A DNA stretch of 64,000 bases. Origin: Mesobacillus persicus. GTDB taxonomy: Bacteria > Bacillota > Bacilli > Bacillales > Cytobacillaceae. Both the position numbers and the translations under genes were made by a program. The notes beneath the pieces were generated by a model that ran no database searches, had not been told where the DNA came from, and saw nothing but the letters and a program-made list of their open reading frames with translations. The stretch's first letter is position 1; each line of letters starts with the position of its first letter. Shown piece after piece: positions 1-64,000 of this stretch. The DNA lies in contig NZ_FOBW01000008.1 of assembly GCF_900109925.1 (NCBI RefSeq), positions 1 to 64,000 of the forward strand, in the 5' to 3' direction.

Positions 1-67
1 CGCTCGACTTGCATGTATTAGGCACGCCGCCAGCGTTCGTCCTGAGCCAGGATCAAACTCTCCAATA
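1..67 (-). rRNA. 16S ribosomal RNA, 5' end only
   Basis: The reverse complement reads the universal 16S 5' region, including AGAGTTTGATCCTGGCTCAG and the following GACGAACGCTGGCGGCGTGC. The gene runs leftwards out of the window, so only about the first 67 bases are present. The mature 5' end is placed by analogy with other Bacillus 16S genes and may be off by a few bases. It marks the start of an rrn operon read on the - strand. Confidence 0.97.
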
Positions 68-214
68 AAGTAAGAGTGATTAGCTCATAAAATAAAACGT
101 TGGCTCATGTTCTCCTTATAATAGAAGAAACATGATAAATATTGTTTGTTGACGCTTGTTTGTTTAGTTTTCAAAGAACAATTACGTTAGCATCGCTCAG
201 AAGCGACATTTATT

Positions 215-243
215 AATATATCATATCCATCTTGTGAAATCAA
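215..243 (-). promoter_or_regulatory. rrn promoter P2
   Basis: On the - strand TTGATT (238-243) is followed after exactly 17 bp by TATATT (215-220). The start would be near 208, leaving a leader of about 140 nt that contains a boxA-like GTTCTTTGAAAACT stretch before the 16S gene, as in Bacillus rrn leaders. Confidence 0.75.
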
Positions 244-306
244 GTATAATATTATTTTAATATAATTGATTTGATAAGACGTTGCTGTTATTAGCAGCGG
301 ATACTT

Positions 307-335
307 AATATACAACATAATAATCGCCTCGTCAA
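307..335 (-). promoter_or_regulatory. rrn promoter P1
   Basis: TTGACG (330-335, - strand) and TATATT (307-312) are separated by 17 bp, 92 bp upstream of P2. The tandem P1/P2 arrangement is typical of Bacillus rRNA operons. Confidence 0.75.
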
Positions 336-801
336 CACTTTATTAAAAAAGTAATTTTAAAGAGTTAATAATGGTTGTTATACCCATAAGAAAACACCCT
401 ATGCTCATCTGGCCAAGAAGAGAAATCTTATGTCGATAAAGTGTGGGCCTCGCAGGCCTCCTGAGCCCAAACAATTAATAGAAGAGTAATAGTCTTTACG
501 TTAAAAAGACTTTTTCTATCCTTTTGTTCTGTTGAAGTTACTTTTAATCGGTATTTGTTGAACGTATTCCGCTTTATTCCCTTATTCTATAAAGCAGTAC
601 GAGCTACTTTTGTTCATAATACCAATATTTGTTGTTATCCTGCTAATACAGCCAAAACACAGGAATATTGGATAGAAAAAGTTCTGTTTCTTAATGCGAG
701 GCCATTCTATAGATATTGTGTATTGATTAAATCGGTCCAAAAAACCTTATAAGTTCGTTTTGCTCGAAGTTCTGTCCGTTATAAGATATTCGGAATGCTA
801 A
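336..801. other. Non-coding stretch upstream of rrn
   Basis: No open frame here has a ribosome site or recognisable product. It probably holds upstream promoter DNA for the rRNA operon. The 65-codon + strand frame at 555-752 looks accidental. Confidence 0.6.
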
Positions 802-834
802 GAGGCGAACAGTGACTTTATCCCTGTTCGCCTC
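802..834 (-). repeat. Palindrome, family A, possible yidC terminator
   Basis: Arms GAGGCGAACAG and CTGTTCGCCTC flank a short loop just downstream of yidC. It belongs to a dispersed palindrome family (other copies near 9075, 42280, 43517 and 58103). It may end yidC transcription, although no long T-run follows. Confidence 0.6.
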
Positions 835-856
835 AGCAGTTAGCTATTATACATTT

Positions 857-1642
857 TCACTTTGCTCCGCCCCTATTATCGATAGCTGTTGCTGAAACAG
901 GCTGCTTTCTCAAGTCTGGCCCTTTGATAAAATACGTTTGCGCAATGGAGAAAATATTCCCAACAACCCAGTATAAGGATAATGCGGACGGGAGGGTTAC
1001 GGCAAAAATAACAATCATAATTGGCATCATCCAGAGCATCATTTTCATTTGCGGGTTATCTGGCATTCCTATCATTGTAATTTTTTGTTGCAAGAACGTT
1101 GTTAAGCCTGCTAATAATGGCAATAGAAAGAGTGAATCTGGAGACCCTAAGTCAAACCATAGGAAGTTATGTCCTGCAATTTCCCTAGTACGGACAATCG
1201 CATGGTAAAATCCAATCAGAATCGGCATTTGTACAAAAATTGGCATACATCCTGCTAAGGGATTCACACCATGCTTTTGGAACAATGCCATTGTTTCTTG
1301 TTGTAGTTTTTGTTGGGTTTGTTGGTCTTTTGAACTATACTTTCCTTGTAATTCTTTTAATTCAGGCTGAATCACTTGCATCGCTTTCGAACTTTTGGTT
1401 TGTTTAATCATTAAAGGCAAAATAGCTAAACGAACTACAAGCGTAACGGCAATCAGCGATAGACCAAAACTTCCACCTAGCCAACCCGCCATTTTTACAA
1501 TTAACCAAGAAAGCGGGTAGACGATGTATTCGTTCCAAAAGCCTTCACTTTCAGAGGTAATCGCCTGATCGTACTCCGTACACCCTGTTAATAAGGTCAT
1601 TAGTAAAATCAAGCCGACTACTAATGTCATTCTATTTTTCAA
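857..1642 (-). CDS. yidC: YidC/SpoIIIJ-type membrane protein insertase
   Basis: Membrane insertase that places proteins in the cytoplasmic membrane alone or with Sec; SpoIIIJ paralogues are also needed for forespore gene expression in Bacillus. The 261-aa product has a lipoprotein signal with lipobox LLTGC at residues 17-21, five hydrophobic segments, and the hallmark family stretches [36 protein letters not shown] and LSLYWVVGN. Length matches SpoIIIJ/YqjG (about 260-275 aa). The start is TTG with AGGAGG nine bases upstream. The lack of rpmH/rnpA neighbours (spoIIIJ usually sits at the rnpA end of the oriC region) suggests an extra paralogue. Family assignment is firm; which paralogue is inference. 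Confidence 0.96.
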
Positions 1643-1802
1643 TTCCTGTTCCTCCTAACCTGTCCACACTTCAAATAATAATGATGCGATAGATCACTCT
1701 CTACGCTTGTTGATTAAAAATGATCAAAAAGCCGCCGAACCATAGCTAACGGCACCTAACTTGAGGATACGATAGAGAACTACAACAAAAGGGTTCCACC
1801 CA

Positions 1803-2207
1803 TTAGCTTTCTATAGGTTGTTGCATTCTCCATTGCAACCACAGAAATTCACGAGTCTTTCTGGGAATGAACTGACGGATTTCCTCCTCATGGTAACCAA
1901 CTTGAATTTTTCTCTCATCAACTATGATAGGGCTCCTTAATAACCTGGGCTCATCGTGAATCATTTCTAGCAATTCAAGTAATGGTAGTTCTTCAATATT
2001 TAAATTTAATGCTTTATAGGAGGCTGACCTCTTAGCGATAATGTCATCTGTTCCATCAATGGTCTTCCTTAAAAGATCTTGAAGTTCTATGACTGTTAAA
2101 GGGGCTTCCTTAAGATTTCGTTCTACGAAAGGGATTTTGTATTTTATCATCCATTGTCTTGCCTTCTTTGTTGATCTACATCCTAACCCATATATAGTAA
2201 CTGTCAT
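1803..2207 (-). CDS. Spx/MgsR-family (ArsC-like) regulator with single N-terminal Cys
   Basis: 134-aa member of the ArsC/Spx family; Spx proteins bind the RNA polymerase alpha C-terminal domain and redirect transcription in thiol stress. It keeps the Spx pattern: YGLGCRSTKKA at the N terminus, GTDDIIAKRS in the middle and LLRSPIIVDERKIQVGYHEEEIRQF near the C-terminal third (in shorter pieces: LLRSPIIVDE, QVGYHEEEIR). The redox CxxC of Spx (Cys10/Cys13) is here C10-R-S-T, so the disulfide switch cannot form; MgsR and other paralogues differ in other ways. The ATG overlaps the stop of the upstream TetR gene (ATGA), so the two are co-translated and controlled by the same operator. Confidence 0.88.
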   Translation of the reverse strand: MTVTIYGLGCRSTKKARQWMIKYKIPFVERNLKEAPLTVIELQDLLRKTIDGTDDIIAKRSASYKALNLNIEELPLLELLEMIHDEPRLLRSPIIVDERKIQVGYHEEEIRQFIPRKTREFLWLQWRMQQPIES

Positions 2208-2845
2208 TCTTCATCCCCCTCTTTATAGCTTTGCTTGTAAATTCCTCGCTTTATTAAATTTATACTTTGTTCGAAGGATTCCATAGCCTCGTTATCCGTC
2301 AACCCCTTTGCTGTTTTTTCTATAAGGTTGTTAAAGGCGAGTGTAGAGATGATTTTGAAGATATGTATCAAGTCTGTCTCTTCACTGATGTTTAGGCGTT
2401 CTTTATTAATTAAACCTGTCACCTTCTCGAACTCTTCTTTCTTTTCTACATAGGCATCAAACATACTAGCAAAGGAGCTCTCCACTCTATATGTTGTATA
2501 AAGGATTGCATTTTTTATGAACTTCTTTTCTTCCTCATCAGATAATGAAGTTAAAAAATAACAGTACATTTCCATTAAGGCGTCAACTAAATCCCCATCA
2601 TGCCTTTCTAATAAACCAATAAAATGAATTTTCATTTCCTTTAATTTCTCTTCTAATAAATAGAAATATAAATCATCTTTGTCTTCGAAATATTGATAAA
2701 AGCTCCCTCTTGATATCCCGGCCATTTTAATAATATTCGCGATAGAAGCTTCGAATACAGGGACCCTTATAAACTCGCTTTCTGCTGATTCAATCAATTT
2801 TTTCCTTTTGTCCACCGGCAAATTAAAAAATGTTTGGCTTGGCAA
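2204..2845 (-). CDS. TetR/AcrR-family transcriptional repressor
   Basis: 213 aa from a TTG start at 2845 that has GGAGGTG seven bases upstream; a longer reading from 2884 would put the start inside the operator and is unlikely. The N-terminal helix-turn-helix shows IANIIKMAGISRGSFYQYF followed by KDDLYFYLLEEK, the classic TetR signature. The C-terminal ligand-binding part is helical and not family specific. The gene lies first in an operon with the Spx-like gene. Two dyads (2867-2887 and 2901-2921) sit in its own promoter, one of them exactly between -35 and -10, so autorepression is likely. The inducer is unknown. Confidence 0.93.
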   Translation of the reverse strand: MPSQTFFNLPVDKRKKLIESAESEFIRVPVFEASIANIIKMAGISRGSFYQYFEDKDDLYFYLLEEKLKEMKIHFIGLLERHDGDLVDALMEMYCYFLTSLSDEEEKKFIKNAILYTTYRVESSFASMFDAYVEKKEEFEKVTGLINKERLNISEETDLIHIFKIISTLAFNNLIEKTAKGLTDNEAMESFEQSINLIKRGIYKQSYKEGDEE

Positions 2846-2866
2846 AACTTTCACCTCCAGTATTAC

Positions 2867-2926
2867 AATGTGACAGCTTGTCACATTCCATCATTCATAT
2901 TATATGACAAGCTGTCACATTGTCAA
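2867..2926 (-). promoter_or_regulatory. Promoter and twin TetR operators
   Basis: On the - strand TTGACA (2921-2926) and TATAAT (2899-2904) are 16 bp apart: a near-consensus sigma-A promoter. Operator 1 at 2867-2887 has 9-bp arms AATGTGACA and TGTCACATT round GCT. Operator 2 at 2901-2921 is a less perfect copy in inverted orientation that fills the promoter spacer. Centres are 34 bp apart. Confidence 0.8.
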
Positions 2927-3041
2927 TAATCATATAAAAATATTCATATAAATAGGTTGTCCTATCTCTCCATGGCAATCAAGAAACCGTGCGAAAACAA
3001 CAAAAGACAACATCACGAATGATGCTGCCTTTTCTAAAAGC

Positions 3042-3872
3042 TTATTGAGGATTTTTCCCCTGTGCGGCTTGAATCTTTGTCATGTTCGCAACAGTACCAC
3101 CGTCAACACGGATGTCAGTGCCTGTGATGTAAGATGCGTTATCACTGATTAAGAAGTCTACTACTGTTGCAATTTCCATTGCCTCGCCCTCACGTTGAAG
3201 CGGGGTATGATCAAGCAATACCTTCATTTGTTCCTGCTGTGCAGCTTCTTGTCGACCCATTGGCGTATTAATCGTACCCGGTGACACAGACACAATTCGA
3301 GATCCTTTTTGTCCCCAAGCCCAGGCCTGATCTTCAACGATTAATAGAACCCCCAATTTAGAAAGGCTATAAGCCGCTCCTGGATTTCCTTGGGACATCT
3401 GTTCCATCGTTTCAACTACATTTGCCGCTAATGGATTTTTTAATATTGGTGTATATGGCCCTTCCTTAGGTGCCATGTGGCCGCTCATCGATGAAATGCA
3501 AACCGCTACGGTCCCTGGTACTGCCAGTTTGATAAATTCATCCAACACAATCCCAGTACCAACTAAGTTCACTTCGGTAATCCGCTTTGAGCTAGACATG
3601 GTAGGAGACAAGCCAGCTGTGTGAATAATGGCTTTTAAGGTTCCTAATGACGCAGCTTTTTCTGCTAGACTTCTAACATTTTCCGCGTCAGTAATATCAA
3701 CTATCTGGTAGTGTACATCTGTTATTCCTTTAGTTTCAAGCTCTTCCTTTGCTTGAACTAGCCGTTCTTCACTTACATCTGCTAAAAGGATGGTACCTTT
3801 TTTTCCTACTAACTCTGCCGTTGCTTTTCCCATTCCCCCTGAGCCGCCTGTAATGACATAAACATGATTCAT
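3042..3872 (-). CDS. Short-chain dehydrogenase/reductase (SDR)
   Basis: NAD(P)-dependent oxidoreductase of the classical SDR type, 276 aa. The Rossmann glycine motif TGGSGGMG lies at residues 8-15, the conserved H-T-A-G of the NAG position at about 87-90, a catalytic Ser in ISSMSG, and the YSLSK catalytic Tyr/Lys at about 168-172, followed by SPGTINTPMG and a C-terminal YITGTDIRVDGG. An insert between the catalytic Ser and Tyr resembles 3-alpha-hydroxysteroid dehydrogenase-like SDRs, but the substrate cannot be read. The gene stands alone. A 54-bp degraded copy of part of it lies upstream at 4028-4081. Confidence 0.92.
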   Translation of the reverse strand: MNHVYVITGGSGGMGKATAELVGKKGTILLADVSEERLVQAKEELETKGITDVHYQIVDITDAENVRSLAEKAASLGTLKAIIHTAGLSPTMSSSKRITEVNLVGTGIVLDEFIKLAVPGTVAVCISSMSGHMAPKEGPYTPILKNPLAANVVETMEQMSQGNPGAAYSLSKLGVLLIVEDQAWAWGQKGSRIVSVSPGTINTPMGRQEAAQQEQMKVLLDHTPLQREGEAMEIATVVDFLISDNASYITGTDIRVDGGTVANMTKIQAAQGKNPQ

Positions 3873-4027
3873 TGATAATTCCCCCTTGAAAGTAGAAAAC
3901 GATTACACTATTATCGTATGATAGAAAGAGTGTGAACACAAACGACATTTCTAGTATTCCTTCAACCGAAATAATTTACACTTGGTTTATGACGCTCTCT
4001 ATTAAAATGCATTTACGTTTTGGAGCC

Positions 4028-4081
4028 TCTTTTTGTCCCCAAGCCAGGCCTGATCTTCAACGATTAATAGATCCCCAATTT
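4028..4081 (-). pseudogene. Duplicated scrap of the SDR gene
   Basis: Bases 4028-4081 repeat 3316-3360 (the part coding for the W-A-W-G-Q-K-G region) with a few indels: shared blocks include TTTTTGTCCCCAAGC and CAGGCCTGATCTTCAACGAT. It is too short to be functional and shows a local duplication upstream of the parent gene. Confidence 0.75.
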
Positions 4082-4116
4082 CGTTTATTCCCAACACCTT
4101 TTCCCTGATCATCGGT

Positions 4117-4276
4117 TATAATATACTTAATTACAACAGAAATTAAAAAAGGACCGAACATGCCGAACATGTCCAGTCCAGCAATAGACGGTTCCCTTAA
4201 GGGGAACGGCTACTTGTGTAGGAATAATCCACCTGAGCCGCTAACTCAAGGGTGGATTATTTTTTATGGTTAAATG
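4117..4276 (+). ncRNA. Orphan copy of the type I antitoxin-like RNA
   Basis: This is copy 1 of the repeat also found at 42.95 and 54.31 kb. It keeps the TATAAT box (4117-4122), the GGACCGAACATG hairpin (4151-4179) and the + strand terminator (arms 4223-4233 and 4251-4261, then T6). The -35 region, TTG-type in the other copies, is degenerate. Right after the terminator the sequence jumps to ATGGTTAAATG, which in the full copies lies inside the toxin gene, so the toxin has been lost by an internal deletion. Confidence 0.65.
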
Positions 4277-4324
4277 TATTTTTAACACAAACAGAAATTA
4301 AAAGATCCTCTTAAACACCAGAAC

Positions 4325-4355
4325 AAAAAAAGAACACCAGTATAATCTGATGTTC
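4325..4355 (-). terminator. Terminator of the P450 gene
   Basis: On the - strand arms GAACATCAG and CTGGTGTTC (one G-T pair) are followed by seven T residues, 14 bp after the P450 stop codon. Confidence 0.75.
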
Positions 4356-4369
4356 CCTTTCTTCACCTT

Positions 4370-5608
4370 TCACTTATATACTTTCATTGGCAACGAGGTT
4401 AGCGACTGCCCCGTGGCAGAGCCAGTTAAATTTTGTTCTAATTCAAATCCTTTAATCGGTTCAATACGAGAAAACCTTTTTATAAAAGTTTCCAGAGCAA
4501 TGTTCATTTCTAATCGAGCAAGAGGAGCGCCCAAACAGAAATGCGGACCACTTCCAAACGTCAAATGCTTTTTATTATTTTTCCGATGAATATCTATAGT
4601 GTAAGGATTTTCAAACATATCTCCATCCAGATTACATGCACTCATCCACGCAATCACGACATCGCCCTTTTTCAATGGAATACCCAGCAAATCATTGTCT
4701 TGTTTTACCGTCCGGTCCCGTCTAGAAGAATGGAAGCGATAACGGAGCATTTCTTCTACTGCGTTCGGCACCAATTCAAGGTTATTTCTAAGTTCACCAT
4801 AGACAGACGGATCATCATAGAGCAATCCATAAAATGAATTTGCAAGCGCGTGGCTTGTTGTTTCAACACCCGCCCCTAGAAGTAACATAGTAACCTGTAC
4901 AATTTCTTCATCGGTAAATCGTTCTCCATCTACTTCAGCGCGGATTAAATCGGAAATGATATCATCGGAAAGATTGGTCCTTTTTTGAACCACAATTGGA
5001 TAAAGATATTCGAAATACTCTCTCGCCGCTTTTTCTTTTTCCCTCTCAATCTCTGCTAATCTGCTTTCATCATAAGGTTGGAAAAGAGTATCCACCCATT
5101 TTTTAAACTGATAGCGATCTTGAAGTGGCACACCAAATAAATCGGCAATGACAAAGCATGGCAATGGTCCAGCTAATGCTTCCACAATATTCACCGGTTC
5201 ATCCACCTGAATTTCTTCTACCAAACCGGATGCAATCTCTTGAATCCGCGGTTCCCAGGTCTTCAAACTACGCGGCGTAAAAGCGGCCGACAGCAATGAG
5301 CGACTCTTACGATGACGCGGCGGATCCAAATTGGTCAAGTTCATTGGAGATTCTTCATTATCCGCGCTTTTTTTGTGATTATCGCCAACAAAAATCGCTG
5401 TTCTCGTACCTTCACTCGAAAAGTACTCATAATTGCTCAACACTTGTTTCACATGTTCGTATTTAAACACATTCCATGTATCTGTTGCTTCATGATAATA
5501 CACAGGATGATTCTCTAACATATGTTTGTACCATTCAATCGGGAAAAATTCTTCCGCACGTGAGTGGAAGTTGGTGATTTCATTAATTGGGATGATTACT
5601 TTCGTCAT
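4370..5608 (-). CDS. Cytochrome P450, CYP109/CYP107-like
   Basis: Soluble bacterial haem monooxygenase of 412 aa that hydroxylates a small lipophilic substrate with electrons from a ferredoxin or flavodoxin; no redox partner is encoded nearby. Visible motifs: helix C region NLDPPRHRKSRSL (about 95-107), I-helix oxygen-binding LLGAGVETTSHA (about 240-251), ExxR as EEMLRYR, and the haem loop FGSGPHFCLGAPLAR with the cysteine ligand near residue 358. Overall pattern is close to Bacillus YjiB (CYP109B1). It is divergent from a PadR regulator gene, the usual arrangement for a regulated P450. The substrate is not deducible. Confidence 0.95.
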   Translation of the reverse strand: MTKVIIPINEITNFHSRAEEFFPIEWYKHMLENHPVYYHEATDTWNVFKYEHVKQVLSNYEYFSSEGTRTAIFVGDNHKKSADNEESPMNLTNLDPPRHRKSRSLLSAAFTPRSLKTWEPRIQEIASGLVEEIQVDEPVNIVEALAGPLPCFVIADLFGVPLQDRYQFKKWVDTLFQPYDESRLAEIEREKEKAAREYFEYLYPIVVQKRTNLSDDIISDLIRAEVDGERFTDEEIVQVTMLLLGAGVETTSHALANSFYGLLYDDPSVYGELRNNLELVPNAVEEMLRYRFHSSRRDRTVKQDNDLLGIPLKKGDVVIAWMSACNLDGDMFENPYTIDIHRKNNKKHLTFGSGPHFCLGAPLARLEMNIALETFIKRFSRIEPIKGFELEQNLTGSATGQSLTSLPMKVYK

Positions 5609-5666
5609 AAACTATTTTGCCTCCTCCACCATTTAAATCTACAGCGTTCGCTTACTTTTCCACTTT

Positions 5667-5680
5667 ACTCTAATCAGAGT
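5667..5680. promoter_or_regulatory. Possible PadR operator dyad
   Basis: Between the divergent P450 and padR genes the sequence ACTCT-AATC-AGAGT is a perfect dyad with 5-bp arms. It is a candidate site for the PadR regulator, but short and not matched to a known PadR consensus. Confidence 0.3.
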
Positions 5681-5860
5681 GGATTTTATAGAGTATTTAG
5701 TATTGGGTAGACTCTCCTACATACAAGTAAAAGAAAAGTGTTATAGGCATTCATTCACCCGTATTCAACGGCTGTTTTTTTTATAAGGGAAAGAAAAGGC
5801 AGAAAGATTATGGTAAAATTTAATCATCTAAAGGATTGATGTTGGGAAGGAGATCTTCAC

Positions 5861-6412
5861 TTGTCTTTATCATTATTTATACTTGGGAGTTTAGCCGAAG
5901 AAACGAGCCATCCATATAAATTAAAGAAAGCCTTACTCGATGCGCTACCCGTTCAAAATTTGAGTGAGGGGAAATTTTACTATAATTTCGAAGCCCTTCA
6001 GAAAAAAGGACTGATTGAACCAGTCGAAACGGTTCATAAAGAAAATCGCCCCAACAAAACATTGTACAAAATCACTGAAGCTGGGCGAGAATTTCTTGAA
6101 GAAGAAATCTACAGAAGTTTTAAAAAGGGGTCTAAAGTTGAAGATTTGTATATCTCCATTTATTTGGTTAAATATATTAACCCAGAAAAAGCAGCCATTT
6201 TCCTCGAAGATGCAATCAAACAAGAAAAACAGAAGTGGGCCCATTATCGAGAAATGAGGCAAAACGAAGAAATGCAAAAACAATTCGCTACCCTAGATGA
6301 AAACCAGCAAAGAGCCGTCGAATTTATTAGTGACCACGCCTTTAAACAGGCAGATGAAAATATCCGGTGGATGGAAAATCTATTCACGTTTTTGAAAGAA
6401 ATCGGTAAATAG
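5861..6412 (+). CDS. PadR-family transcriptional regulator
   Basis: 183 aa; TTG start with AAGGAG eight bases before it. The N-terminal winged helix shows LFILGSLAEETSHPYKLKKA, then KFYYNFEALQKKGLI and LYKITEAGREFLEEE, the PadR pattern. The longer C-terminal half is helical (PadR subfamily 2 type, Vir-like) and should form the dimer. Divergent to the P450 gene, which is its most likely target; many PadR proteins are de-repressed by phenolic or lipophilic ligands. A degenerate GGGACA-type palindrome follows the stop codon. Confidence 0.9.
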   Translation: MSLSLFILGSLAEETSHPYKLKKALLDALPVQNLSEGKFYYNFEALQKKGLIEPVETVHKENRPNKTLYKITEAGREFLEEEIYRSFKKGSKVEDLYISIYLVKYINPEKAAIFLEDAIKQEKQKWAHYREMRQNEEMQKQFATLDENQQRAVEFISDHAFKQADENIRWMENLFTFLKEIGK

Positions 6413-6468
6413 GGACAAGTAATCGTGTACTGAAAAGATCATCAAGGCAAGATACCTGTCCCTTCGTC

Positions 6469-7404
6469 CTATTTAACTTTTATAACAATCTTCCCTTTAG
6501 CATGATGTGTTTCACTTAATTCATGTGCTTCTTTTAACGATTCTACTGAGAAATCAAATACATGACCCACTTGAGGCTTAAGGGTTCCTTTCTCAAGTAG
6601 TTCTCCTATTTCACTAAGCTGTTTGCCATTTGGCGTTAACCAATAGGAGCTTGCTGTTACTTGATGCTTTTCTGCTAATGCTGGATCAGGTTGTCCGGCA
6701 ATCGTTACTAGTCTGCCACCTGGTTTTAATACTTGGAAGCTTTTATTTAAAATGTCGCCGCCCATAGTATCAATGACCACATCATAATCACTTAATTCAT
6801 CTTCAAACTGTTGTGTGCGGTAATTAATGAATTGATCTGCACCTAGCTCTTTTACATAGGCTTCATTTTTATCACTCGCTGTTGTCGCCACATAGGCACC
6901 TAAATGTTTTGCCATTTGGATTGCCAAACTTCCTACACCGCCTGCTCCTGCATGAATAAGTACTTTATCACCCTGCTTGACTTTTGTATTATCCACAAGA
7001 CACTGCCAAGCGGTTAAACCTGCTAATGGAATGGAGGCAGCTTCTTCGAATGTCAGGTTACTAGGCTTTTTCGCAAGTAAATCCTCATCGACAGTCGTAA
7101 ATTCCGCATAAGTCCCTTCATTTGTAGTATCCGGTCGCGCAAATACTTCATCCCCGACCTTAAAGTTCTTCACTTCACTACCAACTTCAACGATCTTCCC
7201 AGCAACATCCCAGCCAAGGATAATCGGAAATGACCAATCAAGCATCTGTTTCAAATAACCCGCACGAAGCTTCCAATCAATCGGATTAATAGAAGTTGCA
7301 TAAACCTCAACAAGAACTTGGTTTGCTTTTATTTCTGGTTTCGGTAGCTCCTGCTCCACTAACACATCTTTACTACCATATTCATTGATGATAACTGCAC
7401 GCAT
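6469..7404 (-). CDS. NADPH:quinone oxidoreductase-like MDR enzyme
   Basis: Zinc-independent medium-chain dehydrogenase/reductase, 311 aa from ATG at 7404 with AAGGAAG upstream (a GTG nine bases earlier is possible). The N-terminal GroES-like half has YATSINPIDWKLRAG and LGWDVAGKIVEVGSEV; the Rossmann half has AGAGGVGSLAIQMAKHLGA and DVVIDTMGGD. It lacks the structural zinc cysteines, which fits the quinone oxidoreductase group that reduces quinones or enals with NADPH. It lies alone, convergent with padR. Confidence 0.93.
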   Translation of the reverse strand: MRAVIINEYGSKDVLVEQELPKPEIKANQVLVEVYATSINPIDWKLRAGYLKQMLDWSFPIILGWDVAGKIVEVGSEVKNFKVGDEVFARPDTTNEGTYAEFTTVDEDLLAKKPSNLTFEEAASIPLAGLTAWQCLVDNTKVKQGDKVLIHAGAGGVGSLAIQMAKHLGAYVATTASDKNEAYVKELGADQFINYRTQQFEDELSDYDVVIDTMGGDILNKSFQVLKPGGRLVTIAGQPDPALAEKHQVTASSYWLTPNGKQLSEIGELLEKGTLKPQVGHVFDFSVESLKEAHELSETHHAKGKIVIKVK

Positions 7405-7976
7405 GTATAGCACTTCCTTTTACGAAATATATTTGCAAGCTCTATTATTAGTTTCTATCTAAGATGTCATTCCTTCTCATCAGAGCATGATAAAAATCTA
7501 ACAAAAGATATTCCCTTCCATGTATCGATTTGATACAAAATATATCTTAGCTTCTTATAGTTTGAAATCAAAATAAAATGCTTAGAAGGTGTTGAATGCT
7601 GGAAACCAATCAGCGATAAAAATCTCCTCGAACGATACCGCATGGATTCCTTTTCTTTCGCAAAGATACAATCTGGAAGGCATAGAATCTCATAAAAAAA
7701 ATTAAAACAAACCACTCATTGAGATATAAAACCGGTGCGGTTGAAACTACAACTCTACATGCTAAATAGAACAAAATAAACGATCAGATTCTAGCCTGAT
7801 CCTTTTTGGTCTGGAAGAACAGGTTTCTTTATTTCTGTATCATATTTCACCTCTGTACTATTCATACTGGCACTGTTCGCTAAATGGTGGTATTTATTAT
7901 TGAACTAATACCTCTAGTCAAAAGCGTTCCTGCTTTTTCCAGAAACGGTACCCGTTTGTTGAAAAAGACAAAAAGG
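7405..7976. other. Intergenic stretch with half palindrome and a shared block
   Basis: No gene with a ribosome site was seen; the 82-codon frame at 7467-7715 has no homology I recognise and no Shine-Dalgarno. It contains one arm (GGCACTGTTCGC, 7869-7880) of the family A palindrome and a 31-bp block, 7922-7952, also found at 9190-9220. Confidence 0.55.
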
Positions 7977-8660
7977 CTATTCACTTGCAAAAGGATTGAT
8001 TACCTTCCACCCATTTCCTTCAAATAACTTTCTTAGCATCCATAGATGGTCACTTCCAATTATGAGCAGTGTGCGGTCATTAGAACTACTCGTTTCAACA
8101 ATATTTTTAAAAATCATCAATACTCTTTCCAACCATTTGTTTAAAAAGTCAAAACCAATCATTTTTTCTTTGTTATCAGTCACAGTAACAAAAGATAAGT
8201 ACATTCTCTCAAGTTCTTTAGTAGCTTCTTTGTCGTTTGATTTTCTAAATGAATTAACCAATGGCGTGTTAAGACTAATATCAGGAGCATTTTCACTAAT
8301 AACCTTCATTGTATTTAGTAATTCAGGATACGAACTTTGAATTGAGGCATTAAGTTCCGTCATATCTTCTTGAGAAATTTTCCCTGACCAATTGACTGCA
8401 TATATTTTCTCGTGATTTAACTTTTTGGCTAACCTAAATCCAATTTGTTGAATTTCATCAATTGAATAATCTCCATTTGAGTTTTTGTATTCTATATTTA
8501 GGTCTTTATCTTTTGATTTTTCCCATTCCACAGCAACTTTAGTTGGCTTGTAATGAGCTAAATAATCAACTAACTCTATCACTTCCTTTTCTTTTTTTTC
8601 TATTAGTTCTTCGTCCTCTTCAAAATGATAAGTTCCGACAAGTATTATTTCTTTTTCCAA
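7977..8660 (-). CDS. DUF5694 (TraB/GumN-like) protein
   Basis: 227 aa. The N terminus IILVGTYHFEEDEELI and the C-terminal IIGSDHLWMLRKLFEGNGW are the conserved GxxHF and G-x-x-H motifs of the DUF5694 family, a branch of the TraB/PrgY/GumN (Tiki-like) fold proposed to be metal-dependent hydrolases. Histidine and glutamate residues of the putative site (H12, E14, H near 207) are present. No signal peptide, so cytoplasmic. Followed by a small membrane-protein gene in the opposite direction of reading order (upstream on the same strand). Role unknown. Confidence 0.8.
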   Translation of the reverse strand: MEKEIILVGTYHFEEDEELIEKKEKEVIELVDYLAHYKPTKVAVEWEKSKDKDLNIEYKNSNGDYSIDEIQQIGFRLAKKLNHEKIYAVNWSGKISQEDMTELNASIQSSYPELLNTMKVISENAPDISLNTPLVNSFRKSNDKEATKELERMYLSFVTVTDNKEKMIGFDFLNKWLERVLMIFKNIVETSSSNDRTLLIIGSDHLWMLRKLFEGNGWKVINPFASE

Positions 8661-8714
8661 GTAACTTCCCCCTATTACTTTGTTCCACCTAACCTGCCCT
8701 ATTGTTGAAGCCTT

Positions 8715-8981
8715 TTATTTCCGGTAAAGTTTAATTAAGTTATAAAGTATAAAAATGCTCAATCCCAACACTAATACAATCCTAAAGAAGTAATTATCAA
8801 ATATTAAACTTATAGATATAGCCTGAATAAAGATTAAAATACCTGTTATGAATTTAACTACATCTTTAGAAAACCTAGGCTCTTTATACTTCTCCCCACT
8901 TTCGTTCGGATGAAAATAAACCCAAATTAAAGCTACAAGTAATGGAATAGAAAGAAAAGTATAAAAAAACTTTTCAACCAA
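8715..8981 (-). CDS. Small three-helix membrane protein, unknown
   Basis: 88 aa with three hydrophobic segments (about residues 5-23, 42-60 and 66-82) and a basic tail ending in LIKLYRK. I do not recognise the family. Its C-terminal coding region is duplicated 1.7 kb away as a relic at 10461-10530, showing past local duplication. It lies 54 bp upstream of the DUF5694 gene on the same strand and may be co-transcribed. Confidence 0.6.
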   Translation of the reverse strand: MVEKFFYTFLSIPLLVALIWVYFHPNESGEKYKEPRFSKDVVKFITGILIFIQAISISLIFDNYFFRIVLVLGLSIFILYNLIKLYRK

Positions 8982-9074
8982 TGTACCACTCCTAACTATA
9001 TTGTTATTTCAGTTAAAGGTTTGTGTTTAAAATACGTTTTAATATTTTTTGTGTTTCATAGTTTTTATTTTTTG

Positions 9075-9099
9075 GCGAACAGTGCCTGGCACTGTTCGC
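9075..9099. repeat. Palindrome, family A
   Basis: Near-perfect palindrome with arms GCGAACAGTGCC and GGCACTGTTCGC around a single T. Same family as 802, 42280, 43517 and 58103. It sits between two - strand genes. Confidence 0.7.
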
Positions 9100-9189
9100 T
9101 AAGCAGTAAATTGCTATGTTTGAAGTAAAACTAAAAATCTAGCTAGGATTGAGTTGACTACCATTATTGATCTACTAGCTCTGGTGAAA

Positions 9190-9220
9190 AAGCGTTCCTG
9201 CTTGTTCCAGAAACACTACC
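9190..9220. repeat. 31-bp block shared with 7922-7952
   Basis: The block begins AAGCGTTCCTGCTT and runs through TTCCAGAAAC to TACCC; it matches 7922-7952 with about four differences. Both copies lie just downstream of a - strand gene and near a family A palindrome or half-palindrome. Confidence 0.6.
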
Positions 9221-9239
9221 CTTTAGTTCAATACTTTTT

Positions 9240-9599
9240 TTACTGATTTGGGTTATTCTCCTTTAAAAAATTTATCAATTCTTCCTCGCTGTAGGTTTTA
9301 TACACAACTTCCTTAGTATCAAAAACAACATATGCTGGAGATATCTCTAATTCTAAGAACTTGTATTCACCATTTGTGTCTTCCAATGAGGTTCGACCGT
9401 GAATCGTCTTAACATTAGTTATTTCATTCTCTTCTTCCCATTTGTTATAATCTGTTATTTCTGTTTCCCTTACCATTAATAATGAGTACTTGTTTTTATC
9501 AGCAGAAAACAAAGGATGAATCGGTTCAGGTTCAGGAATACTCGAACAACCTATTAACAACGCACCGATAACAAACCACATAGCTATTATTTTTTTCAT
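9240..9599 (-). CDS. Small lipoprotein, unknown
   Basis: 119 aa from ATG at 9599, which has GGTGG seven bases upstream (the longer frame to 9629 lacks a site). A type II signal peptide ends in the lipobox LLIGCSS, so the mature protein should be anchored outside the membrane. The rest has no domain I recognise; it contains conserved-looking YKFLELEISPAYVVFD. It could be one of the many Bacillus DUF lipoproteins that respond to envelope conditions, but function is unknown. Confidence 0.7.
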   Translation of the reverse strand: MKKIIAMWFVIGALLIGCSSIPEPEPIHPLFSADKNKYSLLMVRETEITDYNKWEEENEITNVKTIHGRTSLEDTNGEYKFLELEISPAYVVFDTKEVVYKTYSEEELINFLKENNPNQ

Positions 9600-9691
9600 A
9601 ACATTACCACCCTTTAAAGTGTTAAGCATAATTACTCCAATTCAAGAAAAGCACCGTTTATTCAACAAGTAGTGTTCCCCTCTATTAATCG

Positions 9692-10075
9692 CTATTCCAA
9701 TCCTTCTTCAAATTTACTGAATGCCTTTCCATCAATAAATTTTACTCCAATCAAATCTGTTCCAAATTGGTGTCTTCTGTTATAACGCCACCAATGTGCT
9801 TCTAATTCCGAACTATCATCTTTATCTATTATCTCTGACTCAAATTGTGGTGAAATATCGCCCATCAAATCCAAAACTTCCTCGTAAGTCGTTCCGCCTT
9901 CTCCAGTTTCCGGATCCCCAATTTTAATTTTCTCAAAATTATCTAAGTTAACATTCTCATTTAATAATAATTGCTCATTAGTCTCCTCAACACTACCTGT
10001 TTGACATCCCATCAAAAACATACTAACAACAAAAAACAGTAAAATTAAATATTGCTTCTTCGGACTTTCTAACAT
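9692..10075 (-). CDS. Small lipoprotein, unknown
   Basis: 127 aa from ATG at 10075 with TAGGAGG eight bases upstream. The signal peptide LILLFFVVSMFLMGCQTG carries a lipobox. The mature part is acidic; no domain is recognised. It is close to the preceding lipoprotein gene on the same strand and may be co-expressed. Confidence 0.7.
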   Translation of the reverse strand: MLESPKKQYLILLFFVVSMFLMGCQTGSVEETNEQLLLNENVNLDNFEKIKIGDPETGEGGTTYEEVLDLMGDISPQFESEIIDKDDSSELEAHWWRYNRRHQFGTDLIGVKFIDGKAFSKFEEGLE

Positions 10076-10247
10076 TTTTCTACCTCCTAAGAGAACCAGA
10101 ACACTCATCACATTACGTAATCAAGCATCTGGGGTTCAAAAGAATTGGGTACAACAATCCCTTTCCTGTTTGCATAGTATTGAAAAAGCTGTCTTTACGA
10201 TAGCCAGGGCACTCTAATTTTTGCTCGTTAGCACACAATAAGAGTCA

Positions 10248-10403
10248 TTATTTCTTATTCTCGTTATCAAGAACTTTTTTTAAAAGACTTTTAATCTCTT
10301 CATTTTGTTTAGTAATTTGGAGTAAATCCTTTGATATTAGTGGTAAATAGTACATTAAGACTACACCAATGGCCAAAAAAAATAGTACAGAAACAAATTG
10401 CAA
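10248..10403 (-). CDS. 51-aa single-pass membrane peptide
   Basis: A TTG start at 10403 follows GGGAGGG by nine bases. The product has one hydrophobic helix (FVSVLFFLAIGVVLMYYL) then a charged helical tail rich in K, E and N ending DNENKK. The layout (N-out helix, cytoplasmic coiled tail) is common in small Bacillus membrane peptides. Function unknown; start codon and ribosome site make it probably real. Confidence 0.55.
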   Translation of the reverse strand: MQFVSVLFFLAIGVVLMYYLPLISKDLLQITKQNEEIKSLLKKVLDNENKK

Positions 10404-10460
10404 TTAGCTCATCCCTCCCTCAAAATTGCCTAAAATAAAATATAACTATAGAAGAACCTT

Positions 10461-10530
10461 TTATTTCCGTTGAAGTTTGATTAAGTTGTAAAGTATAAAA
10501 ATGATCAATCCCGAAACTAATACGATCCGA
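10461..10530 (-). pseudogene. Relic of the 3' end of the 88-aa membrane-protein gene
   Basis: Reading the - strand gives RIVLVSGLIIFILYNLIKLQ then RK and stop, matching the last 22 residues of the protein at 8715-8981 with four or five changes. The DNA match runs through the stop codon. Nothing of the N-terminal part remains. Confidence 0.8.
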
Positions 10531-10614
10531 GTGATACTATGTATCCTTCATTCCTGTCGATTTTCAGTTCTGTTCCTATACCGCCCTGGTGTGCGCAAAC
10601 CCAATCGTCAGACA

Positions 10615-10953
10615 CTACATAACTTTGTGTTTCGATGCTTCATGAATTAAACCAAAAATATAGGCTGTGTTCTGAGACTTCCTTGATACTTCATGTCGGA
10701 TGCCCGTTTCACCTTTTAGCCATCGATCGTAGTAGCTATGTACAAACTCAAAATCTTTGAAACTAATTTTTCGTTCATTAGAAAGTTTGACACTAGGGGA
10801 ATGACCACTAGCATTACGGATGATCAAAGAATCCCCTTGCGCCCTAACCTGAAACCATAAAGGAATGCTTTTATTTTGTGGTACTGTGTGGATCTCGAAA
10901 TCTGATTGTTTTGCCAGATTCAAAAGTTTATTCCATAGAATAGATGCTTTCAT
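10615..10953 (-). CDS. Small protein of the restriction island, unknown
   Basis: 112 aa from ATG at 10953 with GGGGAG seven bases upstream. No recognised domain; it has a mixed alpha/beta look with SFKDFEFVHSYYDRWLKGE and a C-terminal NTAYIFGLIHEASKH. It follows the HTH-like gene (10972-11226) by only 18 bases and surely forms one operon with it. Neighbouring McrBC suggests a role in restriction or in its control, which is inference. Confidence 0.65.
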   Translation of the reverse strand: MKASILWNKLLNLAKQSDFEIHTVPQNKSIPLWFQVRAQGDSLIIRNASGHSPSVKLSNERKISFKDFEFVHSYYDRWLKGETGIRHEVSRKSQNTAYIFGLIHEASKHKVM

Positions 10954-10971
10954 ATTACTACTCCCCTTCAT

Positions 10972-11226
10972 TTAGATATCTATTACACTTTTATGTGAGA
11001 AAAGACGGTACTTACCAGGAGAAACTCGCTCCAAAATACGGTATTCATCGCCTACAGTAGAGGAGGAGTTCCCACCAAGCGACACAGGGACCATATCAGC
11101 TAATGCAGTCCCCCTATCTTTCCATGTATTTGGATAATGGAAGTGAATCCAATCATTCACCTCTTTAATCGTTCCCTCACCGCCCAAATCTTCTAACGCT
11201 AAAATAATCGCTTGATAGTGATTCAT
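10972..11226 (-). CDS. HARE-HTH/DUF7669-like small protein
   Basis: 84 aa starting at ATG 11226, nine bases after AAAGGTG. The sequence MNHYQAIILALEDLGGEGT, then VNDWIHFHYPNTWKDRGTA and YRILERVSPGKYRLF resembles the winged-helix domain often fused or adjacent to restriction endonucleases (HARE-HTH / DUF7669 type). It probably binds nucleic acid. Co-transcribed with the 112-aa gene downstream and only 29 bp from the NUMOD-like gene upstream. Family call rests on pattern recognition. Confidence 0.6.
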   Translation of the reverse strand: MNHYQAIILALEDLGGEGTIKEVNDWIHFHYPNTWKDRGTALADMVPVSLGGNSSSTVGDEYRILERVSPGKYRLFSHKSVIDI

Positions 11227-11255
11227 ACGTATCAACACCTTTCAGTCAATATACT

Positions 11256-11507
11256 TTATTTATATTTAACTGTACGAGCCCCTTTAAACTCATTTTCATC
11301 CAACTGAGGAAACGATTGTTTCCATAGTTCATAAACATTATGGTTGGTTGCCACACCATTTTTTGATAGCTTTACAATATGGAAACCATATTCATCTCCA
11401 CATCTTTTCATCGATCGTCTCCGTTTGAGAGAGATGATTTTTCCTGAACTAGTAATCTCATAAAATGTTTCGTAACCCTGAATAGGTTTCCTCACTTCTT
11501 CACTCAT
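11256..11507 (-). CDS. NUMOD4-like small protein
   Basis: 83 aa, ATG with GGAGG eight bases upstream. The N-terminal IQGYETFYEITSSGKIISL is the NUMOD4 signature (GYExxYEIS..G.V.SL), a DNA-binding module usually N-terminal to HNH homing-type endonucleases. Here the HNH domain is absent, and the protein ends after about 50 further residues, so this is either a stand-alone module or a truncated HNH gene. It may be the first gene of the - strand trio 11507-10615. Confidence 0.6.
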   Translation of the reverse strand: MSEEVRKPIQGYETFYEITSSGKIISLKRRRSMKRCGDEYGFHIVKLSKNGVATNHNVYELWKQSFPQLDENEFKGARTVKYK

Positions 11508-11662
11508 CTATTTTTCCTCCTATAAACCAAACCAAGATATTTATAGGTAAATTGTATCATTTCTGGTATAAACAGGTGAACGTTAATCCAGTTTATTTGG
11601 GAAATTCTTACCTTTTACGAAGAAAGAAATGAACCCCCTCCAAAAGATCGATTCATTCGCTC

Positions 11663-13882
11663 ATGTCTGCTAAAATGGTAGTATTTAGGAACAAGTGGTT
11701 ATACATACGTTTAAAGGAGTTGCAAACAGAAGCAATGAGCGATACTTACTTAAAATCAGATTTCCAAAAATGGATGGGTCGACAGAAAAAATCAAATGGT
11801 GAACCTTATAAATCAGGTACCATCAATTCCTATGCCACCGCACTGAAAAACGCCACGGCAAAATTGGAAACAGACACCATCACAGAAACAGACTTATTTT
11901 CCCTTACCTCTGTAGCTGAATTCCGTGAAGTTTATGAGCATATTTTATCTGCTCCCAATTTTCACGAAGTAGATTTAGCTGCAGGGAAAAAGGCTTACTC
12001 AAATGCGTTGATCTTATATGAAAGATTTTTAAAAGAATATGAAGAACCTTCTTGCTGGATTTTCCAAGGAAACCCTAAATATTACGATGTATTGGGTGCG
12101 GTGTCGAACCTCTCTACGATTACTTGGGCTGTTAACCAGTTTAAGAAACAGATTAAAAAAGGCGACAAAGCGTATATATGGGTATCTGGTGCAGATGCTG
12201 GAATCGTTGCTTCTGGTAAAATTCTCACTGACCCAGAAATAACAGAACCAGATCCTAATGATCCTTATACGCGTGACGCTGCGTTAAACAGCGGACCTTA
12301 TTTGGCTGTTGAGATTCAGCTGGAGCGGAAGTTTACAGAATCTGTTGTAAAAAGAACGACATTACTAGCTGATGAGCGGACAAAACGAATGGAGATCCTC
12401 ACCTACCCTGGAGCAACCAATTTTCGAGTCACGAAACAAGAAGATGAAGTCATTGAAAACATCTTAAGGAATGAATACGAACAAATCCCGGTCGCTGAAA
12501 CACCGCAACCATCCTCAACACCTGTGACTAAGGAGAAGAAACGATATTGGATGTATGCCCCTGGGGAAGGTTCGAAGTATTGGGAAGAATTCTATGAAAA
12601 AGGAATCATGGGCATTGGCTGGGGCAACCTTGGTGACCTCAGCCAATACCCATCCAAAGAAGCAATGAAGACAAAAATGAAAGAAGTCTACGGCGAAGAA
12701 TACTCCTATAAAAATGCAGGCCATGCCACGTGGCAGTTCGCGAACGAAATTAAAGTGGGCGATGTCATTTTTGTGAAAAAGGGAGTTAAAAAAATCATTG
12801 GTCGTGGTATTGTCACTTCCGACTACCAATACGATGAGACTAGAAACGAATATAAACATATCCGCCTCGTTCACTGGACTCATAAAGGCGAATATGATCA
12901 TGAAGGACAAATTGTCTTGAAGACCCTGACAGATATTACCCCTTATACCGATTACTATAAAAAACTGGAAGATCTATTTGCAGAGGAATCTGGCGAAGAA
13001 CTGATTCCAGAAGACGATACAACAAAATACGATAGCTACACATCAGAAGACTTTTTATCTGAAGTGTATATGAATGAAGACAAATACAACAAATTGAAAA
13101 ACCTTTTGATGAAAAAGAAGAATCTCATTTTATTAGGAGCTCCTGGCGTGGGCAAAACGTTTGCCGCCGAACGTCTTGCGTATTCCATCATGGGGGAAAA
13201 GGATACAAGTCGTGTGATGATGGTTCAATTCCACCAAAGCTATAGCTATGAAGATTTCATCATGGGATACCGCCCGAACGAAAAAGGGTTTTCTTTATCA
13301 AAAGGTCCTTTTTATCAATTCTGTAAAGACGCAGAACCAGATGACCGTCCCTACTTTTTTATCATTGATGAAATCAATCGTGGCAACTTGAGCAAGATTT
13401 TTGGTGAACTACTTATGTTGATTGAAAATGACAAACGAGGCAAAGATTTACGTCTGCTTTATGCAGATGAACAATTCTCCGTCCCTGAGAATGTCTATAT
13501 CATTGGAATGATGAATACCGCAGACCGCAGCCTTGCGATGATGGATTATGCCCTTCGGCGCCGGTTTGCCTTCTATGAATTTGAGCCAGCGTTCCATACT
13601 GACGGCTTTAAAAGCTATCAGGCAGGACTGGATAATGCGAAGTTTGATCGCTTAATCGATACCGTCGCGCAGTTAAATACCTCCATTACGGATGACCCTT
13701 CCCTAGGAAGTGGGTTCCGCATAGGACACAGTTATTTCGCAACAAATGAACCTGTGGATGATGAATGGTTAGCTGATCTCGTGGAGTATGAACTTGTCCC
13801 CCTTATTAATGAATACTGGTTTGATGAACCCTCCAAAATCGAGCATTGGAGCAAGAAACTCCGTGGGGCCATTCATGATTAA
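11663..13882 (+). CDS. mcrB: McrB-like AAA+ GTPase with EVE domains
   Basis: Motor subunit of an McrBC restriction system. 739 aa as read here; an internal ATG at 11735 (MSDTYLKSDF) is an equally good start and neither has an ideal ribosome site. Order: helical integrase-SAM-like N-terminal part; EVE-type domain beginning CWIFQGNPKYYDVLGAV near 131; a second EVE-like block with YWMYAPGEGSKYWEEFYEKG and GIGWGNLGDLSQY near 295; then the McrB AAA+ core with Walker A LLGAPGVGKT (about 491-500), Walker B FFIIDEINRGNLSKIFGE (about 565) and the GTP-specificity loop MMNTADRSLAMMDYALRRRF (about 616). EVE domains bind modified bases, so target choice is likely through base modification. Overlaps mcrC by 8 bp. 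Confidence 0.95.
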   Translation: MSAKMVVFRNKWLYIRLKELQTEAMSDTYLKSDFQKWMGRQKKSNGEPYKSGTINSYATALKNATAKLETDTITETDLFSLTSVAEFREVYEHILSAPNFHEVDLAAGKKAYSNALILYERFLKEYEEPSCWIFQGNPKYYDVLGAVSNLSTITWAVNQFKKQIKKGDKAYIWVSGADAGIVASGKILTDPEITEPDPNDPYTRDAALNSGPYLAVEIQLERKFTESVVKRTTLLADERTKRMEILTYPGATNFRVTKQEDEVIENILRNEYEQIPVAETPQPSSTPVTKEKKRYWMYAPGEGSKYWEEFYEKGIMGIGWGNLGDLSQYPSKEAMKTKMKEVYGEEYSYKNAGHATWQFANEIKVGDVIFVKKGVKKIIGRGIVTSDYQYDETRNEYKHIRLVHWTHKGEYDHEGQIVLKTLTDITPYTDYYKKLEDLFAEESGEELIPEDDTTKYDSYTSEDFLSEVYMNEDKYNKLKNLLMKKKNLILLGAPGVGKTFAAERLAYSIMGEKDTSRVMMVQFHQSYSYEDFIMGYRPNEKGFSLSKGPFYQFCKDAEPDDRPYFFIIDEINRGNLSKIFGELLMLIENDKRGKDLRLLYADEQFSVPENVYIIGMMNTADRSLAMMDYALRRRFAFYEFEPAFHTDGFKSYQAGLDNAKFDRLIDTVAQLNTSITDDPSLGSGFRIGHSYFATNEPVDDEWLADLVEYELVPLINEYWFDEPSKIEHWSKKLRGAIHD

Positions 13883-14915
13883 CATCAAAAACATCTACTA
13901 TATGCTCTCCTATGCGTATCAAAGCTTAAACGAAGGAAGCTATAAAAAGATCCAGGCCGAAGAGTTTGACCATCTCCACGATTTAATGGCAGCCATCCTC
14001 ATCCAGGGGTCGAGAAGTCAAATCAAACGAGGACTTCATCGAGATTATCTGAGCCAAGAAGAAGTCACGAGTAGTTTACGAGGGAAAATCGATGTAACTT
14101 CCTCCGTCAAACAAAACACCCTAGTTCAGCGGAGAATGGTTTGCCGATTTGATCAGTTTTCAGAAGATACACTTTTTAATCAAATTTTAAAAACAACAAT
14201 GCTACTGCTGATCCGCTGTGGCGATGTGAAAGCTGAAAATCGAAAAGAACTACGGAAACTAACGCTTTTCTTAAGGAATGTCGATACACTGAATCCATAC
14301 ACTATTCAATGGAGTTCCCTACTCTATCACCGCAACAATTCAACCTATAAAATGTTAATGAACATCTGCGAATTGGTCATTAAGGGACTATTGATAACAA
14401 CCGACACTGGTGACTATAAAATGAAGCAATATCTAGATGACCAACAAATGCATCGTTTATATGAGAAATTCTTACTGGGATATTTCAAAAAAGAGTATCC
14501 GCAATACTCCCCTAGCGCCTCCTATATTGATTGGGATGTGGACAACGGATTCAGCGAGTTTCTTCCTGCGATGAAAACGGATATTACCCTAACCTATGGA
14601 CAAAGAACCTTAATCATTGACGCCAAATATTACGGCAATACCATGCAGACCAACACGATGTTCAACACAAAATCAATCAATTCTGCGAACCTCTACCAGA
14701 TGTTCACTTATGTGAAAAACAAGGATTGGAACTCAAGCGGAATGGTCAGCGGTGCGATTCTATATGCCAAAACAGATGAAGAGATTACACCCGACAACGA
14801 GTATCAGATTAGCGGGAACAGATTTATCGTCAAAACACTGGATCTCGGGAAAGATTGGGCGGGGATTGTGAGGCAGTTGGATGGGATTGCTGAGGTTGTG
14901 GAAGGGATTAAGTAA
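13875..14915 (+). CDS. mcrC: McrC-like PD-(D/E)xK nuclease subunit
   Basis: Endonuclease partner of McrB, 346 aa. ATG lies within the last codons of mcrB, giving tight translational coupling. The N-terminal part MINIKNIYYMLSYAYQSL is typical of McrC. The nuclease centre is visible as TDITLT (Asp near 235) and LIIDAKYYG (Asp-Ala-Lys near 248-250), the D...(D/E)xK pattern. It would cut DNA when stimulated by translocating McrB rings. A strong terminator follows at 14926-14963. Confidence 0.95.
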   Translation: MINIKNIYYMLSYAYQSLNEGSYKKIQAEEFDHLHDLMAAILIQGSRSQIKRGLHRDYLSQEEVTSSLRGKIDVTSSVKQNTLVQRRMVCRFDQFSEDTLFNQILKTTMLLLIRCGDVKAENRKELRKLTLFLRNVDTLNPYTIQWSSLLYHRNNSTYKMLMNICELVIKGLLITTDTGDYKMKQYLDDQQMHRLYEKFLLGYFKKEYPQYSPSASYIDWDVDNGFSEFLPAMKTDITLTYGQRTLIIDAKYYGNTMQTNTMFNTKSINSANLYQMFTYVKNKDWNSSGMVSGAILYAKTDEEITPDNEYQISGNRFIVKTLDLGKDWAGIVRQLDGIAEVVEGIK

Positions 14916-14925
14916 TGCATAATGA

Positions 14926-14963
14926 AGAACCTCCTTTATCTGAGTAAAAGGAGGTTCTCTTTT
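14926..14963 (+). terminator. Terminator of mcrBC
   Basis: Perfect 12-bp arms AGAACCTCCTTT and AAAGGAGGTTCT with a 9-base loop, followed by CTTTT, 11 bp after the mcrC stop. Confidence 0.85.
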
Positions 14964-15075
14964 AAATAACTTCATTTCTCTTGATAAACCTTCTAGCCCT
15001 TTAAAAGCGGGACGGTTTTCTAAACCATTCAGTAGAAATTGTTTAGGATACATTGGTTAAATTGGACACGCCTCG

Positions 15076-15567
15076 TCACGCACCCAAACCCTCCACCCAC
15101 CTAATAAATTTTGTTTTATTTCTTTCATACCAGTCATTACAGATTAAATACCGTTGCCCATGAATGGTAATCACCTCTGCCCAATATCGAGGATAACCAT
15201 TTACGTTTTTTTGTTCGTAAAGGGGCTGAGTCAGCGTTACCTTTTTTAAGAGCGGGTAATTTATATCAAATGTATACTTACAATATTTCTCATCTTCTAG
15301 TTCTTGGACTTTTTCCAGGGTGAGCAAATGAGCTTCTACTATTTCCTTCATCGTTGTCCTGACTAACATACCTATTTTGCTTGTTGTGTTGATTTGGATC
15401 GGTCCTAATGTTTTTATTGGTTGGCTATCAGGTTGGTTTCCTACTATGTTTCTTTCATATTCTTTTATCCATTTTTTCATATACTTTAATTTTTGAACTG
15501 AAGACAATCCGCTAACCTCTTCTTCTAATATGGCCATAAACCTAGTTTTAAACGTTCTTTTATCCAT
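15076..15567 (-). CDS. Unknown protein of the restriction island
   Basis: 163 aa, no family recognised. Helical basic N-terminal half, then a beta-rich C-terminal half with NGYPRYWAEVITIHGQRYL followed by ICNDWYERNKTKFIRWV. Aromatic and basic residues near the C terminus suggest nucleic-acid contact, but this is weak. The start is ATG; a ribosome site is not strong (GGAGTA ten or so bases upstream). It lies 45 bp downstream of a 44-codon small gene on the same strand. Convergent with mcrBC. Confidence 0.6.
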   Translation of the reverse strand: MDKRTFKTRFMAILEEEVSGLSSVQKLKYMKKWIKEYERNIVGNQPDSQPIKTLGPIQINTTSKIGMLVRTTMKEIVEAHLLTLEKVQELEDEKYCKYTFDINYPLLKKVTLTQPLYEQKNVNGYPRYWAEVITIHGQRYLICNDWYERNKTKFIRWVEGLGA

Positions 15568-15612
15568 CTTGTGTATACTCCTATCTCACTCGAATCCACT
15601 AATAGTCGATAC

Positions 15613-15747
15613 CTAATATTCAACTCCCATTAAACTATACGCAGCTTTTTGTGCATATTCTTCAAATTTCAGTTGGTATAACATTGAGATGGAACTTCTC
15701 CCTCTTAAATTTCTTGGTAAAGTTATTGCCCCTTGAGGCTTGACCAT
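15613..15747 (-). CDS. 44-aa basic small protein
   Basis: ATG at 15747 with GGGAG seven bases upstream. The peptide begins MVKPQGAITLPRNLRGRS and ends in YAQKAAYSLMGVEY. It resembles the C-terminal or linker part of an antitoxin or a small regulator, but no family is recognised. Its spacing to the 163-aa gene suggests a two-gene transcript. Confidence 0.5.
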   Translation of the reverse strand: MVKPQGAITLPRNLRGRSSISMLYQLKFEEYAQKAAYSLMGVEY

Positions 15748-15938
15748 CACTATTCTCCCAACCTATTATTCTCTTAATAGTTAAATTGTACCATTTATGA
15801 TAATGAGAAAGAAAGATCAAGAGGAAGTTAACCACTAAGTGATTACCGTTAATAATGGATCTAGTCTTTTAAAACAACTGTGCCAATATGATATCATCAA
15901 AAATATAAATGTATTTTCAATTTATGGGGTGGTTAATA

Positions 15939-16160
15939 GTGAGTAATCTAGAGAAAACATACATCGTCTTTGATTTACAAGATATCAATGATAAGTATCA
16001 AATGACACTCAGAGAAGTGAAAACCTTTCTTTACAGAATGTGGGAAGAACTAGAAGAGAATGACCCGTTTATTGAAGCTATAAGCGGTGCTGACGTAAGC
16101 GAGGTTAAAAGCATGCTGCTGGGGTGCGATTACATGCTGGTTGAAGATGAACAAACATAA
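15939..16160 (+). CDS. Small acidic protein, unknown
   Basis: 73 aa from GTG at 15939, with GGGGTGG eight bases upstream (an ATG at 15909 has no site). Acidic and helical, with LREVKTFLYRMWEELEEND and GADVSEVKSMLLGCDYMLVED. No family recognised. It sits between the 44-aa gene (divergent) and the C5 methyltransferase (convergent); its position in the island hints at a regulatory or antirestriction role, which is speculative. Confidence 0.5.
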   Translation: MSNLEKTYIVFDLQDINDKYQMTLREVKTFLYRMWEELEENDPFIEAISGADVSEVKSMLLGCDYMLVEDEQT

Positions 16161-16231
16161 AACCTTTCATTTAGAATAGAGCAGCAGGCTTATCAAGTAG
16201 AATAAGCTATTCCCCTTATCATCCAATGTAA

Positions 16232-16264
16232 AAAGTCCCTGACCAGTTATAGGACGAGGACTTT
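16232..16264 (-). terminator. Terminator of the methyltransferase gene
   Basis: Arms AAAGTCC and GGACTTT; on the - strand the hairpin is followed by TTTTTACA. It can also serve the convergent 73-aa gene. Confidence 0.6.
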
Positions 16265-16305
16265 ACTGTAGATTAGAGATTAGGGAAATCTATGAAGTAA
16301 ATATC

Positions 16306-17571
16306 TTAACTCCCCCTTAAATCGTGAAGAGTTGAACAAGTTTGTTTAATATTTACCCAGTCCAAATCTATTTGGTCGATCTCATTTAGTCTTTGTCCAA
16401 TCCGTTTAATTATTCCGGTTACTAATGCATTTCCCATACAGAAATATCTCATTCGATCAGGCATCCCTGCTGTCCAGTTATCTGGAAAGCCATTTAATCG
16501 TTCACATTCAACAGGAGTTAAAAACCGTAATCGGTTCTTATCCGGATCTAAAACTACATGACTACTACGGTTAATTGAGCCCTCACTCGTCAGCATGGTC
16601 CTACCAGGTTTGTCCAAATCATCCGGAAAGGTGACCTTTCCCTCCGTGTATATATATTTATGACCAATTTTAGACACCCGCTCTATTCTTTTTGATCCCT
16701 TTAAATACTTAAACCTTTGAATTTCACTTTCTATTAAAAAATACTTTTCTTCAACGTTAGTTTGGATTATTTCCCTTAATACTTGTGGCTTCTCAATTAT
16801 TGGTACGAGTTCTTCAGTATACACGACCCCTTCTTTCATAATCCCAGAATTCAAATATTTCACCGAAAACTCACTTTGAATGTCTAGTATATTTTCTGGT
16901 AACTTAAAAGTGTCTGAACTATGTTTTACCTGAGCCTCAACATGAACAGGGAAAATAGGAGCGAAGAAGCCTGCTTTCCTTAATGTTTGTGACTCCCCAA
17001 TCCCTAATTTTTCCTTTACAAAGTGAATATCATTCCGAAACGCAATAAGAAAGATTCTTCGCCGCCTTTGAGCTTGTCCATATTCTGCTGCATTAATTAC
17101 TCTCCATTCTACCGAATAGCCTAAATCACGAAAACTTGCTAAAATAATCGAAAAATCTCTTCCACGCTGCTTAGCTGGAGATTTTAGTAGCCGATCCACA
17201 TTTTCAAAAATCATGTATTTCGGTTTAATCGCTTTCGCTAATCTAATAATCTCCCAAAAGAGTACTCCTTTTCTTCCTTGTATACCACTTTCACCTGACA
17301 AAGTACGGGCTACTGAGTAATCTTGACAAGGAAAGCCGCCAACTATTAAATCAATAGCCATATCTCTGAAGACTCTCTCATCCACTTTATTGATATCTTC
17401 ATTAGAATGGGTGCCTTTACCGCTAAAATGCACCGAATAACAAAGGAAGGCATGTTGGGATTTTTTCGATGGTTCCCATTGATTTCCCCAAACTATTTCA
17501 ACCCTATTAGTTCGTTCTAACCCAATTCTAAACCCTCCTACGCCCGCAAACAATTCTATTGCCCTTATCAT
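16306..17571 (-). CDS. DNA (cytosine-5-)-methyltransferase
   Basis: Transfers a methyl group from SAM to C5 of cytosine. 421 aa from ATG at 17571 with AAAGGTGGG upstream; a longer frame to 17646 lacks a site. Motif I ELFAGVGGFRIGLE (6-19), motif IV GGFPCQDYSVA with catalytic Cys82, motif VI ENV (123-125), motif VIII QRRRR (168-172), a variable target-recognition region of about 190 residues, and motifs IX-X RFLTPVECERLNGFPDNW and MGNALVT near the C terminus. All catalytic parts are present, so it should be active. Its site cannot be predicted. It is adjacent to McrBC and to PLD helicases and probably protects the host from one of them. Confidence 0.96.
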   Translation of the reverse strand: MIRAIELFAGVGGFRIGLERTNRVEIVWGNQWEPSKKSQHAFLCYSVHFSGKGTHSNEDINKVDERVFRDMAIDLIVGGFPCQDYSVARTLSGESGIQGRKGVLFWEIIRLAKAIKPKYMIFENVDRLLKSPAKQRGRDFSIILASFRDLGYSVEWRVINAAEYGQAQRRRRIFLIAFRNDIHFVKEKLGIGESQTLRKAGFFAPIFPVHVEAQVKHSSDTFKLPENILDIQSEFSVKYLNSGIMKEGVVYTEELVPIIEKPQVLREIIQTNVEEKYFLIESEIQRFKYLKGSKRIERVSKIGHKYIYTEGKVTFPDDLDKPGRTMLTSEGSINRSSHVVLDPDKNRLRFLTPVECERLNGFPDNWTAGMPDRMRYFCMGNALVTGIIKRIGQRLNEIDQIDLDWVNIKQTCSTLHDLRGS

Positions 17572-17651
17572 TTTATCCCACCTTTCAATTCCTATATAGG
17601 AAGAAAGGTGGGAATCGGTCATGGTGAGCTTAGCAAATATCCTCATAAAGA

Positions 17652-17690
17652 AAAAAGCCTTAGAACAGAATGTACGTTCTAAGGCTTTTT
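17652..17690. terminator. Bidirectional terminator
   Basis: Perfect 15-bp arms AAAAAGCCTTAGAAC and GTTCTAAGGCTTTTT with a 9-base loop; T-runs exist on both strands. It separates the methyltransferase from the DNA into which IS66 inserted. Confidence 0.85.
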
Positions 17691-17820
17691 TATATTATTT
17701 ATTTTAAGGAAAAATAGTTGGAAATTTGCATGCATAGTAAGCCCGTAATCAAATAACGCATATAAACGAGTAGGCACCTCCGGTACGATAGACGTATCAC
17801 TTAAAGGAGGTGCTATTCTT

Positions 17821-18015
17821 ATGCCAACCACAAAATTAACCATTGTTCCCGTGACATTAGATCCTATCCACGACACCCTTCCATCTGTTGTACCGCAGTC
17901 TCAAAGCGATTTCCCCAACTGCATGATTAAAGCAGCTGGTATTGAAATTTCCTTCTTCAATGGCGTAGATGATCGCATCATTCAAGTCATCATGAGGGAG
18001 TTGAACAATCGATGA
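17821..18015 (+). CDS. tnpA: IS66 TnpA accessory protein (short form)
   Basis: 64 aa with TAAAGGAGG twelve bases before the ATG. The core MIKAAGIEISFFNGVDDRII matches the short first ORF of Bacillus IS66 elements (orf1/TnpA), needed for transposition though of unclear biochemistry. Stop codon overlaps the tnpB start (ATGA-type overlap), as is usual. Confidence 0.85.
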   Translation: MPTTKLTIVPVTLDPIHDTLPSVVPQSQSDFPNCMIKAAGIEISFFNGVDDRIIQVIMRELNNR

Positions 18016-18365
18016 AACAGGATTTTACGAGTGTTAAAAATATTTATATTATCTGTGGTAAAACGGATATGCGTAAAGGAATTGACGGCCTCGCAACGCT
18101 TATTCAAGATTCATTTGAATTAGATCCATACAGCGATTCAATATTTCTGTTTTCTGGCTGGAGCAAGGATCGTTATAAATGTTTGTACTTCGATGGTGAT
18201 GGCTTCGCCATGCTTTATAAACGATTAGATAACGGCAAGCTTCAATGGCCGAGAGACGAAAATGAAGTGCGAAATCTTTCACAGCAAGAGCTTCGTTGGC
18301 TATTAGAAGGACTATCGCTTCAGCAGCCAAAGGCAATTGCGAAATCTGCAAAAGGTGTCTTTTAA
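18012..18365 (+). CDS. tnpB: IS66 TnpB (Orf2-like) protein
   Basis: 117 aa, IS66 Orf2 family (not the RNA-guided TnpB). Family marks: IYIICGKTDMRKGIDGLA at the N terminus, LFSGWSKDRYKCLYFDGDGF in the middle and RLDNGKLQWP. Full length. Translationally coupled to tnpA. Confidence 0.93.
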   Translation: MKQDFTSVKNIYIICGKTDMRKGIDGLATLIQDSFELDPYSDSIFLFSGWSKDRYKCLYFDGDGFAMLYKRLDNGKLQWPRDENEVRNLSQQELRWLLEGLSLQQPKAIAKSAKGVF

Positions 18366-19901
18366 ACGCTCCATTCCGAATGGTATAATGATCCATAGAT
18401 AAAACTGTACGGAAATGTGGTGAACGATTTGACAGGTGTTAATTCAAAGCAAGAAGAACAAAACGAACGTATCATACGATTACTAGAGCAACAACTAGCC
18501 CAGTCAAATCGACAAATAGAAGCATTGACTGAACAAGTACGCCAATTAACCAAAGCTTTATATGGTTCTAAATCAGAAAAATCAAAGTATCAAGCACCAG
18601 ACGGTCAAGGATCTTTATTTGAAGACGATCCGTCTTTTAGCGATTCTGAGCAGACAGAAGAACAAAGCACGGAAACCATCAGCTATACCGTTATCCGTAA
18701 AATAGCGAAGAAAAAGAGAAACGATTCATTTAGCAATAATATTGAAATAGAAGAAATTCATCATCATCCAGCTAATACACAATGTGAATGTTGTCTCCAT
18801 CAAATGACAGAGGTAGGGAAAACAGTAATACGAGAAGAGGCAAAATTCATTCCAGCTACAATGAAGCGAGTGCAACATATCGAGCATGCCTATGAGTGCA
18901 AGGCATGCAAAAAAGATACCACTCAAAAAGCACAAATTAAGCGAGGGAAAGCTCCACAAGCTGCCATTCAGCGTAGTATTGCAGGACCAACTGTTTTGGC
19001 AAAGCTTATCTACGATAAGTTTATTCAGTACTTGCCTCTTTACCGTCAGGTGAAAGAGTGGGAACGATATGGTCTACTTACAAATGATAAGAACCTATCT
19101 AACTGGGTTATTCGCGCTGCCGAAGATTGGCTTCAACCAATTTATGATTTGATGAAACAATTATTAACAGCCAAATCAGTGCTCCATGTGGACGAAACCT
19201 ATGCACAAATTATTAAACGTTCCGACGGGAAATCCGGGCAATCGAACGCTTATAATTGGGTTTGTCGTAGCGTACCAAGCCAAGGCCCTATTATTGTCGT
19301 TTTCAAAAGTGCCTTATCTAGAAGTCGAGCTGTATTAGAAGATTTGATAGCCGGGTTCAAAGGAACTGTGATTTGCGATGGTTATTCAGCTTACGGTCAT
19401 TTACCTGACGTAAAGTTCGCCAACTGCTGGGCGCACACGAGGCGTTATTGGCTAAAGGCTGATAGTAAAAACGGGCGAATAGGCGTCGATTACTGCGACA
19501 GGTTATATCAGATTGAGCGTAAAATTAAACACCTTTCATCAGAAGAACGCCAACAAATGAGACAAAAAGAATCGAAGCCCATCGTAGATGAATTCTTCGC
19601 TTGGATTGATCGCTCACCGTTCTTCGGTAAAAATGCATTGGCGAAAGCAGCCGAATATACATTGAGCCGAGCTGATGGATTAAAAGCATTTCTTGATGAT
19701 GGGCATTTAGAAATCGATAATAATCCCGCTGAAAATGCGATTCGTCCGAATGTGATTGGTCGCAATTATGTTCAGTTACAAATTATGCTTAGTCTCCTCC
19801 TCTTCTAACTAGATAATGCAACAGCCAAAAAACCTAGCGAAAATTGATTAGAAATTCACTTAACATAAATTTTTTGCGCTATAATGTAAGAGGGTGATAT
19901 C

Positions 19902-21107
19902 GTGGAAACTGATCAATTGTTTGAAGATATTGCTAAGTTTAAGGATTTTTTGAAAAGGGATTATAAGCCTTCCACCATCGATAGGTATTCCAAAGCATTA
20001 TTTCAATTTCTAAAGTGGAGAAATGCCAAAACTTCAAATGACATGGAATTAAAGTCTTCTATTATGGACTATTTGAATCCCCAAAATCACTTCTGCATAA
20101 TTGACTTAAATAATGTTCGTCCTGCTTTACATCTCTACTATTTTCTTATTTCTGGAACCAAATTTAAATCCATCCAAACCATCCAGAACGAATCTATTGA
20201 ATTAGAAGTAACCGAATATGTGACCTACTTATCAAAAGTTGTCGGACTAACAGATTCTACGCAAATATCCCACAAGAACTTCTTAAAAAGATTTTTTTAC
20301 TATCTCTCTCCCAATCAAAGATTTGATTCCTCAATGTTAACTGTTGATTCAGTTCAAAATTACTTTGCTAATGAGTTAAAGCACCTAAAACCATCATCCA
20401 AAAAAAGAGTTATTGGAATATTAAGAAGCTACATCCGATATCTACGATTTAAAGGATTTGAAATTGACTCTGGGTTATTTGCTCTTCCTTTGCACACGCC
20501 AGTATGGAAACTTTCCAATGTCCCAAATACATTTGAAAAAGAAGATATCAATATTATCCTATCTTCCTATGATCTTACTTCATTAGTTGGAATAAGGGAT
20601 TATGCTATAGCTTTATGCTTTACTGAGTTGGGTTTACGTACATCAGAAGTAGCTTCTTTAACCCTTGATGATTTCAACTGGCATGAAGGGAAACTATTAG
20701 TTAAAAAGACAAAAACACATAAAGAAAGGGAACTCCCACTTCCTAAAAAAATAGGAGAAGCTATCGTGATATATCTTCAAATTTCACGACCAAAAACATC
20801 AAGTCGTACATTATTTGTTCGGTTTTCTCATCAATGCGGTGAACCTATGGGACGAGAACAAATTAGAGGAACTATACGGCGTGCATATGCTAGAGCTGGC
20901 ATTTCCCTGTCAATTACCGGCACCCATATCCTTCGACATTCTAAAGCGAGATTTCTATATGAAGAAGGTTCGAGTTTAAAAATAATTGCTGATATTCTCG
21001 GACATGAATCAATTGATACTACTGTAATATACACAAAAGTAGGTCGATCCGCTCTCCAATGTGTGGTTTGCCCTTGGCCTGAAACAATCTGTTTGGAGGA
21101 GGGCTAA
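19902..21107 (+). CDS. Tyrosine recombinase, first of RIT trio (RitA)
   Basis: 401 aa, GTG start after GAGGGTG. N-terminal SAM-like core-binding domain(s), then the catalytic domain with the full set: Arg in ELGLRTSEVASL, Lys in KKTKTHKERELP, H-x-x-R in THILRHSKARF, His in LGHESIDTT and nucleophile Tyr in TTVIYTKV. It should be catalytically competent. Stop codon is 3 bp before the second recombinase gene. Confidence 0.92.
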   Translation: METDQLFEDIAKFKDFLKRDYKPSTIDRYSKALFQFLKWRNAKTSNDMELKSSIMDYLNPQNHFCIIDLNNVRPALHLYYFLISGTKFKSIQTIQNESIELEVTEYVTYLSKVVGLTDSTQISHKNFLKRFFYYLSPNQRFDSSMLTVDSVQNYFANELKHLKPSSKKRVIGILRSYIRYLRFKGFEIDSGLFALPLHTPVWKLSNVPNTFEKEDINIILSSYDLTSLVGIRDYAIALCFTELGLRTSEVASLTLDDFNWHEGKLLVKKTKTHKERELPLPKKIGEAIVIYLQISRPKTSSRTLFVRFSHQCGEPMGREQIRGTIRRAYARAGISLSITGTHILRHSKARFLYEEGSSLKIIADILGHESIDTTVIYTKVGRSALQCVVCPWPETICLEEG

Positions 21108-21110
21108 AAC

Positions 21111-22082
21111 ATGGACGATACACATCTTATCACAAGCCAAGTAGAGAAATATATCAAATTTAAGCAGAATATGGGGTATCAAATAAAAATAGAATCTCAG
21201 GAACTCAGAAGATTTGCGAAGTTTGCTAGAGAAAACAATCATCAGGGTTCACTTACTATTGACCTAGCCCTCAACTGGGCTTCAGAAAAACCTCAATATA
21301 CAAGTTGGTATAGAGCGAGGAGACTAGAGACTGTCCATGTATTTGCAAAATATGCATTTGCAATAGATGGTAATTCTCAAATACCACCAACAGGAGTTTT
21401 TGGGAAATGCCATGGCCGCGTTGAGCCATACATCTACTCAAATGACGAAGTCATTATACTTATGGATCAAGCAAAAAAGCTAATATCTCCAGACGGTTTA
21501 AGGGCGAAAGCTATTACTACAGCTATTGGATTATTATGGTCAACCGGAATGCGAGTGTGTGAGTTATGCCGATTATTGCGAAATGATTTTGATTTCGATA
21601 AGATGGAAATCCATATTAGAGATACGAAATTTCATAAAGAACGGTATATTCCTATTCATAAAACAGTTATTACTGCATTAAAGCAATATGCAAAATTTCG
21701 AGATAGTTTATATCCAAACAGTGATAATTTCTACTTTTTTCTAACAACTGGTGGAAATGTACTCACACGCAGACATCTTGATTATAATTTTACTTTGCTT
21801 CGTCAATATCTGTTGCCAAACGGGAAAAACTGTTGGGATAGACGTGCACCAAGGCTATACGACCTAAGACATACATTTGCTTGTAATACTATAATTCGTT
21901 GGTATAAAGAAGGTCTTGATATTAATCATAATATATTGTTACTTTCAACGTACCTTGGGCACGTTAAACCGAGTGACACCTATTGGTATTTGACGGGAAC
22001 TCCTGAACTCTTGGCTATAGCTACTAAAAAATTTGAAGACTTTTCCCGTGGTTTCGGGTTGGAGGAAAGCTATGAAAAATAA
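21111..22082 (+). CDS. Tyrosine recombinase, second of RIT trio (RitB)
   Basis: 323 aa; ATG preceded by GGAGGAGGG. Catalytic Arg in STGMRVCELCRLL, Lys in RDTKFHKERYIPI, RLYDLRHTFAC (first His of the HxxR box replaced by Tyr) and LGHVKPSDTYWYLTGTPEL with the nucleophile tyrosine. The altered HxxR box is also seen in other RitB-like recombinases as far as I recall. Overlaps the next gene by 11 bp. Confidence 0.92.
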   Translation: MDDTHLITSQVEKYIKFKQNMGYQIKIESQELRRFAKFARENNHQGSLTIDLALNWASEKPQYTSWYRARRLETVHVFAKYAFAIDGNSQIPPTGVFGKCHGRVEPYIYSNDEVIILMDQAKKLISPDGLRAKAITTAIGLLWSTGMRVCELCRLLRNDFDFDKMEIHIRDTKFHKERYIPIHKTVITALKQYAKFRDSLYPNSDNFYFFLTTGGNVLTRRHLDYNFTLLRQYLLPNGKNCWDRRAPRLYDLRHTFACNTIIRWYKEGLDINHNILLLSTYLGHVKPSDTYWYLTGTPELLAIATKKFEDFSRGFGLEESYEK

Positions 22083-23073
22083 TAGTTTCCAATCACTATT
22101 ACAATGCTTTTTTTTGGACCGACTAATTAAGCAAAAAAATGCATCTGCGTATACAGTAAGTTCATATCGGGATACATTTAGGATATTTCTAAAATTCATG
22201 AAAGAGAAAAAACGATGTAATCCTTCTAAAATAACCATTGAAATGGTTAATGCTGAAACTGTTATTGACTTCTTAAACTACATTGAATCCACAAGAAATA
22301 ATTCCGTTAATACCAGAAATAACCGATTAGCAGCTATACACTCATTTATGGAGTACGTTTCATTTCAAGCTCCTGAGTATTTAGGAATTGCCCAAAGGGT
22401 TATGATGATTCCTTTTAAAAAAACAGAAACAAGAATGGTCGATTACCTTGTTAAGGAAGAAGTAGAATCAATTCTGGAAGTTTGTGACCCAACCTGCTGG
22501 TTGGGTAGACGTGACCGCTTAATGATATCGATTCTTTATAATACTGGTGTAAGGGTTTCGGAATTAGTCTCGATCAAAATAAAGGACGTTGTCCTAAATA
22601 AGAACGGAATAGGGTTAATCCATGTAATAGGAAAAGGACGGAAAGAAAGAACCATACCTTTATGGAAATCAACACAAGAGTATTTGGCAGACTTTATGGG
22701 GGAATCTAGATATTCAAATGAAGATTATTTGTTTAAAAGCAAACAGGGAGAAAATCTTACGCGCTCCGGAGTAGCTTATCGCTTAGATTGTCTGGTTAAA
22801 AAGGCAGCCCTTCGTTGTCCCTCCTTACTTAGAAAACGAGTAACTCCGCATGTTTTTCGACATACAACTGCGATGCACCTATTAGAAGCAGGAGTTGACA
22901 TTTCGACAATAGCTATTTGGCTAGGTCACGAAAGTATTGAAACCACTCACAAATATATGATTGCTGATATTCGGTTAAAGGAAAAAGCATTGGCAAAGGT
23001 TAATGAACCTGTTCTTTCAGAATTCAGATATAGACCTTCTGAAGATATCCTTAATTTTCTTGATAGTTTATAA
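22072..23073 (+). CDS. Tyrosine recombinase, third of RIT trio (RitC)
   Basis: 333 aa from ATG 22072 with GGAGG six bases upstream, inside the end of the preceding gene. Full catalytic set: TGVRVSELVSI, GKGRKERTIPLW, PHVFRHTTAMH, WLGHESIETT and HKYMIAD. Closest in pattern to XerC/D-like integrases. About 100 bp of non-coding sequence and the right inverted repeat follow. Confidence 0.92.
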   Translation: MKNNSFQSLLQCFFLDRLIKQKNASAYTVSSYRDTFRIFLKFMKEKKRCNPSKITIEMVNAETVIDFLNYIESTRNNSVNTRNNRLAAIHSFMEYVSFQAPEYLGIAQRVMMIPFKKTETRMVDYLVKEEVESILEVCDPTCWLGRRDRLMISILYNTGVRVSELVSIKIKDVVLNKNGIGLIHVIGKGRKERTIPLWKSTQEYLADFMGESRYSNEDYLFKSKQGENLTRSGVAYRLDCLVKKAALRCPSLLRKRVTPHVFRHTTAMHLLEAGVDISTIAIWLGHESIETTHKYMIADIRLKEKALAKVNEPVLSEFRYRPSEDILNFLDSL

Positions 23074-23183
23074 ACTATTTATGTACCGTGTTTCATGCAT
23101 ATTAAATTCAAGAGCAGCTAAAGGATTACTTATGCTGCTTATGTTTTTATGGTCGACTGAACATAAATTATGACTGAACATAA

Positions 23184-23215
23184 TTGCGATTATGTTTTCA
23201 ACAACATAATCGCAA
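23184..23215. repeat. Palindrome at the right RIT boundary
   Basis: Arms TTGCGATTATGTT and AACATAATCGCAA are perfect (13 bp) with a 6-base loop. The left arm overlaps the inverted repeat, the right arm ends in the CGCAA that rejoins tnpC. Confidence 0.85.
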
Positions 23216-23424
23216 AAACTGGCTTTTCTCCGTGAGTGAAGCAGGTGCCAAAGCAAATGCCACCTGTCTAAGCTTGGCCGAAACATCAAAGGCAAACGGC
23301 ATCGATTTTTATCAATATTTAGTCAAGCTACTAACAGAGCTGCCGACTTTACCAATTCACCAACAGCCAGATCTTTTACATAATTACATGCCTTGGTCAG
23401 AAAATATCCAAGCCACATGTGCAA

Positions 23425-23466
23425 AATAGCCAACTATCTGAAAAAATCCTCAGATAGTTGGCTATT
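23425..23466. terminator. Hairpin at the right end of IS66
   Basis: Perfect 17-bp arms AATAGCCAACTATCTGA and TCAGATAGTTGGCTATT overlap the tnpC stop codon. Probably blocks transcription in or out of the element. Confidence 0.7.
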
Positions 23467-23538
23467 CATCGTGCGTACCGTAAAGGTGCGCTTTTTTTTA
23501 CTTCGGGCTTACCATGCATATGCTTATACATAGCAAGT

Positions 23539-26500
23539 TTAAAGTATACTTTTATTCGCTCTGGGTACCAAATAAGACGGCATTGCCTCTCTCAATTTCC
23601 AAATAAAACTCATCGGCTTCTCACCCGAATGTTTAACGTAATCCGCGGTTCCTAGGAAAACAAAAGGTGCTGTGTGACCGTTCTCTTGTTTGTATTCCCT
23701 AACAAACAATGCAATCTGATGTTTTTGCCTTTTATGATGAATGTACCTTTGTCCAGTTGGGCTATTTTCCGATACCTTACTTTGTGTTTGCCAATGAAAT
23801 AACCGATCATTAATTGCATAATCCTCATATAAGGTCGAAGGAGAAAAGTCCTTTTCTGATTTATTTAATGTGATAAAGAAAATATCTAGGTTCTTTTCCT
23901 GAAAGTATTTAACTCCTTCACGGAAAGCAGGGGACTTCTCTTCATTGTAGTAACCGAGAGCAGCTAAAACTTGGGTAGTTGAATAATTACAATGAACACG
24001 TAGAGGACTCTGGTATGGAAAATCATTTGGAATTTCCATTGTTTCTAACGAATTGTAGTTGAATTCAAGGATCTCAAGAAATTCTCTTTTAAACCTTGAA
24101 TCTGCTAAGACCCTACTTATGCCTTCTTCAACTGAAGTTAAGCCTTCTTTCTTCGGAAAAGCACGATAAAAAGAGTAATAAAGCATATTTATGATTAGCT
24201 TTTCCTCTTCGCTTGATATCTTCCTTTCCTCAATATATCGAATTAAAAAGCGAATTTGTGTACTAGAATTAAGGAAAAACAAATTTTGTAATCGACTCGT
24301 GACAAAGTCTTCTAGGTCCCAGTCAAAGTCCTCTGCCACTCCTGCTTCTACCTTCATTCTCGTAAAGCTTCTATTTCGGTTTTTCCCATAAAAATCATAC
24401 AAAGAGAGATGATAATGGGTTAAAAAGTTCACTAGAGTTAACGCAAGTCCCGTGTCCTGCTCAAAGTGCTTCATTTTGGCAACAAGGTTTCCACGGGTAT
24501 GACTACTAGCTTTTATATTTCTAAGGATGTAGTCCTTTGCCTGTTTTTCTAATTGGATAAAACTACCCTTTGGCAAGTTTGAAAACCCATTTTCTACGTA
24601 ATATTGAACAGAGTGTTTTGTTTTCCCCATCAGCGCACGAAACTTTTCTTCAAAGCTGTAATTTTTATGTGCTTGTCCAACAAAGTCGAGCACCGTTAAA
24701 CATTCTTTTCCGTCCGCTAATCGCAGACCTCTCCCTAACTGTTGGAGGAAAACTGTTAAACTTTCAGTGGGTCTAAGGAACAGTATAGTGTTTACCTCTG
24801 GAATATCAATTCCCTCATTGTACAAGTCGACAACAAAAATAAACTTTATTTCACCAGCACCAAGTTGTGTCTGGGCATTCCTTCTTACTTCCTCATCGAC
24901 ATTGCTATATAAAGCGATAGAAGGAATTCCGACTTGATTAAAAAAATTAGCCATGTACTTTGCATGTTCAATGGACACACAGAAACCTAGTCCCTTTACT
25001 TCATCAATATCCGTTACATATTTGTACAGACTTCTAACTATTTGATTGCTTCGAATCTTACTCGTTGTATAAACATTTTCTAATTCCCTAATATCGTATC
25101 CTTTTCGGCTCCATTTGAGTTTTGAAAGGTCAACGGTGTCAGAAACACAGAAATACTGAAAAGGACTTAAAAGCTTACGGTTGATGGCTTCAGTCAACCT
25201 CATTTCTGCTGAAATCGTATGATCGAAATAAGATAAAATATCCTTTCCATCCATCCGCTCAGGAGTCGCTGTTAATCCCAGTAAAATACTTGGTTCATAG
25301 TGACTTAATAATTTTTGATAGGAACCTGCCGCAGCGTGGTGAAATTCATCTACAATAATAAAATCATAATGGTCAATTGACGTATATTTATCTAGCTCTT
25401 TACTATTAAAACTTTGGATGCTGACAAAAAGATGATTCAATGAAGCTGGTTGATGGTTCCCAACTAAAAGGTCCCCAAAGTTCGCATCCTTAAGAATAAC
25501 ACGAAAGGTATCCAAGCTTTGCTTTAATATTTCCTCTCGATGGGCAACAAATAATAGCTTTGCTGAATGTTTATTAGCCGCTTTAAACCGTTTATAGTCA
25601 AATGCAGATATAACAGTTTTCCCAACACCTGTAGCGGCAACTAAAAGGTTTTTACTTCTGTTAAATACCTTGCGCTCTACCTGTAGCTTTTCAAGAATTT
25701 CTTTTTGATAATAATATGGCTGAATATCAAACAAGTACGGTAAATTCGATTCAGACTTTGCTTTACTCTGTGAAAGAGCTTGCCTTAAACGCTCTTTATC
25801 TTTTTCATTCTTTTCACTAAACATTGTAAACTCATTGTCATTCCAATAGCTTTCAAATGTTGCTTCAAACTTTTTAACAATGTCAAAAGAGTCCTTTTCT
25901 GTCACTTTGATATTCCATTCTAGTCCAGAGGTTAATGCCGGATTGGATAGATTGGAAGATCCAATATAAGCTGTACTAAAGCCTGTTTCTCTTTTAAATA
26001 AATATGCCTTCGCGTGAAGCCTAGTTCGATCAACATCATAAGAAACTTTAATTTCAGTATTTGGCAGCTTGCTTAATTCAATAATTGCCTTATAGTCTGT
26101 GGCTTCCATATACGAAGTAGTAATGACCCGTAACTTTTTATTAGGTCTGCTAGTAAATGTTTCTAGTTCCTCTATAATGCATCGCAGACCACTCCATTTG
26201 ATAAAAGAAACAAGCATGTCAATGCTGTCAGCGGTAAGGATTTCCTTTTTAAGTTCCCCTAGCATATTAGGTTCATAGCTTGACCCTGTAAACAGGGAGC
26301 TTTGAGAGATAGGGGTAACAGGTCTAATCACTTCACTTTTCCGAATCCCTTTTGTGGAATTCAATTTCGAGTAGATCGACGTGAGCACTTCCCCATTCTC
26401 GTCAATCCTCATTGATTTGAACTCTTCCTCATCCAGATGTGTGCTAAGAAGATTTATGATTTCATTACATGTTTGAACTTGCTTCAATAATGCTTGGTCA

Positions 26501-26691
26501 TCAGATTCTCCTTCTCGAACAAGCTTCAGTGCACGTCTCGTAACAGATGATATGTAGGAGGCTAGTATCTTCCTCGCTTCCTCCGGGTCCATCGTTTCCT
26601 TGCCAATTTCATATGTATCAATATCTAAGTTACCAAGTTCATATTTTAATTTTTCGTTTATTATTTCTTCGTAAATTCCTTCTGTTAGCAT
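23539..26691 (-). CDS. PLD-nuclease/SF2 helicase with DUF3427
   Basis: 1,050 aa; ATG at 26691 (a second ATG directly upstream at 26694) after GGGGTG. Order: N-terminal domain about 1-130; phospholipase-D-like nuclease domain with HAKAYLFKRE and IGSSNLSNPAL (HxK motif near 228); SF2 helicase core with Walker A AATGVGKTVIS, VDEFHHAAAGSYQKLL (DEFH box), LGLTATPERMDG and motif VI FLQQLGRGLR; C-terminal DUF3427 region. Such proteins are restriction-type DNA-processing enzymes commonly found in defence islands. The stop codon is 19 bp from the IS66 insertion, so the gene itself is intact. It shares architecture with the gene at 37130-39535. Confidence 0.93.
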   Translation of the reverse strand: MLTEGIYEEIINEKLKYELGNLDIDTYEIGKETMDPEEARKILASYISSVTRRALKLVREGESDDQALLKQVQTCNEIINLLSTHLDEEEFKSMRIDENGEVLTSIYSKLNSTKGIRKSEVIRPVTPISQSSLFTGSSYEPNMLGELKKEILTADSIDMLVSFIKWSGLRCIIEELETFTSRPNKKLRVITTSYMEATDYKAIIELSKLPNTEIKVSYDVDRTRLHAKAYLFKRETGFSTAYIGSSNLSNPALTSGLEWNIKVTEKDSFDIVKKFEATFESYWNDNEFTMFSEKNEKDKERLRQALSQSKAKSESNLPYLFDIQPYYYQKEILEKLQVERKVFNRSKNLLVAATGVGKTVISAFDYKRFKAANKHSAKLLFVAHREEILKQSLDTFRVILKDANFGDLLVGNHQPASLNHLFVSIQSFNSKELDKYTSIDHYDFIIVDEFHHAAAGSYQKLLSHYEPSILLGLTATPERMDGKDILSYFDHTISAEMRLTEAINRKLLSPFQYFCVSDTVDLSKLKWSRKGYDIRELENVYTTSKIRSNQIVRSLYKYVTDIDEVKGLGFCVSIEHAKYMANFFNQVGIPSIALYSNVDEEVRRNAQTQLGAGEIKFIFVVDLYNEGIDIPEVNTILFLRPTESLTVFLQQLGRGLRLADGKECLTVLDFVGQAHKNYSFEEKFRALMGKTKHSVQYYVENGFSNLPKGSFIQLEKQAKDYILRNIKASSHTRGNLVAKMKHFEQDTGLALTLVNFLTHYHLSLYDFYGKNRNRSFTRMKVEAGVAEDFDWDLEDFVTSRLQNLFFLNSSTQIRFLIRYIEERKISSEEEKLIINMLYYSFYRAFPKKEGLTSVEEGISRVLADSRFKREFLEILEFNYNSLETMEIPNDFPYQSPLRVHCNYSTTQVLAALGYYNEEKSPAFREGVKYFQEKNLDIFFITLNKSEKDFSPSTLYEDYAINDRLFHWQTQSKVSENSPTGQRYIHHKRQKHQIALFVREYKQENGHTAPFVFLGTADYVKHSGEKPMSFIWKLREAMPSYLVPRANKSIL

Positions 26692-26972
26692 CATTTCACC
26701 CCTTCAACTATCTCTTATAAAACAAAAAACGCGTTCTTAATTTCTCACTTTAAAAGTCACCCTTATAGTTATGGTGCCTTTTACCTTTCTTCTAGAATCC
26801 TCAAGCATTTACCCATCCACCTCTCCACAGTTACAGCCAATTTTGTGTCCATCAGGTGAAAACGCCTCATTTACGATAGGTTCACATTCATCTAATTACT
26901 AATCTTACCTAATCCATTATGTTGTTATATACTAGCTAAAAATAAAAGCCCTTTTTCAAGGACTATTATCAT
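26692..26972. other. Intergenic region, no gene
   Basis: AT-rich spacer between the DUF3427 helicase and the NERD helicase; AGCCCTTTTTCAAGG near 26948 could be part of a terminator of the latter. No ribosome site with an open frame was seen. Confidence 0.5.
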
Positions 26973-28895
26973 TTATTGAATCGTTGCTTTAATCCCTTGT
27001 TTACTCTTTAGCTTTTCTTCTTTAACAGAATCTAAATACTGAGTAAACTCCGACTCCCCAGAATAAGACAGACAAAGATATTCCTTCGCCCTAGTCATGC
27101 CAATGTAAAGGAGAGATACTTCTCTTTCCTTATCCTCCTCTAGTGGGAAGGGCATGGAATCGACATTGACAATAAATACAGCTTGAAAGTCTAACCCTTT
27201 GCTGCTGTCGATGGTACTAATTTTCACCCTATTGTCTTCTTTTTCAAAAGAACGTTTCGATGTGTCATTCTCTGTAATCCAATAATAAGGCAAACCCGCA
27301 TCCCCTAGAGAACGTTTAATCGTATCAATATACGGATGCTTAAACGTTTTCTTCACCCTATAAAGAATTAGTATCTCATGAAGCGGGACATTCCTCTGTT
27401 GGTGGAGATTTTTAATCATCCGTACCACTAGCTGCATTTCTTCAGGAAAGTGCTTGGCTTTAATAATTCCAGCCTCTGGGCCTTTCCGTTTGGTACTTTG
27501 CGGGGCAATAATCTCCCCTTCTAAATCTCGCTTGACCACTTTCTTTTTAAACATCGAGTGCTGACGGTAAAAGTCCCAAGCAAACTTAACAATTTGCTGG
27601 GTATTTCGATAATTAATCGAAAGAACCTTGGATCTCCCTTGAAAACTCAGACCTGTGTCTTGCGCAAGAGAGCGTTTTCGTTTATAAATGCTCTGGGCAC
27701 GATCTTCCACTAGCAACAATGATTGCGTCTTTTCATTTAATAGCGAACTAACAAGATTCAACCAGTCCGGATCGAAATCTTGGCCCTCATCGATCAGAAT
27801 CGCATCATAAGTAGGTAAAATCGCTTCTTTATTCTTTAACTTTTCCAAAAGCGACGGAATTTGGCGTTCATGGATTTTCAAATCATTCTTTAGCCAAGAG
27901 TGAAAATTCCGAACAACAATATTTTGGTTATTCACTGCATTTTCCGGAATCGTCGAAGAAAAGTCAAAATCAAATAAGTCCTCTGGTTCATTCATCATAT
28001 GTAGAATCATTTGTTGAATCGCATTGGCTAGAGAGATGTTATAGCAAAGGATAAGAATCTTCCAATCTGGATTTTGCTTGGCTAACATTTTCGCTCGACT
28101 TGCCAAAATAATCGTCTTTCCACTTCCTGCCACTCCACGAATTAACCGGTTTTTGTCGCCAATCTGCTTGGCCAGGTTTTCCTGATGGAGATCCATTGTT
28201 TTAATATCATGCAATGAAAGCAGGAGCTGGTCTTGATAAGGGACTGGCGGCTTAAATTCGGCACTAATCCGTACCTCAGGGAACAGATGATATCGGACCG
28301 CATTGATATCCTCTATTGTTAAAGGTTCACGTAATCGATAAGGAACAACAAACATGTTCAAAATCTTTTCCATCAACATTTCCTCAGAAAAGCCTTCCTT
28401 ATCAGGATCGATTTCATCTCTTGTTAAACAAAACTCTGGTTCAATTACGGAATACAGTCCCTCTTGGACAAAATCCTTTGTGTAAAGGCGAGTAAACACC
28501 GCTCCATGTCCATAAGGAAATTTTAGCTGAAATTTATACTTTCCATCTAACTGAACAAGGTTTTTATCCTTCTTCAAGACATCGACAACATGAAACATAT
28601 TATCCCGTGCTTGCTTTAATGGGCTTTTTTGAACAGACTGCTCCCCATTTGAAGCGACAATATGCCATTCTTCATGATTCACCTGTAGCAAGGTATTTTT
28701 GGTGTAATCTTTTACTTCTAAAACAACAATCCCTAATTCCGGTCCAATAATGACAAAATCAGGCCTTTTCCCGAGAATCTCAGGTTCATAGTAGACGATA
28801 TAATCATCTGGTAAATAGATTTTAAGAGTACGAAACAAAAGCCTCTCACCCGCTGTGGCAGAGCTTCGTATCGTTTCTGGAATCGTAATGGCCAT
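26973..28895 (-). CDS. NERD-domain UvrD/Rep-like helicase
   Basis: 640 aa from ATG 28895 with GGGG eight bases upstream. The N-terminal NERD nuclease-like domain shows RPDFVIIGPE (Asp46) and VVLEVKDYT (Glu60-x-Lys62), a PD-(D/E)xK pattern. The SF1 helicase part has GVAGSGKTIILASRAK (Walker A near 240), ILIDEGQDFDPDW, INYRNTQQI, STIDSSKGLDFQAVF and YIGMTRAKEYLCL. NERD-UvrD fusions occur widely in Bacilli, on plasmids and in defence islands, and process DNA ends. Genomic context suggests defence or repair; direct partner unknown. Confidence 0.93.
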   Translation of the reverse strand: MAITIPETIRSSATAGERLLFRTLKIYLPDDYIVYYEPEILGKRPDFVIIGPELGIVVLEVKDYTKNTLLQVNHEEWHIVASNGEQSVQKSPLKQARDNMFHVVDVLKKDKNLVQLDGKYKFQLKFPYGHGAVFTRLYTKDFVQEGLYSVIEPEFCLTRDEIDPDKEGFSEEMLMEKILNMFVVPYRLREPLTIEDINAVRYHLFPEVRISAEFKPPVPYQDQLLLSLHDIKTMDLHQENLAKQIGDKNRLIRGVAGSGKTIILASRAKMLAKQNPDWKILILCYNISLANAIQQMILHMMNEPEDLFDFDFSSTIPENAVNNQNIVVRNFHSWLKNDLKIHERQIPSLLEKLKNKEAILPTYDAILIDEGQDFDPDWLNLVSSLLNEKTQSLLLVEDRAQSIYKRKRSLAQDTGLSFQGRSKVLSINYRNTQQIVKFAWDFYRQHSMFKKKVVKRDLEGEIIAPQSTKRKGPEAGIIKAKHFPEEMQLVVRMIKNLHQQRNVPLHEILILYRVKKTFKHPYIDTIKRSLGDAGLPYYWITENDTSKRSFEKEDNRVKISTIDSSKGLDFQAVFIVNVDSMPFPLEEDKEREVSLLYIGMTRAKEYLCLSYSGESEFTQYLDSVKEEKLKSKQGIKATIQ

Positions 28896-29156
28896 AATCA
28901 ACGCCCCAACATACATTTTCCTATATTATACTACAAAAATAGGGTGTTTTCCCCATAATTATACAATATTGGGAAACCTACTACCTACGTCAATTGGACT
29001 AATAGTAATTTGAACATCCACCCACTTGCATTTTTCAGTATGAAAATCCTACAAAAAAGAGAAAAGCAACCAAAATGTCTTGTATTTTCCAATATAATAT
29101 TTTAATAATAGGATAATAGATAATCTTGGAGATTCTTTACCCTCTCGGAAAGTGAA

Positions 29157-29546
29157 GTGAAAATTGTGCTTAAAGGGTTAATAGATAAATTGTTTAATTC
29201 CAACTCGAATCAACCTAAAACAGAAACCAAAACCATCAGTCAATCCGAAATAGAAGCTTTAGTCGATGCCAAATTAAAAGAACATACGGCGACCATGCAA
29301 GCTACTGTTACTACAGAACAAGCACTACCACCGAAGGAAGAATCAAACGAAAATTACAAATTAACACCGAAACAAATCGAGTATGCTCTATCGCTAATCG
29401 AAAAGGTGAAAAATGAATTCGAACTGGCTATTGATCCAACCAAACTTACGATCAAGGATTTAAATCGGTTAATCGCCCATCAGAGATACAAGAATAAAGG
29501 GACGCTTGTTAACTTGGTGAAAAAGGGAGTGTTAAAGAGGAAGTAA
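29157..29546 (+). CDS. Hypothetical protein with conserved C-terminal helix bundle
   Basis: 129 aa with a GTG start (site weak; a second GTG lies three codons later). The first 60 residues are low-complexity Q/T/E-rich linker. The last 65 residues, LTPKQIEYALSLIEKVKNE then LTIKDLNRLIAHQRYKNKG and LVKKGVLKRK, look like a small helical nucleic-acid-binding module. No family recognised. Isolated gene on the opposite strand to its neighbours. Confidence 0.6.
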   Translation: MKIVLKGLIDKLFNSNSNQPKTETKTISQSEIEALVDAKLKEHTATMQATVTTEQALPPKEESNENYKLTPKQIEYALSLIEKVKNEFELAIDPTKLTIKDLNRLIAHQRYKNKGTLVNLVKKGVLKRK

Positions 29547-29604
29547 ATAAAAGTAACAAGAAATTGTGGTTTTCAATGCAAAGCAGACCCAGAAAATACT
29601 GGGT

Positions 29605-30412
29605 CTACTTTGCATTCCGCTCAAAATGTACATGCAACCGATATTCGCATATTTGTTTTGTCCACTCAATCACAAGCTCTTCGTCTTCTGGCAGGACGTC
29701 AAATGTGAATCGGAAGTTTCCATCCTTAAACTCAACAAGGTCGCCTGTCCATTTTGACATTGGCATTGTGGCAATGAGTTTGCTGACGCGCTCTTCATCA
29801 TAGTCCCACAATCTCTTTGAAGATTTATCTGAAAAGCCTATTTGTTTTCGGTACTCTTTTACAATAAGGTACTGGTGAAAGAACGGGGCTACTTGATTTG
29901 GGATAATGGATTTGCACCACTCAGATGGTCCTCGTTCCAGCATCGCAGGAGCACGACCATTTAATAGCTCTTTGCCATTCCCGTCTTTTCAGCATCTTTA
30001 AACCATTCCTCATAAAGGCTATACACTTCTTGCTCTATTTCCTTTAAATCCTCTGCCCATTTTAAAAATCCAAAATAGGTATTAAAATCCTGCCGATACT
30101 GAATGGATTCAGAACCACCTTTTATATGCAATTCCAAGTATGTTGGTCTTCTTCCTAACTCCTGTTTTAAGGAAAAGTAGTCATTGTGTAACTTGTCTTT
30201 ACGCGGGTGTCGCTTCCGGCTCATTTCTTGAATGAGATCTATGACCGTCACATCTAAGTTTACCTCACATAATTCAGGTACAGCTGGTTGGATATTATCT
30301 TTCTTTGATTTCTTTTCAGCCGTATCAAATACCGATTAAATCAAATGGTACAACCAAGCAAGAAGGTTTGGATTAAAATAATCGAGGACCCTTTGATAGG
30401 TGTTCGCCGTAC
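29605..30412 (-). pseudogene. Decayed copy of the PLD/SF2 helicase gene
   Basis: The - strand reads the C-terminal 210 residues of the helicase encoded at 37130-39535 at about 90 % identity (for example HNDYFSLKQELGRRP and SSKRLWDYDEERVSKLIAT), but with a frameshift near 29950, a ~570-bp internal deletion near 30352, and only a 57-bp piece (30356-30412) of the motif II region beyond. Its downstream hairpin also matches that of the intact gene. It is a dead duplicate. Confidence 0.92.
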
Positions 30413-30570
30413 CATAATTTGGGGTTATACTACTATATTCTGATTTAGTCATGGAGAAAGGAAGGGCTTCTTAATAAAGTAAGTTCATGTTTTGTACAAA
30501 AAGAAAAAGCACAATGCCCATCAACCTGATTTAGACACTCTGCTTTTTTATGTTAACCCTTTGATTCATT
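30413..30570. other. Spacer after the GHKL operon
   Basis: Non-coding; separates the pseudogene from the last gene of the GHKL operon. No clear terminator seen. Confidence 0.4.
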
Positions 30571-31338
30571 TTAAACGGGAACTCGATGGTTTAAATTCAA
30601 TTCATCATAATATAAATTTAACGCTTGTAAAACTTCCTGCTTCAAAGATTCAACATCTAACAACGGTGACATAACGACTGGATATTTTTTGTTCAATTCA
30701 AAGATAACCCGTCTGCCGTAACGCTCGTCTTTCCCTAAATCAGGACGGTCCTTGATCTTTTCCTTCATAACATTGGAGATTTGTAACTCTTCTATAATGG
30801 TTAAAATATTCACTAAAAACTCAGCATTACGGAAAATAGCATATTTAATAATATAATTATAGATATCTAGATTTTCCAAGACCAAATTGTAATAGTAATC
30901 TTTCTTATCAGCATCTTCAATTAAATCCTCAATATATTCTGCCGCAAGAACACATTTATAAATATAATTCTCCCAGTCAAACTTCTTAATCACAATGTTT
31001 TCAAATTGTTTTATGTCAGTTTTCACGACAGGGTAATTTTCAAGGATATATTCACGCTTTTTCGTGACCAGTAAAGAGTGCCAAAAGATCTCTTCTAAAT
31101 GAAGATCCCGATCTGTTTGGATATAAGAAGTAGCGATCACTTCAAAAGCCTGTTGAAATCCTAGCCTTTTCTCATCTTCAGAACCCCGTCCCATGTAGAT
31201 AGGAAAATCCGGTGCATCCGCAATCGTAACGATATCATTCGAAAAATAATCTTCATTACTATTAATCTTATCTTCTAAGAAATCCTGATAAAATTGCTCA
31301 TTGTTTTTATAGCCTTTTTTTAATAATCTAATTTCCAT
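30571..31338 (-). CDS. GHKL-operon gene 3, unknown helical protein
   Basis: 255 aa from ATG 31338, with AAGGAGC nine bases upstream inside the end of the previous gene (11-bp overlap). Mainly helical and acidic, without recognised motif; segments such as EEIFWHSLLVTKKREYIL and YYYNLVLENLDIYNYIIKY look like a helical repeat scaffold. It might match the alpha-helical partner proteins (DUF6339-like) seen with paraMORC ATPases, but I cannot confirm this. Last gene of a coupled three-gene operon. Confidence 0.6.
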   Translation of the reverse strand: MEIRLLKKGYKNNEQFYQDFLEDKINSNEDYFSNDIVTIADAPDFPIYMGRGSEDEKRLGFQQAFEVIATSYIQTDRDLHLEEIFWHSLLVTKKREYILENYPVVKTDIKQFENIVIKKFDWENYIYKCVLAAEYIEDLIEDADKKDYYYNLVLENLDIYNYIIKYAIFRNAEFLVNILTIIEELQISNVMKEKIKDRPDLGKDERYGRRVIFELNKKYPVVMSPLLDVESLKQEVLQALNLYYDELNLNHRVPV

Positions 31339-32182
31339 TATTAATAAGCTCCTTAACTGCTCCAGCATATTTTTCAATTATCTTATCCGAAATTAAAGAG
31401 ATGACTTCATCAATGTTATCAACCGAGACTTCTTGAACCATCTTCTTAGTCATTAATTGATATAGCTTAAAATCTAGTAAGTTCTCGGGTTGTGTGATTT
31501 GGGATAAATCAACATAGTCCTCCCCCTGCTCACTATATTCATGAATAAACCGTTGCAACGCGGTACGAAGGCCAGCATAAATATATGGATTATTGAATGC
31601 CTGACTTGAACGTATTCCGGTAAATTGGTAATCTTCTTTTCGATAATGAATAATGATCGTTTCCACACCAAGTTCGATTCGGATATCAGATGTCAATTGT
31701 TCATCTAATTTTTTTTCAAACAGGACTAATGGATTTTGAATACTACCCTCAAAAACAACGATGTTTGAGTAGCCTAATAATGCATGATTCGGAACAGTTA
31801 TTTCATCTTTGAACGCACCATAAAAACTAGTCAAATCATCATTGTCACGAAAGTTTATTTCTTTGTTTGATTGAATATGCAGTTGAATGGAGGTTCTTTT
31901 ACTTAATGAAACTCTTTTCTTAGGCACTGAAACAGCATTTTGGTTTGGATCTAGTTTATAAAACTTATTATCCTTTGACTGGATAATTAAAATCGCTTGC
32001 CCATCACCAGTTGAAATAAGTTTTTTTATAAATGGAGAACTCACCTCGTAATTGACGATAAACCGATAATCATTCGTGTTTTCCTCTAGAGAGACATCCA
32101 GCAAAAAAGAAGGGTCTTCATAACTTGTGGATGTATTTGTTAAAACAGGATAAGGAAAATTGGCATCTTTTTTATAGATCAT
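31328..32182 (-). CDS. GHKL-operon gene 2, unknown protein
   Basis: 284 aa; the ATG overlaps or abuts the stop of the GHKL gene (one base between), ribosome site GAGGTG upstream. The N-terminal two-thirds look beta-rich (DYRFIVNYEVSSPFIKKLI, GDGQAILIIQSKDNKFYKL), the C terminus helical (IDEVISLISDKIIEKYAGA). No family recognised and no nuclease motif that I can defend. Gene order and overlap imply that it forms a complex with the ATPase. Confidence 0.65.
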   Translation of the reverse strand: MIYKKDANFPYPVLTNTSTSYEDPSFLLDVSLEENTNDYRFIVNYEVSSPFIKKLISTGDGQAILIIQSKDNKFYKLDPNQNAVSVPKKRVSLSKRTSIQLHIQSNKEINFRDNDDLTSFYGAFKDEITVPNHALLGYSNIVVFEGSIQNPLVLFEKKLDEQLTSDIRIELGVETIIIHYRKEDYQFTGIRSSQAFNNPYIYAGLRTALQRFIHEYSEQGEDYVDLSQITQPENLLDFKLYQLMTKKMVQEVSVDNIDEVISLISDKIIEKYAGAVKELINNGN

Positions 32183-32183
32183 G

Positions 32184-34103
32184 TTACACCTCTACGTAGT
32201 AAACAAATTTTAGAGCGCGATTATAATTGGGTTTTAAGTCTAGTTTCAATTTTACAATTCCATCTCTAATGGAAACATCTTTAATCGATTCATTTTCAAT
32301 CACACAGCTTGAACCTGAATGTTGGTCAATGACGGCTGAATAATTTTCCTTTAATTTAAACTCATCCTTATATTCTTCTCCCATTCCATCAATCAGGTTA
32401 AAGGATAGATTACAAGAAGTTGTGTTTTTCATTTCTGGAATCTCTTTAAAGTTGAATTGAATAAATTCATGGTTTTTTAAAATTAAACGTTCAACTAGAT
32501 TAGGACTAACACTGTAGATTTCCGCCCCTGATTCTTGTAATTCATCGGCAGTGCCAGTTGGATTATTTCGGCGTGTCCGTTTAACTCCAGTATTTTGTGC
32601 CTTGACGCTCCCTTTTTTGTCACCTTTTTTCTTTGTATTCTTTTTGGTTGTGACATCCGTTGTTTTCACCACTTCTTTGCCTTGGTTAATCTTCACCGCA
32701 CCATACGCATTAGATAAATCTTGCTTGAATTCAGTTTCAATAATATATAAAAGGTCTTTTGTATCCATTACACCATCTGTTGGGTTATTCCTCTTCATTT
32801 CCTCATCAATGATCTTAGCAATTTCCTTGGAGAGATTATTGATGAATCGAGTAGCATGACGTTTTAGAATCGGATCTTTAATATCCTCAGCTGAAATCTT
32901 CGTATGCGATTCATTTTCTAATGATTTTAAATAGCCATCTTCATCTAACCCGCCGATTAAAACTGCATTAAATGGTTTGGTCGCATTTGATTTCACCGCA
33001 AAATCTTCAATTTTCATCCCAATGGTGCGAACGATCGCCACCCGTCCTTTAACGATCGCTTCATCATATTTGAAATAAAGCTTAAATTGATAGTCTTTTT
33101 CACCATTTGACACGACAATGTCTCTTGGTCGTTCGTTTTTATATGTTTTAACATAAAGGGGTGTAAAAACCTTTTTCATTTCGGAAACTTCTTGATTATA
33201 GTAGTGACCACTATTTAGATAGTTTTCAATGGTGTCTGCTGTAATGACATGATCATTAATATGAACTTCCAATCGACGATCTAGAATAGAAATGAAGAAA
33301 CTATCACATACCGTTTTAATAATTTCTTCTTCGCTATCAAATTCTGAACGCAAATACGGAATGATAATCTTTAAACCTCTTGTTTTCTTTTCAAAAACAG
33401 GGTGGAATTCATTTTCATAAGGATAAAACTTTGGTGTAGTATCATCATTCTTTAAATCAGCAAAATAACCTGTTGAACGGTAGCATTGGTCCTCATACAA
33501 GTGTTCAATTAACTGCACTGTCCCTCCTAGATGCTGGTCACCGTGCTCGTCACAGTTAGCAAAATACATCATATGAAGATCAGATGCAGCGTTAGATGCG
33601 ATTTTACCAACACCATGAGACCCTCCGCGTGATGTTTCTATCGTTGAGTCACTTTCCTCAAAATGGACACCTTTGTTATAAGCATAGATTCCCCAAGTGT
33701 CCTTCTTAGAATGACTTTGGCCATTTTTGGCACCGGTCAATCCTTTCGTATTGATATCTTCAAACGAAATGTACCGCACTTCTTCCTGATCAACCCTTTT
33801 GACCATATGCTCAATGGTTTCCTTAGTGTAACTATTTCTGCCTTCGAGACACTTAATCCGATCAATTACATGATTAATGCCAGGAATGTCCTGACGATTA
33901 ATTGATCCGGTATTTATTTTCACAATCACAGGATCCGTGCTATTAGGTAACCGGCCATCCAATGAGTTTTGAAGGTTTTCTTTGGTTAAACCTTGTACGC
34001 CTAACCCATAGAAGCGCTCTAAAATCTTATTAAAATTGGATTCTTCGATGTTTGGAATCGGAGAAAACTTCCATGGACTCGTTTTGGTGGTAACTAAAGT
34101 CAT
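32184..34103 (-). CDS. MORC/MutL-like GHKL ATPase (paraMORC type)
   Basis: 639 aa from ATG 34103 with GAGGTG six bases upstream. A Bergerat-fold ATP site is clear: N-box ENLQNSLDG (Asn46), D-box DINTKGLTG (Asp116) and glycine loop RGGSHGVGKIAS (159-170), followed by a transducer-like domain with GLKIIIPYLRSEF. A basic linker (KKNTKKKGDKKGS then KRTRRNN, about 500-540) leads to a beta-rich C-terminal domain. Spacing fits the prokaryotic MORC relatives found in restriction loci rather than Hsp90, MutL or a histidine kinase. First gene of a three-gene overlapping operon. Likely an ATP-gated DNA clamp or loop-trapping unit; function is inference. Confidence 0.85.
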   Translation of the reverse strand: MTLVTTKTSPWKFSPIPNIEESNFNKILERFYGLGVQGLTKENLQNSLDGRLPNSTDPVIVKINTGSINRQDIPGINHVIDRIKCLEGRNSYTKETIEHMVKRVDQEEVRYISFEDINTKGLTGAKNGQSHSKKDTWGIYAYNKGVHFEESDSTIETSRGGSHGVGKIASNAASDLHMMYFANCDEHGDQHLGGTVQLIEHLYEDQCYRSTGYFADLKNDDTTPKFYPYENEFHPVFEKKTRGLKIIIPYLRSEFDSEEEIIKTVCDSFFISILDRRLEVHINDHVITADTIENYLNSGHYYNQEVSEMKKVFTPLYVKTYKNERPRDIVVSNGEKDYQFKLYFKYDEAIVKGRVAIVRTIGMKIEDFAVKSNATKPFNAVLIGGLDEDGYLKSLENESHTKISAEDIKDPILKRHATRFINNLSKEIAKIIDEEMKRNNPTDGVMDTKDLLYIIETEFKQDLSNAYGAVKINQGKEVVKTTDVTTKKNTKKKGDKKGSVKAQNTGVKRTRRNNPTGTADELQESGAEIYSVSPNLVERLILKNHEFIQFNFKEIPEMKNTTSCNLSFNLIDGMGEEYKDEFKLKENYSAVIDQHSGSSCVIENESIKDVSIRDGIVKLKLDLKPNYNRALKFVYYVEV

Positions 34104-34283
34104 TCTATACACCTCATCTATTTTCTATAAAATGAAAATTAATATTAGGTCTTACCGGTTTGGAAAATGTGTTGGGTCAGAACCCCAAGTGAGTATATCC
34201 GGACTATGCCGAGTATTAGATCCTAACCCATTTATCGCTTGATGGTGTGCAGCTGATACTTTCATTTAATCCTATATTTATAC
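34104..34283. other. Upstream region of the GHKL operon
   Basis: 180 bp that should contain the operon promoter. No strong consensus pair was picked out with confidence. Confidence 0.4.
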
Positions 34284-34680
34284 CTGTTCCGTATCTAATT
34301 TTTACGGACATAGAAGCCTTTGTAATAATACTTATTCCTTGTTGTTAAAAATAAATAATGCGCTTTCATGAAAAGTCCCCTAATTTTAGTTTCCAAATGC
34401 GCATTAGGAATGGAATCAATCATTCACCTTGGTAGAGCTGAGAGCAACAAAAATACGTTAGCTCCTTACTCCTATGCTAACACTCCTATATAATTACCAA
34501 TCTATTACATTATATTAATATATATAAGTAGTCTGATCAACACTTACGGACTACTAATAACTGGAAGTACTATATTCTCAATACTCAAATACAAAAAAAC
34601 GTTCATAGATTTCTGAACGCTTAGTGTAATAAAAAGCTGAAATTTTACCCTTGATAGTCTAGATTTAGTACTTACCTATT
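34284..34680. repeat. ~380-bp intergenic repeat, copy 1
   Basis: About 80-85 % identical along its length to 36160-36533. Shared landmarks: CCGTATCTAATTTTTAC, ATAATGCGC...GCGCATTAGG (a dyad kept in copy 2 by a G-T pair), AAAAATACGTTAGCTCC and the GTTAGC...GCTAAC hairpin, then a - strand terminator at 34593-34619. No open frame spans it. Confidence 0.8.
34593..34619 (-). terminator. - strand terminator in repeat copy 1
   Basis: On the - strand arms CGTTC and GAACG round an 10-base loop precede T7. No intact gene lies directly upstream of it now. Confidence 0.6.
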
Positions 34681-34861
34681 TGATATTAGTGCGTTTACGC
34701 CCCGAGGAATATGTTTTACAGATCGTTCCACTGAGGCTTTATACTATAGACTAATTGGATGACCCCTGTGCAGTACAGAGATCAACCCCAAATGAACATA
34801 TAAACACTCTTTTTAGCTTCATTCAACTTATCCTCTTTTCTTTGTCGTTGTTTTTTGAGTG
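34681..34861. other. Non-coding remnant DNA
   Basis: No gene, hairpin or promoter could be supported. Confidence 0.4.
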
Positions 34862-35180
34862 ATCCCGAATAATAAAGGGGCCAGTCCTCGAGGAACTAAA
34901 AGAACTAATCCATAAGGAATTTAAAAACAAAGATGAAGTAATCAGCTTAACGAAGAGTTGCTTGGTAGTTGACGTAGAATGGAAAGATAACGGGTTGATG
35001 GAAAAAATGGTTTTATTGATTCAAAATGGCGGAAGGTTAAACAATGGAAAAATCACCTGTGAAGGGGAAGACATGAGGGATGTCTGGGAAATCATTATCA
35101 AAGACAACCAAGCCTACCTTAACGAAATAGGAGATCGGTATACGTTAAGTCGTACGTACACAAAATTACAGTCGATTTAA
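34862..35180 (+). pseudogene. 5'-truncated gene remnant
   Basis: An open frame begins after a stop at 34859-34861 with no start codon or ribosome site near its head: SRIIKGPVLEELKELIHKEF then LVVDVEWKDNGLMEKMVLL and ends RTYTKLQSI at 35180. TTG at 34962 could start a 72-residue piece but has no site. It looks like the C-terminal end of a lost gene. A second proline/acidic tail (PEQDEVPDPEEKD, ending 35280) follows in another frame. Confidence 0.5.
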
Positions 35181-35330
35181 TTTTCAAAGTAACCCGAAAG
35201 ATTATATACCAAAAATGGAGTCAGTCCCCCGGTAATTCCAGAACAAGATGAAGTGCCCGACCCAGAAGAGAAAGATTAAATAATTGTGGAATGAAAAAAT
35301 ACAGATTCATTCCGTTAAGGAGGATATGAA

Positions 35331-35876
35331 ATGAGCGAACAAACTCGGGAAAACGAATTGAATGCATTTTTTGAAAAAGGGGATTGGGTAAGACCCGATG
35401 GGATAGTAACAGGGAAAGACGATACACACCATGATTTTCTTTGGGATGACCATCATGCGGTACGTAAACACCTAGAAGAAAATCCTAATCATTTTGTTTA
35501 TACACTGCGTGATGAAAGCGGAGGATGGATCAACAAAGGATGGAGGATTTCCAATCGAATCGGACATTTCATATCCCGAGTAGATGTGCCAATGGATGAA
35601 ATGGATGCCGTGATGTACTACCCAGAAGACGAAGAGTTGGATGAAGAAGTGATCGATGAAGGGGCGGAACTTTTAGAACTATTAGGCTATGAGGATGTCG
35701 ATTTTGATTGCTATGAAGAAATGGATGGGCACACGGAAGTATTTTTTGTCGTGACTGATTCACAAGGTCAACAGTGGGGCGTTCAACTTCATAGAATAAA
35801 CGAAGAATATAACCAAAATCTTTATTGGATTCGAAAGTATCCTACGGAGTACGAGTGGAGAGAAGTCAAAAAATAA
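35331..35876 (+). CDS. Acidic cytoplasmic protein, unknown
   Basis: 181 aa with AAGGAGG seven bases before the ATG, a clearly real gene. Very acidic in its middle third (YYPEDEELDEEVIDEGAEL) with conserved-looking WGVQLHRINEEYNQNLYWI near the C terminus. No family recognised. Strong acidity recalls DNA-mimic or immunity proteins (SMI1/KNR4-like immunity proteins share the W-x-x-L pattern), but that is a guess. Flanked by repeat copies on both sides. Confidence 0.65.
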   Translation: MSEQTRENELNAFFEKGDWVRPDGIVTGKDDTHHDFLWDDHHAVRKHLEENPNHFVYTLRDESGGWINKGWRISNRIGHFISRVDVPMDEMDAVMYYPEDEELDEEVIDEGAELLELLGYEDVDFDCYEEMDGHTEVFFVVTDSQGQQWGVQLHRINEEYNQNLYWIRKYPTEYEWREVKK

Positions 35877-36159
35877 CATGAAAATCATAAAGTACAGGAA
35901 GCGGATAAATATCCGCTTTTTTTAATAGGCTTTTTCGTAAAGTTTGTGGCTTTAGAAAATAAAAACATAATAAAGGGAAAATATTACTTTCTATAGTATA
36001 TTGTCTTGAAGGTTGTTCAACAGAAGTTTGGGGTTAGAGAATGTGGAAATTAAGAATACGCATGATGCTTTTTATTTGGATTGGTTTCAGGGATATATCA
36101 ATTTTTCCCTAATAACGAAATGTACCGTACTTGTTCTTGGTCTACCCATTTAACCATTA

Positions 36160-36533
36160 CTGTCCGTATCTAATTTTTACCAACATAGAAGCCTTTGTAC
36201 AAATATTTTTAACTTAAATAATGCGCTTTAAAGAAAATTCCCCTAATTTTGTTTCAAAATGCGTATTAGGAAAGAATCAATAATTCATCTTGTTGGAGAT
36301 AAGACCAACAAAAATACGTTAGCTCCATACTCCTATGCTAACACTCCTATATAATTACCAATCTACTACATTATATTTATATATATAAGTAATCTAATCA
36401 ACAAATAAGGACTACCAAAAACTGAATGCAATAATCCCTCATACTCAAAAAGCGTTCAGAGATTGCTGAACATTTAGTGTAATAAAAAACTGTAATTTTG
36501 CCCTTTATAGTCCACCTAAGGTACTACCTATCA
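36160..36533. repeat. ~380-bp intergenic repeat, copy 2
   Basis: Second copy of the repeat at 34284-34680. It lies directly downstream of the HIT gene and contains that gene's terminator. Differences to copy 1 are scattered substitutions and short indels. Confidence 0.8.
36447..36471 (-). terminator. Terminator downstream of the HIT gene
   Basis: On the - strand GTTCAG...CTGAAC hairpin followed by GCTTTTT; equivalent to the hairpin at 34593 in repeat copy 1. Confidence 0.6.
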
Positions 36534-36611
36534 GCCAGTGCAGTTTAAAAAATAACTCGTCCCCCCTTTCCTTTACTTATGTCAAGGAGGTCTGTCAAGG
36601 AGGTCCTTTCT

Positions 36612-36977
36612 CTAATATACACGTTTATCTGGTATTACCCCTCTTACTCCTCCCCTCGGATCATCCATATCTCCTTTGAATCGAGGGATTAAATGGACAT
36701 GTACATGAAAAATGGTTTGCCCAGCAGCCTCTCCACAGTTTATACCGACATTAAATCCTTCCGGGGAGTAGGAATGCTGCAACATTTCTCTACATTCAAA
36801 CAACAGACAATCCATTGCCGCTCGCTCTTCAGGTCTGCATTGAAAATAATTACTGACATGCCTTTTCGGGATAATTAGAACATGTCCTTTGTTAACAGGA
36901 TATTTATCATATATGGCATATGCCAAGTCATTTTCCTTTAAGATATTAAGATTATTGCTACAAAAAGGACAACTCAT
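36612..36977 (-). CDS. HIT-family nucleotide hydrolase/transferase
   Basis: 121 aa from ATG 36977; an ATG at 37010 is less likely. The catalytic histidine triad is HVHVHLIPR near the C terminus, and GHVLIIPKRHVSNYFQ is the usual substrate-binding strand. An N-terminal CPFC gives half of a zinc site found in many HIT proteins. Acts on nucleoside phosphoramidates or dinucleoside polyphosphates. Located between the helicase gene and repeat copy 2, possibly read through from the MazG-helicase operon. Confidence 0.93.
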   Translation of the reverse strand: MSCPFCSNNLNILKENDLAYAIYDKYPVNKGHVLIIPKRHVSNYFQCRPEERAAMDCLLFECREMLQHSYSPEGFNVGINCGEAAGQTIFHVHVHLIPRFKGDMDDPRGGVRGVIPDKRVY

Positions 36978-37129
36978 ATTGAACACCACTTTCCGTGTGT
37001 TTTGGTTCATTGGAATTTACTATATTCTTAACACTAAGTATTTCAAACACTTGCAAATCTAATCTTATAGAGAAATTGTACACTAATTTTTAAGCAGTAA
37101 AAACGAAGAAACCCAGGAAACTCCTGGGT

Positions 37130-39535
37130 CTACCTTGCCTTCCTCTCAAAATGAACATGCAAACGATATTCACAAATTTGTTTTGTCCACTCAAACACAA
37201 GTTCCTCATCTTCTGGTAAAACATCAAAGGTGAATCGAAAAATTCCATCCTTAAACTCAACGAGATACCCTGTCCATTTAGACATCGGCATGGTTGCTAT
37301 GAGTTTGCTGACACGGTCTTCATCATAGTCCCACAATCTTTTTGATGATTTGTCAGAGAAGTCAATGCGTTTGCGGTATTCTTTTTCCGTAAGGTACTGA
37401 TGGAAGAATGGAGCTACCTGATTCGGGGTTATGGCTTTGTACCACTCAGATGGTCCTCGTTCCAGCATTGCCAGGAGTACGACCATTTTGTAGCTCTTTG
37501 TCATTCCTGTCTTTTCAGCATCCTTAAACCACTCTTCATACCGTTCGTATACTTCCTCTTCTCTTTCCGTTAATTCCTCGGTCCATTTTAAGAATCCAAA
37601 ATAAGTATTGAACTCCTGGCGATACTGAACAGATTCGGAACCACCTTTTAAATGCAACTCCAAGTAAGATGGTCTTCTTCCTAACTCCTGTTTTAAAGAG
37701 AAGTAGTCATTGTGTAACTTGTCTCTACGCGGGTGTCGCTTCCGGTTCATTTCTTGAATCAGATCAATGACCGTCACATCTAAGTTGATCTCACAGAGTT
37801 CAGGTACGGCTGGTTGGATATTGTCTTTTTTCGATTTCTTCTCTTCCGTATCAAACAGACTTAACTTAATATCTGCATTCCGATAGTTACCGATTAGATC
37901 AATAATCGTGCAATACTCTTTGTCATCATGAAGTCTCAGACCGCGTCCAATTTGTTGGGTAAAAACGGTCAGCGACTCTGTTGGCCGAACAAATAAGAGC
38001 GTATCAACAGCTGGAATATCGACTCCTTCATTGAAGAGGTCTACGGTAAAGATAATGTCTAGTTCGCCTTTAGCAAGCAGCGAAATCGCCGTGGCTCTGT
38101 TCACTCCTACCTGCTGAGAATTCAGACTAACGGTCTGATAGCCTTGTTGATTAAAATAATTGGATAGAAAATTGGATTGTTTAATTGAAGAGCAGAAACC
38201 TATCGTCCGTGTTTGTTTTCTTTCTTCCCAGGCTTTGAGGATCTTCGCTGCTAAACCCTCTCGTAATTGAGCACGCAACAGCTCTTCTTCATCATAGCGG
38301 TTCCCAAGCCATGTAATCTGGCGGTAATCGGTATCATCGTAAACCCCATAATAGCGAAAAGGAGCCAGCCATCTCCTCTGAATCGCTTCTAGAAAATCTA
38401 AACGAAACGCCACATTCCCATCACAGAGAGCGTAAACATCCTTATTGTCGTTTCGATCAGGTGTTGCTGTAATACCAAGCAAGAACGTTGGAGTAAAATA
38501 ATCGAGCACTCGTTGATAGGTGTTCGCCGCAGCATGATGAAACTCATCAATGATGATTAAATCAAATTCATCAGGTCGAAATCGTTCGATGTGTTTTTTT
38601 AAACTCAGAGTGTATACAGATGCAAATACAGAGTCGGCATCCGCTTCCTTTTGCTTTCCATTATAAATACCATACTTTTTTTCTGGCATAATTTTTTTAA
38701 AAGAATCCCTAGCTTGATACAAGATTTCTTCTCGGTGAGCAATGAATAAAACCCGCTGATAGTTCTGAGCAAAGAAACCCGCCAAATACGTTTTTCCCAA
38801 GCCAGTGGCCATCACCACGAGTGCTTTATTGTACTCTTCTTCTATCGTTTTCTCTAACTCCGCGAGAGCTTCAGGCTGCGCAAACCTCGGTTGTATCTGC
38901 CCATACCCTTCGCTATCTTCATGTACCTCATTTGGTAAATCCCGAGTCTGCGGATCCGTCCTAAGCATCAAATCCAGCTCTTCCGTCTCGGACCACGATT
39001 TCGCAAGATTGGGATTCGAGTGGTGATATTTTTTATATTCTTCTTCATATTGTTTAGCGGTTTCCGCATTAAGACCAATGGTTTGTTCTGATAAAAAGAG
39101 GTTCAAAAACTGGGTTAGTGCTTCATCAAAAACTTCCTCCTCCCCACTAACCGATAAGTTCCACTCTACTCCATGTTTTAAAGCGGATCGGGATAGATTG
39201 GATGAACCAATAAATAAATATTCCTGTTTGTCTGATTGAAACAAATAAGCCTTCGGATGAAAGGATACACCGTTGCTTTTCCAAAGTCGAACCTGGATAC
39301 GGTCATCAATTGAAAGAAGCTCGTTTAACCCTTCAGGCTGAGTGATATACAAATAATCCCCCGTGCAAATCTTGATATCCGCCCCTCTGTCGGCAGCTTG
39401 CTTCAAGGCGTTTTTCATATATTCCACACCCGACTTCATCACAAACGAAGTCAAGATACAGATTGTCGAGGCGGATTCAATTTGTTCAAGCAAATGTTCT
39501 CCTAATTGATGGGTAATTAATTTTACCTTACTCAT
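37130..39535 (-). CDS. PLD-nuclease/SF2 helicase
   Basis: 801 aa; ATG 39535 overlaps the end of the MazG-like gene by 8 bp. PLD-like nuclease domain at the N terminus with SFHPKAYLFQ (H93, K95) and FIGSSNLSRSAL (108-119). SF2 core: Walker A VMATGLGKTYLAG, IIDEFHHAAANTYQRVL, LGITATPDRNDNKD, TVDLFNEGVDIPAVDTLLF and QQIGRGLRLHD. The C-terminal region (about 590-801) is family specific and is duplicated as the pseudogene at 29605-30412. Restriction/defence-type enzyme, probably cutting one strand through the PLD site while translocating. One PLD HxK motif means a dimer is needed for a full active site. Confidence 0.93.
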   Translation of the reverse strand: MSKVKLITHQLGEHLLEQIESASTICILTSFVMKSGVEYMKNALKQAADRGADIKICTGDYLYITQPEGLNELLSIDDRIQVRLWKSNGVSFHPKAYLFQSDKQEYLFIGSSNLSRSALKHGVEWNLSVSGEEEVFDEALTQFLNLFLSEQTIGLNAETAKQYEEEYKKYHHSNPNLAKSWSETEELDLMLRTDPQTRDLPNEVHEDSEGYGQIQPRFAQPEALAELEKTIEEEYNKALVVMATGLGKTYLAGFFAQNYQRVLFIAHREEILYQARDSFKKIMPEKKYGIYNGKQKEADADSVFASVYTLSLKKHIERFRPDEFDLIIIDEFHHAAANTYQRVLDYFTPTFLLGITATPDRNDNKDVYALCDGNVAFRLDFLEAIQRRWLAPFRYYGVYDDTDYRQITWLGNRYDEEELLRAQLREGLAAKILKAWEERKQTRTIGFCSSIKQSNFLSNYFNQQGYQTVSLNSQQVGVNRATAISLLAKGELDIIFTVDLFNEGVDIPAVDTLLFVRPTESLTVFTQQIGRGLRLHDDKEYCTIIDLIGNYRNADIKLSLFDTEEKKSKKDNIQPAVPELCEINLDVTVIDLIQEMNRKRHPRRDKLHNDYFSLKQELGRRPSYLELHLKGGSESVQYRQEFNTYFGFLKWTEELTEREEEVYERYEEWFKDAEKTGMTKSYKMVVLLAMLERGPSEWYKAITPNQVAPFFHQYLTEKEYRKRIDFSDKSSKRLWDYDEDRVSKLIATMPMSKWTGYLVEFKDGIFRFTFDVLPEDEELVFEWTKQICEYRLHVHFERKAR

Positions 39536-39854
39536 CTTCAACCTCAATCAAGAAAATCTTCTCCTTAAAGCCTCCCCGCTTTGCCGCTTTGTTCTTACGT
39601 AACTCTTCGACTTCTTCAATAGAGGAACCATGGGATTCAGCAAGAGCATGGACAATTTCAAGAAGATCAGCAAGTTCTTCGACAGCGTCTTCCTTATTAT
39701 TGGTGTTCATATATTCATCAAGTTCTTCATAGGCCTTTTTGCGTAGTTCAGTTATGTATTCATCGTTTTCTAAAATTTTAGTAGAGAACTTCTTTCCAGT
39801 TTTCTCGATGATTTCTGGGATTCTGTCTCGGACTAGTTTGTTGTATACAGGCAT
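39528..39854 (-). CDS. MazG-like phosphoribosyl-ATP pyrophosphohydrolase family protein
   Basis: 108 aa from ATG 39854 with GGAGG seven bases upstream. MPVYNKLVRDRIPEII and KAYEELDEYMNTNNKEDAVEEL ADLLE carry the all-alpha NTP-PPase acidic signature (E-E-x-x-E ... E-x-x-D). Usually a house-cleaning nucleotide hydrolase. Its stop overlaps the helicase start, so the two are made together; nucleotide hydrolases next to restriction helicases are frequent in defence islands and could alter nucleotide pools on infection (inference). Confidence 0.88.
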   Translation of the reverse strand: MPVYNKLVRDRIPEIIEKTGKKFSTKILENDEYITELRKKAYEELDEYMNTNNKEDAVEELADLLEIVHALAESHGSSIEEVEELRKNKAAKRGGFKEKIFLIEVEDE

Positions 39855-40142
39855 GATAGCTTCCTCCATAATTTGGGTTTATGCCATTATTTTCGCATTT
39901 TGGAACGGAGAAAGAAAGGGTAAATTGGCGATAATAACAACCTTGAGCTGAACTATAGATTATGCTGTTGATTTTCCGTTTAATAAACTGTGAAAAAAGG
40001 AAAAGGGTACGTTCTTGCTATTAGCAGTTTTAAATACTCATAAATAAGATGGGTTATCATTCCTTGTGAATTAACAATGTTTGTTTAATATTTATTTAAT
40101 TATTATTTCTTTGTTTCTCTTTATTTAATAGCTGTCGATTTT
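39855..40142. other. Upstream region of the MazG-helicase operon
   Basis: AT-rich DNA that should contain the operon promoter; no convincing -35/-10 pair was chosen. The tandem repeats at 40143-40198 lie just beyond. Confidence 0.4.
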
Positions 40143-40198
40143 CAACTGTAGAAAATCAACAGTAGAAATTCAACTGTTGAAAATCGACAATGGAAAAT
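40134..40198. repeat. Four 14-bp tandem repeats inside a dyad
   Basis: Units TCAACTGTAGAAAA, TCAACAGTAGAAAT, TCAACTGTTGAAAA and TCGACAATGGAAAA follow each other at exactly 14-bp period from 40143 to 40198. In addition TGTCGATTTTCAAC (40134-40147) and GTTGAAAATCGACA (40177-40190) form a perfect 14-bp inverted repeat. Iteron- or operator-like. Confidence 0.85.
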
Positions 40199-40308
40199 CC
40201 ATTGATTTTGCTATCATTTGTATTTTTTTGGAAATTAAATAATGTTCATCAGAAAAGAGCGCTCTAATTAGAACGCTCTTAAATATGGTTAACGATTATC
40301 GTTTTACT

Positions 40309-40521
40309 TTATTTCTTTCCAATATTACTATGCGCTGCTTCCTGTCTGATGGTTTGTGCATCTTCTTTTAAAATGAAGCCTTGCTTTAGAATCGCGTTCG
40401 TTGCCCGGTTCATTTGGGACACATACGCAACCTTCTTGCGGTACAATTTCATTAGCGTAGCAGAATTAAATGGCTCATGCTCATGGGAACCATATAAAAA
40501 TTCAAATCCTGGACCTATCAA
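40309..40521 (-). pseudogene. C-terminal relic of an alpha/beta-hydrolase-domain protein
   Basis: The 70-codon frame reads GSHEHEPFNSATLMKLY, then YVSQMNRATNAILKQGFIL and ends AQTIRQEAAHSNIGKK. This matches the pattern of the C terminus of the large 'alpha/beta hydrolase domain' family (LYxxxxxYVxxV...A...GFLLxEDA). There is no upstream gene body or ribosome site. Hairpin AGAGCGCTCTAATTAGAACGCTCT-like sequence follows. Confidence 0.55.
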
Positions 40522-40736
40522 CCCGACTTATTTCAAATCAACATTTATTATGGTAACTATTATAATGATAAGGTTCACTTCCTTCTTTACTCACCTTTCT
40601 AGTAAGCGGACTTTATCAGTGTCCCCGCATAGATAAAATGCTCCAAGTTAAACATGTCACCTAATGAATGAATTGTTCATAGTTGTTTATGTTATAAGTG
40701 AATCTCTGATCTAAAGAAAGGAGTGAGTTGGGTTAA

Positions 40737-41510
40737 GTGAACAATTTTTATTTGATCCTATTGGCATTGGGCCTTAGTTTTTCTTTGACTGCTTGTGGCG
40801 GGGGGAATCACGCTGGAGATACAAATGCTCCTGATGAAACTTCCCAGGAAGAAGCCCCAACGGAAAGTGAATCGACACCAGAGGAAGAACAATCCGAGCC
40901 AAAGCTTGAGGTTATAAAATCCACTGGCGGGGCTTGGATAGACTCTATTGATACAGTTTGGATTCATTCTGCAGCTATATTTGAAAATACCGGTGATGTT
41001 CCTGTAGAAATTGGAGAAACCCAGATGAACTTTAAAGGCAAAGACGGAAGTATTTTAGGTACTGCTTCAATGATTTATTCGGTCCCAGATATTGTCGCTC
41101 CAGGTGAACAGGCTTATATCTCTGAAACCACCATGCTTGAAGGTGTTGCAGACCCTGAAGAATATGCGGAGACCACTTATAATTTTTCATTTGATTCCAC
41201 TGATAAAAATGCGAAATTGCTTGAGATTTCTAATGTAAAAGGTATTCCAGCCACAAATGAAATGTCATCTCCATATCGAGTTACCGGCATTGTAAAAAAT
41301 ACTACCGATTCATTACAAGATGATATTCGAATTTCTGCAGCGTTGCTGGCTGAGGATGGAACTTTATTAGGAATTCTAAATGGCGGAGTAGATGTAGGAG
41401 TGAATTCTGGTAGTGAAGCAGGATTCGATTTAAGCTATCCAGAGATTCCAAGAGAGGTTGCGGGCCAAGTGAAAACGGTCGAGGTTAAGGCATATGGTTG
41501 GACTTGGTAA
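40737..41510 (+). CDS. Lipoprotein with FxLYD-like domain
   Basis: 257 aa, GTG start 13 bases after AAAGGAG. Type II signal peptide ending SLTACGGG, an acidic E/P/S-rich linker of about 35 residues, then two Ig-like beta domains with IFENTGDVPVEIGETQMNF and YRVTGIVKNTTDSLQDDIR, the pattern of FxLYD/DUF-type extracellular domains. Anchored outside the membrane; function unknown. Followed 30 bp later by another lipoprotein gene. Confidence 0.8.
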   Translation: MNNFYLILLALGLSFSLTACGGGNHAGDTNAPDETSQEEAPTESESTPEEEQSEPKLEVIKSTGGAWIDSIDTVWIHSAAIFENTGDVPVEIGETQMNFKGKDGSILGTASMIYSVPDIVAPGEQAYISETTMLEGVADPEEYAETTYNFSFDSTDKNAKLLEISNVKGIPATNEMSSPYRVTGIVKNTTDSLQDDIRISAALLAEDGTLLGILNGGVDVGVNSGSEAGFDLSYPEIPREVAGQVKTVEVKAYGWTW

Positions 41511-41540
41511 ACATGGAAAAATCATGTTAGGAGAGATTTT

Positions 41541-42203
41541 ATGGTGAAAAAATATCTGTTTTCTTTATTATGCATCATCGCATTGCTGTCGGCTTGTTCA
41601 GGATCTGAAGAAAACGCTAATCAAGATGCTACGGGGACGGAAAATGGAGATGAAAACAGTGAAAAAATTGAAGTTGATAAAGGCCTATTAAATGTAGAAA
41701 TTACATTACCAGCTACATTCTTTGAAGACGAGGAAGATCGAAACAGCACAATTGCTGATGCAGAAAAAGAAGGCATTGACATCACAAAGAACGATGATGG
41801 TTCATTGACCTACAATATGTCGAAAAAGAAGCATAGGGAAATGCTACAGGAAATGGAGACTGAGTTGGTTGCTACGATTGATGAGATGAGAAACGGAAAA
41901 GACTATCCATCTATTCAGGATATAACCTATAACGATTCGTTTTCAGAATTTACCATGATTGTCGATCGAGAAGCTTATGAAAATAGCTTCGATGCATTCG
42001 CCACCTTCGGCCTTGGTTTATCAGGTATGTACTACCAGTTATTCAGTGGAGTTGATCCGGACGACTATCAAGTTAAAATCCGAGTAGAAGATGCTGCTAC
42101 GAAAGAAACAATTAACGAGGTCATCTACCCAGATGCGCTGGAAGAAATGGAAGAAGGCGAACAAGAAGACCAAGGACATGCCGGTTCCCACACTGGGGGC
42201 TGA
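41541..42203 (+). CDS. Lipoprotein, unknown
   Basis: 220 aa, ATG after TTAGGAGAG. Signal peptide with lipobox LLSACSG, acidic linker, then a domain with VEITLPATFFEDEEDRN, TYNMSKKKHREMLQEME and ATFGLGLSGMYYQLFSG. I recall similar Bacillus lipoproteins with the FGLG(L)xGxxYQxF stretch but no named function. Likely an operon with the preceding gene. Ends in a histidine/glycine tail. Confidence 0.8.
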   Translation: MVKKYLFSLLCIIALLSACSGSEENANQDATGTENGDENSEKIEVDKGLLNVEITLPATFFEDEEDRNSTIADAEKEGIDITKNDDGSLTYNMSKKKHREMLQEMETELVATIDEMRNGKDYPSIQDITYNDSFSEFTMIVDREAYENSFDAFATFGLGLSGMYYQLFSGVDPDDYQVKIRVEDAATKETINEVIYPDALEEMEEGEQEDQGHAGSHTGG

Positions 42204-42279
42204 GATCGAATAGGAGGAAAGGGTATATTTTCCATGGTACCAACCTTGGAGTGTTCCACACTGTCCTTCATACACATAA

Positions 42280-42309
42280 CGAACAGTGCTTGGCACTGTT
42301 CGCTTTTTG
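42280..42309 (+). terminator. Family A palindrome acting as lipoprotein-operon terminator
   Basis: Arms CGAACAGTGC and GCACTGTTCG with a 3-base loop are followed by CTTTTT on the + strand, 76 bp after the lipoprotein stop. Confidence 0.6.
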
Positions 42310-42383
42310 ATAATTAATGGTTAATTTTTTTTACAAAAGTGCGCTCTAAGAACGCTCTCCACATGTTAACGATTAGTTCAACC

Positions 42384-42500
42384 TTATTTCTTTCCAATAT
42401 TACTATGCGCTGCTTCCTGCCTAATGGTTTGGGCTTTCTTTCTAGCCTCTGAAAATCCTTGTTTACCAATGCTTTCTCCCTTACTCCCCACAAGCTTAAA
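42384..42500 (-). pseudogene. Second copy of the hydrolase-tail relic
   Basis: The last 16 codons (AQTIRQEAAHSNIGKK) and downstream ~60 bp repeat those at 40309 with few changes; the sequence upstream is unrelated. Relic produced by local duplication or deletion. Confidence 0.55.
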
Positions 42501-42680
42501 GAAGTCATTTAGTTCAATCTGGAAACTCTTCTTAACTAAATTCAGCATAAAAAGGATTGTGCTAATAAAATTCTCTAGTGAAATACGTTGGTTTGGAGCG
42601 CGATTCACACATAAAGATAAAATTATGCAACACATTTCGGGTTACCTCAACAGCTTCTAAAAACCTACTTTTTCCCATAA

Positions 42681-42743
42681 AAAATCACCACTCACTGTTT
42701 GATATACCAATAAAAGGGATATCAAACAGTGAGTGGTGATTTT
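42681..42743. repeat. 25-bp perfect inverted repeat
   Basis: Left arm 42681-42705 begins AAAATCACCACTCACTG, right arm 42719-42743 is its exact reverse complement; the loop is 13 bases. Much longer than a usual terminator stem. Flanks are A-rich left and T-rich right. Confidence 0.85.
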
Positions 42744-42946
42744 GAGAAGTCAAGGGTTTTTGTGTTAATTTCATACGATTTCATGACACTTAATGAGACA
42801 TTACATTTTTTGGAATCTCAGGTTGATGACATTGGGACTGCCCCCACCTTGCCCAACATTCCATACTCTATTTTAAACTTTTCAGGGGTACTTGAAGCAA
42901 GCATAATTCCTCCATTCTTTTTAAAGTCCGTTCAGCACCAATTCAG
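42744..42946. other. Non-coding stretch before TA copy 2
   Basis: No gene with start and ribosome site. GGGACTGCCCCCACCTTGCCC near 42835 resembles a degraded palindrome of the GGGACA type. Confidence 0.4.
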
Positions 42947-43121
42947 TTGTTCTTTTCCTCATCATCCGTTATAATAATATTATTAATAACATAAATTAAA
43001 AAAGGACTGAACATGGGTGAACATGTCCAGTCCAGCAATAGACGGTTCCCACAAAAGGGTCGGCTATTTGAGTAGAGATAATCCACCCGTTGGCGTCAAC
43101 TCAAGGGTGGATTATTTTTTT
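42947..43121 (+). ncRNA. Type I antitoxin-like RNA, copy 2, with its promoter
   Basis: Promoter TTGTTC (42947-42952), 17 bp, TATAAT (42970-42975); start expected near 42982. The ~140-nt RNA begins close to the hairpin GGACTGAACATG...CATGTCCAGTCC (43004-43033) and ends at the terminator with arms ATAATCCACCC (43078-43088) and GGGTGGATTAT (43105-43115) plus T7. It is antisense to the 3' untranslated part of the toxin transcript, as in RatA/TxpA. Confidence 0.75.
42998..43033 (-). terminator. Terminator of toxin mRNA, copy 2
   Basis: Read on the - strand, GGACTGGACATG...CATGTTCAGTCC (one G-T pair) is followed by TTTTTT. The toxin message would therefore overlap the whole + strand RNA. Confidence 0.7.
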
Positions 43122-43218
43122 CCCCACCTTAACAGGCAGTAAGACCCCCAACCTAAAATTTTGAGTAAACAAAGTACATACAGGGGATCAACTGCCTGTA
43201 AAGGTCCGATAAGTGCGA

Positions 43219-43338
43219 CTAACCATCAGTGGGGATAAGGCATCCCACTGATGGAAGTCCTTTATGGTTAAATGACAGGATGGCTACAACCAGACTTGCA
43301 AAAGCGATTGCCATCATTAGTGATTCAAAAACTGTCAT
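43219..43338 (-). CDS. Hol-Tox (BsrG/TxpA-like) toxic membrane peptide, copy 2
   Basis: 39 aa: MTVFESLMMAIAFASLVVA then ILSFNH and a variable tail ending LIPTDG. This is the MTV(F/Y)E(S/A)LM...AF pattern of the putative holin-like toxin family, small hydrophobic peptides that harm the membrane when overproduced. GGGGGTGG lies seven bases before ATG. The 3' coding end forms a hairpin (CCATCAGTGGG...CCCACTGATGG). Product and RNA arrangement identify a type I toxin-antitoxin module. Confidence 0.8.
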   Translation of the reverse strand: MTVFESLMMAIAFASLVVAILSFNHKGLPSVGCLIPTDG

Positions 43339-43738
43339 TCAGCACCACCCCCTTTCTGCTTGGGGATGTGCCGACCACCCTTGAGAAAACCTATTCTATT
43401 GCTTCTTTAGTTTAACATATTTTTACACAAATTAGAACGTACGTTTGTGGGCTTTCAGAAAAATCGGATCTTCGCTTTGCTCCACCGGAGGACAGACCCC
43501 AAATGCCTCAGCCTTCATGGCGAACAGTCCCAGTCACTGTTCGCCATTTTTGTTCCGTCTTTTCATGTGACAAGTCACTGCGGCTTGTCCCATTGAATGT
43601 CCCCTAATTCTCAAGAGGGACACAGGGACAGACACTTTGTCCCTATATAGGTGATTTGCAGAACCAACAAATCGGAGAAAATTTGTGATTTTTAAATGCT
43701 TTGAAAGGTGTATAATAAAAAGTAGCTGAAAGGAGGAA
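43339..43738. other. Intergenic stretch rich in palindromes
   Basis: Holds the toxin leader and promoter (right of 43345), a family A palindrome at 43517-43546 (ATGGCGAACAGT...ACTGTTCGCCAT followed by TTTTTG), a family B-like hairpin at 43568-43590 (GACAAG...CTTGTC) and a GGGACA...TGTCCC hairpin at 43624-43644. No further gene seen. Confidence 0.6.
43517..43546. repeat. Palindrome, family A
   Basis: Perfect 12-bp arms ATGGCGAACAGT and ACTGTTCGCCAT with a 6-base loop, then T5. Confidence 0.75.
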
Positions 43739-43744
43739 ATGACT

Positions 43745-44203
43745 TTGGAACAAATACTTATAGCGCTTCGTGAAATGGAAGAAAGAGTGCATGCAAAATT
43801 CGAAAAAATCGATGAGAGATTCGAAAAGATGGATGAAAGATTTGAAAAAATCGATGAAAGATTTGACAAGATGGATGAACGCTTTCAAGGCATGGATCAA
43901 CGATTTGAAAAATTAGACGAACGCTTTCAAACCACGGACCGTAGGCAGGAGAAGTCAGAAAATCGCCATCAAAAAATCGACAGTAAGCTGAAGCACCTAG
44001 ATGAACAGATTGGATCAATAAATTTTCGGTTCAATAGAATGGAATCCACGTTAAATACCATCGCTCAAAATGCTCAGGAAGACACGGTTACCATCTTAAA
44101 TCGTATTGATTCTATCACCAACAGCACAAGAGAAGATATTGATTTTCTTGCGGAACAAGTTGGCAGACATGAAATGTACTTCAAAAGACTAAACAAAAGT
44201 TAA
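43745..44203 (+). CDS. Heptad-repeat coiled-coil protein
   Basis: 152 aa from TTG 43745, eight bases after AAAGGAGG (ATG at 43739 is too close to the site). Residues 17-65 consist of seven-residue repeats of the type (K/E)(I/M)DERFE/K, a near-perfect long coiled coil: KIDERFEKMDERFEKIDERF and so on. The C-terminal half continues helical (NRMESTLNTIAQNAQED, LAEQVGRHEMYF). Similar repeat proteins occur in Bacillus and phages but I know no function; a tail-fibre-like, scaffold or membrane-spacing role is possible. Confidence 0.75.
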   Translation: MEQILIALREMEERVHAKFEKIDERFEKMDERFEKIDERFDKMDERFQGMDQRFEKLDERFQTTDRRQEKSENRHQKIDSKLKHLDEQIGSINFRFNRMESTLNTIAQNAQEDTVTILNRIDSITNSTREDIDFLAEQVGRHEMYFKRLNKS

Positions 44204-44614
44204 TGAATGTTCCCCACAATGATCACATTCTTCTCTATTTAGCACGCCTCTTTATATTCTTTCAATCGTCTTACCCCTGGAATTGGAACGATAGAAATGC
44301 ATAGCCCTAATAGGCCGGATCTTAGAATTCTTTAGATGAACCCAATGGTGATTAATAAGGTCTATTCTCCCAGCCCACAATGAAACTGTTAGAATTTAAA
44401 TTTCGGGCATTGTTGTCAGTCCCAGCTTTTCTATAGCGTTTATGCTTTATTTCGTTGTGGTACAAGCATTTAACTCACTAACCAAAAACGTCTTTTCCTC
44501 AATCAAAATATTGTAGAAAAGACGTTTTTATCACCTAGGAACCTTGTTCCCCTCCGTTTACATACTAAGCACGTAAGCACAATAGAACTTCTCTAGAAAG
44601 GTTGCTACATATGT
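44204..44614. other. Intergenic stretch with terminator
   Basis: Holds a strong hairpin at 44484-44529 (arms AAAACGTCTTTTC and GAAAAGACGTTTT) that can terminate both ways; otherwise no gene seen. Confidence 0.55.
44484..44529. terminator. Bidirectional terminator
   Basis: Perfect 13-bp A/T-flanked stem with T5 on the + strand and the equivalent on the - strand. Confidence 0.7.
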
Positions 44615-44830
44615 ATGAGTTCGAATAGTGAAGATAACCGTCGCCCTCTAGCAAATGACAAAATGGATAAGATATCAAGGGCCCTAGCAAACGCTAAGGC
44701 TAGTGTCGAGTTCGAGGGAGCTCTAGTTACAAAGGACATGGAAGAGTTGGTAAGAAGGCGTTTAATCGGTGAACTAAGTGAAGCTCAATTTTTAGAGGAA
44801 GCATTAGTATTATCCAAAAAACCGAATTGA
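44615..44830 (+). CDS. VbhA-like Fic antitoxin (orphan)
   Basis: 71 aa. The helix ALANAKASVEFEGALVT contains the Fic-inhibitory motif (S/T)xxxE(G/N) as SVEFEG, and the rest, MEELVRRRLIGELSEAQFLEE, matches VbhA-family antitoxins. These block the AMP-transferase activity of a partner Fic toxin by inserting a glutamate in its active site. No Fic gene (HPFxxGNG) is visible on either side in this window, so it is an orphan or acts on a distant toxin. Start ATG with AGAAAGG about 12 bases upstream. A terminator-like hairpin (AAGCTCCA...TGGAGCTT) follows. Confidence 0.8.
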   Translation: MSSNSEDNRRPLANDKMDKISRALANAKASVEFEGALVTKDMEELVRRRLIGELSEAQFLEEALVLSKKPN

Positions 44831-44936
44831 TCTCATTGATCCCTAGAAACAAAAAAGCTCCAAGCAAAGATTTTCTTTGGTATGGAGCTTAATTTTGGTT
44901 AACGAATGGTAACTTCCATCTGACCAGAAATTCTAT

Positions 44937-45689
44937 TTACCTCTCTAATTCCTCCAACACCCAACCAATTTTCTCTCCATTAATCACCAAATCTGCTTGA
45001 TCGTCTAGATCTGTTTCATCCATATTCATGATGACTAAGCGAGCTCCGTGCCTTTTGGCGATCATTGGAAAGAGATTAGCCGGTGATACAGTTAACGAAG
45101 AACCCATGACTATAAACAAGTCTGCGTTTTGTGCTTCTACTTCTGCTTGGTCCAGTGCTTCAGGTGGCAGTGATTCTCCAAATAACACGACGGATGGCCG
45201 AATAAAACCTCCACAGGTACAGACCAGGTCGTCACTCATAAATCTGTCAATGGGATAACGCTTCCCACAGCTGTTGCAATGGGAGGTTCTCAGTGTCCCG
45301 TGAAGTTCCTCAACTTTTTTATTGCCTGCGGTATGGTGAAATCCATCGACATTTTGTGTAATGATTGCATGAATCAACCCTTTTGCTTCCAATTCTGAAA
45401 GAGTATAGTGGCCACTATGAGGCTTGCATGATCGAAGACTTTCCACCCGGTAGCGGTAGAAATCAATAAATGCCTGACGATTCTTTTCTAAAGCATGAGT
45501 GCTGGCAAGCTCTAACGGATTGATGCCATTCCATAGCCCGGTTGAGGCCGAACGAAAATCTGGAAGTCCCGCTTCCGTTGACATACCCGCACCAGTGAAA
45601 ACGACCGTGTAGGTTGATTCATTCATATATTCTTTTAATTGGTTTATTTGCTTTAAGACATGATTTTTTCCGCTATCACTTTTACCCAA
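44937..45689 (-). CDS. cobB: Sir2-family NAD-dependent protein deacylase
   Basis: Removes acyl groups from lysines using NAD+. Start taken as TTG 45689, nine bases after AGAGGGGAG (250 aa); the ORF is open to 45722. Motifs: FTGAGMSTEAGLPDFRS, TQNVDGFHHTAGN, zinc cysteines CNSCGKRY and CTCGG, VVLFGESLP and MGSSLTVSPAN. All catalytic residues including His of ELHG are present. Not a defence-type SIR2 fusion: no extra domains. Equivalent to Bacillus SrtN/CobB. Monocistronic. Confidence 0.93.
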   Translation of the reverse strand: MGKSDSGKNHVLKQINQLKEYMNESTYTVVFTGAGMSTEAGLPDFRSASTGLWNGINPLELASTHALEKNRQAFIDFYRYRVESLRSCKPHSGHYTLSELEAKGLIHAIITQNVDGFHHTAGNKKVEELHGTLRTSHCNSCGKRYPIDRFMSDDLVCTCGGFIRPSVVLFGESLPPEALDQAEVEAQNADLFIVMGSSLTVSPANLFPMIAKRHGARLVIMNMDETDLDDQADLVINGEKIGWVLEELER

Positions 45690-45840
45690 TTTCCAATTCT
45701 CCCCTCTTATTCCATGTACCAATTATTCTAATTACTTTAGGTTGTCTGAGCAAATTTTGTCCTACTTTGGTCCTTTCCCCTCCATCTTGGTTCCAAACAT
45801 ATCCGCGCTTATCTAATTCTAAAAATCTTGCTATATATAC

Positions 45841-47789
45841 TCACCGAATGATGTGTTTCAATGTTTTATTTCTTAAATAAAAGTAATAAATGATTTGGAT
45901 GCTTAGGTAAATACCCGTAATGAGAAAGAAATGAAACAGCATATCAAGATTATTCATAATCCCACCAACATCCGTTGATAAGATAACCACGTAAAGGGCG
46001 GCCAATACTGTACCCAATATAGTTGGTATTGAGAGTATCGTTCTTATTTCCCTTGAGATATTCCCTTTCACCTCTTTTGACGTCATCCCAATTTTATATA
46101 GTTTATTGTATTTGGCTTTCTCCTCCTCAATCTCTGAGAAAAGATTTAAGTAAAGGAGAACAAAAGTACCAAAGAAAAACATGATGCTTAGAAATGTTGT
46201 CACGAAAAACATCATGCCACTAGAGTTCCTATTGTTGTGGTAATCGTCAATCTTAGAAGCTACGCGGAATCGCTCTTCCTCAGAATAATTCTCCATTGGT
46301 CGGTCATTAAATGGGGCTGTACTCTGATTATAATCCATGAACCGTTCCTTTAACTTCCCGACAGCACCGGCTGTTGCCTCCAGTCGGAGACATTGATTAA
46401 ATGAAGCTTGGATTCATATGCATTCAAGGCCGTTTTCAGATGGTCAAATTCCTTTTGGTTTACAATGACGAATTCATGCGTCTCTGGCAGTAGGTTAATG
46501 TTTTTTTGTACCATTTTCTCCTTAAGTACATAGCTTGTCTTCTCGTTTTCAATTGTAAGTTCGAACGATTGGTTCACGTCCACATTTCCATATTCAGGTT
46601 CAGTGTTTATATAGTATAGATATTCCTTATCTTCGAGTGTGAGCGTATTGGAAGTTAATTGGTTGAAATCATCCAGTGACATGAAATAATAGGGTTGAAC
46701 TCCCTCAACATACGGAAGCTTTTCATAGTGCGTAATAATCGGTAAGACAAGATGCTCTTCAATCGTATGTTCCGGTTGATGAAGTACAGCATCAAGTTCT
46801 TCTTCAGGTAGGTTATTTTTTGTTTCAGTCTGATAAAAGGCTACATCATAAGGGTTATTGCCGATGGCATCCTTTTCGGAAGACTTATAGAACGTGAGCA
46901 ATAGAGTACTGTAAAAAATCGTAACCATCGTCATAACAGAAACGAGCATCATAATCGACGTCAGCTGTTTAAACTTGTAATCGAGGCTAGATAAAAATAA
47001 CATCCTACGAAAATAAAATCCCGGGAATTTTTTTGCGCCTTCAATCACGAAACTAGTAAACTGGCTCAATGAAATGTACAAGCCTAACAACACGCCAATC
47101 GTCCATAGCGGCAAGTACGATCCGGCTGAATCCTTATAAGTAACATACAGGGTTAACAAGGACCCGACCATTATAAAAAAACCTAAAAAACCAATGATTG
47201 GACTTCTCATCTTTATCGTTTCGGCAACCCTGTTACTCTTCATGCTCAGAATTACGCTGCTTCTAAGCGTCAGAACTAGCGATTTCCCCACCGATAGTAA
47301 AAAAACAACTAAAAAGGCACCCAGCGAATACATAAACATTTTTCCGCTTAAATGGAACATAACCTCCTGAAGCCCGACACGGCTCATTAACAGCATAAAA
47401 AACAGTCTTGAAAAAACGGCTCCAGCGAGAAAACCAGATCCGATGGAAGCTACGGCAATAACCCCATTCTCTAAAACCAGCAGTCTCGTAATATCGCGCT
47501 GGGACATGCCCAATGTCATGAACAGCCCAAACTCGCTTCTTCTTCTTTTCATAAAAACATTATGAGCATAACTAATGAAGAAAATCGTAAAAACAATCAG
47601 GGCAACTCCTGGAATGGATAAGGCATCCTGAATCCCGTCGAGCCTCTTTGCCTCCTCAACCTGTTTGTTGAAGTATACGGTTGAGAACATAAAGAAAAAC
47701 ATGACAGCAAAACTGTTGCACAAATAATAAAAGATGTATTTCTTATATTGGACCTTGGCCATCTTCCAAATCACTTGATTAAATGTCAT
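45841..47789 (-). pseudogene. bceB: BceB-like ABC permease, frameshifted
   Basis: FtsX-type permease of a peptide-sensing and detoxifying ABC transporter; ten TM helices with a large extracellular domain between TM7 and TM8. The first 479 codons (47789-46350) run from TM1 to the end of the extracellular domain, where the frame meets a stop after NVSDWRQQP. In the -1/+2 frame the sequence ATAGAVGKLKERFMDYNQ continues directly into the last 165 codons (46338-45841) with TM8-10. One indel near 46365-46375 therefore breaks an otherwise complete gene of about 645 codons. Either a recent pseudogene or a sequencing error. Start overlaps bceA by 11 bp. Confidence 0.9.
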
Positions 47790-48543
47790 AGGACTTTCCC
47801 CCTAAGACAGCTAGGTTATCCATGATTTGATTCAGGAACTCCTTCCTGCTCCCCTTCTTCACAATATAAGAGTGAATGAGTCCGTCTTTGATAAAAACAA
47901 CCTTCTGACAGTAGCTAGCGGCAAAGACATCGTGGGTAACAAGAAGAACAGTAGTCGAAAGCTCGTTAACAATTTTTTCGAAACATTCCATGATCACTGC
48001 CGATGATTTAGAATCCAGATTCCCAGTTGGCTCATCGGCAAAAAGAATCGCAGGTTCATTCACAAGTGCCCTGCTGACCGCGGTTCGCTGCTGTTGGCCG
48101 CCAGAAATAGTATATGGATATTTAGGTAGGATCGATTTAATCTCAAAAATACTCGCCAGGTCATCCAGTTTGGCTTCCATCTCGGTTGTCGTTTTCCTTT
48201 CGAGAACCATGGGAAGCAGGATATTTTCTTTAACAGTTAAGCTATCTAAAAGATTGAAATCCTGAAACACGAACCCCAGCTTTTTCCGACGAAAAAGGGC
48301 GAGATCATCTCCTTTCATCTCGGATAGTTCCTGGCCTGCGATGAGGACTTCCCCTGATGTTGGCGTATCAATCCCACTCAATACATTAAGAAGTGTGGTT
48401 TTACCGCTTCCAGAAGGACCCATGACCGCAATAAACTCTCCTTCATTAACTGAAAGGCTTACCCCGCCTAATGCAGTTGTCGAACCTTCTTCACTTGACC
48501 CTCCGTAAATTTTTACGATATTTTTCACATCTAAAATAGTCAT
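47779..48543 (-). CDS. bceA: BceA-like ABC transporter ATPase
   Basis: 254 aa. Walker A GPSGSGKTTLLNVLSG, Q-loop VFQDFNLLD, ABC signature TISGGQQQRTAVSRAL, Walker B ILFADEPTGNLDS and H-loop LLVTHD are intact. Drives BceB-type transport, which removes peptide antibiotics such as bacitracin from their lipid target and serves as the flux sensor for BceS. A BceR binding site lies 81 bp upstream of the start. Confidence 0.95.
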   Translation of the reverse strand: MTILDVKNIVKIYGGSSEEGSTTALGGVSLSVNEGEFIAVMGPSGSGKTTLLNVLSGIDTPTSGEVLIAGQELSEMKGDDLALFRRKKLGFVFQDFNLLDSLTVKENILLPMVLERKTTTEMEAKLDDLASIFEIKSILPKYPYTISGGQQQRTAVSRALVNEPAILFADEPTGNLDSKSSAVIMECFEKIVNELSTTVLLVTHDVFAASYCQKVVFIKDGLIHSYIVKKGSRKEFLNQIMDNLAVLGGKSYDI

Positions 48544-48623
48544 TCATTTGCCTCCCCGTTTCTCATTACCATCATTTTAATGAACGTAATGCTTTGAAAC
48601 CATTGGTCTAGCTAAAAAATACC

Positions 48624-48637
48624 TTACAGTTTTGTAA
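48624..48637 (-). promoter_or_regulatory. BceR-type operator
   Basis: TTACA-N4-TGTAA dyad, extended to CCTTACA...TGTAAGG, exactly the consensus known for BceR-like regulators. It lies in the gap between bceS and bceA, as in other Bce modules, and should give peptide-induced transcription of bceAB. Confidence 0.85.
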
Positions 48638-48661
48638 GGTATCACAACATTTTAAAACGGA

Positions 48662-49696
48662 CTAAAATCCTGTTATATCGGTTCCGGCCAACCACTGGAT
48701 GGTGACAACAGTACCTTTTGCAGGCTCGGACTGGATATGGATGGTCGCTCCGAGTTTATCGGCAATCTTTTTGCTTAGGTATAGCCCGATTCCTGTAGAG
48801 TTCGAGAACTTCCTTCCGTTTTCTCCCGTAAAAAAGGGTTGAAATACTCGTTCAAGATCATAGGCTGGGATGCCCACCCCTTCATCCTTGATTGTTAAGC
48901 TGATATGTTGGCCATTTCGTTCGATTGTAAAGATAAGCTTTTTGCTCCCGTCTAGCGGGCCCGAATATTTAATCGCATTCGAGATAATCTGTTCTAATAA
49001 AATCTCGTTCCACTTTGGATCAGTGACAATGAAGGCATTCTCGCCATCCATTACGATCGAAGGATAGATTGACTGATAGATGCATTCTTTTTTTCTATCG
49101 TTGATCAGCTTTCGTAATGAGGGGAGTAAGTCGACTGACCTAATCTCAAGGTCATTTTCAAAACTCTCCATTCTCAACATCGTAAGCCCTTGTTGGATGA
49201 ATGTATGTAGCCGATTATTTTCATTCTTTATTTTTTCGAAGCTATCAGCAGATTCGTTTGATTTTTCTTCTTTCGTTATAATGAGCTCCATGACGGAGAC
49301 AGGTGTTTTTAAGTGGTGCATCCAATGGGAGAGAAAATAGAGTCTCTCTTTATTCTGTTCCTTTAACTCATTGTTTTTGCGGGTATATTCACTTGTCATT
49401 TTATTTACCAATTGTTGAAAAACTTTCTGTTCTTCAGTATGCGGCTGCAACTCTGCATCCTGATTCATTAACTTAGCAGCAATTGCCCGATTGGTAGGGT
49501 AATAACGAAGCCAGTCAATCGTGAGGCATACGACTAATAGAAAAACGCCAATCGACATAGGATAAAAAACCTCTGTATTCACTGGTTCACTGAGATGGAA
49601 AAAGGTTACGATGCTGCTTATGCTGGCTAGATACAGAAAGATGATATGAAATCTATCTTTTATAAATCTCGTAAAGAGTTCTTTTTGCATCATCAA
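48662..49696 (-). CDS. bceS: BceS-like intramembrane-sensing histidine kinase
   Basis: 344 aa. Two N-terminal TM helices (about 14-32 and 40-58) with almost no extracytoplasmic loop, as in BceS kinases that sense through their transporter. Phosphoacceptor helix LSHWMHHLKTPVSVMELII, N box NEILLEQIISNAIKYS, G boxes DEGVGIPAYDL and GIGLYLSKKIADKLG. Overlaps the response regulator stop by 4 bp. Confidence 0.95.
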   Translation of the reverse strand: MMMQKELFTRFIKDRFHIIFLYLASISSIVTFFHLSEPVNTEVFYPMSIGVFLLVVCLTIDWLRYYPTNRAIAAKLMNQDAELQPHTEEQKVFQQLVNKMTSEYTRKNNELKEQNKERLYFLSHWMHHLKTPVSVMELIITKEEKSNESADSFEKIKNENNRLHTFIQQGLTMLRMESFENDLEIRSVDLLPSLRKLINDRKKECIYQSIYPSIVMDGENAFIVTDPKWNEILLEQIISNAIKYSGPLDGSKKLIFTIERNGQHISLTIKDEGVGIPAYDLERVFQPFFTGENGRKFSNSTGIGLYLSKKIADKLGATIHIQSEPAKGTVVTIQWLAGTDITGF

Positions 49697-50391
49697 TCCC
49701 TCGTGGAAACAGGATTGTACAGCCTGTACCCTACTCCTCTTTTACTCTTCACCATATGATTGGTCCCCAGTTCCGACAACAAATGCCTGATTCTAGTCAT
49801 ATTAACTGTGAGTGTATTATCATCAACAAATGTGACTGAATCCCATACTTCTTCAATAAGCTCTTCTCTTGATACAAACTCACCATGATGATCCATTAAT
49901 TTCTTCATCAATTTATATTCGTTTTTCGAAAGTTCAACCTGATTCCCGCAATAGGTTAGGGTATGAGCCTTGGCGTCTATACAAAGTGAAGCTACACAAA
50001 AGGGATTCGTCTCCTTCGCAGCGAACTCACCGTAAACTCTTCTGAGAGTGGCCTTCACTTTAGACTGCAGCATCTCAAAAGTAAACGGTTTCGTAATATA
50101 ATCATCTGCCCCCAGTTCAAGCGCCATAATTTGATCCATTTCATTGCTTTTTGCCGACACCATTAAGATCGGAACATTCGATTGCTTTCGAAAACTCCTG
50201 CACAAATAATACCCATCATAATAAGGCAAGTTAATATCCAGAAGGACAAGGTCAGGATTTATCTGCGCAAATGTCTCTTCAATTTTTGAAAAATGATCTG
50301 GAAGATGCACCTCATACCCGTACCGTTCCAGATTTTCCTTCATCAATTCACAAAGATGTGGATCATCCTCTATCAGAAATATTTTATACAC
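49693..50391 (-). CDS. bceR: BceR-like OmpR-family response regulator
   Basis: 232 aa. Receiver domain with acidic pair EDD, phosphoacceptor Asp in DLVLLDINLPYYDGY and Lys in DDYITKPFTFEML; winged-helix output with SREELIEEVWDSVTFVDDNTLTV and SKRGVGYRL. First gene of the bceRSAB cluster, same order as in B. subtilis. Confidence 0.95.
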   Translation of the reverse strand: MYKIFLIEDDPHLCELMKENLERYGYEVHLPDHFSKIEETFAQINPDLVLLDINLPYYDGYYLCRSFRKQSNVPILMVSAKSNEMDQIMALELGADDYITKPFTFEMLQSKVKATLRRVYGEFAAKETNPFCVASLCIDAKAHTLTYCGNQVELSKNEYKLMKKLMDHHGEFVSREELIEEVWDSVTFVDDNTLTVNMTRIRHLLSELGTNHMVKSKRGVGYRLYNPVSTRD

Positions 50392-50430
50392 GTCATGTTC
50401 TCCCTTTAAACTTTTTTCTGTCAGATAATA

Positions 50431-50988
50431 TTAAAGCCTCTCCCATAATCTTTCTACGTTTCTTAGCACTTTGCCCTCAAAGGTTAATTTATATATATCT
50501 GGCATATCAAGATTTTGCCAAAAAGTAAAATCATATTGTTTATTAAAGAAATTCATAATTAGAACCATTATATTTCCATGTGTTCCGATCACGACATTTT
50601 TATCTTTGAACCTCTCTAATACATCAAAAGTAGCATCTACACCTCTTTTTTGTGCGACAATGTTAGACTCTCCACCTTCCCATGAAAAATGGTAGTCTTC
50701 CCATACTTTTGTTATCGCGAGAGTAAAATCTTCGGCTGGGACTGTGGTCAACGTACGTTCTTTGAAATCATCAATAATTTCTACTTTTCTATGTATGTAT
50801 TCAGCGATGCCTTCGACAGTCTGAAATGCTCTTTTATAAGGACTCGAAACAACGAGATCAATTCCCTCTGGTTTTAATAGATTCGTTACCTTTGTGGCAT
50901 CGGAAAAACCTCTTTCCGATAATGGTCTATTTAATTCATCTGGTGTATATGTAGAGTGTGCATGCCTAACAAAATATAATTTAGTCAA
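50431..50988 (-). CDS. Histidine phosphatase (phosphoglycerate-mutase-like)
   Basis: 185 aa. RHG-type signature YFVRHAHSTY with catalytic His9 (RHA instead of RHG), SSPYKRAFQTVEGIA, catalytic Glu region KERTLTT and second His in VIGTHGNIM. Broad-specificity phosphatase of the YhfR/GpmB type; substrate unknown. Precedes bceR on the same strand at 40 bp and may share transcripts with it. Confidence 0.9.
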   Translation of the reverse strand: MTKLYFVRHAHSTYTPDELNRPLSERGFSDATKVTNLLKPEGIDLVVSSPYKRAFQTVEGIAEYIHRKVEIIDDFKERTLTTVPAEDFTLAITKVWEDYHFSWEGGESNIVAQKRGVDATFDVLERFKDKNVVIGTHGNIMVLIMNFFNKQYDFTFWQNLDMPDIYKLTFEGKVLRNVERLWERL

Positions 50989-51198
50989 TCTAATATCAAC
51001 TCCTGATAATCATGATGCTACGGTGACAATCTCTTTGTTCTATTAACTCGCTTCGTCAGCTTAAGAGTATCTTCAAAAAAATTTATCCTCTTGTGATAAG
51101 CACTAGTTAATGAAATAAGCAATATTATCTTATACATCAATCTTTTTTTGATTGACGTTTTTTTCTCTTTTAGTATTAAAAGTTAGTTTTAAAGAAAA
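50989..51198. other. Intergenic region
   Basis: No gene. CAATCTTTTTTTGATTG at 51138-51154 could be a weak terminator. Confidence 0.4.
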
Positions 51199-51612
51199 TC
51201 AGTATTTCCATCTATAATGACCCGCAATAGGTTGTTTATAGGAAGTTAGTTTAATTTCGGATGCAAAGGGAGGGGTGTTGTGGATTAAATAAGGGATGCC
51301 ATCTTTTGTCCGTCTATCAGAAATGATGCCTGCGTGGTCAGTACCCTCTAAATAAATAACAATATCTCCCGGCTGCCACTCGGCTAAATTCTTTGGATCA
51401 TTCGGAATTAATTCGGTTGTCAGTGATTCAGTGAAACGTTGAAAAAAAACATACTGATTGGGAACCCGTCTGAAATCAATATGAGGATCAGGTTTTCCCG
51501 CTACCCGTGGATATAAAGATGTATGCTCTTTAATATCCAGATCCATCAAATCTTTCAAATTGATCCCCGCTCCGGCCAACCCTCTCCAAATAACATCCGT
51601 GCATACACCGTT
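51199..51612 (-). pseudogene. DUF1287 gene truncated by the IS607-type element
   Basis: The frame from GVCTDVIWRGLAGAG to HYRWKY carries the DUF1287 core: LYPRVAGKPDPHIDFRRV, GDIVIYLEGTDHAGIISD and PYLIHNTPP, a family of secreted NlpC/P60-related proteins (YijF). Upstream of GVCTDV the homology stops abruptly and the frame enters the 3' flank of the transposon, so the signal peptide and first third are gone. Confidence 0.85.
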
Positions 51613-51983
51613 CCTAAAAACATAGACAAATATAGACAACCCTAAAAGTCTATGTGATCTAGTTCTTTTTGGAACTAGCACGCAAAACGAACAGTGTTTT
51701 TTGCGAATCACGTCAGGGAATCTCGCCCTGATTCTAGAATAAAAACATCCGTTCAAGAACAGTCTCCTGACCGTTCAAGACTTTAACGTTTCCGTCACAT
51801 TCCCGTACACCCATTCATTTTTTAAATGAGCATACGGCAAAGGATACTGAACAGCTCAGTACTCTAGAAAGACTGTTAGCCTCGTTGGATTTAATACAAA
51901 TATAAGGTAGCGCTTGAAGTACGTGGTCTCTTTCCTCCTTACAGGTTCAGAGAAGCGTTGCTCCAAGCAGTTCAGAGTAGGAT
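51613..51983 (-). ncRNA. Probable omegaRNA region of tnpB
   Basis: About 370 non-coding bases between the tnpB stop and the element end with several hairpins: CATAGAC...GTCTATG (51621-51654), CTAGTTC...GAACTAG (51658-51675), GCAAAA...TTTTGC and CAGGG...CCCTG. TnpB guide RNAs are made from this position, with the guide read from the flanking DNA just outside the element. RNA ends are unknown. Confidence 0.5.
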
Positions 51984-53525
51984 TTAATGATCAGCTTTTA
52001 ACAACTCAATTTTGTCATGAAAGGAGTAGTTCTTTTTCAGATGAGTTGTAATAGATTTCCAATTGCTAAAATTTGATTTTTCTTTGTTAAAATTCTTGGG
52101 AAAGGAAAGAATTGAGTCGTATTTGGGTTGTTCTACCTTAAACCGATACCCACGTCGGGCAATCATACAAGCAGCTGCCCCATGGGGGCTTAGACCATAT
52201 CGGGCCATAAACTTCATGTGGCCAATTTGGCTCGTGTAAGCTGGATAGACGGATTGAACGTAAACACCCGACTTTTTCGCTTTTGATTCTACTATACTTT
52301 TAAACGAAGCATACGCAAATCCTGACAACATCCGGGCATATTTGGCTCCCATTTCCCTTAGGCTGGTTTTCTTTTTTGCGAAATTCAGGCTTTCGATGAC
52401 GATATTTTTTTGAACAAGAATGGCATAATGGACGATTTCTTGAACAGCATTACTTAATGATGCTTTGATCTGATTCTTATTTCTTGCATACATTGGAACG
52501 CTGATTTTCCACTCATTTATCGGGTTCCCAAACCGGTCAATTTCACAAATAGAGAGAAATCCAGCATTCAAATCAACCCCAATTAGTCCATTTTGGTTAG
52601 ATGTCCCTACTCTGGGGTTTTCAATATCGACCGTGGCATTCACATACCATCCTTTTTCTTTCTTTATAAATCGATAACTAATCGCTTTAAAATATCTTTG
52701 CGGCTTCCCACCTTTAGTTATCCCCTGATAAGAAATTTTTGCTTGGTCGAGTTGGTCCTGGCCATATGAAAACAATACGTTTGGAAGGGTGATATATTTT
52801 CCATACTTTTCAACAAACTGATCCGCCACACGTAATCTTAAATTGTTTTCCAAATCGTACGTCGCACTCTGATTGCCAAAGGATTCATCCTTGGAACCGA
52901 CTACCATAAACTGATAGCTTCGTGCATCCTGCCAGTCCTTTTTCCAGTCTTGAAAAGTTGCGTAACCATTCGCATCGAGATAAAATTGTTTATGAAAAAG
53001 CCTTTTTGAACCGAAACAAATACGGATTTTGTTGTGTTCTCGATCTTGATTTAATTGAGTGAATCGTTGTTCCATGGTGCGTAATCGTCTTTTCTTTTGA
53101 TGAAGAACAAACTTTAAGTATCGATATTTTTTGAGTTGCTTAAGAAACCGGGGATGTGTCTGTTTCATTTTGAGGATCTTTTCATGAAGCTTTTCTTTCT
53201 GTTTTGTTTTTTTATCGATGAATTTCCGTAAATACTGGATCTTTCTTTCTACCTCTTCGAGCTCTACCTGCCTTTTTTCTATAAAAGAAGATACCTTCCC
53301 GTCCAGCTGTATTCGTAGGGAGTTAAACTGACGGGCGGTCAATCCATAATTTTTTGAGAATGCTTTTTTCAATGAAGCAGACGATTGTCCATGAATATGG
53401 CTTTGAACAAATAATTTCCTCTCTACCATGCCGAAAAACTTACTATATTCTTGAAGATATCTGTCTGAAGTTAGGCAGTTACTTAATTCAACGTTCCTTA
53501 GTTTTGTTTGGTAGGTTTGTAACAT
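51984..53525 (-). CDS. tnpB: TnpB-like protein with atypical RuvC site
   Basis: 513 aa. RuvC motifs: LIGVDLNAGFLSICEID (first Asp, near 317), NIVIESLNFAKKK (Glu, near 377), then YPAYTSQIGHMKFMARYGLS followed by PHGAAACMIARRGYRF, where typical TnpB has a CxxC zinc ribbon and a third Asp (D-x-N-A-A). Both the zinc cysteines and the third Asp are missing; His or a later Glu (KVEQP) occupies the region. This matches the TnpB-related subgroup common in Firmicutes. N-terminal half is long, basic and helical (REC/WED part). Intact while its tnpA is broken. Confidence 0.85.
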   Translation of the reverse strand: MLQTYQTKLRNVELSNCLTSDRYLQEYSKFFGMVERKLFVQSHIHGQSSASLKKAFSKNYGLTARQFNSLRIQLDGKVSSFIEKRQVELEEVERKIQYLRKFIDKKTKQKEKLHEKILKMKQTHPRFLKQLKKYRYLKFVLHQKKRRLRTMEQRFTQLNQDREHNKIRICFGSKRLFHKQFYLDANGYATFQDWKKDWQDARSYQFMVVGSKDESFGNQSATYDLENNLRLRVADQFVEKYGKYITLPNVLFSYGQDQLDQAKISYQGITKGGKPQRYFKAISYRFIKKEKGWYVNATVDIENPRVGTSNQNGLIGVDLNAGFLSICEIDRFGNPINEWKISVPMYARNKNQIKASLSNAVQEIVHYAILVQKNIVIESLNFAKKKTSLREMGAKYARMLSGFAYASFKSIVESKAKKSGVYVQSVYPAYTSQIGHMKFMARYGLSPHGAAACMIARRGYRFKVEQPKYDSILSFPKNFNKEKSNFSNWKSITTHLKKNYSFHDKIELLKADH

Positions 53526-54132
53526 CGGCGATTACTCCTTTTACCTTTGTTTGGAGCAGTTCATTTTTATGACTTCGAATACCATATAACCTCCCGGAAA
53601 AACTAGCGATAATAGCCATTAAGTCATCAACCAATTCTTCTTGAACGGACTTTTCATCTGATTGTTCGTCTAAAACGTGGATGGTCACATGGTGACTCTC
53701 AAAATATCGGTGTAAATATTCATAGCCAAACCTAGTTAGTCGATCCCGATATCGAATGGCGGTCCGAAATTTTAGAATCTTCAGCCAAGGTCATTAATTT
53801 TATAAACCCTTTCGCCTGTCATTTAATCCCGAGCCAACATCTTCAATCACTATGGTGTCATCAAACCTTGTTAGGTCCATCTTTTCTTTGATTATGTCAA
53901 TTTGTCTTTTCAAATCTCCTTTCTTTTTTTGGTCATGCGAGGAAACACGGCCATAAATAGCCAATACTCTTGGGGTTCCTTGTATTGCCCTCTGTCCTAC
54001 TATTTTCCTTAATTCTCTTTCTGGTAATCTTCTTCGTCCATTTGGAGTACGTACTAAGCCAATTTTTCCAGTTTGATCCCATCTCTGAAGTGTTTTTATA
54101 CTTACTCCTAGTAGTTCCGCAGCTTCATTCAT
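53488..54132 (-). pseudogene. tnpA: IS607-family serine recombinase tnpA, frameshifted
   Basis: The first 110 codons carry the MerR-type HTH (AAELLGVSIKTLQRWDQTG) and the start of the resolvase domain with catalytic Ser in IYGRVSSHDQKKK. The frame then stops after LNDRRKGL; GFIKLMTLAEDSKI continues in another frame, and FRTAIRYRDRLTRFGYEY in a third, leading to 53488. Two frameshifts make it dead. Its 3' end overlaps the tnpB start. Confidence 0.9.
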
Positions 54133-54200
54133 TCGATAAAGTTATTCCATATTTCTATTATAGATTTATTTATCAGCATTTGTATATAAAAGTCCACTTA

Positions 54201-54314
54201 TAAAGAAACTGCAGAAAACCCTTCTTCCATAAAAATGGAGGGACAGCACCTTGTCCTACCATATAACTCCAATTAGGATGAGAGATCAATCCTGTTGCCG
54301 CCCCATCGACACAG
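54201..54314. other. Spacer before TA copy 3
   Basis: Contains a GGGACAGCACCTTGTCC palindrome remnant at 54241-54258; no gene. Confidence 0.4.
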
Positions 54315-54487
54315 TTGTCCTTTACTTAATCATCCGTTATAATTATTTTATTAACAACATAAAATAAAAAGGACCGAACATGCGGGAACATGTTCAGTCC
54401 AGCAATAGACGGCTCCCTTTAAGGGGGACCGGCTTCTTACAGGGATAATCCACCTGAGCCGCTAACTCAAGGGTGGATTATTTTTTT
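54315..54487 (+). ncRNA. Type I antitoxin-like RNA, copy 3, with its promoter
   Basis: Promoter TTGTCC (54315-54320), 17 bp, TATAAT (54338-54343). Start expected near 54350. Hairpin GGACCGAACATG...CATGTTCAGTCC at 54371-54400 and final terminator with arms ATAATCCACC (54445-54454) and GGTGGATTAT (54472-54481) plus T7. About 90 % identical to copy 1 and copy 2 over this part. Confidence 0.75.
54361..54400 (-). terminator. Terminator of toxin mRNA, copy 3
   Basis: Same hairpin read on the - strand, followed by TTTTTATTTT. Confidence 0.65.
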
Positions 54488-54647
54488 CCCCACCTTAACA
54501 GGCAGTAAGATCCCCAACCTAAAAAATTCTGAGTAACCAAAGAAAATATAGGGATCAACTGCCTGTAAAGGTCCGACAAGATCTTTTCTTAGAGCTTCAG
54601 CTCTTAGAAAAGTCAGTCAGGCTCTGCGTGATAAGTGCGACTAACCA

Positions 54648-54761
54648 TCAGTGGGGATAAGGCCCCCACTGATGGAAGTCTTCTATATGGTTAAATGACA
54701 GAATGGTTACGATTAAACTTCCAAAAGCAATCGCCATCATTAGTGATTCAAAAACTGTCAT
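54648..54761 (-). CDS. Hol-Tox (BsrG/TxpA-like) toxic membrane peptide, copy 3
   Basis: 37 aa: MTVFESLMMAIAFGSLIVT then ILSFNH and a tail ending QWGPYPH. First 25 residues differ from copy 2 in only five places; the tails differ because a one- or two-base indel shifts the frame after SFNH, showing that only the hydrophobic part is under constraint. GGGGGTGG ribosome site as in copy 2. This copy also has a 55-bp insertion (54578-54632) with its own hairpin between toxin and antitoxin. Confidence 0.8.
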   Translation of the reverse strand: MTVFESLMMAIAFGSLIVTILSFNHIEDFHQWGPYPH

Positions 54762-54909
54762 TCAGCACCACCCCCTTTCTGTTTGGGGATGTGCCGACCA
54801 CCCTTGAGAAACCTATTCTATTGCTTCTTTAGTTTAGCATATTTTCCAATAAACAAGAACAAACGTTTGTGCTTTTAAAACATAGGGATGGACAGCAACC
54901 TTGTCACAT

Positions 54910-55683
54910 CTATAAACCAAAATACATCCTTTTGTACTCCTTAAATGTTTTTTCGTCCATTCCTTTTTTCTTCTCCTGCCCATCTTCCCATTCGGTAAAA
55001 GAGTCTGTAGTTAAGGTCATGTTCCCTTTACTCGTTAACTTGGTGATCAACGGCCTCTTATTAAAAGCTGATTCAGGATGTTCTTTAATGATGGTCTGTA
55101 TTTCTTCTAACTCCTCAACACTCTTAACGTGGTCCATCGAGTCAAAAACATAACCGATTTTCCAATCTTGGTCCTTATGGTTTAGCTTTATATGTACTAG
55201 ATAATCACCATGTTCATTTTTCACAGGCTCAACGCGAAAATCACCAGTAGCCGAGGAAACTGTTTCCCCGGATAAAGGAACCGGTTTTAAGGGTAGGTTT
55301 CCGCCAAAGCCTGTATCCACAAGAAAGAACTTCCCATTATGTTGAACCAAATTCGCAACATGCGTTTTCCCGGTCTTACTCCATTCTTGTTTCATTTGGT
55401 TGAAGACAACACCACGTACTAATGACGTGTCAAAGCCGTTTTCTTGTAAAAATAGATAGAGAATGTAGTTGAGTTCATAACAAAGACCGCCCTCATTCTG
55501 GAGCAGAATTTTATCCATGACAATTTCATTACTAAGTCCCCTCGTGCGATTTTCCATAATACACAGATTCTCAAACGGAATCTTCTCCGCAGTTCTGACT
55601 AAAAGCTCATCTAACTTTTCAAACGTTAGCTCTTCTTCTGGAAACCCAATCCGTTTGCGGAACAATACGTTCAAATCACTCAT
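54910..55683 (-). CDS. nat: Arylamine N-acetyltransferase
   Basis: 257 aa. Transfers acetyl from acetyl-CoA to arylamines and hydrazines. Cys-His-Asp triad visible: Cys in GGLCYELNYILYLFL, His in KTHVANLV, Asp in FLVDTGFGGNLP. RIGF at the N terminus and IPFENLCI are further family marks. Shorter than B. anthracis enzymes by little; complete. Stands alone. Confidence 0.95.
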   Translation of the reverse strand: MSDLNVLFRKRIGFPEEELTFEKLDELLVRTAEKIPFENLCIMENRTRGLSNEIVMDKILLQNEGGLCYELNYILYLFLQENGFDTSLVRGVVFNQMKQEWSKTGKTHVANLVQHNGKFFLVDTGFGGNLPLKPVPLSGETVSSATGDFRVEPVKNEHGDYLVHIKLNHKDQDWKIGYVFDSMDHVKSVEELEEIQTIIKEHPESAFNKRPLITKLTSKGNMTLTTDSFTEWEDGQEKKKGMDEKTFKEYKRMYFGL

Positions 55684-55822
55684 TCAGCAACCCCCTAGTT
55701 CCTTTTTCTTTTCATTATATACCGTTGAAGGCTACGAAACGCTAATTATTATATAGTGAGCAAGTTCTGATAAAAAGGATCAGTCCCAGCAGGACTTTGC
55801 CTTAGTGGCTATGGACGAGTAG

Positions 55823-55933
55823 ATGATCAGTATAGAACGAAATACATGGGACGAGCTTAAGACTTCCATTGTGAATTTAGCACATAGTGTTGGTAGAACA
55901 GTAGAATCCATGGTGGACACCGTTCGTACGTAA
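55823..55933 (+). CDS. Possible 36-aa peptide or gene remnant
   Basis: MISIERNTWDELKTSIVNL then AHSVGRTVESMVDTVRT. The frame ends two bases before a strong terminator, which favours a real 3' end, but there is no good ribosome site and the upstream sequence reads as the end of another frame. Possibly the remnant of a longer gene. Confidence 0.3.
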   Translation: MISIERNTWDELKTSIVNLAHSVGRTVESMVDTVRT

Positions 55934-55935
55934 CA

Positions 55936-55966
55936 AGTCCGCCTTCCAAATGAAAGGCGGACTTTC
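55936..55966. terminator. Bidirectional terminator
   Basis: Arms AAGTCCGCCTT and AAGGCGGACTT (near perfect), close to the end of the nucleoside hydrolase gene on the - strand. Confidence 0.65.
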
Positions 55967-55971
55967 TGCAT

Positions 55972-56889
55972 TCATCCTATTATCCGACTAAGAAAATGGT
56001 CCAAAAACCGATCGCTTTCGATTTGCGTACAGACGCGAATCTTTGGCTCACCTTCAAGGTGACCGATGGTTCTTCCTACCTCTTTTCCATCTGTAGTAAC
56101 CTTGACGTTAAATATTTCCGTCGACACAAAACTCGAATCGATGGCAACCCCTACTGCGAGCGGGTCATGAAGGGCACAGCCACCAATCCCTGGATACGTA
56201 GATTCGTAAAAGTTTATGTAAAACTCGGTCATGTCTGCAAGAAAATGAGCCTTTTCTTTTCCAGTAGCACGCCATTCATCTAGCTTCGATTTTGGCAATA
56301 AAGTCTGCATGGTAACATCCAGTCCCACAAGGGTGACCTGCAAACCTGAAGAGAAAACAACCTCCGCTGCATCGGGATCAGCAAGGATGTTTGCTTCCGC
56401 AAAGGCACTCGCATTGCCTGGCACTTTTACAGCCCCCCCCATAATCACAGCCTCTTTAACAAGCGGGATGATTTCCGGTGCTCTTTTTATCGCCAATGCA
56501 AGGTTTGTCAGTGGACCAACGGCAATGATTGTTATCTCATATGGACGTTTTTTCACCTGCTCGATGATAAACTCTGGTCCAAATTGACTTTCTGCTTGAG
56601 CAAGTGGATCTTCCTTTAGTGTATTTCCTAACCCGTCCTCCCCATGGACATGTTTGGACCAGCCTTTTGTTTGCCTTCCACTTAATGTTTGATTAGCTCC
56701 TGCGTAAACAGGAATCTTCTTTCCTACCTTTTCTAAAACCGCCAGTGTATTGCGCGTCGCCTCTTCTACCGGTACATTACCGAAACAGGTCGTAAAACCA
56801 AGCAACTCCAGTTCTGGTGAGTTTAAAGCGTAAGACATCGCCAAGGCATCATCGATTCCCGTATCTACATCGAATATAATCGGTTTCAA
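55972..56889 (-). CDS. Inosine/uridine-preferring nucleoside hydrolase
   Basis: 305 aa from TTG 56889 with GGGGGAG six bases upstream. Metal-binding aspartates in IIFDVDTGIDDALAM (DxDxxxDD), IIAVGPLTNLALAI and HDPLAVGVAI near the C terminus are the nucleoside hydrolase signature. Splits ribonucleosides to base and ribose in the cytoplasm. A second paralogue lies 160 bp upstream on the same strand. Confidence 0.94.
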   Translation of the reverse strand: MKPIIFDVDTGIDDALAMSYALNSPELELLGFTTCFGNVPVEEATRNTLAVLEKVGKKIPVYAGANQTLSGRQTKGWSKHVHGEDGLGNTLKEDPLAQAESQFGPEFIIEQVKKRPYEITIIAVGPLTNLALAIKRAPEIIPLVKEAVIMGGAVKVPGNASAFAEANILADPDAAEVVFSSGLQVTLVGLDVTMQTLLPKSKLDEWRATGKEKAHFLADMTEFYINFYESTYPGIGGCALHDPLAVGVAIDSSFVSTEIFNVKVTTDGKEVGRTIGHLEGEPKIRVCTQIESDRFLDHFLSRIIG

Positions 56890-57050
56890 ATTTACTCCCC
56901 CATCCAAGTATGATGTTTTTAGAATCCATTTATAGTAGAAGCCTATTTAGAACTGATTCAATAAAGGCTCCAAATCCATATTCATGCTTCCGATTATGAT
57001 AATCATTCAATCCCACGTATGAAGTCATTTAATCCAGCTTCTTTATAGGC

Positions 57051-57980
57051 TTAGTATTTTTTAAGAGATCCAAACATGAGATTCCAAAACCCTTCTACAT
57101 CAAGTTCCATTCCGAACTTGGCATTCTTTTCTCTGCCTGTTACCCCATGCAGATCAACTAATGTCGTCCCGGCCGTAAATTCACCTTTTGTTTCGACTAC
57201 AATATTGACCTCTTTCATTTTAAACAATTCAGGTGCCACACAATAGGCGACCGTCAATACATCGTGTACGGGTCCCCCATCTAGCTCAAACATTTCTTTG
57301 TTGGTTGCAACAAAAAACTCTAATAGCTCTCCCACTATTTTAGCAACCTTGTTGTCTATTTGATTCACCTGATCTATCACTGCTTGTGTGGCCATGGCTT
57401 GATGGGTGATATCCAGTCCCATCACAGTAATTGGTATGCGGCTGTCAAAGACTTTTTTTGCCGCTTCCGGGTCGGCCCAAATATTGAACTCCGCCGTAGG
57501 TGTCCAGTTTCCGAATGTCCCGCCGCCCATCAACACAATCTCTTCAATATTATCCTTGATTTCTGGTGCTTTTGCTAATGCTAAAGCCACGTTTGTTAAT
57601 GGTCCTGTCGGAAGGATGGTAACAGGCTCTTCTGACTCTTTTACAAGCCTGATTATCGTATCAGCGCCATGTTCACCGCTCCAGCTGCGGGAAGGTTCAG
57701 GCAGTTCAGGCCCATCCAAACCTGTATCTCCATGAATGCCAGGTGCATTTTCCCGTACCCGAACAAGCGGCCCACTTGCCCCTTTAGAAACAATCACATC
57801 AGTTAAGGAAACCAGATCACAAATTTTCAGTGCATTTATGGTTGTTTTTTCGATTTCCGCATTTCCAGAAACCGTCGTAATGCCCAAGATCTCTAACTCC
57901 GGACGTGCAGCAGCTAATATAATCGCAATCGCATCATCATGACCAGGATCACAATCCATGATTATTCTTCTTTTATTCAT
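57051..57980 (-). CDS. Inosine/uridine-preferring nucleoside hydrolase, paralogue
   Basis: 309 aa from ATG 57980 with GAGGTG six bases upstream (the GTG three codons earlier lies inside the ribosome site). DCDPGHDDAIAIILA, ILPTGPLTNVALALAK, EFNIWADPEAAKKVF and HDVLTVAYCVAPE show the full active site. About one-third identical to its neighbour by eye, so an old duplication; substrate preference may differ. Confidence 0.94.
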   Translation of the reverse strand: MNKRRIIMDCDPGHDDAIAIILAAARPELEILGITTVSGNAEIEKTTINALKICDLVSLTDVIVSKGASGPLVRVRENAPGIHGDTGLDGPELPEPSRSWSGEHGADTIIRLVKESEEPVTILPTGPLTNVALALAKAPEIKDNIEEIVLMGGGTFGNWTPTAEFNIWADPEAAKKVFDSRIPITVMGLDITHQAMATQAVIDQVNQIDNKVAKIVGELLEFFVATNKEMFELDGGPVHDVLTVAYCVAPELFKMKEVNIVVETKGEFTAGTTLVDLHGVTGREKNAKFGMELDVEGFWNLMFGSLKKY

Positions 57981-58102
57981 CTCTTTCACCTCTAAATTGA
58001 TGTAATTTTAATTATAATATAATCGCGGGACAGTGGGACAGGCACCTTGTCGCAACATATATTCAAATTAATACAGATGATCTGCCCCTGTTGGTAGAAC
58101 AA

Positions 58103-58132
58103 TGGCGAACAGTGCTTAGTCACTGTTCGCCA
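58103..58132. repeat. Palindrome, family A
   Basis: Perfect 12-bp arms TGGCGAACAGTG and CACTGTTCGCCA with a 6-base loop. Confidence 0.75.
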
Positions 58133-58209
58133 GTTTTCATCTCTTCAGAATCAACTACTTCCGACAGACCCAGACAGGTCGGCTATTTTTTTCAGAAAGA
58201 AAAAGGAAA

Positions 58210-58232
58210 TGACAAGTCACAGTGACTTGTCA
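58210..58232. repeat. Palindrome, family B
   Basis: Perfect arms TGACAAGTCAC and GTGACTTGTCA around a single A; identical to 59127-59149. Confidence 0.8.
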
Positions 58233-58377
58233 CAACTTGGCACAATTTTAGTACTTCTTATTACAGTGTACACTTTCACAAACCTTCATCTTTTAGTTGA
58301 ACAGTAATTATTTTTATTTATAAAAAATAACCATATCTAATTTTTATATCTGGTCATTGATTTTATGTAAAAGTTAT

Positions 58378-58659
58378 TTAGCTTTCACCTGGAAAAAGGA
58401 TTGCTAAGATAACAACATCATTCTCAATCACTTTATAATAAACTCTAAACCTCTTTATAACGACCCTTGTAATCCCTTTGTATATGCCGAATTCTTCAGT
58501 GTACGTTTTTCCAATTATTCGATTCTTTAATAGATCTTCGGTTTCGATGATGAAATTTGAGATAAAGTCGAGAGTCTCTTCAGGAGTAAACCTTTCACTC
58601 CTAAACTGAAGTAGTTTCTCTCTAACAGCAGGTGGCCAACTAACATGTCGGTCATACAT
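58378..58659 (-). CDS. RelE/ParE-superfamily toxin
   Basis: 93 aa. Compact ParE/RelE fold pattern: VSWPPAVREKLLQFRSE, LLKNRIIGKTYTEEFGIYKG and a C-terminal VVIKRFRVYYKVIENDVVI. Basic, as expected of an mRNA- or gyrase-directed toxin; which target is not clear. Its ATG shares one base with the stop of the upstream antitoxin gene, the standard type II order. Confidence 0.85.
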   Translation of the reverse strand: MYDRHVSWPPAVREKLLQFRSERFTPEETLDFISNFIIETEDLLKNRIIGKTYTEEFGIYKGITRVVIKRFRVYYKVIENDVVILAILFPGES

Positions 58660-58925
58660 TACATAAAGTCCTTCTTGGACAAAGAATTTAAAAATTCTGA
58701 GGTAGTCATGGCACGCTTATTTTCATACTGCTCTTGACTTTCTTTTAACATCCGTTTAAGTTCAGGGTTTTCTTCAGCTTCAAACTGTATGGATTTTTCA
58801 TCTTCTTCCTGTAAAACAAGTGTAAATTTTCCTTTGCCAGGAATAGAAAACTGGAATACAGAGTTATCACTATTCATCTTCGAAATATAGTTCATAAGCT
58901 CTTCTGAAGATTGAATTTTTCCCAT
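58659..58925 (-). CDS. Type II antitoxin of the ParE/RelE pair
   Basis: 88 aa from ATG 58925 after GGTGGTG (an ATG at 58943 is possible). N-terminal part IQSSEELMNYISKMNSDN does not resemble a classic RHH or Phd; the C-terminal helix NPELKRMLKESQEQYENKRAM followed by TTSEFLNSL is the toxin-wrapping segment. Assigned mainly by position and size. Confidence 0.8.
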   Translation of the reverse strand: MGKIQSSEELMNYISKMNSDNSVFQFSIPGKGKFTLVLQEEDEKSIQFEAEENPELKRMLKESQEQYENKRAMTTSEFLNSLSKKDFM

Positions 58926-59126
58926 CCTAATAATCACCACCATTGATTTCCTGTTTTTATATTATCATATCCAAGGGTCATGTAACGAATCAAAATACTT
59001 ATTGTGGTAATTTGGTTAGTTGGAGCAATCGATATAAATGGCTATATATAGAAACAAGTTGGAATTAGCTTATGAATAGCGCAGGCACGCCCTGAAGAGA
59101 AATCTTGTTTTACCTACGTGGTCCCT

Positions 59127-59149
59127 TGACAAGTCACAGTGACTTGTCA
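59127..59149. repeat. Palindrome, family B
   Basis: Same 23-base sequence as 58210-58232. Confidence 0.8.
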
Positions 59150-59186
59150 CAATGCTAGTCTGTACAATCGTTACATCTGCCGCTCT

Positions 59187-59657
59187 TCATTCAAATGATT
59201 TATGCTGCATATCCGTATAAAAACGAGGTTTGTAGTCAGTAAAATAATTGGAAACAAGTTCTGGAACGGATCTTGATAAAACATTGTGTTCTTCCAATTC
59301 TTCTTTCGTATGATTCAACCAATAAAAGTGTAAATGATCTTCTTTGGAATAAGGTGTTGGATAAATCTTGCCTAACTCATCTTCTTTCATTTCAACCTCA
59401 AAGACATGTGAGATGCTGTGAAACACCTTCCCATGTTCCTCATAACTATCTTCCATTACTCCTACAAATCCCTTGATGGTTATCTCCTGAATTCCTAATT
59501 CCTCATATAACTCACGTTTAAGTGTATGTTCACAAGTCTCACCGAGTTCAACACCACCCCCAGGTAAAAATGAGTGTGCACCTTTAAGTTGTGCTATTAA
59601 AATTTCCCCTTGATATGGAATGACTGCTCTAGCAACATGTCGATAAATGATTTCCAT
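59187..59657 (-). CDS. NUDIX hydrolase
   Basis: 156 aa. Complete Nudix box GGGVELGETCEHTLKREL then YEELGI. Hydrolyses a nucleoside diphosphate linked to another group; substrate not known. ATG with GGGGAG seven bases upstream. Monocistronic. Confidence 0.94.
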   Translation of the reverse strand: MEIIYRHVARAVIPYQGEILIAQLKGAHSFLPGGGVELGETCEHTLKRELYEELGIQEITIKGFVGVMEDSYEEHGKVFHSISHVFEVEMKEDELGKIYPTPYSKEDHLHFYWLNHTKEELEEHNVLSRSVPELVSNYFTDYKPRFYTDMQHKSFE

Positions 59658-60028
59658 TAGTACTCCCCCTCTTTGCTTTTAACGAACTTATAGCGAGAAG
59701 TCCCTTTCAAAATTTCAAATTAGTGGAGATAGGTCTTACAGACAAAGCATTCAATCTAAAGGAATATAATTTACCTAAGATTGTTCGCCAACTTGAGCGA
59801 GCTATTTTTTTGAAGGTGAATGGAAATTTTATGTTAAAATATTATTATAAGGATTGTGAACGAACGTGCAGGTTAGTTGAATAAATAAAGTTAAAATAGG
59901 TTTCTTATTGAATTAACGGGCTTTTGTAGAATAAGACAATACAAACAAACAAAAACGCTTGGATAATAAAATCATATTTAAGTAGTTTTTAATAGTACAA
60001 CATTACCAAAATTTAAATGGGGGTTTAT
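59658..60028. other. Intergenic stretch
   Basis: Contains a short block (GAATAAGACAAT ... ACGCTTGGAT, 59930-59965) repeated at 60338-60376; no gene supported. Confidence 0.5.
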
Positions 60029-60274
60029 ATGCAAAGAATTGACATCATAGAAAGTACTCAAATATTTATTTTAATCACAGGAGCTATTTATCTATTAATA
60101 GTAGGATTGACTGAAATAGTCCTTTCCGGACATTTACTTATGTTGATGATTACCTTAATGACTTTCTTTAGGGGGGTAGAAGCCTACAAGAAAGGGAAAA
60201 TAATAATCAGTAGAATTATAATTATTATTAGTTTTATTTTTTTGAGCCTTCTTCTCTTTATTACATTTTTTTGA
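60029..60274 (+). CDS. Two-helix small membrane protein, unknown
   Basis: 81 aa from ATG 60029 after GGGGG. Hydrophobic segments at about 11-31 and 36-49 and again 59-79 with a short KKGK loop, so two or three TM helices. No family recognised. Followed by a terminator at 60363-60394. Confidence 0.55.
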   Translation: MQRIDIIESTQIFILITGAIYLLIVGLTEIVLSGHLLMLMITLMTFFRGVEAYKKGKIIISRIIIIISFIFLSLLLFITFF

Positions 60275-60362
60275 GCCTTCTTCCCTTTTTGTATGTTCCA
60301 ACTACTGAATAGATTACACTAAAGTAACGGCTATAGTTGAATAAGACAATCTTAAAAGCAGA

Positions 60363-60394
60363 ACGCTTGGATTATAATATCCAAGCGTTTTTTT
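60363..60394 (+). terminator. Terminator after the membrane-protein gene
   Basis: Arms AACGCTTGGAT and ATCCAAGCGTT, perfect, 5-base loop, then T7. Confidence 0.8.
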
Positions 60395-60515
60395 GTATGC
60401 TATTTATACTGTTGTTTATTGTGGTAATTCTATTTCGTTTTGGTGTAATAATAAAGCTGTTTTTTACATTTTCTCCACAGTATCGGAACTACTTAGTCTA
60501 CAACCCAATCCCTTT

Positions 60516-61730
60516 TTATATTTGCCCTATTGTCCCTTTGACATTGTTCGTTTCAAACCGTTTATAATGAACCATTGACACGATCCCAAGAATCGGTCCA
60601 ATTGCTAAACAGGCGAAGACCCATTCCCAACCAACTACTCTCTGAATAATTGGAATTAGATTGATAGAAAAGATCGTGATGAGGAACCCAATGCACATTT
60701 GAAAAGTAAGCGCTGTTCCTACATACTCAACGTCTGCTACTTCTGAAACTGCGGCAGAAAACTGGGCAGAATCTGAGATAACAGACATTCCCCAAATAAT
60801 TGATAGGATGAGAGTTAACCAGATCGATTGCCCAAATGTGAAACCGATTAAGATACAGCAAATTGCACTGATCAACATTGAAATGATTGTTAAATTGGCT
60901 CTTCCAATTCTATCAGAGACTAAGCCACCTACGACACAGCCAATTCCCCCTGCAATTCCGATGGTTATAAAAGAGGCTAAGGCAATGAACCAAGGAGAAA
61001 TGCCTGGTGCATAGCTTGTAAAACTAACGGTCAAAAAAATTGGAATCCAAGTCCACATCGCATACAATTCCCACATATGCCCAAAGTAGCCATAGTTCGC
61101 AAGCATCACTGGTTTATTCGATACGACCTTTTTGATTAGTTTTAAGGAAAAAGGTAATTTCTTTGTCTCTACTGGAGCATCTTCTAAAAGCCAATTAACA
61201 ATGAGCGCTGCAAACAGTGCCAATAGTGAACTACAAATAATTACTAATCGCCAATTTAAAGACGATGTGAACATTACAATAAAATGTGGCAAAGAGGACC
61301 CAAGAGTTAACGAGGCTATTAAGATTCCGATCGCAAGGCCACGTTTTTTGGGAAACCATTGGGATAAAATTTTCACAGCGGTCGGATATACACCTGCGAG
61401 TGAAACACCCGTTAAAATCCTAAGGAGGATTCCGAAAAAAGCATGATCGACTAGGATAAGAGAGACGTTCAATAGTGCCCCTAGAAACGCTGAAAGTGCA
61501 AGAACCTTCCGGGGGTTATAACGGTCGGCGATCCCGAAATAAGAACTAACTAATGCACCTATCACAAAACCAATGGGGACTGAAGCAGACAACCATGCTT
61601 CTGAGTTGGAGCTCAGATTCCATACTTGAATAAGTTCGGGCGCGATAACCGAAGCACTAAACCACAAGCTTAATGCGCATAATTCAGCTAACCCAATCCA
61701 TGCTAACGCTTTCCAGGACCCTTGAATCAT
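60516..61730 (-). CDS. MFS transporter
   Basis: 404 aa, twelve predicted TM helices. Marks: LAELCALSLWFSASVIAP at TM1, GIADRYNPRKVL (loop 2-3 motif), LLRILTGVSLAGVYPTAVK and GGLVSDRIGRANLTI (second-half loop motif). Resembles the nitrate/cyanate/YfkF-like drug:proton group but substrate cannot be read. Alone, convergent with the membrane-peptide gene. Confidence 0.93.
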   Translation of the reverse strand: MIQGSWKALAWIGLAELCALSLWFSASVIAPELIQVWNLSSNSEAWLSASVPIGFVIGALVSSYFGIADRYNPRKVLALSAFLGALLNVSLILVDHAFFGILLRILTGVSLAGVYPTAVKILSQWFPKKRGLAIGILIASLTLGSSLPHFIVMFTSSLNWRLVIICSSLLALFAALIVNWLLEDAPVETKKLPFSLKLIKKVVSNKPVMLANYGYFGHMWELYAMWTWIPIFLTVSFTSYAPGISPWFIALASFITIGIAGGIGCVVGGLVSDRIGRANLTIISMLISAICCILIGFTFGQSIWLTLILSIIWGMSVISDSAQFSAAVSEVADVEYVGTALTFQMCIGFLITIFSINLIPIIQRVVGWEWVFACLAIGPILGIVSMVHYKRFETNNVKGTIGQI

Positions 61731-62070
61731 CCTATCTCCCCTTCTTAATAAACCATAATATTATAATTATACTTAATCTCTAATCAATAATATTCTCGTT
61801 TCTGCTGTACTATAGCCACTATAGTTAACCTAACAGAGTAATAAGTTGGTTCTTTCTAGTAGTTTTCTTATAAATTAACAAGAACTTTACAAAAAGAGAA
61901 CATTCAATTTACTTTATTTTCATGCTCCCTTACCTACTTCATGGTTCATTTATCCTGATTTTCATTTCGAAACTTAATTAATTCCTACTTTCCTCAATGA
62001 AATAAAGAATTCCATCTCCCTTTTCCTTAAAAAATCCACCTTTATACCTATTTTAAATATTCACACTATT
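61731..62070. other. Divergent promoter region, no gene
   Basis: AT-rich DNA between the MFS gene and the phoX promoter. Nothing further supported. Confidence 0.5.
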
Positions 62071-62157
62071 TTTACAGTCCCTTAACTCGTAATTAAACTT
62101 CATCCTTTAACTTAGTAAACAGATGAACCACATATGTTTTTAACATCCTAGTAAACA
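62071..62157 (+). promoter_or_regulatory. Probable PhoP box and promoter of phoX
   Basis: TTTACA (62071), TTAACT (62082) and TTAAAC (62093) recur at exactly 11-bp steps, followed by TTTAAC (62106) and TAAACA (62116). This is the TT(A/T/C)ACA direct-repeat layout of Bacillus Pho boxes. TATGTT at 62133-62138 may be the -10. Further TTAACA/TAAACA copies lie at 62140 and 62152. Confidence 0.7.
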
Positions 62158-62180
62158 ATTAAATTTTAGGAGGCAGACAA

Positions 62181-63608
62181 ATGGAAAAGAACGGTTTGAA
62201 CAGAAGAGATTTTTTAAAGGTTGGTGGAATGAGTACCCTTGCATTGACTTTAGGCACGACAGGTCTTTTATCTGTAGATGGACAAACTACAGCTTCTGCA
62301 GCTGGGAGAGCCAATAATCCAACGAGCGGCTTTGGTGGATATGGTCCTTTAGTTCCGGATCCGGATGGAATTCTTGATCTTCCAAGAGGCTTCCATTACA
62401 AAATCATTTCTAGAGAAGGCGAACGGATGACAGACGGAAGCAAAATCCCTGGAATGTTTGATGGAATGGCGGCTTTTGAAGGACCGAACAATACAACGGT
62501 TCTTGTGCGTAATCACGAGATATCTGGTGGTCCAGCCTTTGGAAAAAATCCTTTTGATGCAAATGCTGGTGGCGGTACATCTGCTCTAGTTGTAGGTTCA
62601 AATCGAGAGGTAATGAAAGAATATGTCACCTCTTCAGGGACGATCCGGAATTGTGCTGGTGGAGCAACACCTTGGGGCACTTGGCTCACTTGTGAAGAAA
62701 ACCGTTCTGAGGGACACGGATATGTATTTGAAGTCGATCCACAGCAACCAGAAAACGAATTGTCCAGAACACCGATTAAGGAAATGGGACGTTTCTCTCA
62801 CGAAGCTTGTGCCATTGATCCTTCAACAGGATTTGTCTATTTAACTGAAGATTCGAACCCAAGCTACCTTTACCGTTTTATTCCAAATGATATCAGCCAA
62901 AAACCAGGTTCGTTACAAAAAGGCGGTACCCTTTATGCGGCGGCGATTGAAGCGGCAACTGACCCAGCTGCAAGCAACTTTAAAACAGGACAAACATTTA
63001 AGATTGTTTGGAAGAAAGTCAATCCGCATTGGTGCCGTGAAGAAGCGAATGAACAAAACTGCATTAAGTTCTCAAGACTAGAAGGAGCGTTCTTCCAGGA
63101 GGGGGTTTTCTGGTTCGATGATACTTCTGCTGGGGAGAAAAAACTTGGACGCGTTTATCGCTATGTTCCTCACACCAATACACTGGAGCTATTCTATGAA
63201 GGAAATGATGCACAACAAATGGAATATCCGGATAATATTTGCTGTACTCCTTGGGGCGACCTTTGGTTTGTAGAAGATGGTGCTGGCCAGGATCGGATTA
63301 TGGGGATTACCCCTGAAGGAAAGGTCTATCCTTTTGCCGCCAACGCTTTAAATAATAATGAGTTTGCAGGCCCAACCTTCTCACCAGATGGAAAAACGCT
63401 TTTTGTCAATATCCAAACTCCAGGCATCACCTTTGCCATTTGGGGACCGTTCGAGCGTAGAAACGCCGCGCGCGCAAGAGAAATGTCTTTTGCTGCTCCT
63501 ACAAATCTTGTACCACAAGTTTCAGAAAAAGTGGCTAAGGTTGCCAAGGAGCAGGGTATGTCCATTCTCGAAGCGGCAGCCTTTGAGCGCCACGGAATTA
63601 ACTTATAA
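62181..63608 (+). CDS. phoX: PhoX-family (DUF839) alkaline phosphatase with Tat signal
   Basis: 475 aa. Twin-arginine signal NRRDFLKVGGMSTLALTLG at residues 7-25 and an AxA cleavage region ASAAG near 40. Mature part is the DUF839/PhoX beta-propeller: VLVRNHEISGGPAFG, GGATPWGTWLTCEENRSEG, GRFSHEACAIDPSTG, VYLTEDSNPSYLYRF and CCTPWGDLWFVEDGAG, with the usual Fe/Ca ligands (Cys, Glu). Releases phosphate from organic esters outside the cell. ATG after GGAGGC. Followed by tatA and tatC, so substrate and translocase are made together. Confidence 0.95.
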   Translation: MEKNGLNRRDFLKVGGMSTLALTLGTTGLLSVDGQTTASAAGRANNPTSGFGGYGPLVPDPDGILDLPRGFHYKIISREGERMTDGSKIPGMFDGMAAFEGPNNTTVLVRNHEISGGPAFGKNPFDANAGGGTSALVVGSNREVMKEYVTSSGTIRNCAGGATPWGTWLTCEENRSEGHGYVFEVDPQQPENELSRTPIKEMGRFSHEACAIDPSTGFVYLTEDSNPSYLYRFIPNDISQKPGSLQKGGTLYAAAIEAATDPAASNFKTGQTFKIVWKKVNPHWCREEANEQNCIKFSRLEGAFFQEGVFWFDDTSAGEKKLGRVYRYVPHTNTLELFYEGNDAQQMEYPDNICCTPWGDLWFVEDGAGQDRIMGITPEGKVYPFAANALNNNEFAGPTFSPDGKTLFVNIQTPGITFAIWGPFERRNAARAREMSFAAPTNLVPQVSEKVAKVAKEQGMSILEAAAFERHGINL

Positions 63609-63635
63609 AACTCTCACCTATAAGGAGGTTTAAAC

Positions 63636-63863
63636 ATGCTACAAAACATCGGAATTCCTGGATTAATTCTCTTATTGGTCCTGGCTCTCATTATCTTCGG
63701 CCCTTCAAAACTGCCTGAAGTAGGTAGAGCCTTCGGAACAACCTTAAAGGAATTTAAAAAAGCAACCCGTGAATTAGTAAGTGGTGACGATACCCCAGCA
63801 AAACCGGAAGAAAAAACAACACTACATACAGTTGATCAACATAACAAAAAAACAGGAAGCTAA
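63636..63863 (+). CDS. tatA: Sec-independent translocase TatA
   Basis: 75 aa. One TM helix ([14 protein letters not shown]), the [14 protein letters not shown] hinge and an amphipathic helix [14 protein letters not shown], then a charged tail. Pore component of the twin-arginine translocase. AAGGAGG nine bases before the ATG; 27 bp after phoX. Confidence 0.97.
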
Positions 63864-63868
63864 TGGAG

Positions 63869-63912
63869 AGAGAGATGTAGGTAATCCTATTGCGCCTACA
63901 TCTCTCTTTTTT
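63869..63912 (+). terminator. Terminator-like hairpin between tatA and tatC
   Basis: Perfect 13-bp arms AGAGAGATGTAGG and CCTACATCTCTCT with a 13-base loop and T6. It should cut tatC expression relative to phoX-tatA. Confidence 0.8.
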
Positions 63913-63931
63913 ATGAAAGGAGGTTACCTAA

Positions 63932-64000
63932 ATGGAAAAAGATGCAATGCAACTCACGGATCATTTAGCGGAATTACGTAAACGGATAATGATTACACTA
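63932..64000 (+). CDS. tatC: Sec-independent translocase TatC, 5' end only
   Basis: ATG with GAAAGGAGG nine bases upstream, coding MEKDAMQLTDHLAELRKRI then MITL before the window ends. LTDHLAELRKRI is the conserved TatC N terminus. Confidence 0.92.
   Translation, partial: MEKDAMQLTDHLAELRKRIMITL

What the first reader, a model, noticed from the sequence alone, without database searches (positions are those of the whole stretch)
30571..34103. Three-gene operon led by a MORC-like GHKL ATPase
Genes of 639, 284 and 255 aa overlap or abut each other, so they make one complex. The first has N-box, D-box and glycine-loop motifs of a Bergerat ATPase with spacing like prokaryotic MORC relatives, plus a basic linker. 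The two partners match no family that I know. It lies among PLD helicases, a C5 methylase and McrBC. This is the best candidate in the window for an incompletely described defence system.
Basis: partly seen in the sequence, partly recalled or inferred. Interest (0 to 1): 0.82.

Follow-up and report, generated by a model that had tools for sequence, protein, structure and literature searches.

The report
Three-gene MORC-like ATPase defence cassette
Three overlapping bacterial genes, headed by an ATPase with the motifs of DNA-clamp enzymes, travel together as one unit through defence-gene islands of Gram-positive bacteria; they look like a divergent version of a catalogued candidate anti-virus system for which no test was found.

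Summary
In detail: genes of 639, 284 and 255 aa lie head to tail at 30571-34103 (minus strand), with the motifs and basic linker described. The trio is a real unit: A, B, C follow each other in 58 of 62 loci of the same subfamily (S1) and 37 of 40 of a sister subfamily (S2). Their distances co-vary (A-B rho 0.91, A-C 0.79) but not with the neighbouring PLD helicase (0.01). It is not wholly undescribed. A has the ExxxH signature published in 2008 for paraMORC2 ATPases and lacks the MORC motif. S2 matches PADLOC candidate PDC-M33A/B/C, whose C is DUF6339. The window's S1 form is a divergent variant: A and B match PDC-M33A/B, but 0 of 53 S1 C proteins match PDC-M33C, although 25 of 53 weakly match DUF6339. 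B's model has an Ig/FnIII-like sandwich; C's confident helical model found no PDB match. No nuclease was recognised, so an ATP-gated DNA-binding complex is my best reading. Caveats: GHKL membership rests on motifs (profile comparison was near background); defence is inferred from context.

The parts
32184..34103 (-). Gene A, 639 aa: GHKL-motif ATPase of paraMORC2 type with a basic linker and a C-terminal part of unknown fold
   Evidence: ORF and start; PADLOC PDC-M33A E 6.5e-56; motifs across 98 sequences
33957..33980 (-). N-box E42-D49 (ENLQNSLD, N46)
   Evidence: pattern in 98 of 98 A sequences
33741..33758 (-). D-box D116-G121 (DINTKG)
   Evidence: strict pattern DxNTxG in 93 of 98
33603..33626 (-). 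glycine loop G160-K167 (GGSHGVGK)
   Evidence: pattern in 97 of 98
32904..32918 (-). ExxxH motif E396-H400, the published paraMORC2 signature of the S5 region
   Evidence: 98 of 98 A sequences; signature from PMC2292703
32514..32693 (-). basic linker, residues 471-530 of A
   Evidence: 15 K+R, 7 D+E
31328..32182 (-). Gene B, 284 aa: predicted Ig/FnIII-like beta-sandwich plus mixed/helical C-terminal part
   Evidence: PDC-M33B matched by 76 of 76 aligned B proteins at E up to 1, window E 1e-10; AlphaFold2 model pLDDT 89.5, pTM 0.58; Foldseek and VIA
30571..31338 (-). Gene C, 255 aa: mostly helical, divergent DUF6339-like third subunit (C1 type)
   Evidence: AlphaFold2 model pLDDT 93, pTM 0.88; DUF6339 is the commonest Pfam match in the family, 25 of 53 at E up to 10, best E 1.6e-5, but the window's own C has none

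Best explanation
The three genes form a self-contained mobile cassette, most likely anti-phage or anti-plasmid, of the PDC-M33 / paraMORC2 kind. Proposed working: A binds ATP, dimerises through its N-terminal ATPase module and closes like a MutL/MORC clamp on DNA; the basic linker helps to hold DNA; B (beta-sandwich adaptor) and C (helical subunit) bind A and decide which DNA or phage structure triggers closure and what is recruited. As only A keeps motif-like polar residues across both subfamilies and no nuclease was recognised, the output is either topological trapping and silencing of the foreign DNA, or recruitment of a nuclease encoded elsewhere. Shown here: gene order, co-inheritance, motifs, the two subfamilies, defence-island context. 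Inferred from motifs and published classification: ATP hydrolysis, dimerisation, clamp. Pure inference: complex formation, DNA binding, defence, trigger and output.
For: A>B>C in a row on one strand in 58 of 62 S1 and 37 of 40 S2 loci; C1 only in S1, C2 only in S2. S1 gaps inside the trio have medians of 1 and -11 bases, while the next gene downstream is on the other strand or 100 or more bases away in 46 of 56 loci, and upstream in 49 of 57. Distance matrices co-vary: A-B rho 0.91, A-C 0.79, 0 of 500 permutations as high. ExxxH 98/98, N-box 98/98, MORC motif 0/98, as published for paraMORC2. PADLOC: A E 6.5e-56, B E 1e-10. Restriction/defence-type clusters in the held stretch of 45 of 62 S1 and 36 of 40 S2 loci, against 0 of 20 control stretches (the list was drawn from the trio's own neighbours). 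B: 5 columns at 95% or more in 76 sequences, none polar; A: 36 in 98, 13 polar. In S2, C5 methylase cluster in 21 of 40 loci and MutH-type nuclease in 7, the kind of context Iyer et al. describe. Precedent: VcSduA, of paraMORC3-like organisation, restricts phage while the host survives (PMC12137116, passages).
Against: Profile comparison did not detect A's kinship with MutL or MORC: hhalign probabilities 0.3-3.8% against 0.1-0.9% for negative controls and 95.9% for MutL against MORC. None of 14 A proteins matches a GHKL family of Pfam (the window's A has only a sub-threshold DUF592 match, E 1.9e-4), and no PDB sequence was found. A itself was not modelled. The link between C1 and DUF6339 is weak (hhalign 4.5%) and may be wrong. 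C1 has 26 polar columns at 95% or more, so an activity in C is not excluded. The one tested paraMORC-like precedent that I saw has a fused nuclease, which the trio lacks. No phage test of any member was found. Defence-island residence alone does not prove defence.
Confidence: 0.6

Rival explanations
1. The trio is an accessory of a neighbouring restriction-type system, such as the PLD helicase, a C5 methylase or McrBC, and works only with it, as Iyer et al. proposed for paraMORCs in restriction-modification operons.
For: PLD-helicase-type cluster in 24 of 62 S1 and methylase cluster in 21 of 40 S2 loci. In four Paenibacillaceae S2 loci (L100, L101, L103, L115) methylase-cluster genes directly flank the trio, and in three of them a HATPase_c_3-type and a Z1-type gene follow.
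Against: In S1 no partner is constant. The helicase lies up- or downstream and on either strand, and its distances do not follow A's (rho 0.01, 216 of 500 permutations as high). The methylase cluster is in only 6 of 62 S1 loci.
Confidence: 0.17
2. An abortive-infection device: C (or B) is a toxic effector released or activated by ATP-driven changes of A.
For: C1 is the more constrained partner: 51 columns at 95% or more in 53 sequences, 26 of them polar (Tyr counted), nine Lys or Arg. Some C1 proteins carry a C-terminal extension; 6 of 53 C1 proteins match ZorC models (best E 1.1e-6).
Against: No toxin or nuclease family was recognised in C or B over cut-off. C2 of the sister subfamily keeps only 5 such columns in 24 sequences, one of them polar, so no shared active site is visible.
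Confidence: 0.13
3. Not defence: a DNA-maintenance, repair or self-preservation function of mobile elements.
For: Matches also in 20 records of the plasmid collection (one of them a 2.6-Mb record), 1 phage record and 6 viral contigs. MutL relatives work in repair.
Against: Restriction/defence neighbourhood and patchy presence: 18 of 193 genomes of the window's family have a match, two of these only short fragments.
Confidence: 0.1

Closest known systems
PADLOC candidate system PDC-M33 (PDC-M33A/B/C; PADLOC-DB 2.0.0 of 2023)
   Same: Same three gene kinds in the same order; window A matches PDC-M33A (E 6.5e-56) and window B PDC-M33B (E 1e-10); 76 of 76 B proteins match at E up to 1.
   Different: The models fit subfamily S2 (L105: A E 2e-228, C E 1.8e-102). 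0 of 53 S1 C proteins match PDC-M33C; S1 and S2 lie on two sides of one branch of the A tree (SH-aLRT 99, quick search). The models carry no description, and 'pdc-m33' is in no paper of the library.
paraMORC2 ATPases (Iyer, Abhiman and Aravind 2008, PMC2292703; abstract and section 3 parts 1-3 of 4 read)
   Same: GHKL-type motifs, ExxxH in the S5 region, lack of the MORC motif, Gram-positive hosts, patchy distribution, restriction-type neighbourhoods.
   Different: The text read describes operons with helicases, methylases and nucleases and names no partners that I could equate with B or C; figures and supplement were not available. The S1 trio has no constant further partner.
MZA (mzaABCDE; Gao et al. 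2020, recalled, and as cited in PMC9523054, passages read)
   Same: A MutL/MORC-like ATPase in a multi-gene system (recalled); AIPR and Z1 genes occur near some trio loci.
   Different: Z1 in 1 and AIPR in 3 of 62 S1 loci; no Mza model matched A, B or C at E up to 1.
VcSduA, a Shedu protein with GHKL domain and paraMORC3-like organisation (PMC12137116; passages read)
   Same: A GHKL ATPase in an experimentally tested anti-phage protein; said to restrict phage while cells survive.
   Different: There a DUF4263 nuclease is fused to the ATPase; no nuclease domain was recognised in the trio.

Membership tests
paraMORC2 | N-terminal GHKL ATP-binding motifs | tested here: met
   N-box 98/98, D-box 93/98 strict, G-loop 97/98; motif level only
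paraMORC2 | conserved ExxxH in the C-terminal part of the S5 domain | tested here: met
   98/98; definition from PMC2292703
paraMORC2 | GHKL + S5 fold | tested here: inconclusive
   hhalign against 30 MutL and 3 MORC-like sequences near background, MutL-MORC control 95.9%; no Pfam GHKL or PDB match; A not modelled
MORC (proper) | GhXhhpXXRhl motif in S5 | tested here: not met
   0/98
PDC-M33 | A component (PDC-M33A model) | tested here: met
   E 6.5e-56, residues 14-520
PDC-M33 | B component (PDC-M33B model) | tested here: met
   window E 1e-10; 76 of 76 members at E up to 1
PDC-M33 | C component (PDC-M33C models) | tested here: not met
   0 of 53 S1 C proteins at E up to 10, window C included (HMMER's filters drop most weak matches); hence 'variant', not plain member
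DUF6339 (PF19866) | Pfam model match of C | tested here: inconclusive
   window C none; 25 of 53 relatives match at E up to 10, best 1.6e-5; hhalign C1-C2 4.5%, E 0.009, nearly full length; 4 of 4 S2 C proteins scanned match at E 1e-44 to 1e-59
MZA | Z1, DUF and AIPR genes in the operon (definition recalled) | tested here: not met
   Z1 in 1 and AIPR in 3 of 62 S1 loci; no Mza model match
restriction-modification system | own methylase and nuclease | tested here: not met
   methylase cluster in 6 of 62 S1 loci; no nuclease family over cut-off in A, B or C
anti-phage defence system | measured protection against phage | not testable with these tools
   no experiment possible; none found in print in the searches

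The most novel reading that the evidence does not exclude
The S1 trio is a nuclease-free and methylase-free immune machine: an ATP-gated MORC-like clamp that recognises incoming phage or plasmid DNA by its structure and topologically traps or compacts it, a bacterial counterpart of eukaryotic MORC silencing of viruses and transposons.
Probability: 0.2. Interest if true: 0.82.

Novelty: new variant of a known kind. Interest (0 to 1): 0.5.

Why it matters
MORC ATPases silence transposons and endogenous retroviruses in eukaryotes (abstracts in the listing) and were proposed in 2008 to come from bacterial relatives in restriction systems. A paraMORC3-like protein with a fused nuclease has been tested as a defence; in the library searched I found no experiment on a paraMORC2. 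The S1 cassette is the simplest setting I found: about 3.5 kb, three genes that travel as one, no constant further partner, and at home in Bacillus-type bacteria, where a clean test in a laboratory strain is easy. It would let one ask whether such a clamp can work without a nuclease of its own. It also shows that the 2023 PADLOC models recognise two of the three genes of this subfamily.

Tried and rejected
MORC proper: rejected for lack of its motif. Named defence family: PADLOC matched A and B only to PDC-M33; NCBIfam and Pfam gave nothing over their cut-offs for A, B or C of the window. Helicase or DUF262 gene as a fourth subunit: rejected for S1 by variable place and strand of the helicase and by lack of clear co-variation (DUF262 rho 0.22, 45 of 500 permutations as high). 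Catalytic site in B: no polar column at 95% or more; at 90% two tyrosines, Y21 and Y121. Known fold for C: Foldseek gave no match with E under 0.8 in PDB or viral models, VIA no Z of 5 or more (best 4.2, rmsd 3.8, 77 aligned); this does not show that the fold is new. B: one Foldseek match just under 0.001 (6wdp, TM 0.23) and generic Ig/FnIII-like sandwiches in VIA (best Z 7.1, rmsd 2.8, 94 aligned; residues 10-147), so fold class only; its C-terminal half was barely tested. GHKL kinship by profile: near background, although in the three MutL comparisons the aligned stretch began at the N-box of both. The MORC-like profile held only 3 sequences because my pattern filter dropped four further loci. 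The scan of viral contigs with A alone found no relatives; the alignment found 6. Conserved upstream element: upstream stretches of 57 loci were only read by eye, nothing obvious.

Literature: searches found 0 papers, 31 and 32 three each, 38 seven, 93 eight; one search listed 15 of 52 and 15 of 405. Of these I read passages of PMC8011034 (other paraMORC-related proteins, HEF_HK and Response_reg_2), PMC12137116, PMC9523054 and PMC11811056, and most of PMC2292703; the others only as listings. No experimental work on this trio was seen; preprints and most subscription papers are outside the library.

Caveats on counts: only the best 80 of 283 relatives of the genome scan were kept, so S1, the query's subfamily, is over-represented. 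102 loci were counted (62 S1, 40 S2) after dropping six (L025, L026, L027, L028, L030, L032) that repeat genomes already held; L040 has no recognised A. L029 and L108 were moved by hand from S2 to S1 (L108 carries C1; L029 is an A fragment 65% identical). The four S1 loci without A>B>C in a row are L029, L081 and L098 (truncated A) and L045 (A split); A is also split in L118 (S2), and C is cut short in L072 and L077, at or near the end of the held stretch. 'In a locus' means anywhere in the held stretch, mostly up to 10 kb on each side. For the co-variation test L029, L045, L081 and L098 were left out and only helicase ORFs of at least 700 aa were used (20 loci). The control came from nine genomes and was scanned only for the clusters seen around the trio. 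The cluster names DUF262, HsdM, HsdR, VSR and McrC, and the methylase cluster as a whole, were given by my reading of the sequences, not by a call; representatives of HEL, NERD, MutH, Z1, AIPR, SLFN, UvrD and the DUF2357/AAA_5 pair were checked.

Full report
What is there.

The trio elsewhere. Of 193 genomes of the window's family 18 have a match to A, two of these only short fragments (G143, G113). The scan of species genomes gave 322 pattern matches, 283 relatives, of which the best 80 were kept; 6 loci came from viral contigs, and 20 plasmid-collection records and 1 phage record match. Of the loci read (102 after dropping repeats), A>B>C follow each other on one strand in 58 of 62 of the window's subfamily (S1) and 37 of 40 of a second one (S2). 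The S1 exceptions are three with truncated A and one with a split A. Of the S2 exceptions, L122 does carry B and a C2-like gene that my clustering missed, L125 ends just after A, and L127 has no recognised B. C1 occurs only in S1 and C2 only in S2. On a tree of 97 A proteins the two subfamilies lie on two sides of one branch (SH-aLRT 99; quick search, several long branches).

One unit, and only three genes. Median gaps inside the S1 trio are 1 and -11 bases; the next downstream gene is on the other strand or at least 100 bases off in 46 of 56 loci, the upstream one in 49 of 57. Protein distances co-vary within the trio (A-B rho 0.91 over 58 loci; A-C 0.79 and B-C 0.81 over 56; 0 of 500 permutations as high). 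They do not co-vary with the neighbouring PLD helicase (rho 0.01 over 20 loci, 216 of 500 as high) and not clearly with the DUF262 gene (0.22 over 18, 45 of 500). So the helicase found in 24 of 62 S1 loci, and beside the trio in this window, looks like a fellow resident and not a subunit.

Context. Restriction or defence-type clusters lie in the held stretch of 45 of 62 S1 and 36 of 40 S2 loci, and in 0 of 20 stretches of 20 kb taken from elsewhere in nine genomes that hold the trio. The list of clusters was drawn from the trio's own neighbours, so this control is generous to the hypothesis. S2 is more tied to restriction: methylase cluster in 21 of 40 against 6 of 62 in S1, MutH-type nuclease in 7 against 0, Z1 in 5 against 1 (Pfam checks of representatives). 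In four Paenibacillaceae S2 loci methylase-cluster genes directly flank the trio. In this window McrBC-type genes, a C5 methylase, an IS66 transposase, three integrases in a row and several helicase genes lie within 20 kb.

What A is. It matches PDC-M33A of PADLOC. The text of Iyer et al. 2008 (PMC2292703; abstract and section 3 parts 1-3 of 4 read; figures not held) defines paraMORC2 by an ExxxH motif in the S5 region; paraMORC families lack the MORC motif, and paraMORC2 is found mainly in Gram-positives and cyanobacteria. ExxxH is in 98 of 98 A sequences and the MORC motif in none. Against this: profile comparison of A with 30 MutL and 3 MORC-like sequences stayed near the negative controls, although MutL and MORC found each other at 95.9%; no GHKL family of Pfam matched any of 14 A proteins and no PDB sequence was found. 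The ATPase assignment therefore rests on motif content and order and on the published classification.

What B and C are. B: 76 of 76 aligned B proteins match PDC-M33B at E up to 1. The model (pLDDT 89.5, pTM 0.58) has an N-terminal Ig/FnIII-like sandwich; the best matches are generic (Z up to 7.1, rmsd 2.8, 94 aligned). It keeps only 5 columns at 95% or more, none polar, which argues for a scaffold. C: the model is confident (pLDDT 93), mostly helical, without a significant PDB or viral match. The four C2 proteins scanned are clearly DUF6339 (E 1e-44 to 1e-59), and the two scanned against PADLOC are PDC-M33C. For C1 the link is weaker: 25 of 53 members match DUF6339 at E up to 10, best 1.6e-5; the next family by number is DUF4538 (18 members, best E 0.072); the window's own C matches none. 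hhalign C1-C2 gives 4.5% and E 0.009 over nearly the full length. With the identical operon position I take C1 as a divergent DUF6339 relative, not proven. Seven C1 proteins are over 360 aa long; 6 of 53 match ZorC models (best E 1.1e-6), in L054 within the extra C-terminal part.

How it most likely works. Shown: order, co-inheritance, motifs, defence context. Inferred: A is an ATP-dependent dimeric clamp like MutL/MORC, B and C are its adaptor subunits, and the output is trapping of foreign DNA or recruitment of a host nuclease, since no nuclease was recognised in the trio. Which of the two, and what the trigger is, the data do not say. C1's many conserved polar residues leave an activity of C open. 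The one tested relative that I saw, VcSduA of paraMORC3-like organisation, restricts phage with a nuclease fused to the ATPase and without loss of the host cells (PMC12137116, passages); it supports a defence role for paraMORCs, and speaks for nuclease recruitment rather than trapping.

Known or new. The kind of A was described in 2008 and the S2 trio is catalogued as candidate PDC-M33. A Bacillus cereus group survey calls PDC systems unpublished candidates (PMC11811056, passages read). Searches for DUF6339, PDC-M33, paraMORC and related terms showed no experimental study of the trio (two of these listed only a part of the papers found); preprints and most subscription journals are not in that library. 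The S1 form, whose third gene PADLOC does not recognise (0 of 53), is a new variant of this known candidate kind.

Noticed in passing
window 29587-30329 and 37111-37855: The 3' end of the PLD-helicase gene (37130-39547) is present a second time (85% over 745 bases) as a frame-broken copy just downstream of the trio; a further piece matches at 30353-30418 / 38474-38538. The trio thus lies between two direct copies.
   Followed up: partly
window 34288-34679 and 36163-36531: A second direct repeat (80% over 392 bases) upstream of the trio, on either side of the 181-aa ORF 35331-35876; with the helicase copies it suggests that the trio entered by duplication or recombination.
   Followed up: no
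window 19902-23073: Three tyrosine integrase genes in a row (401, 323, 346 aa), next to an IS66 transposase (18417-19808); looks like a recombinase-in-trio element (name recalled).
   Followed up: no
window 37130-39869 and relatives: A MazG-like gene (39528-39869; weak Pfam match under its cut-off) overlaps the start of the PLD helicase. The gene pair is adjacent on one strand in 12 S1 and 10 S2 loci, of 18 and 11 that hold the MazG-like cluster. Possibly a small defence system of its own.
   Followed up: partly
L048, L054, L060, L062, L066, L078, L097 (C gene): C proteins with an extra C-terminal part (over 360 aa in all); 6 of 53 C1 proteins match ZorC models (best E 1.1e-6). The seven loci fall within one clade of nine rows of the A tree.
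   Followed up: partly
L100, L103, L115: Paenibacillus S2 loci with the trio between methylase-cluster genes, followed by a HATPase_c_3 (MORC-like) gene and a Z1-cluster gene: two different GHKL-type ATPases in one gene cluster.
   Followed up: partly
window 42944-43449, 54312-54871 and 4100-4265: Dispersed repeats of 82-90% identity elsewhere in the window, not identified.
   Followed up: no
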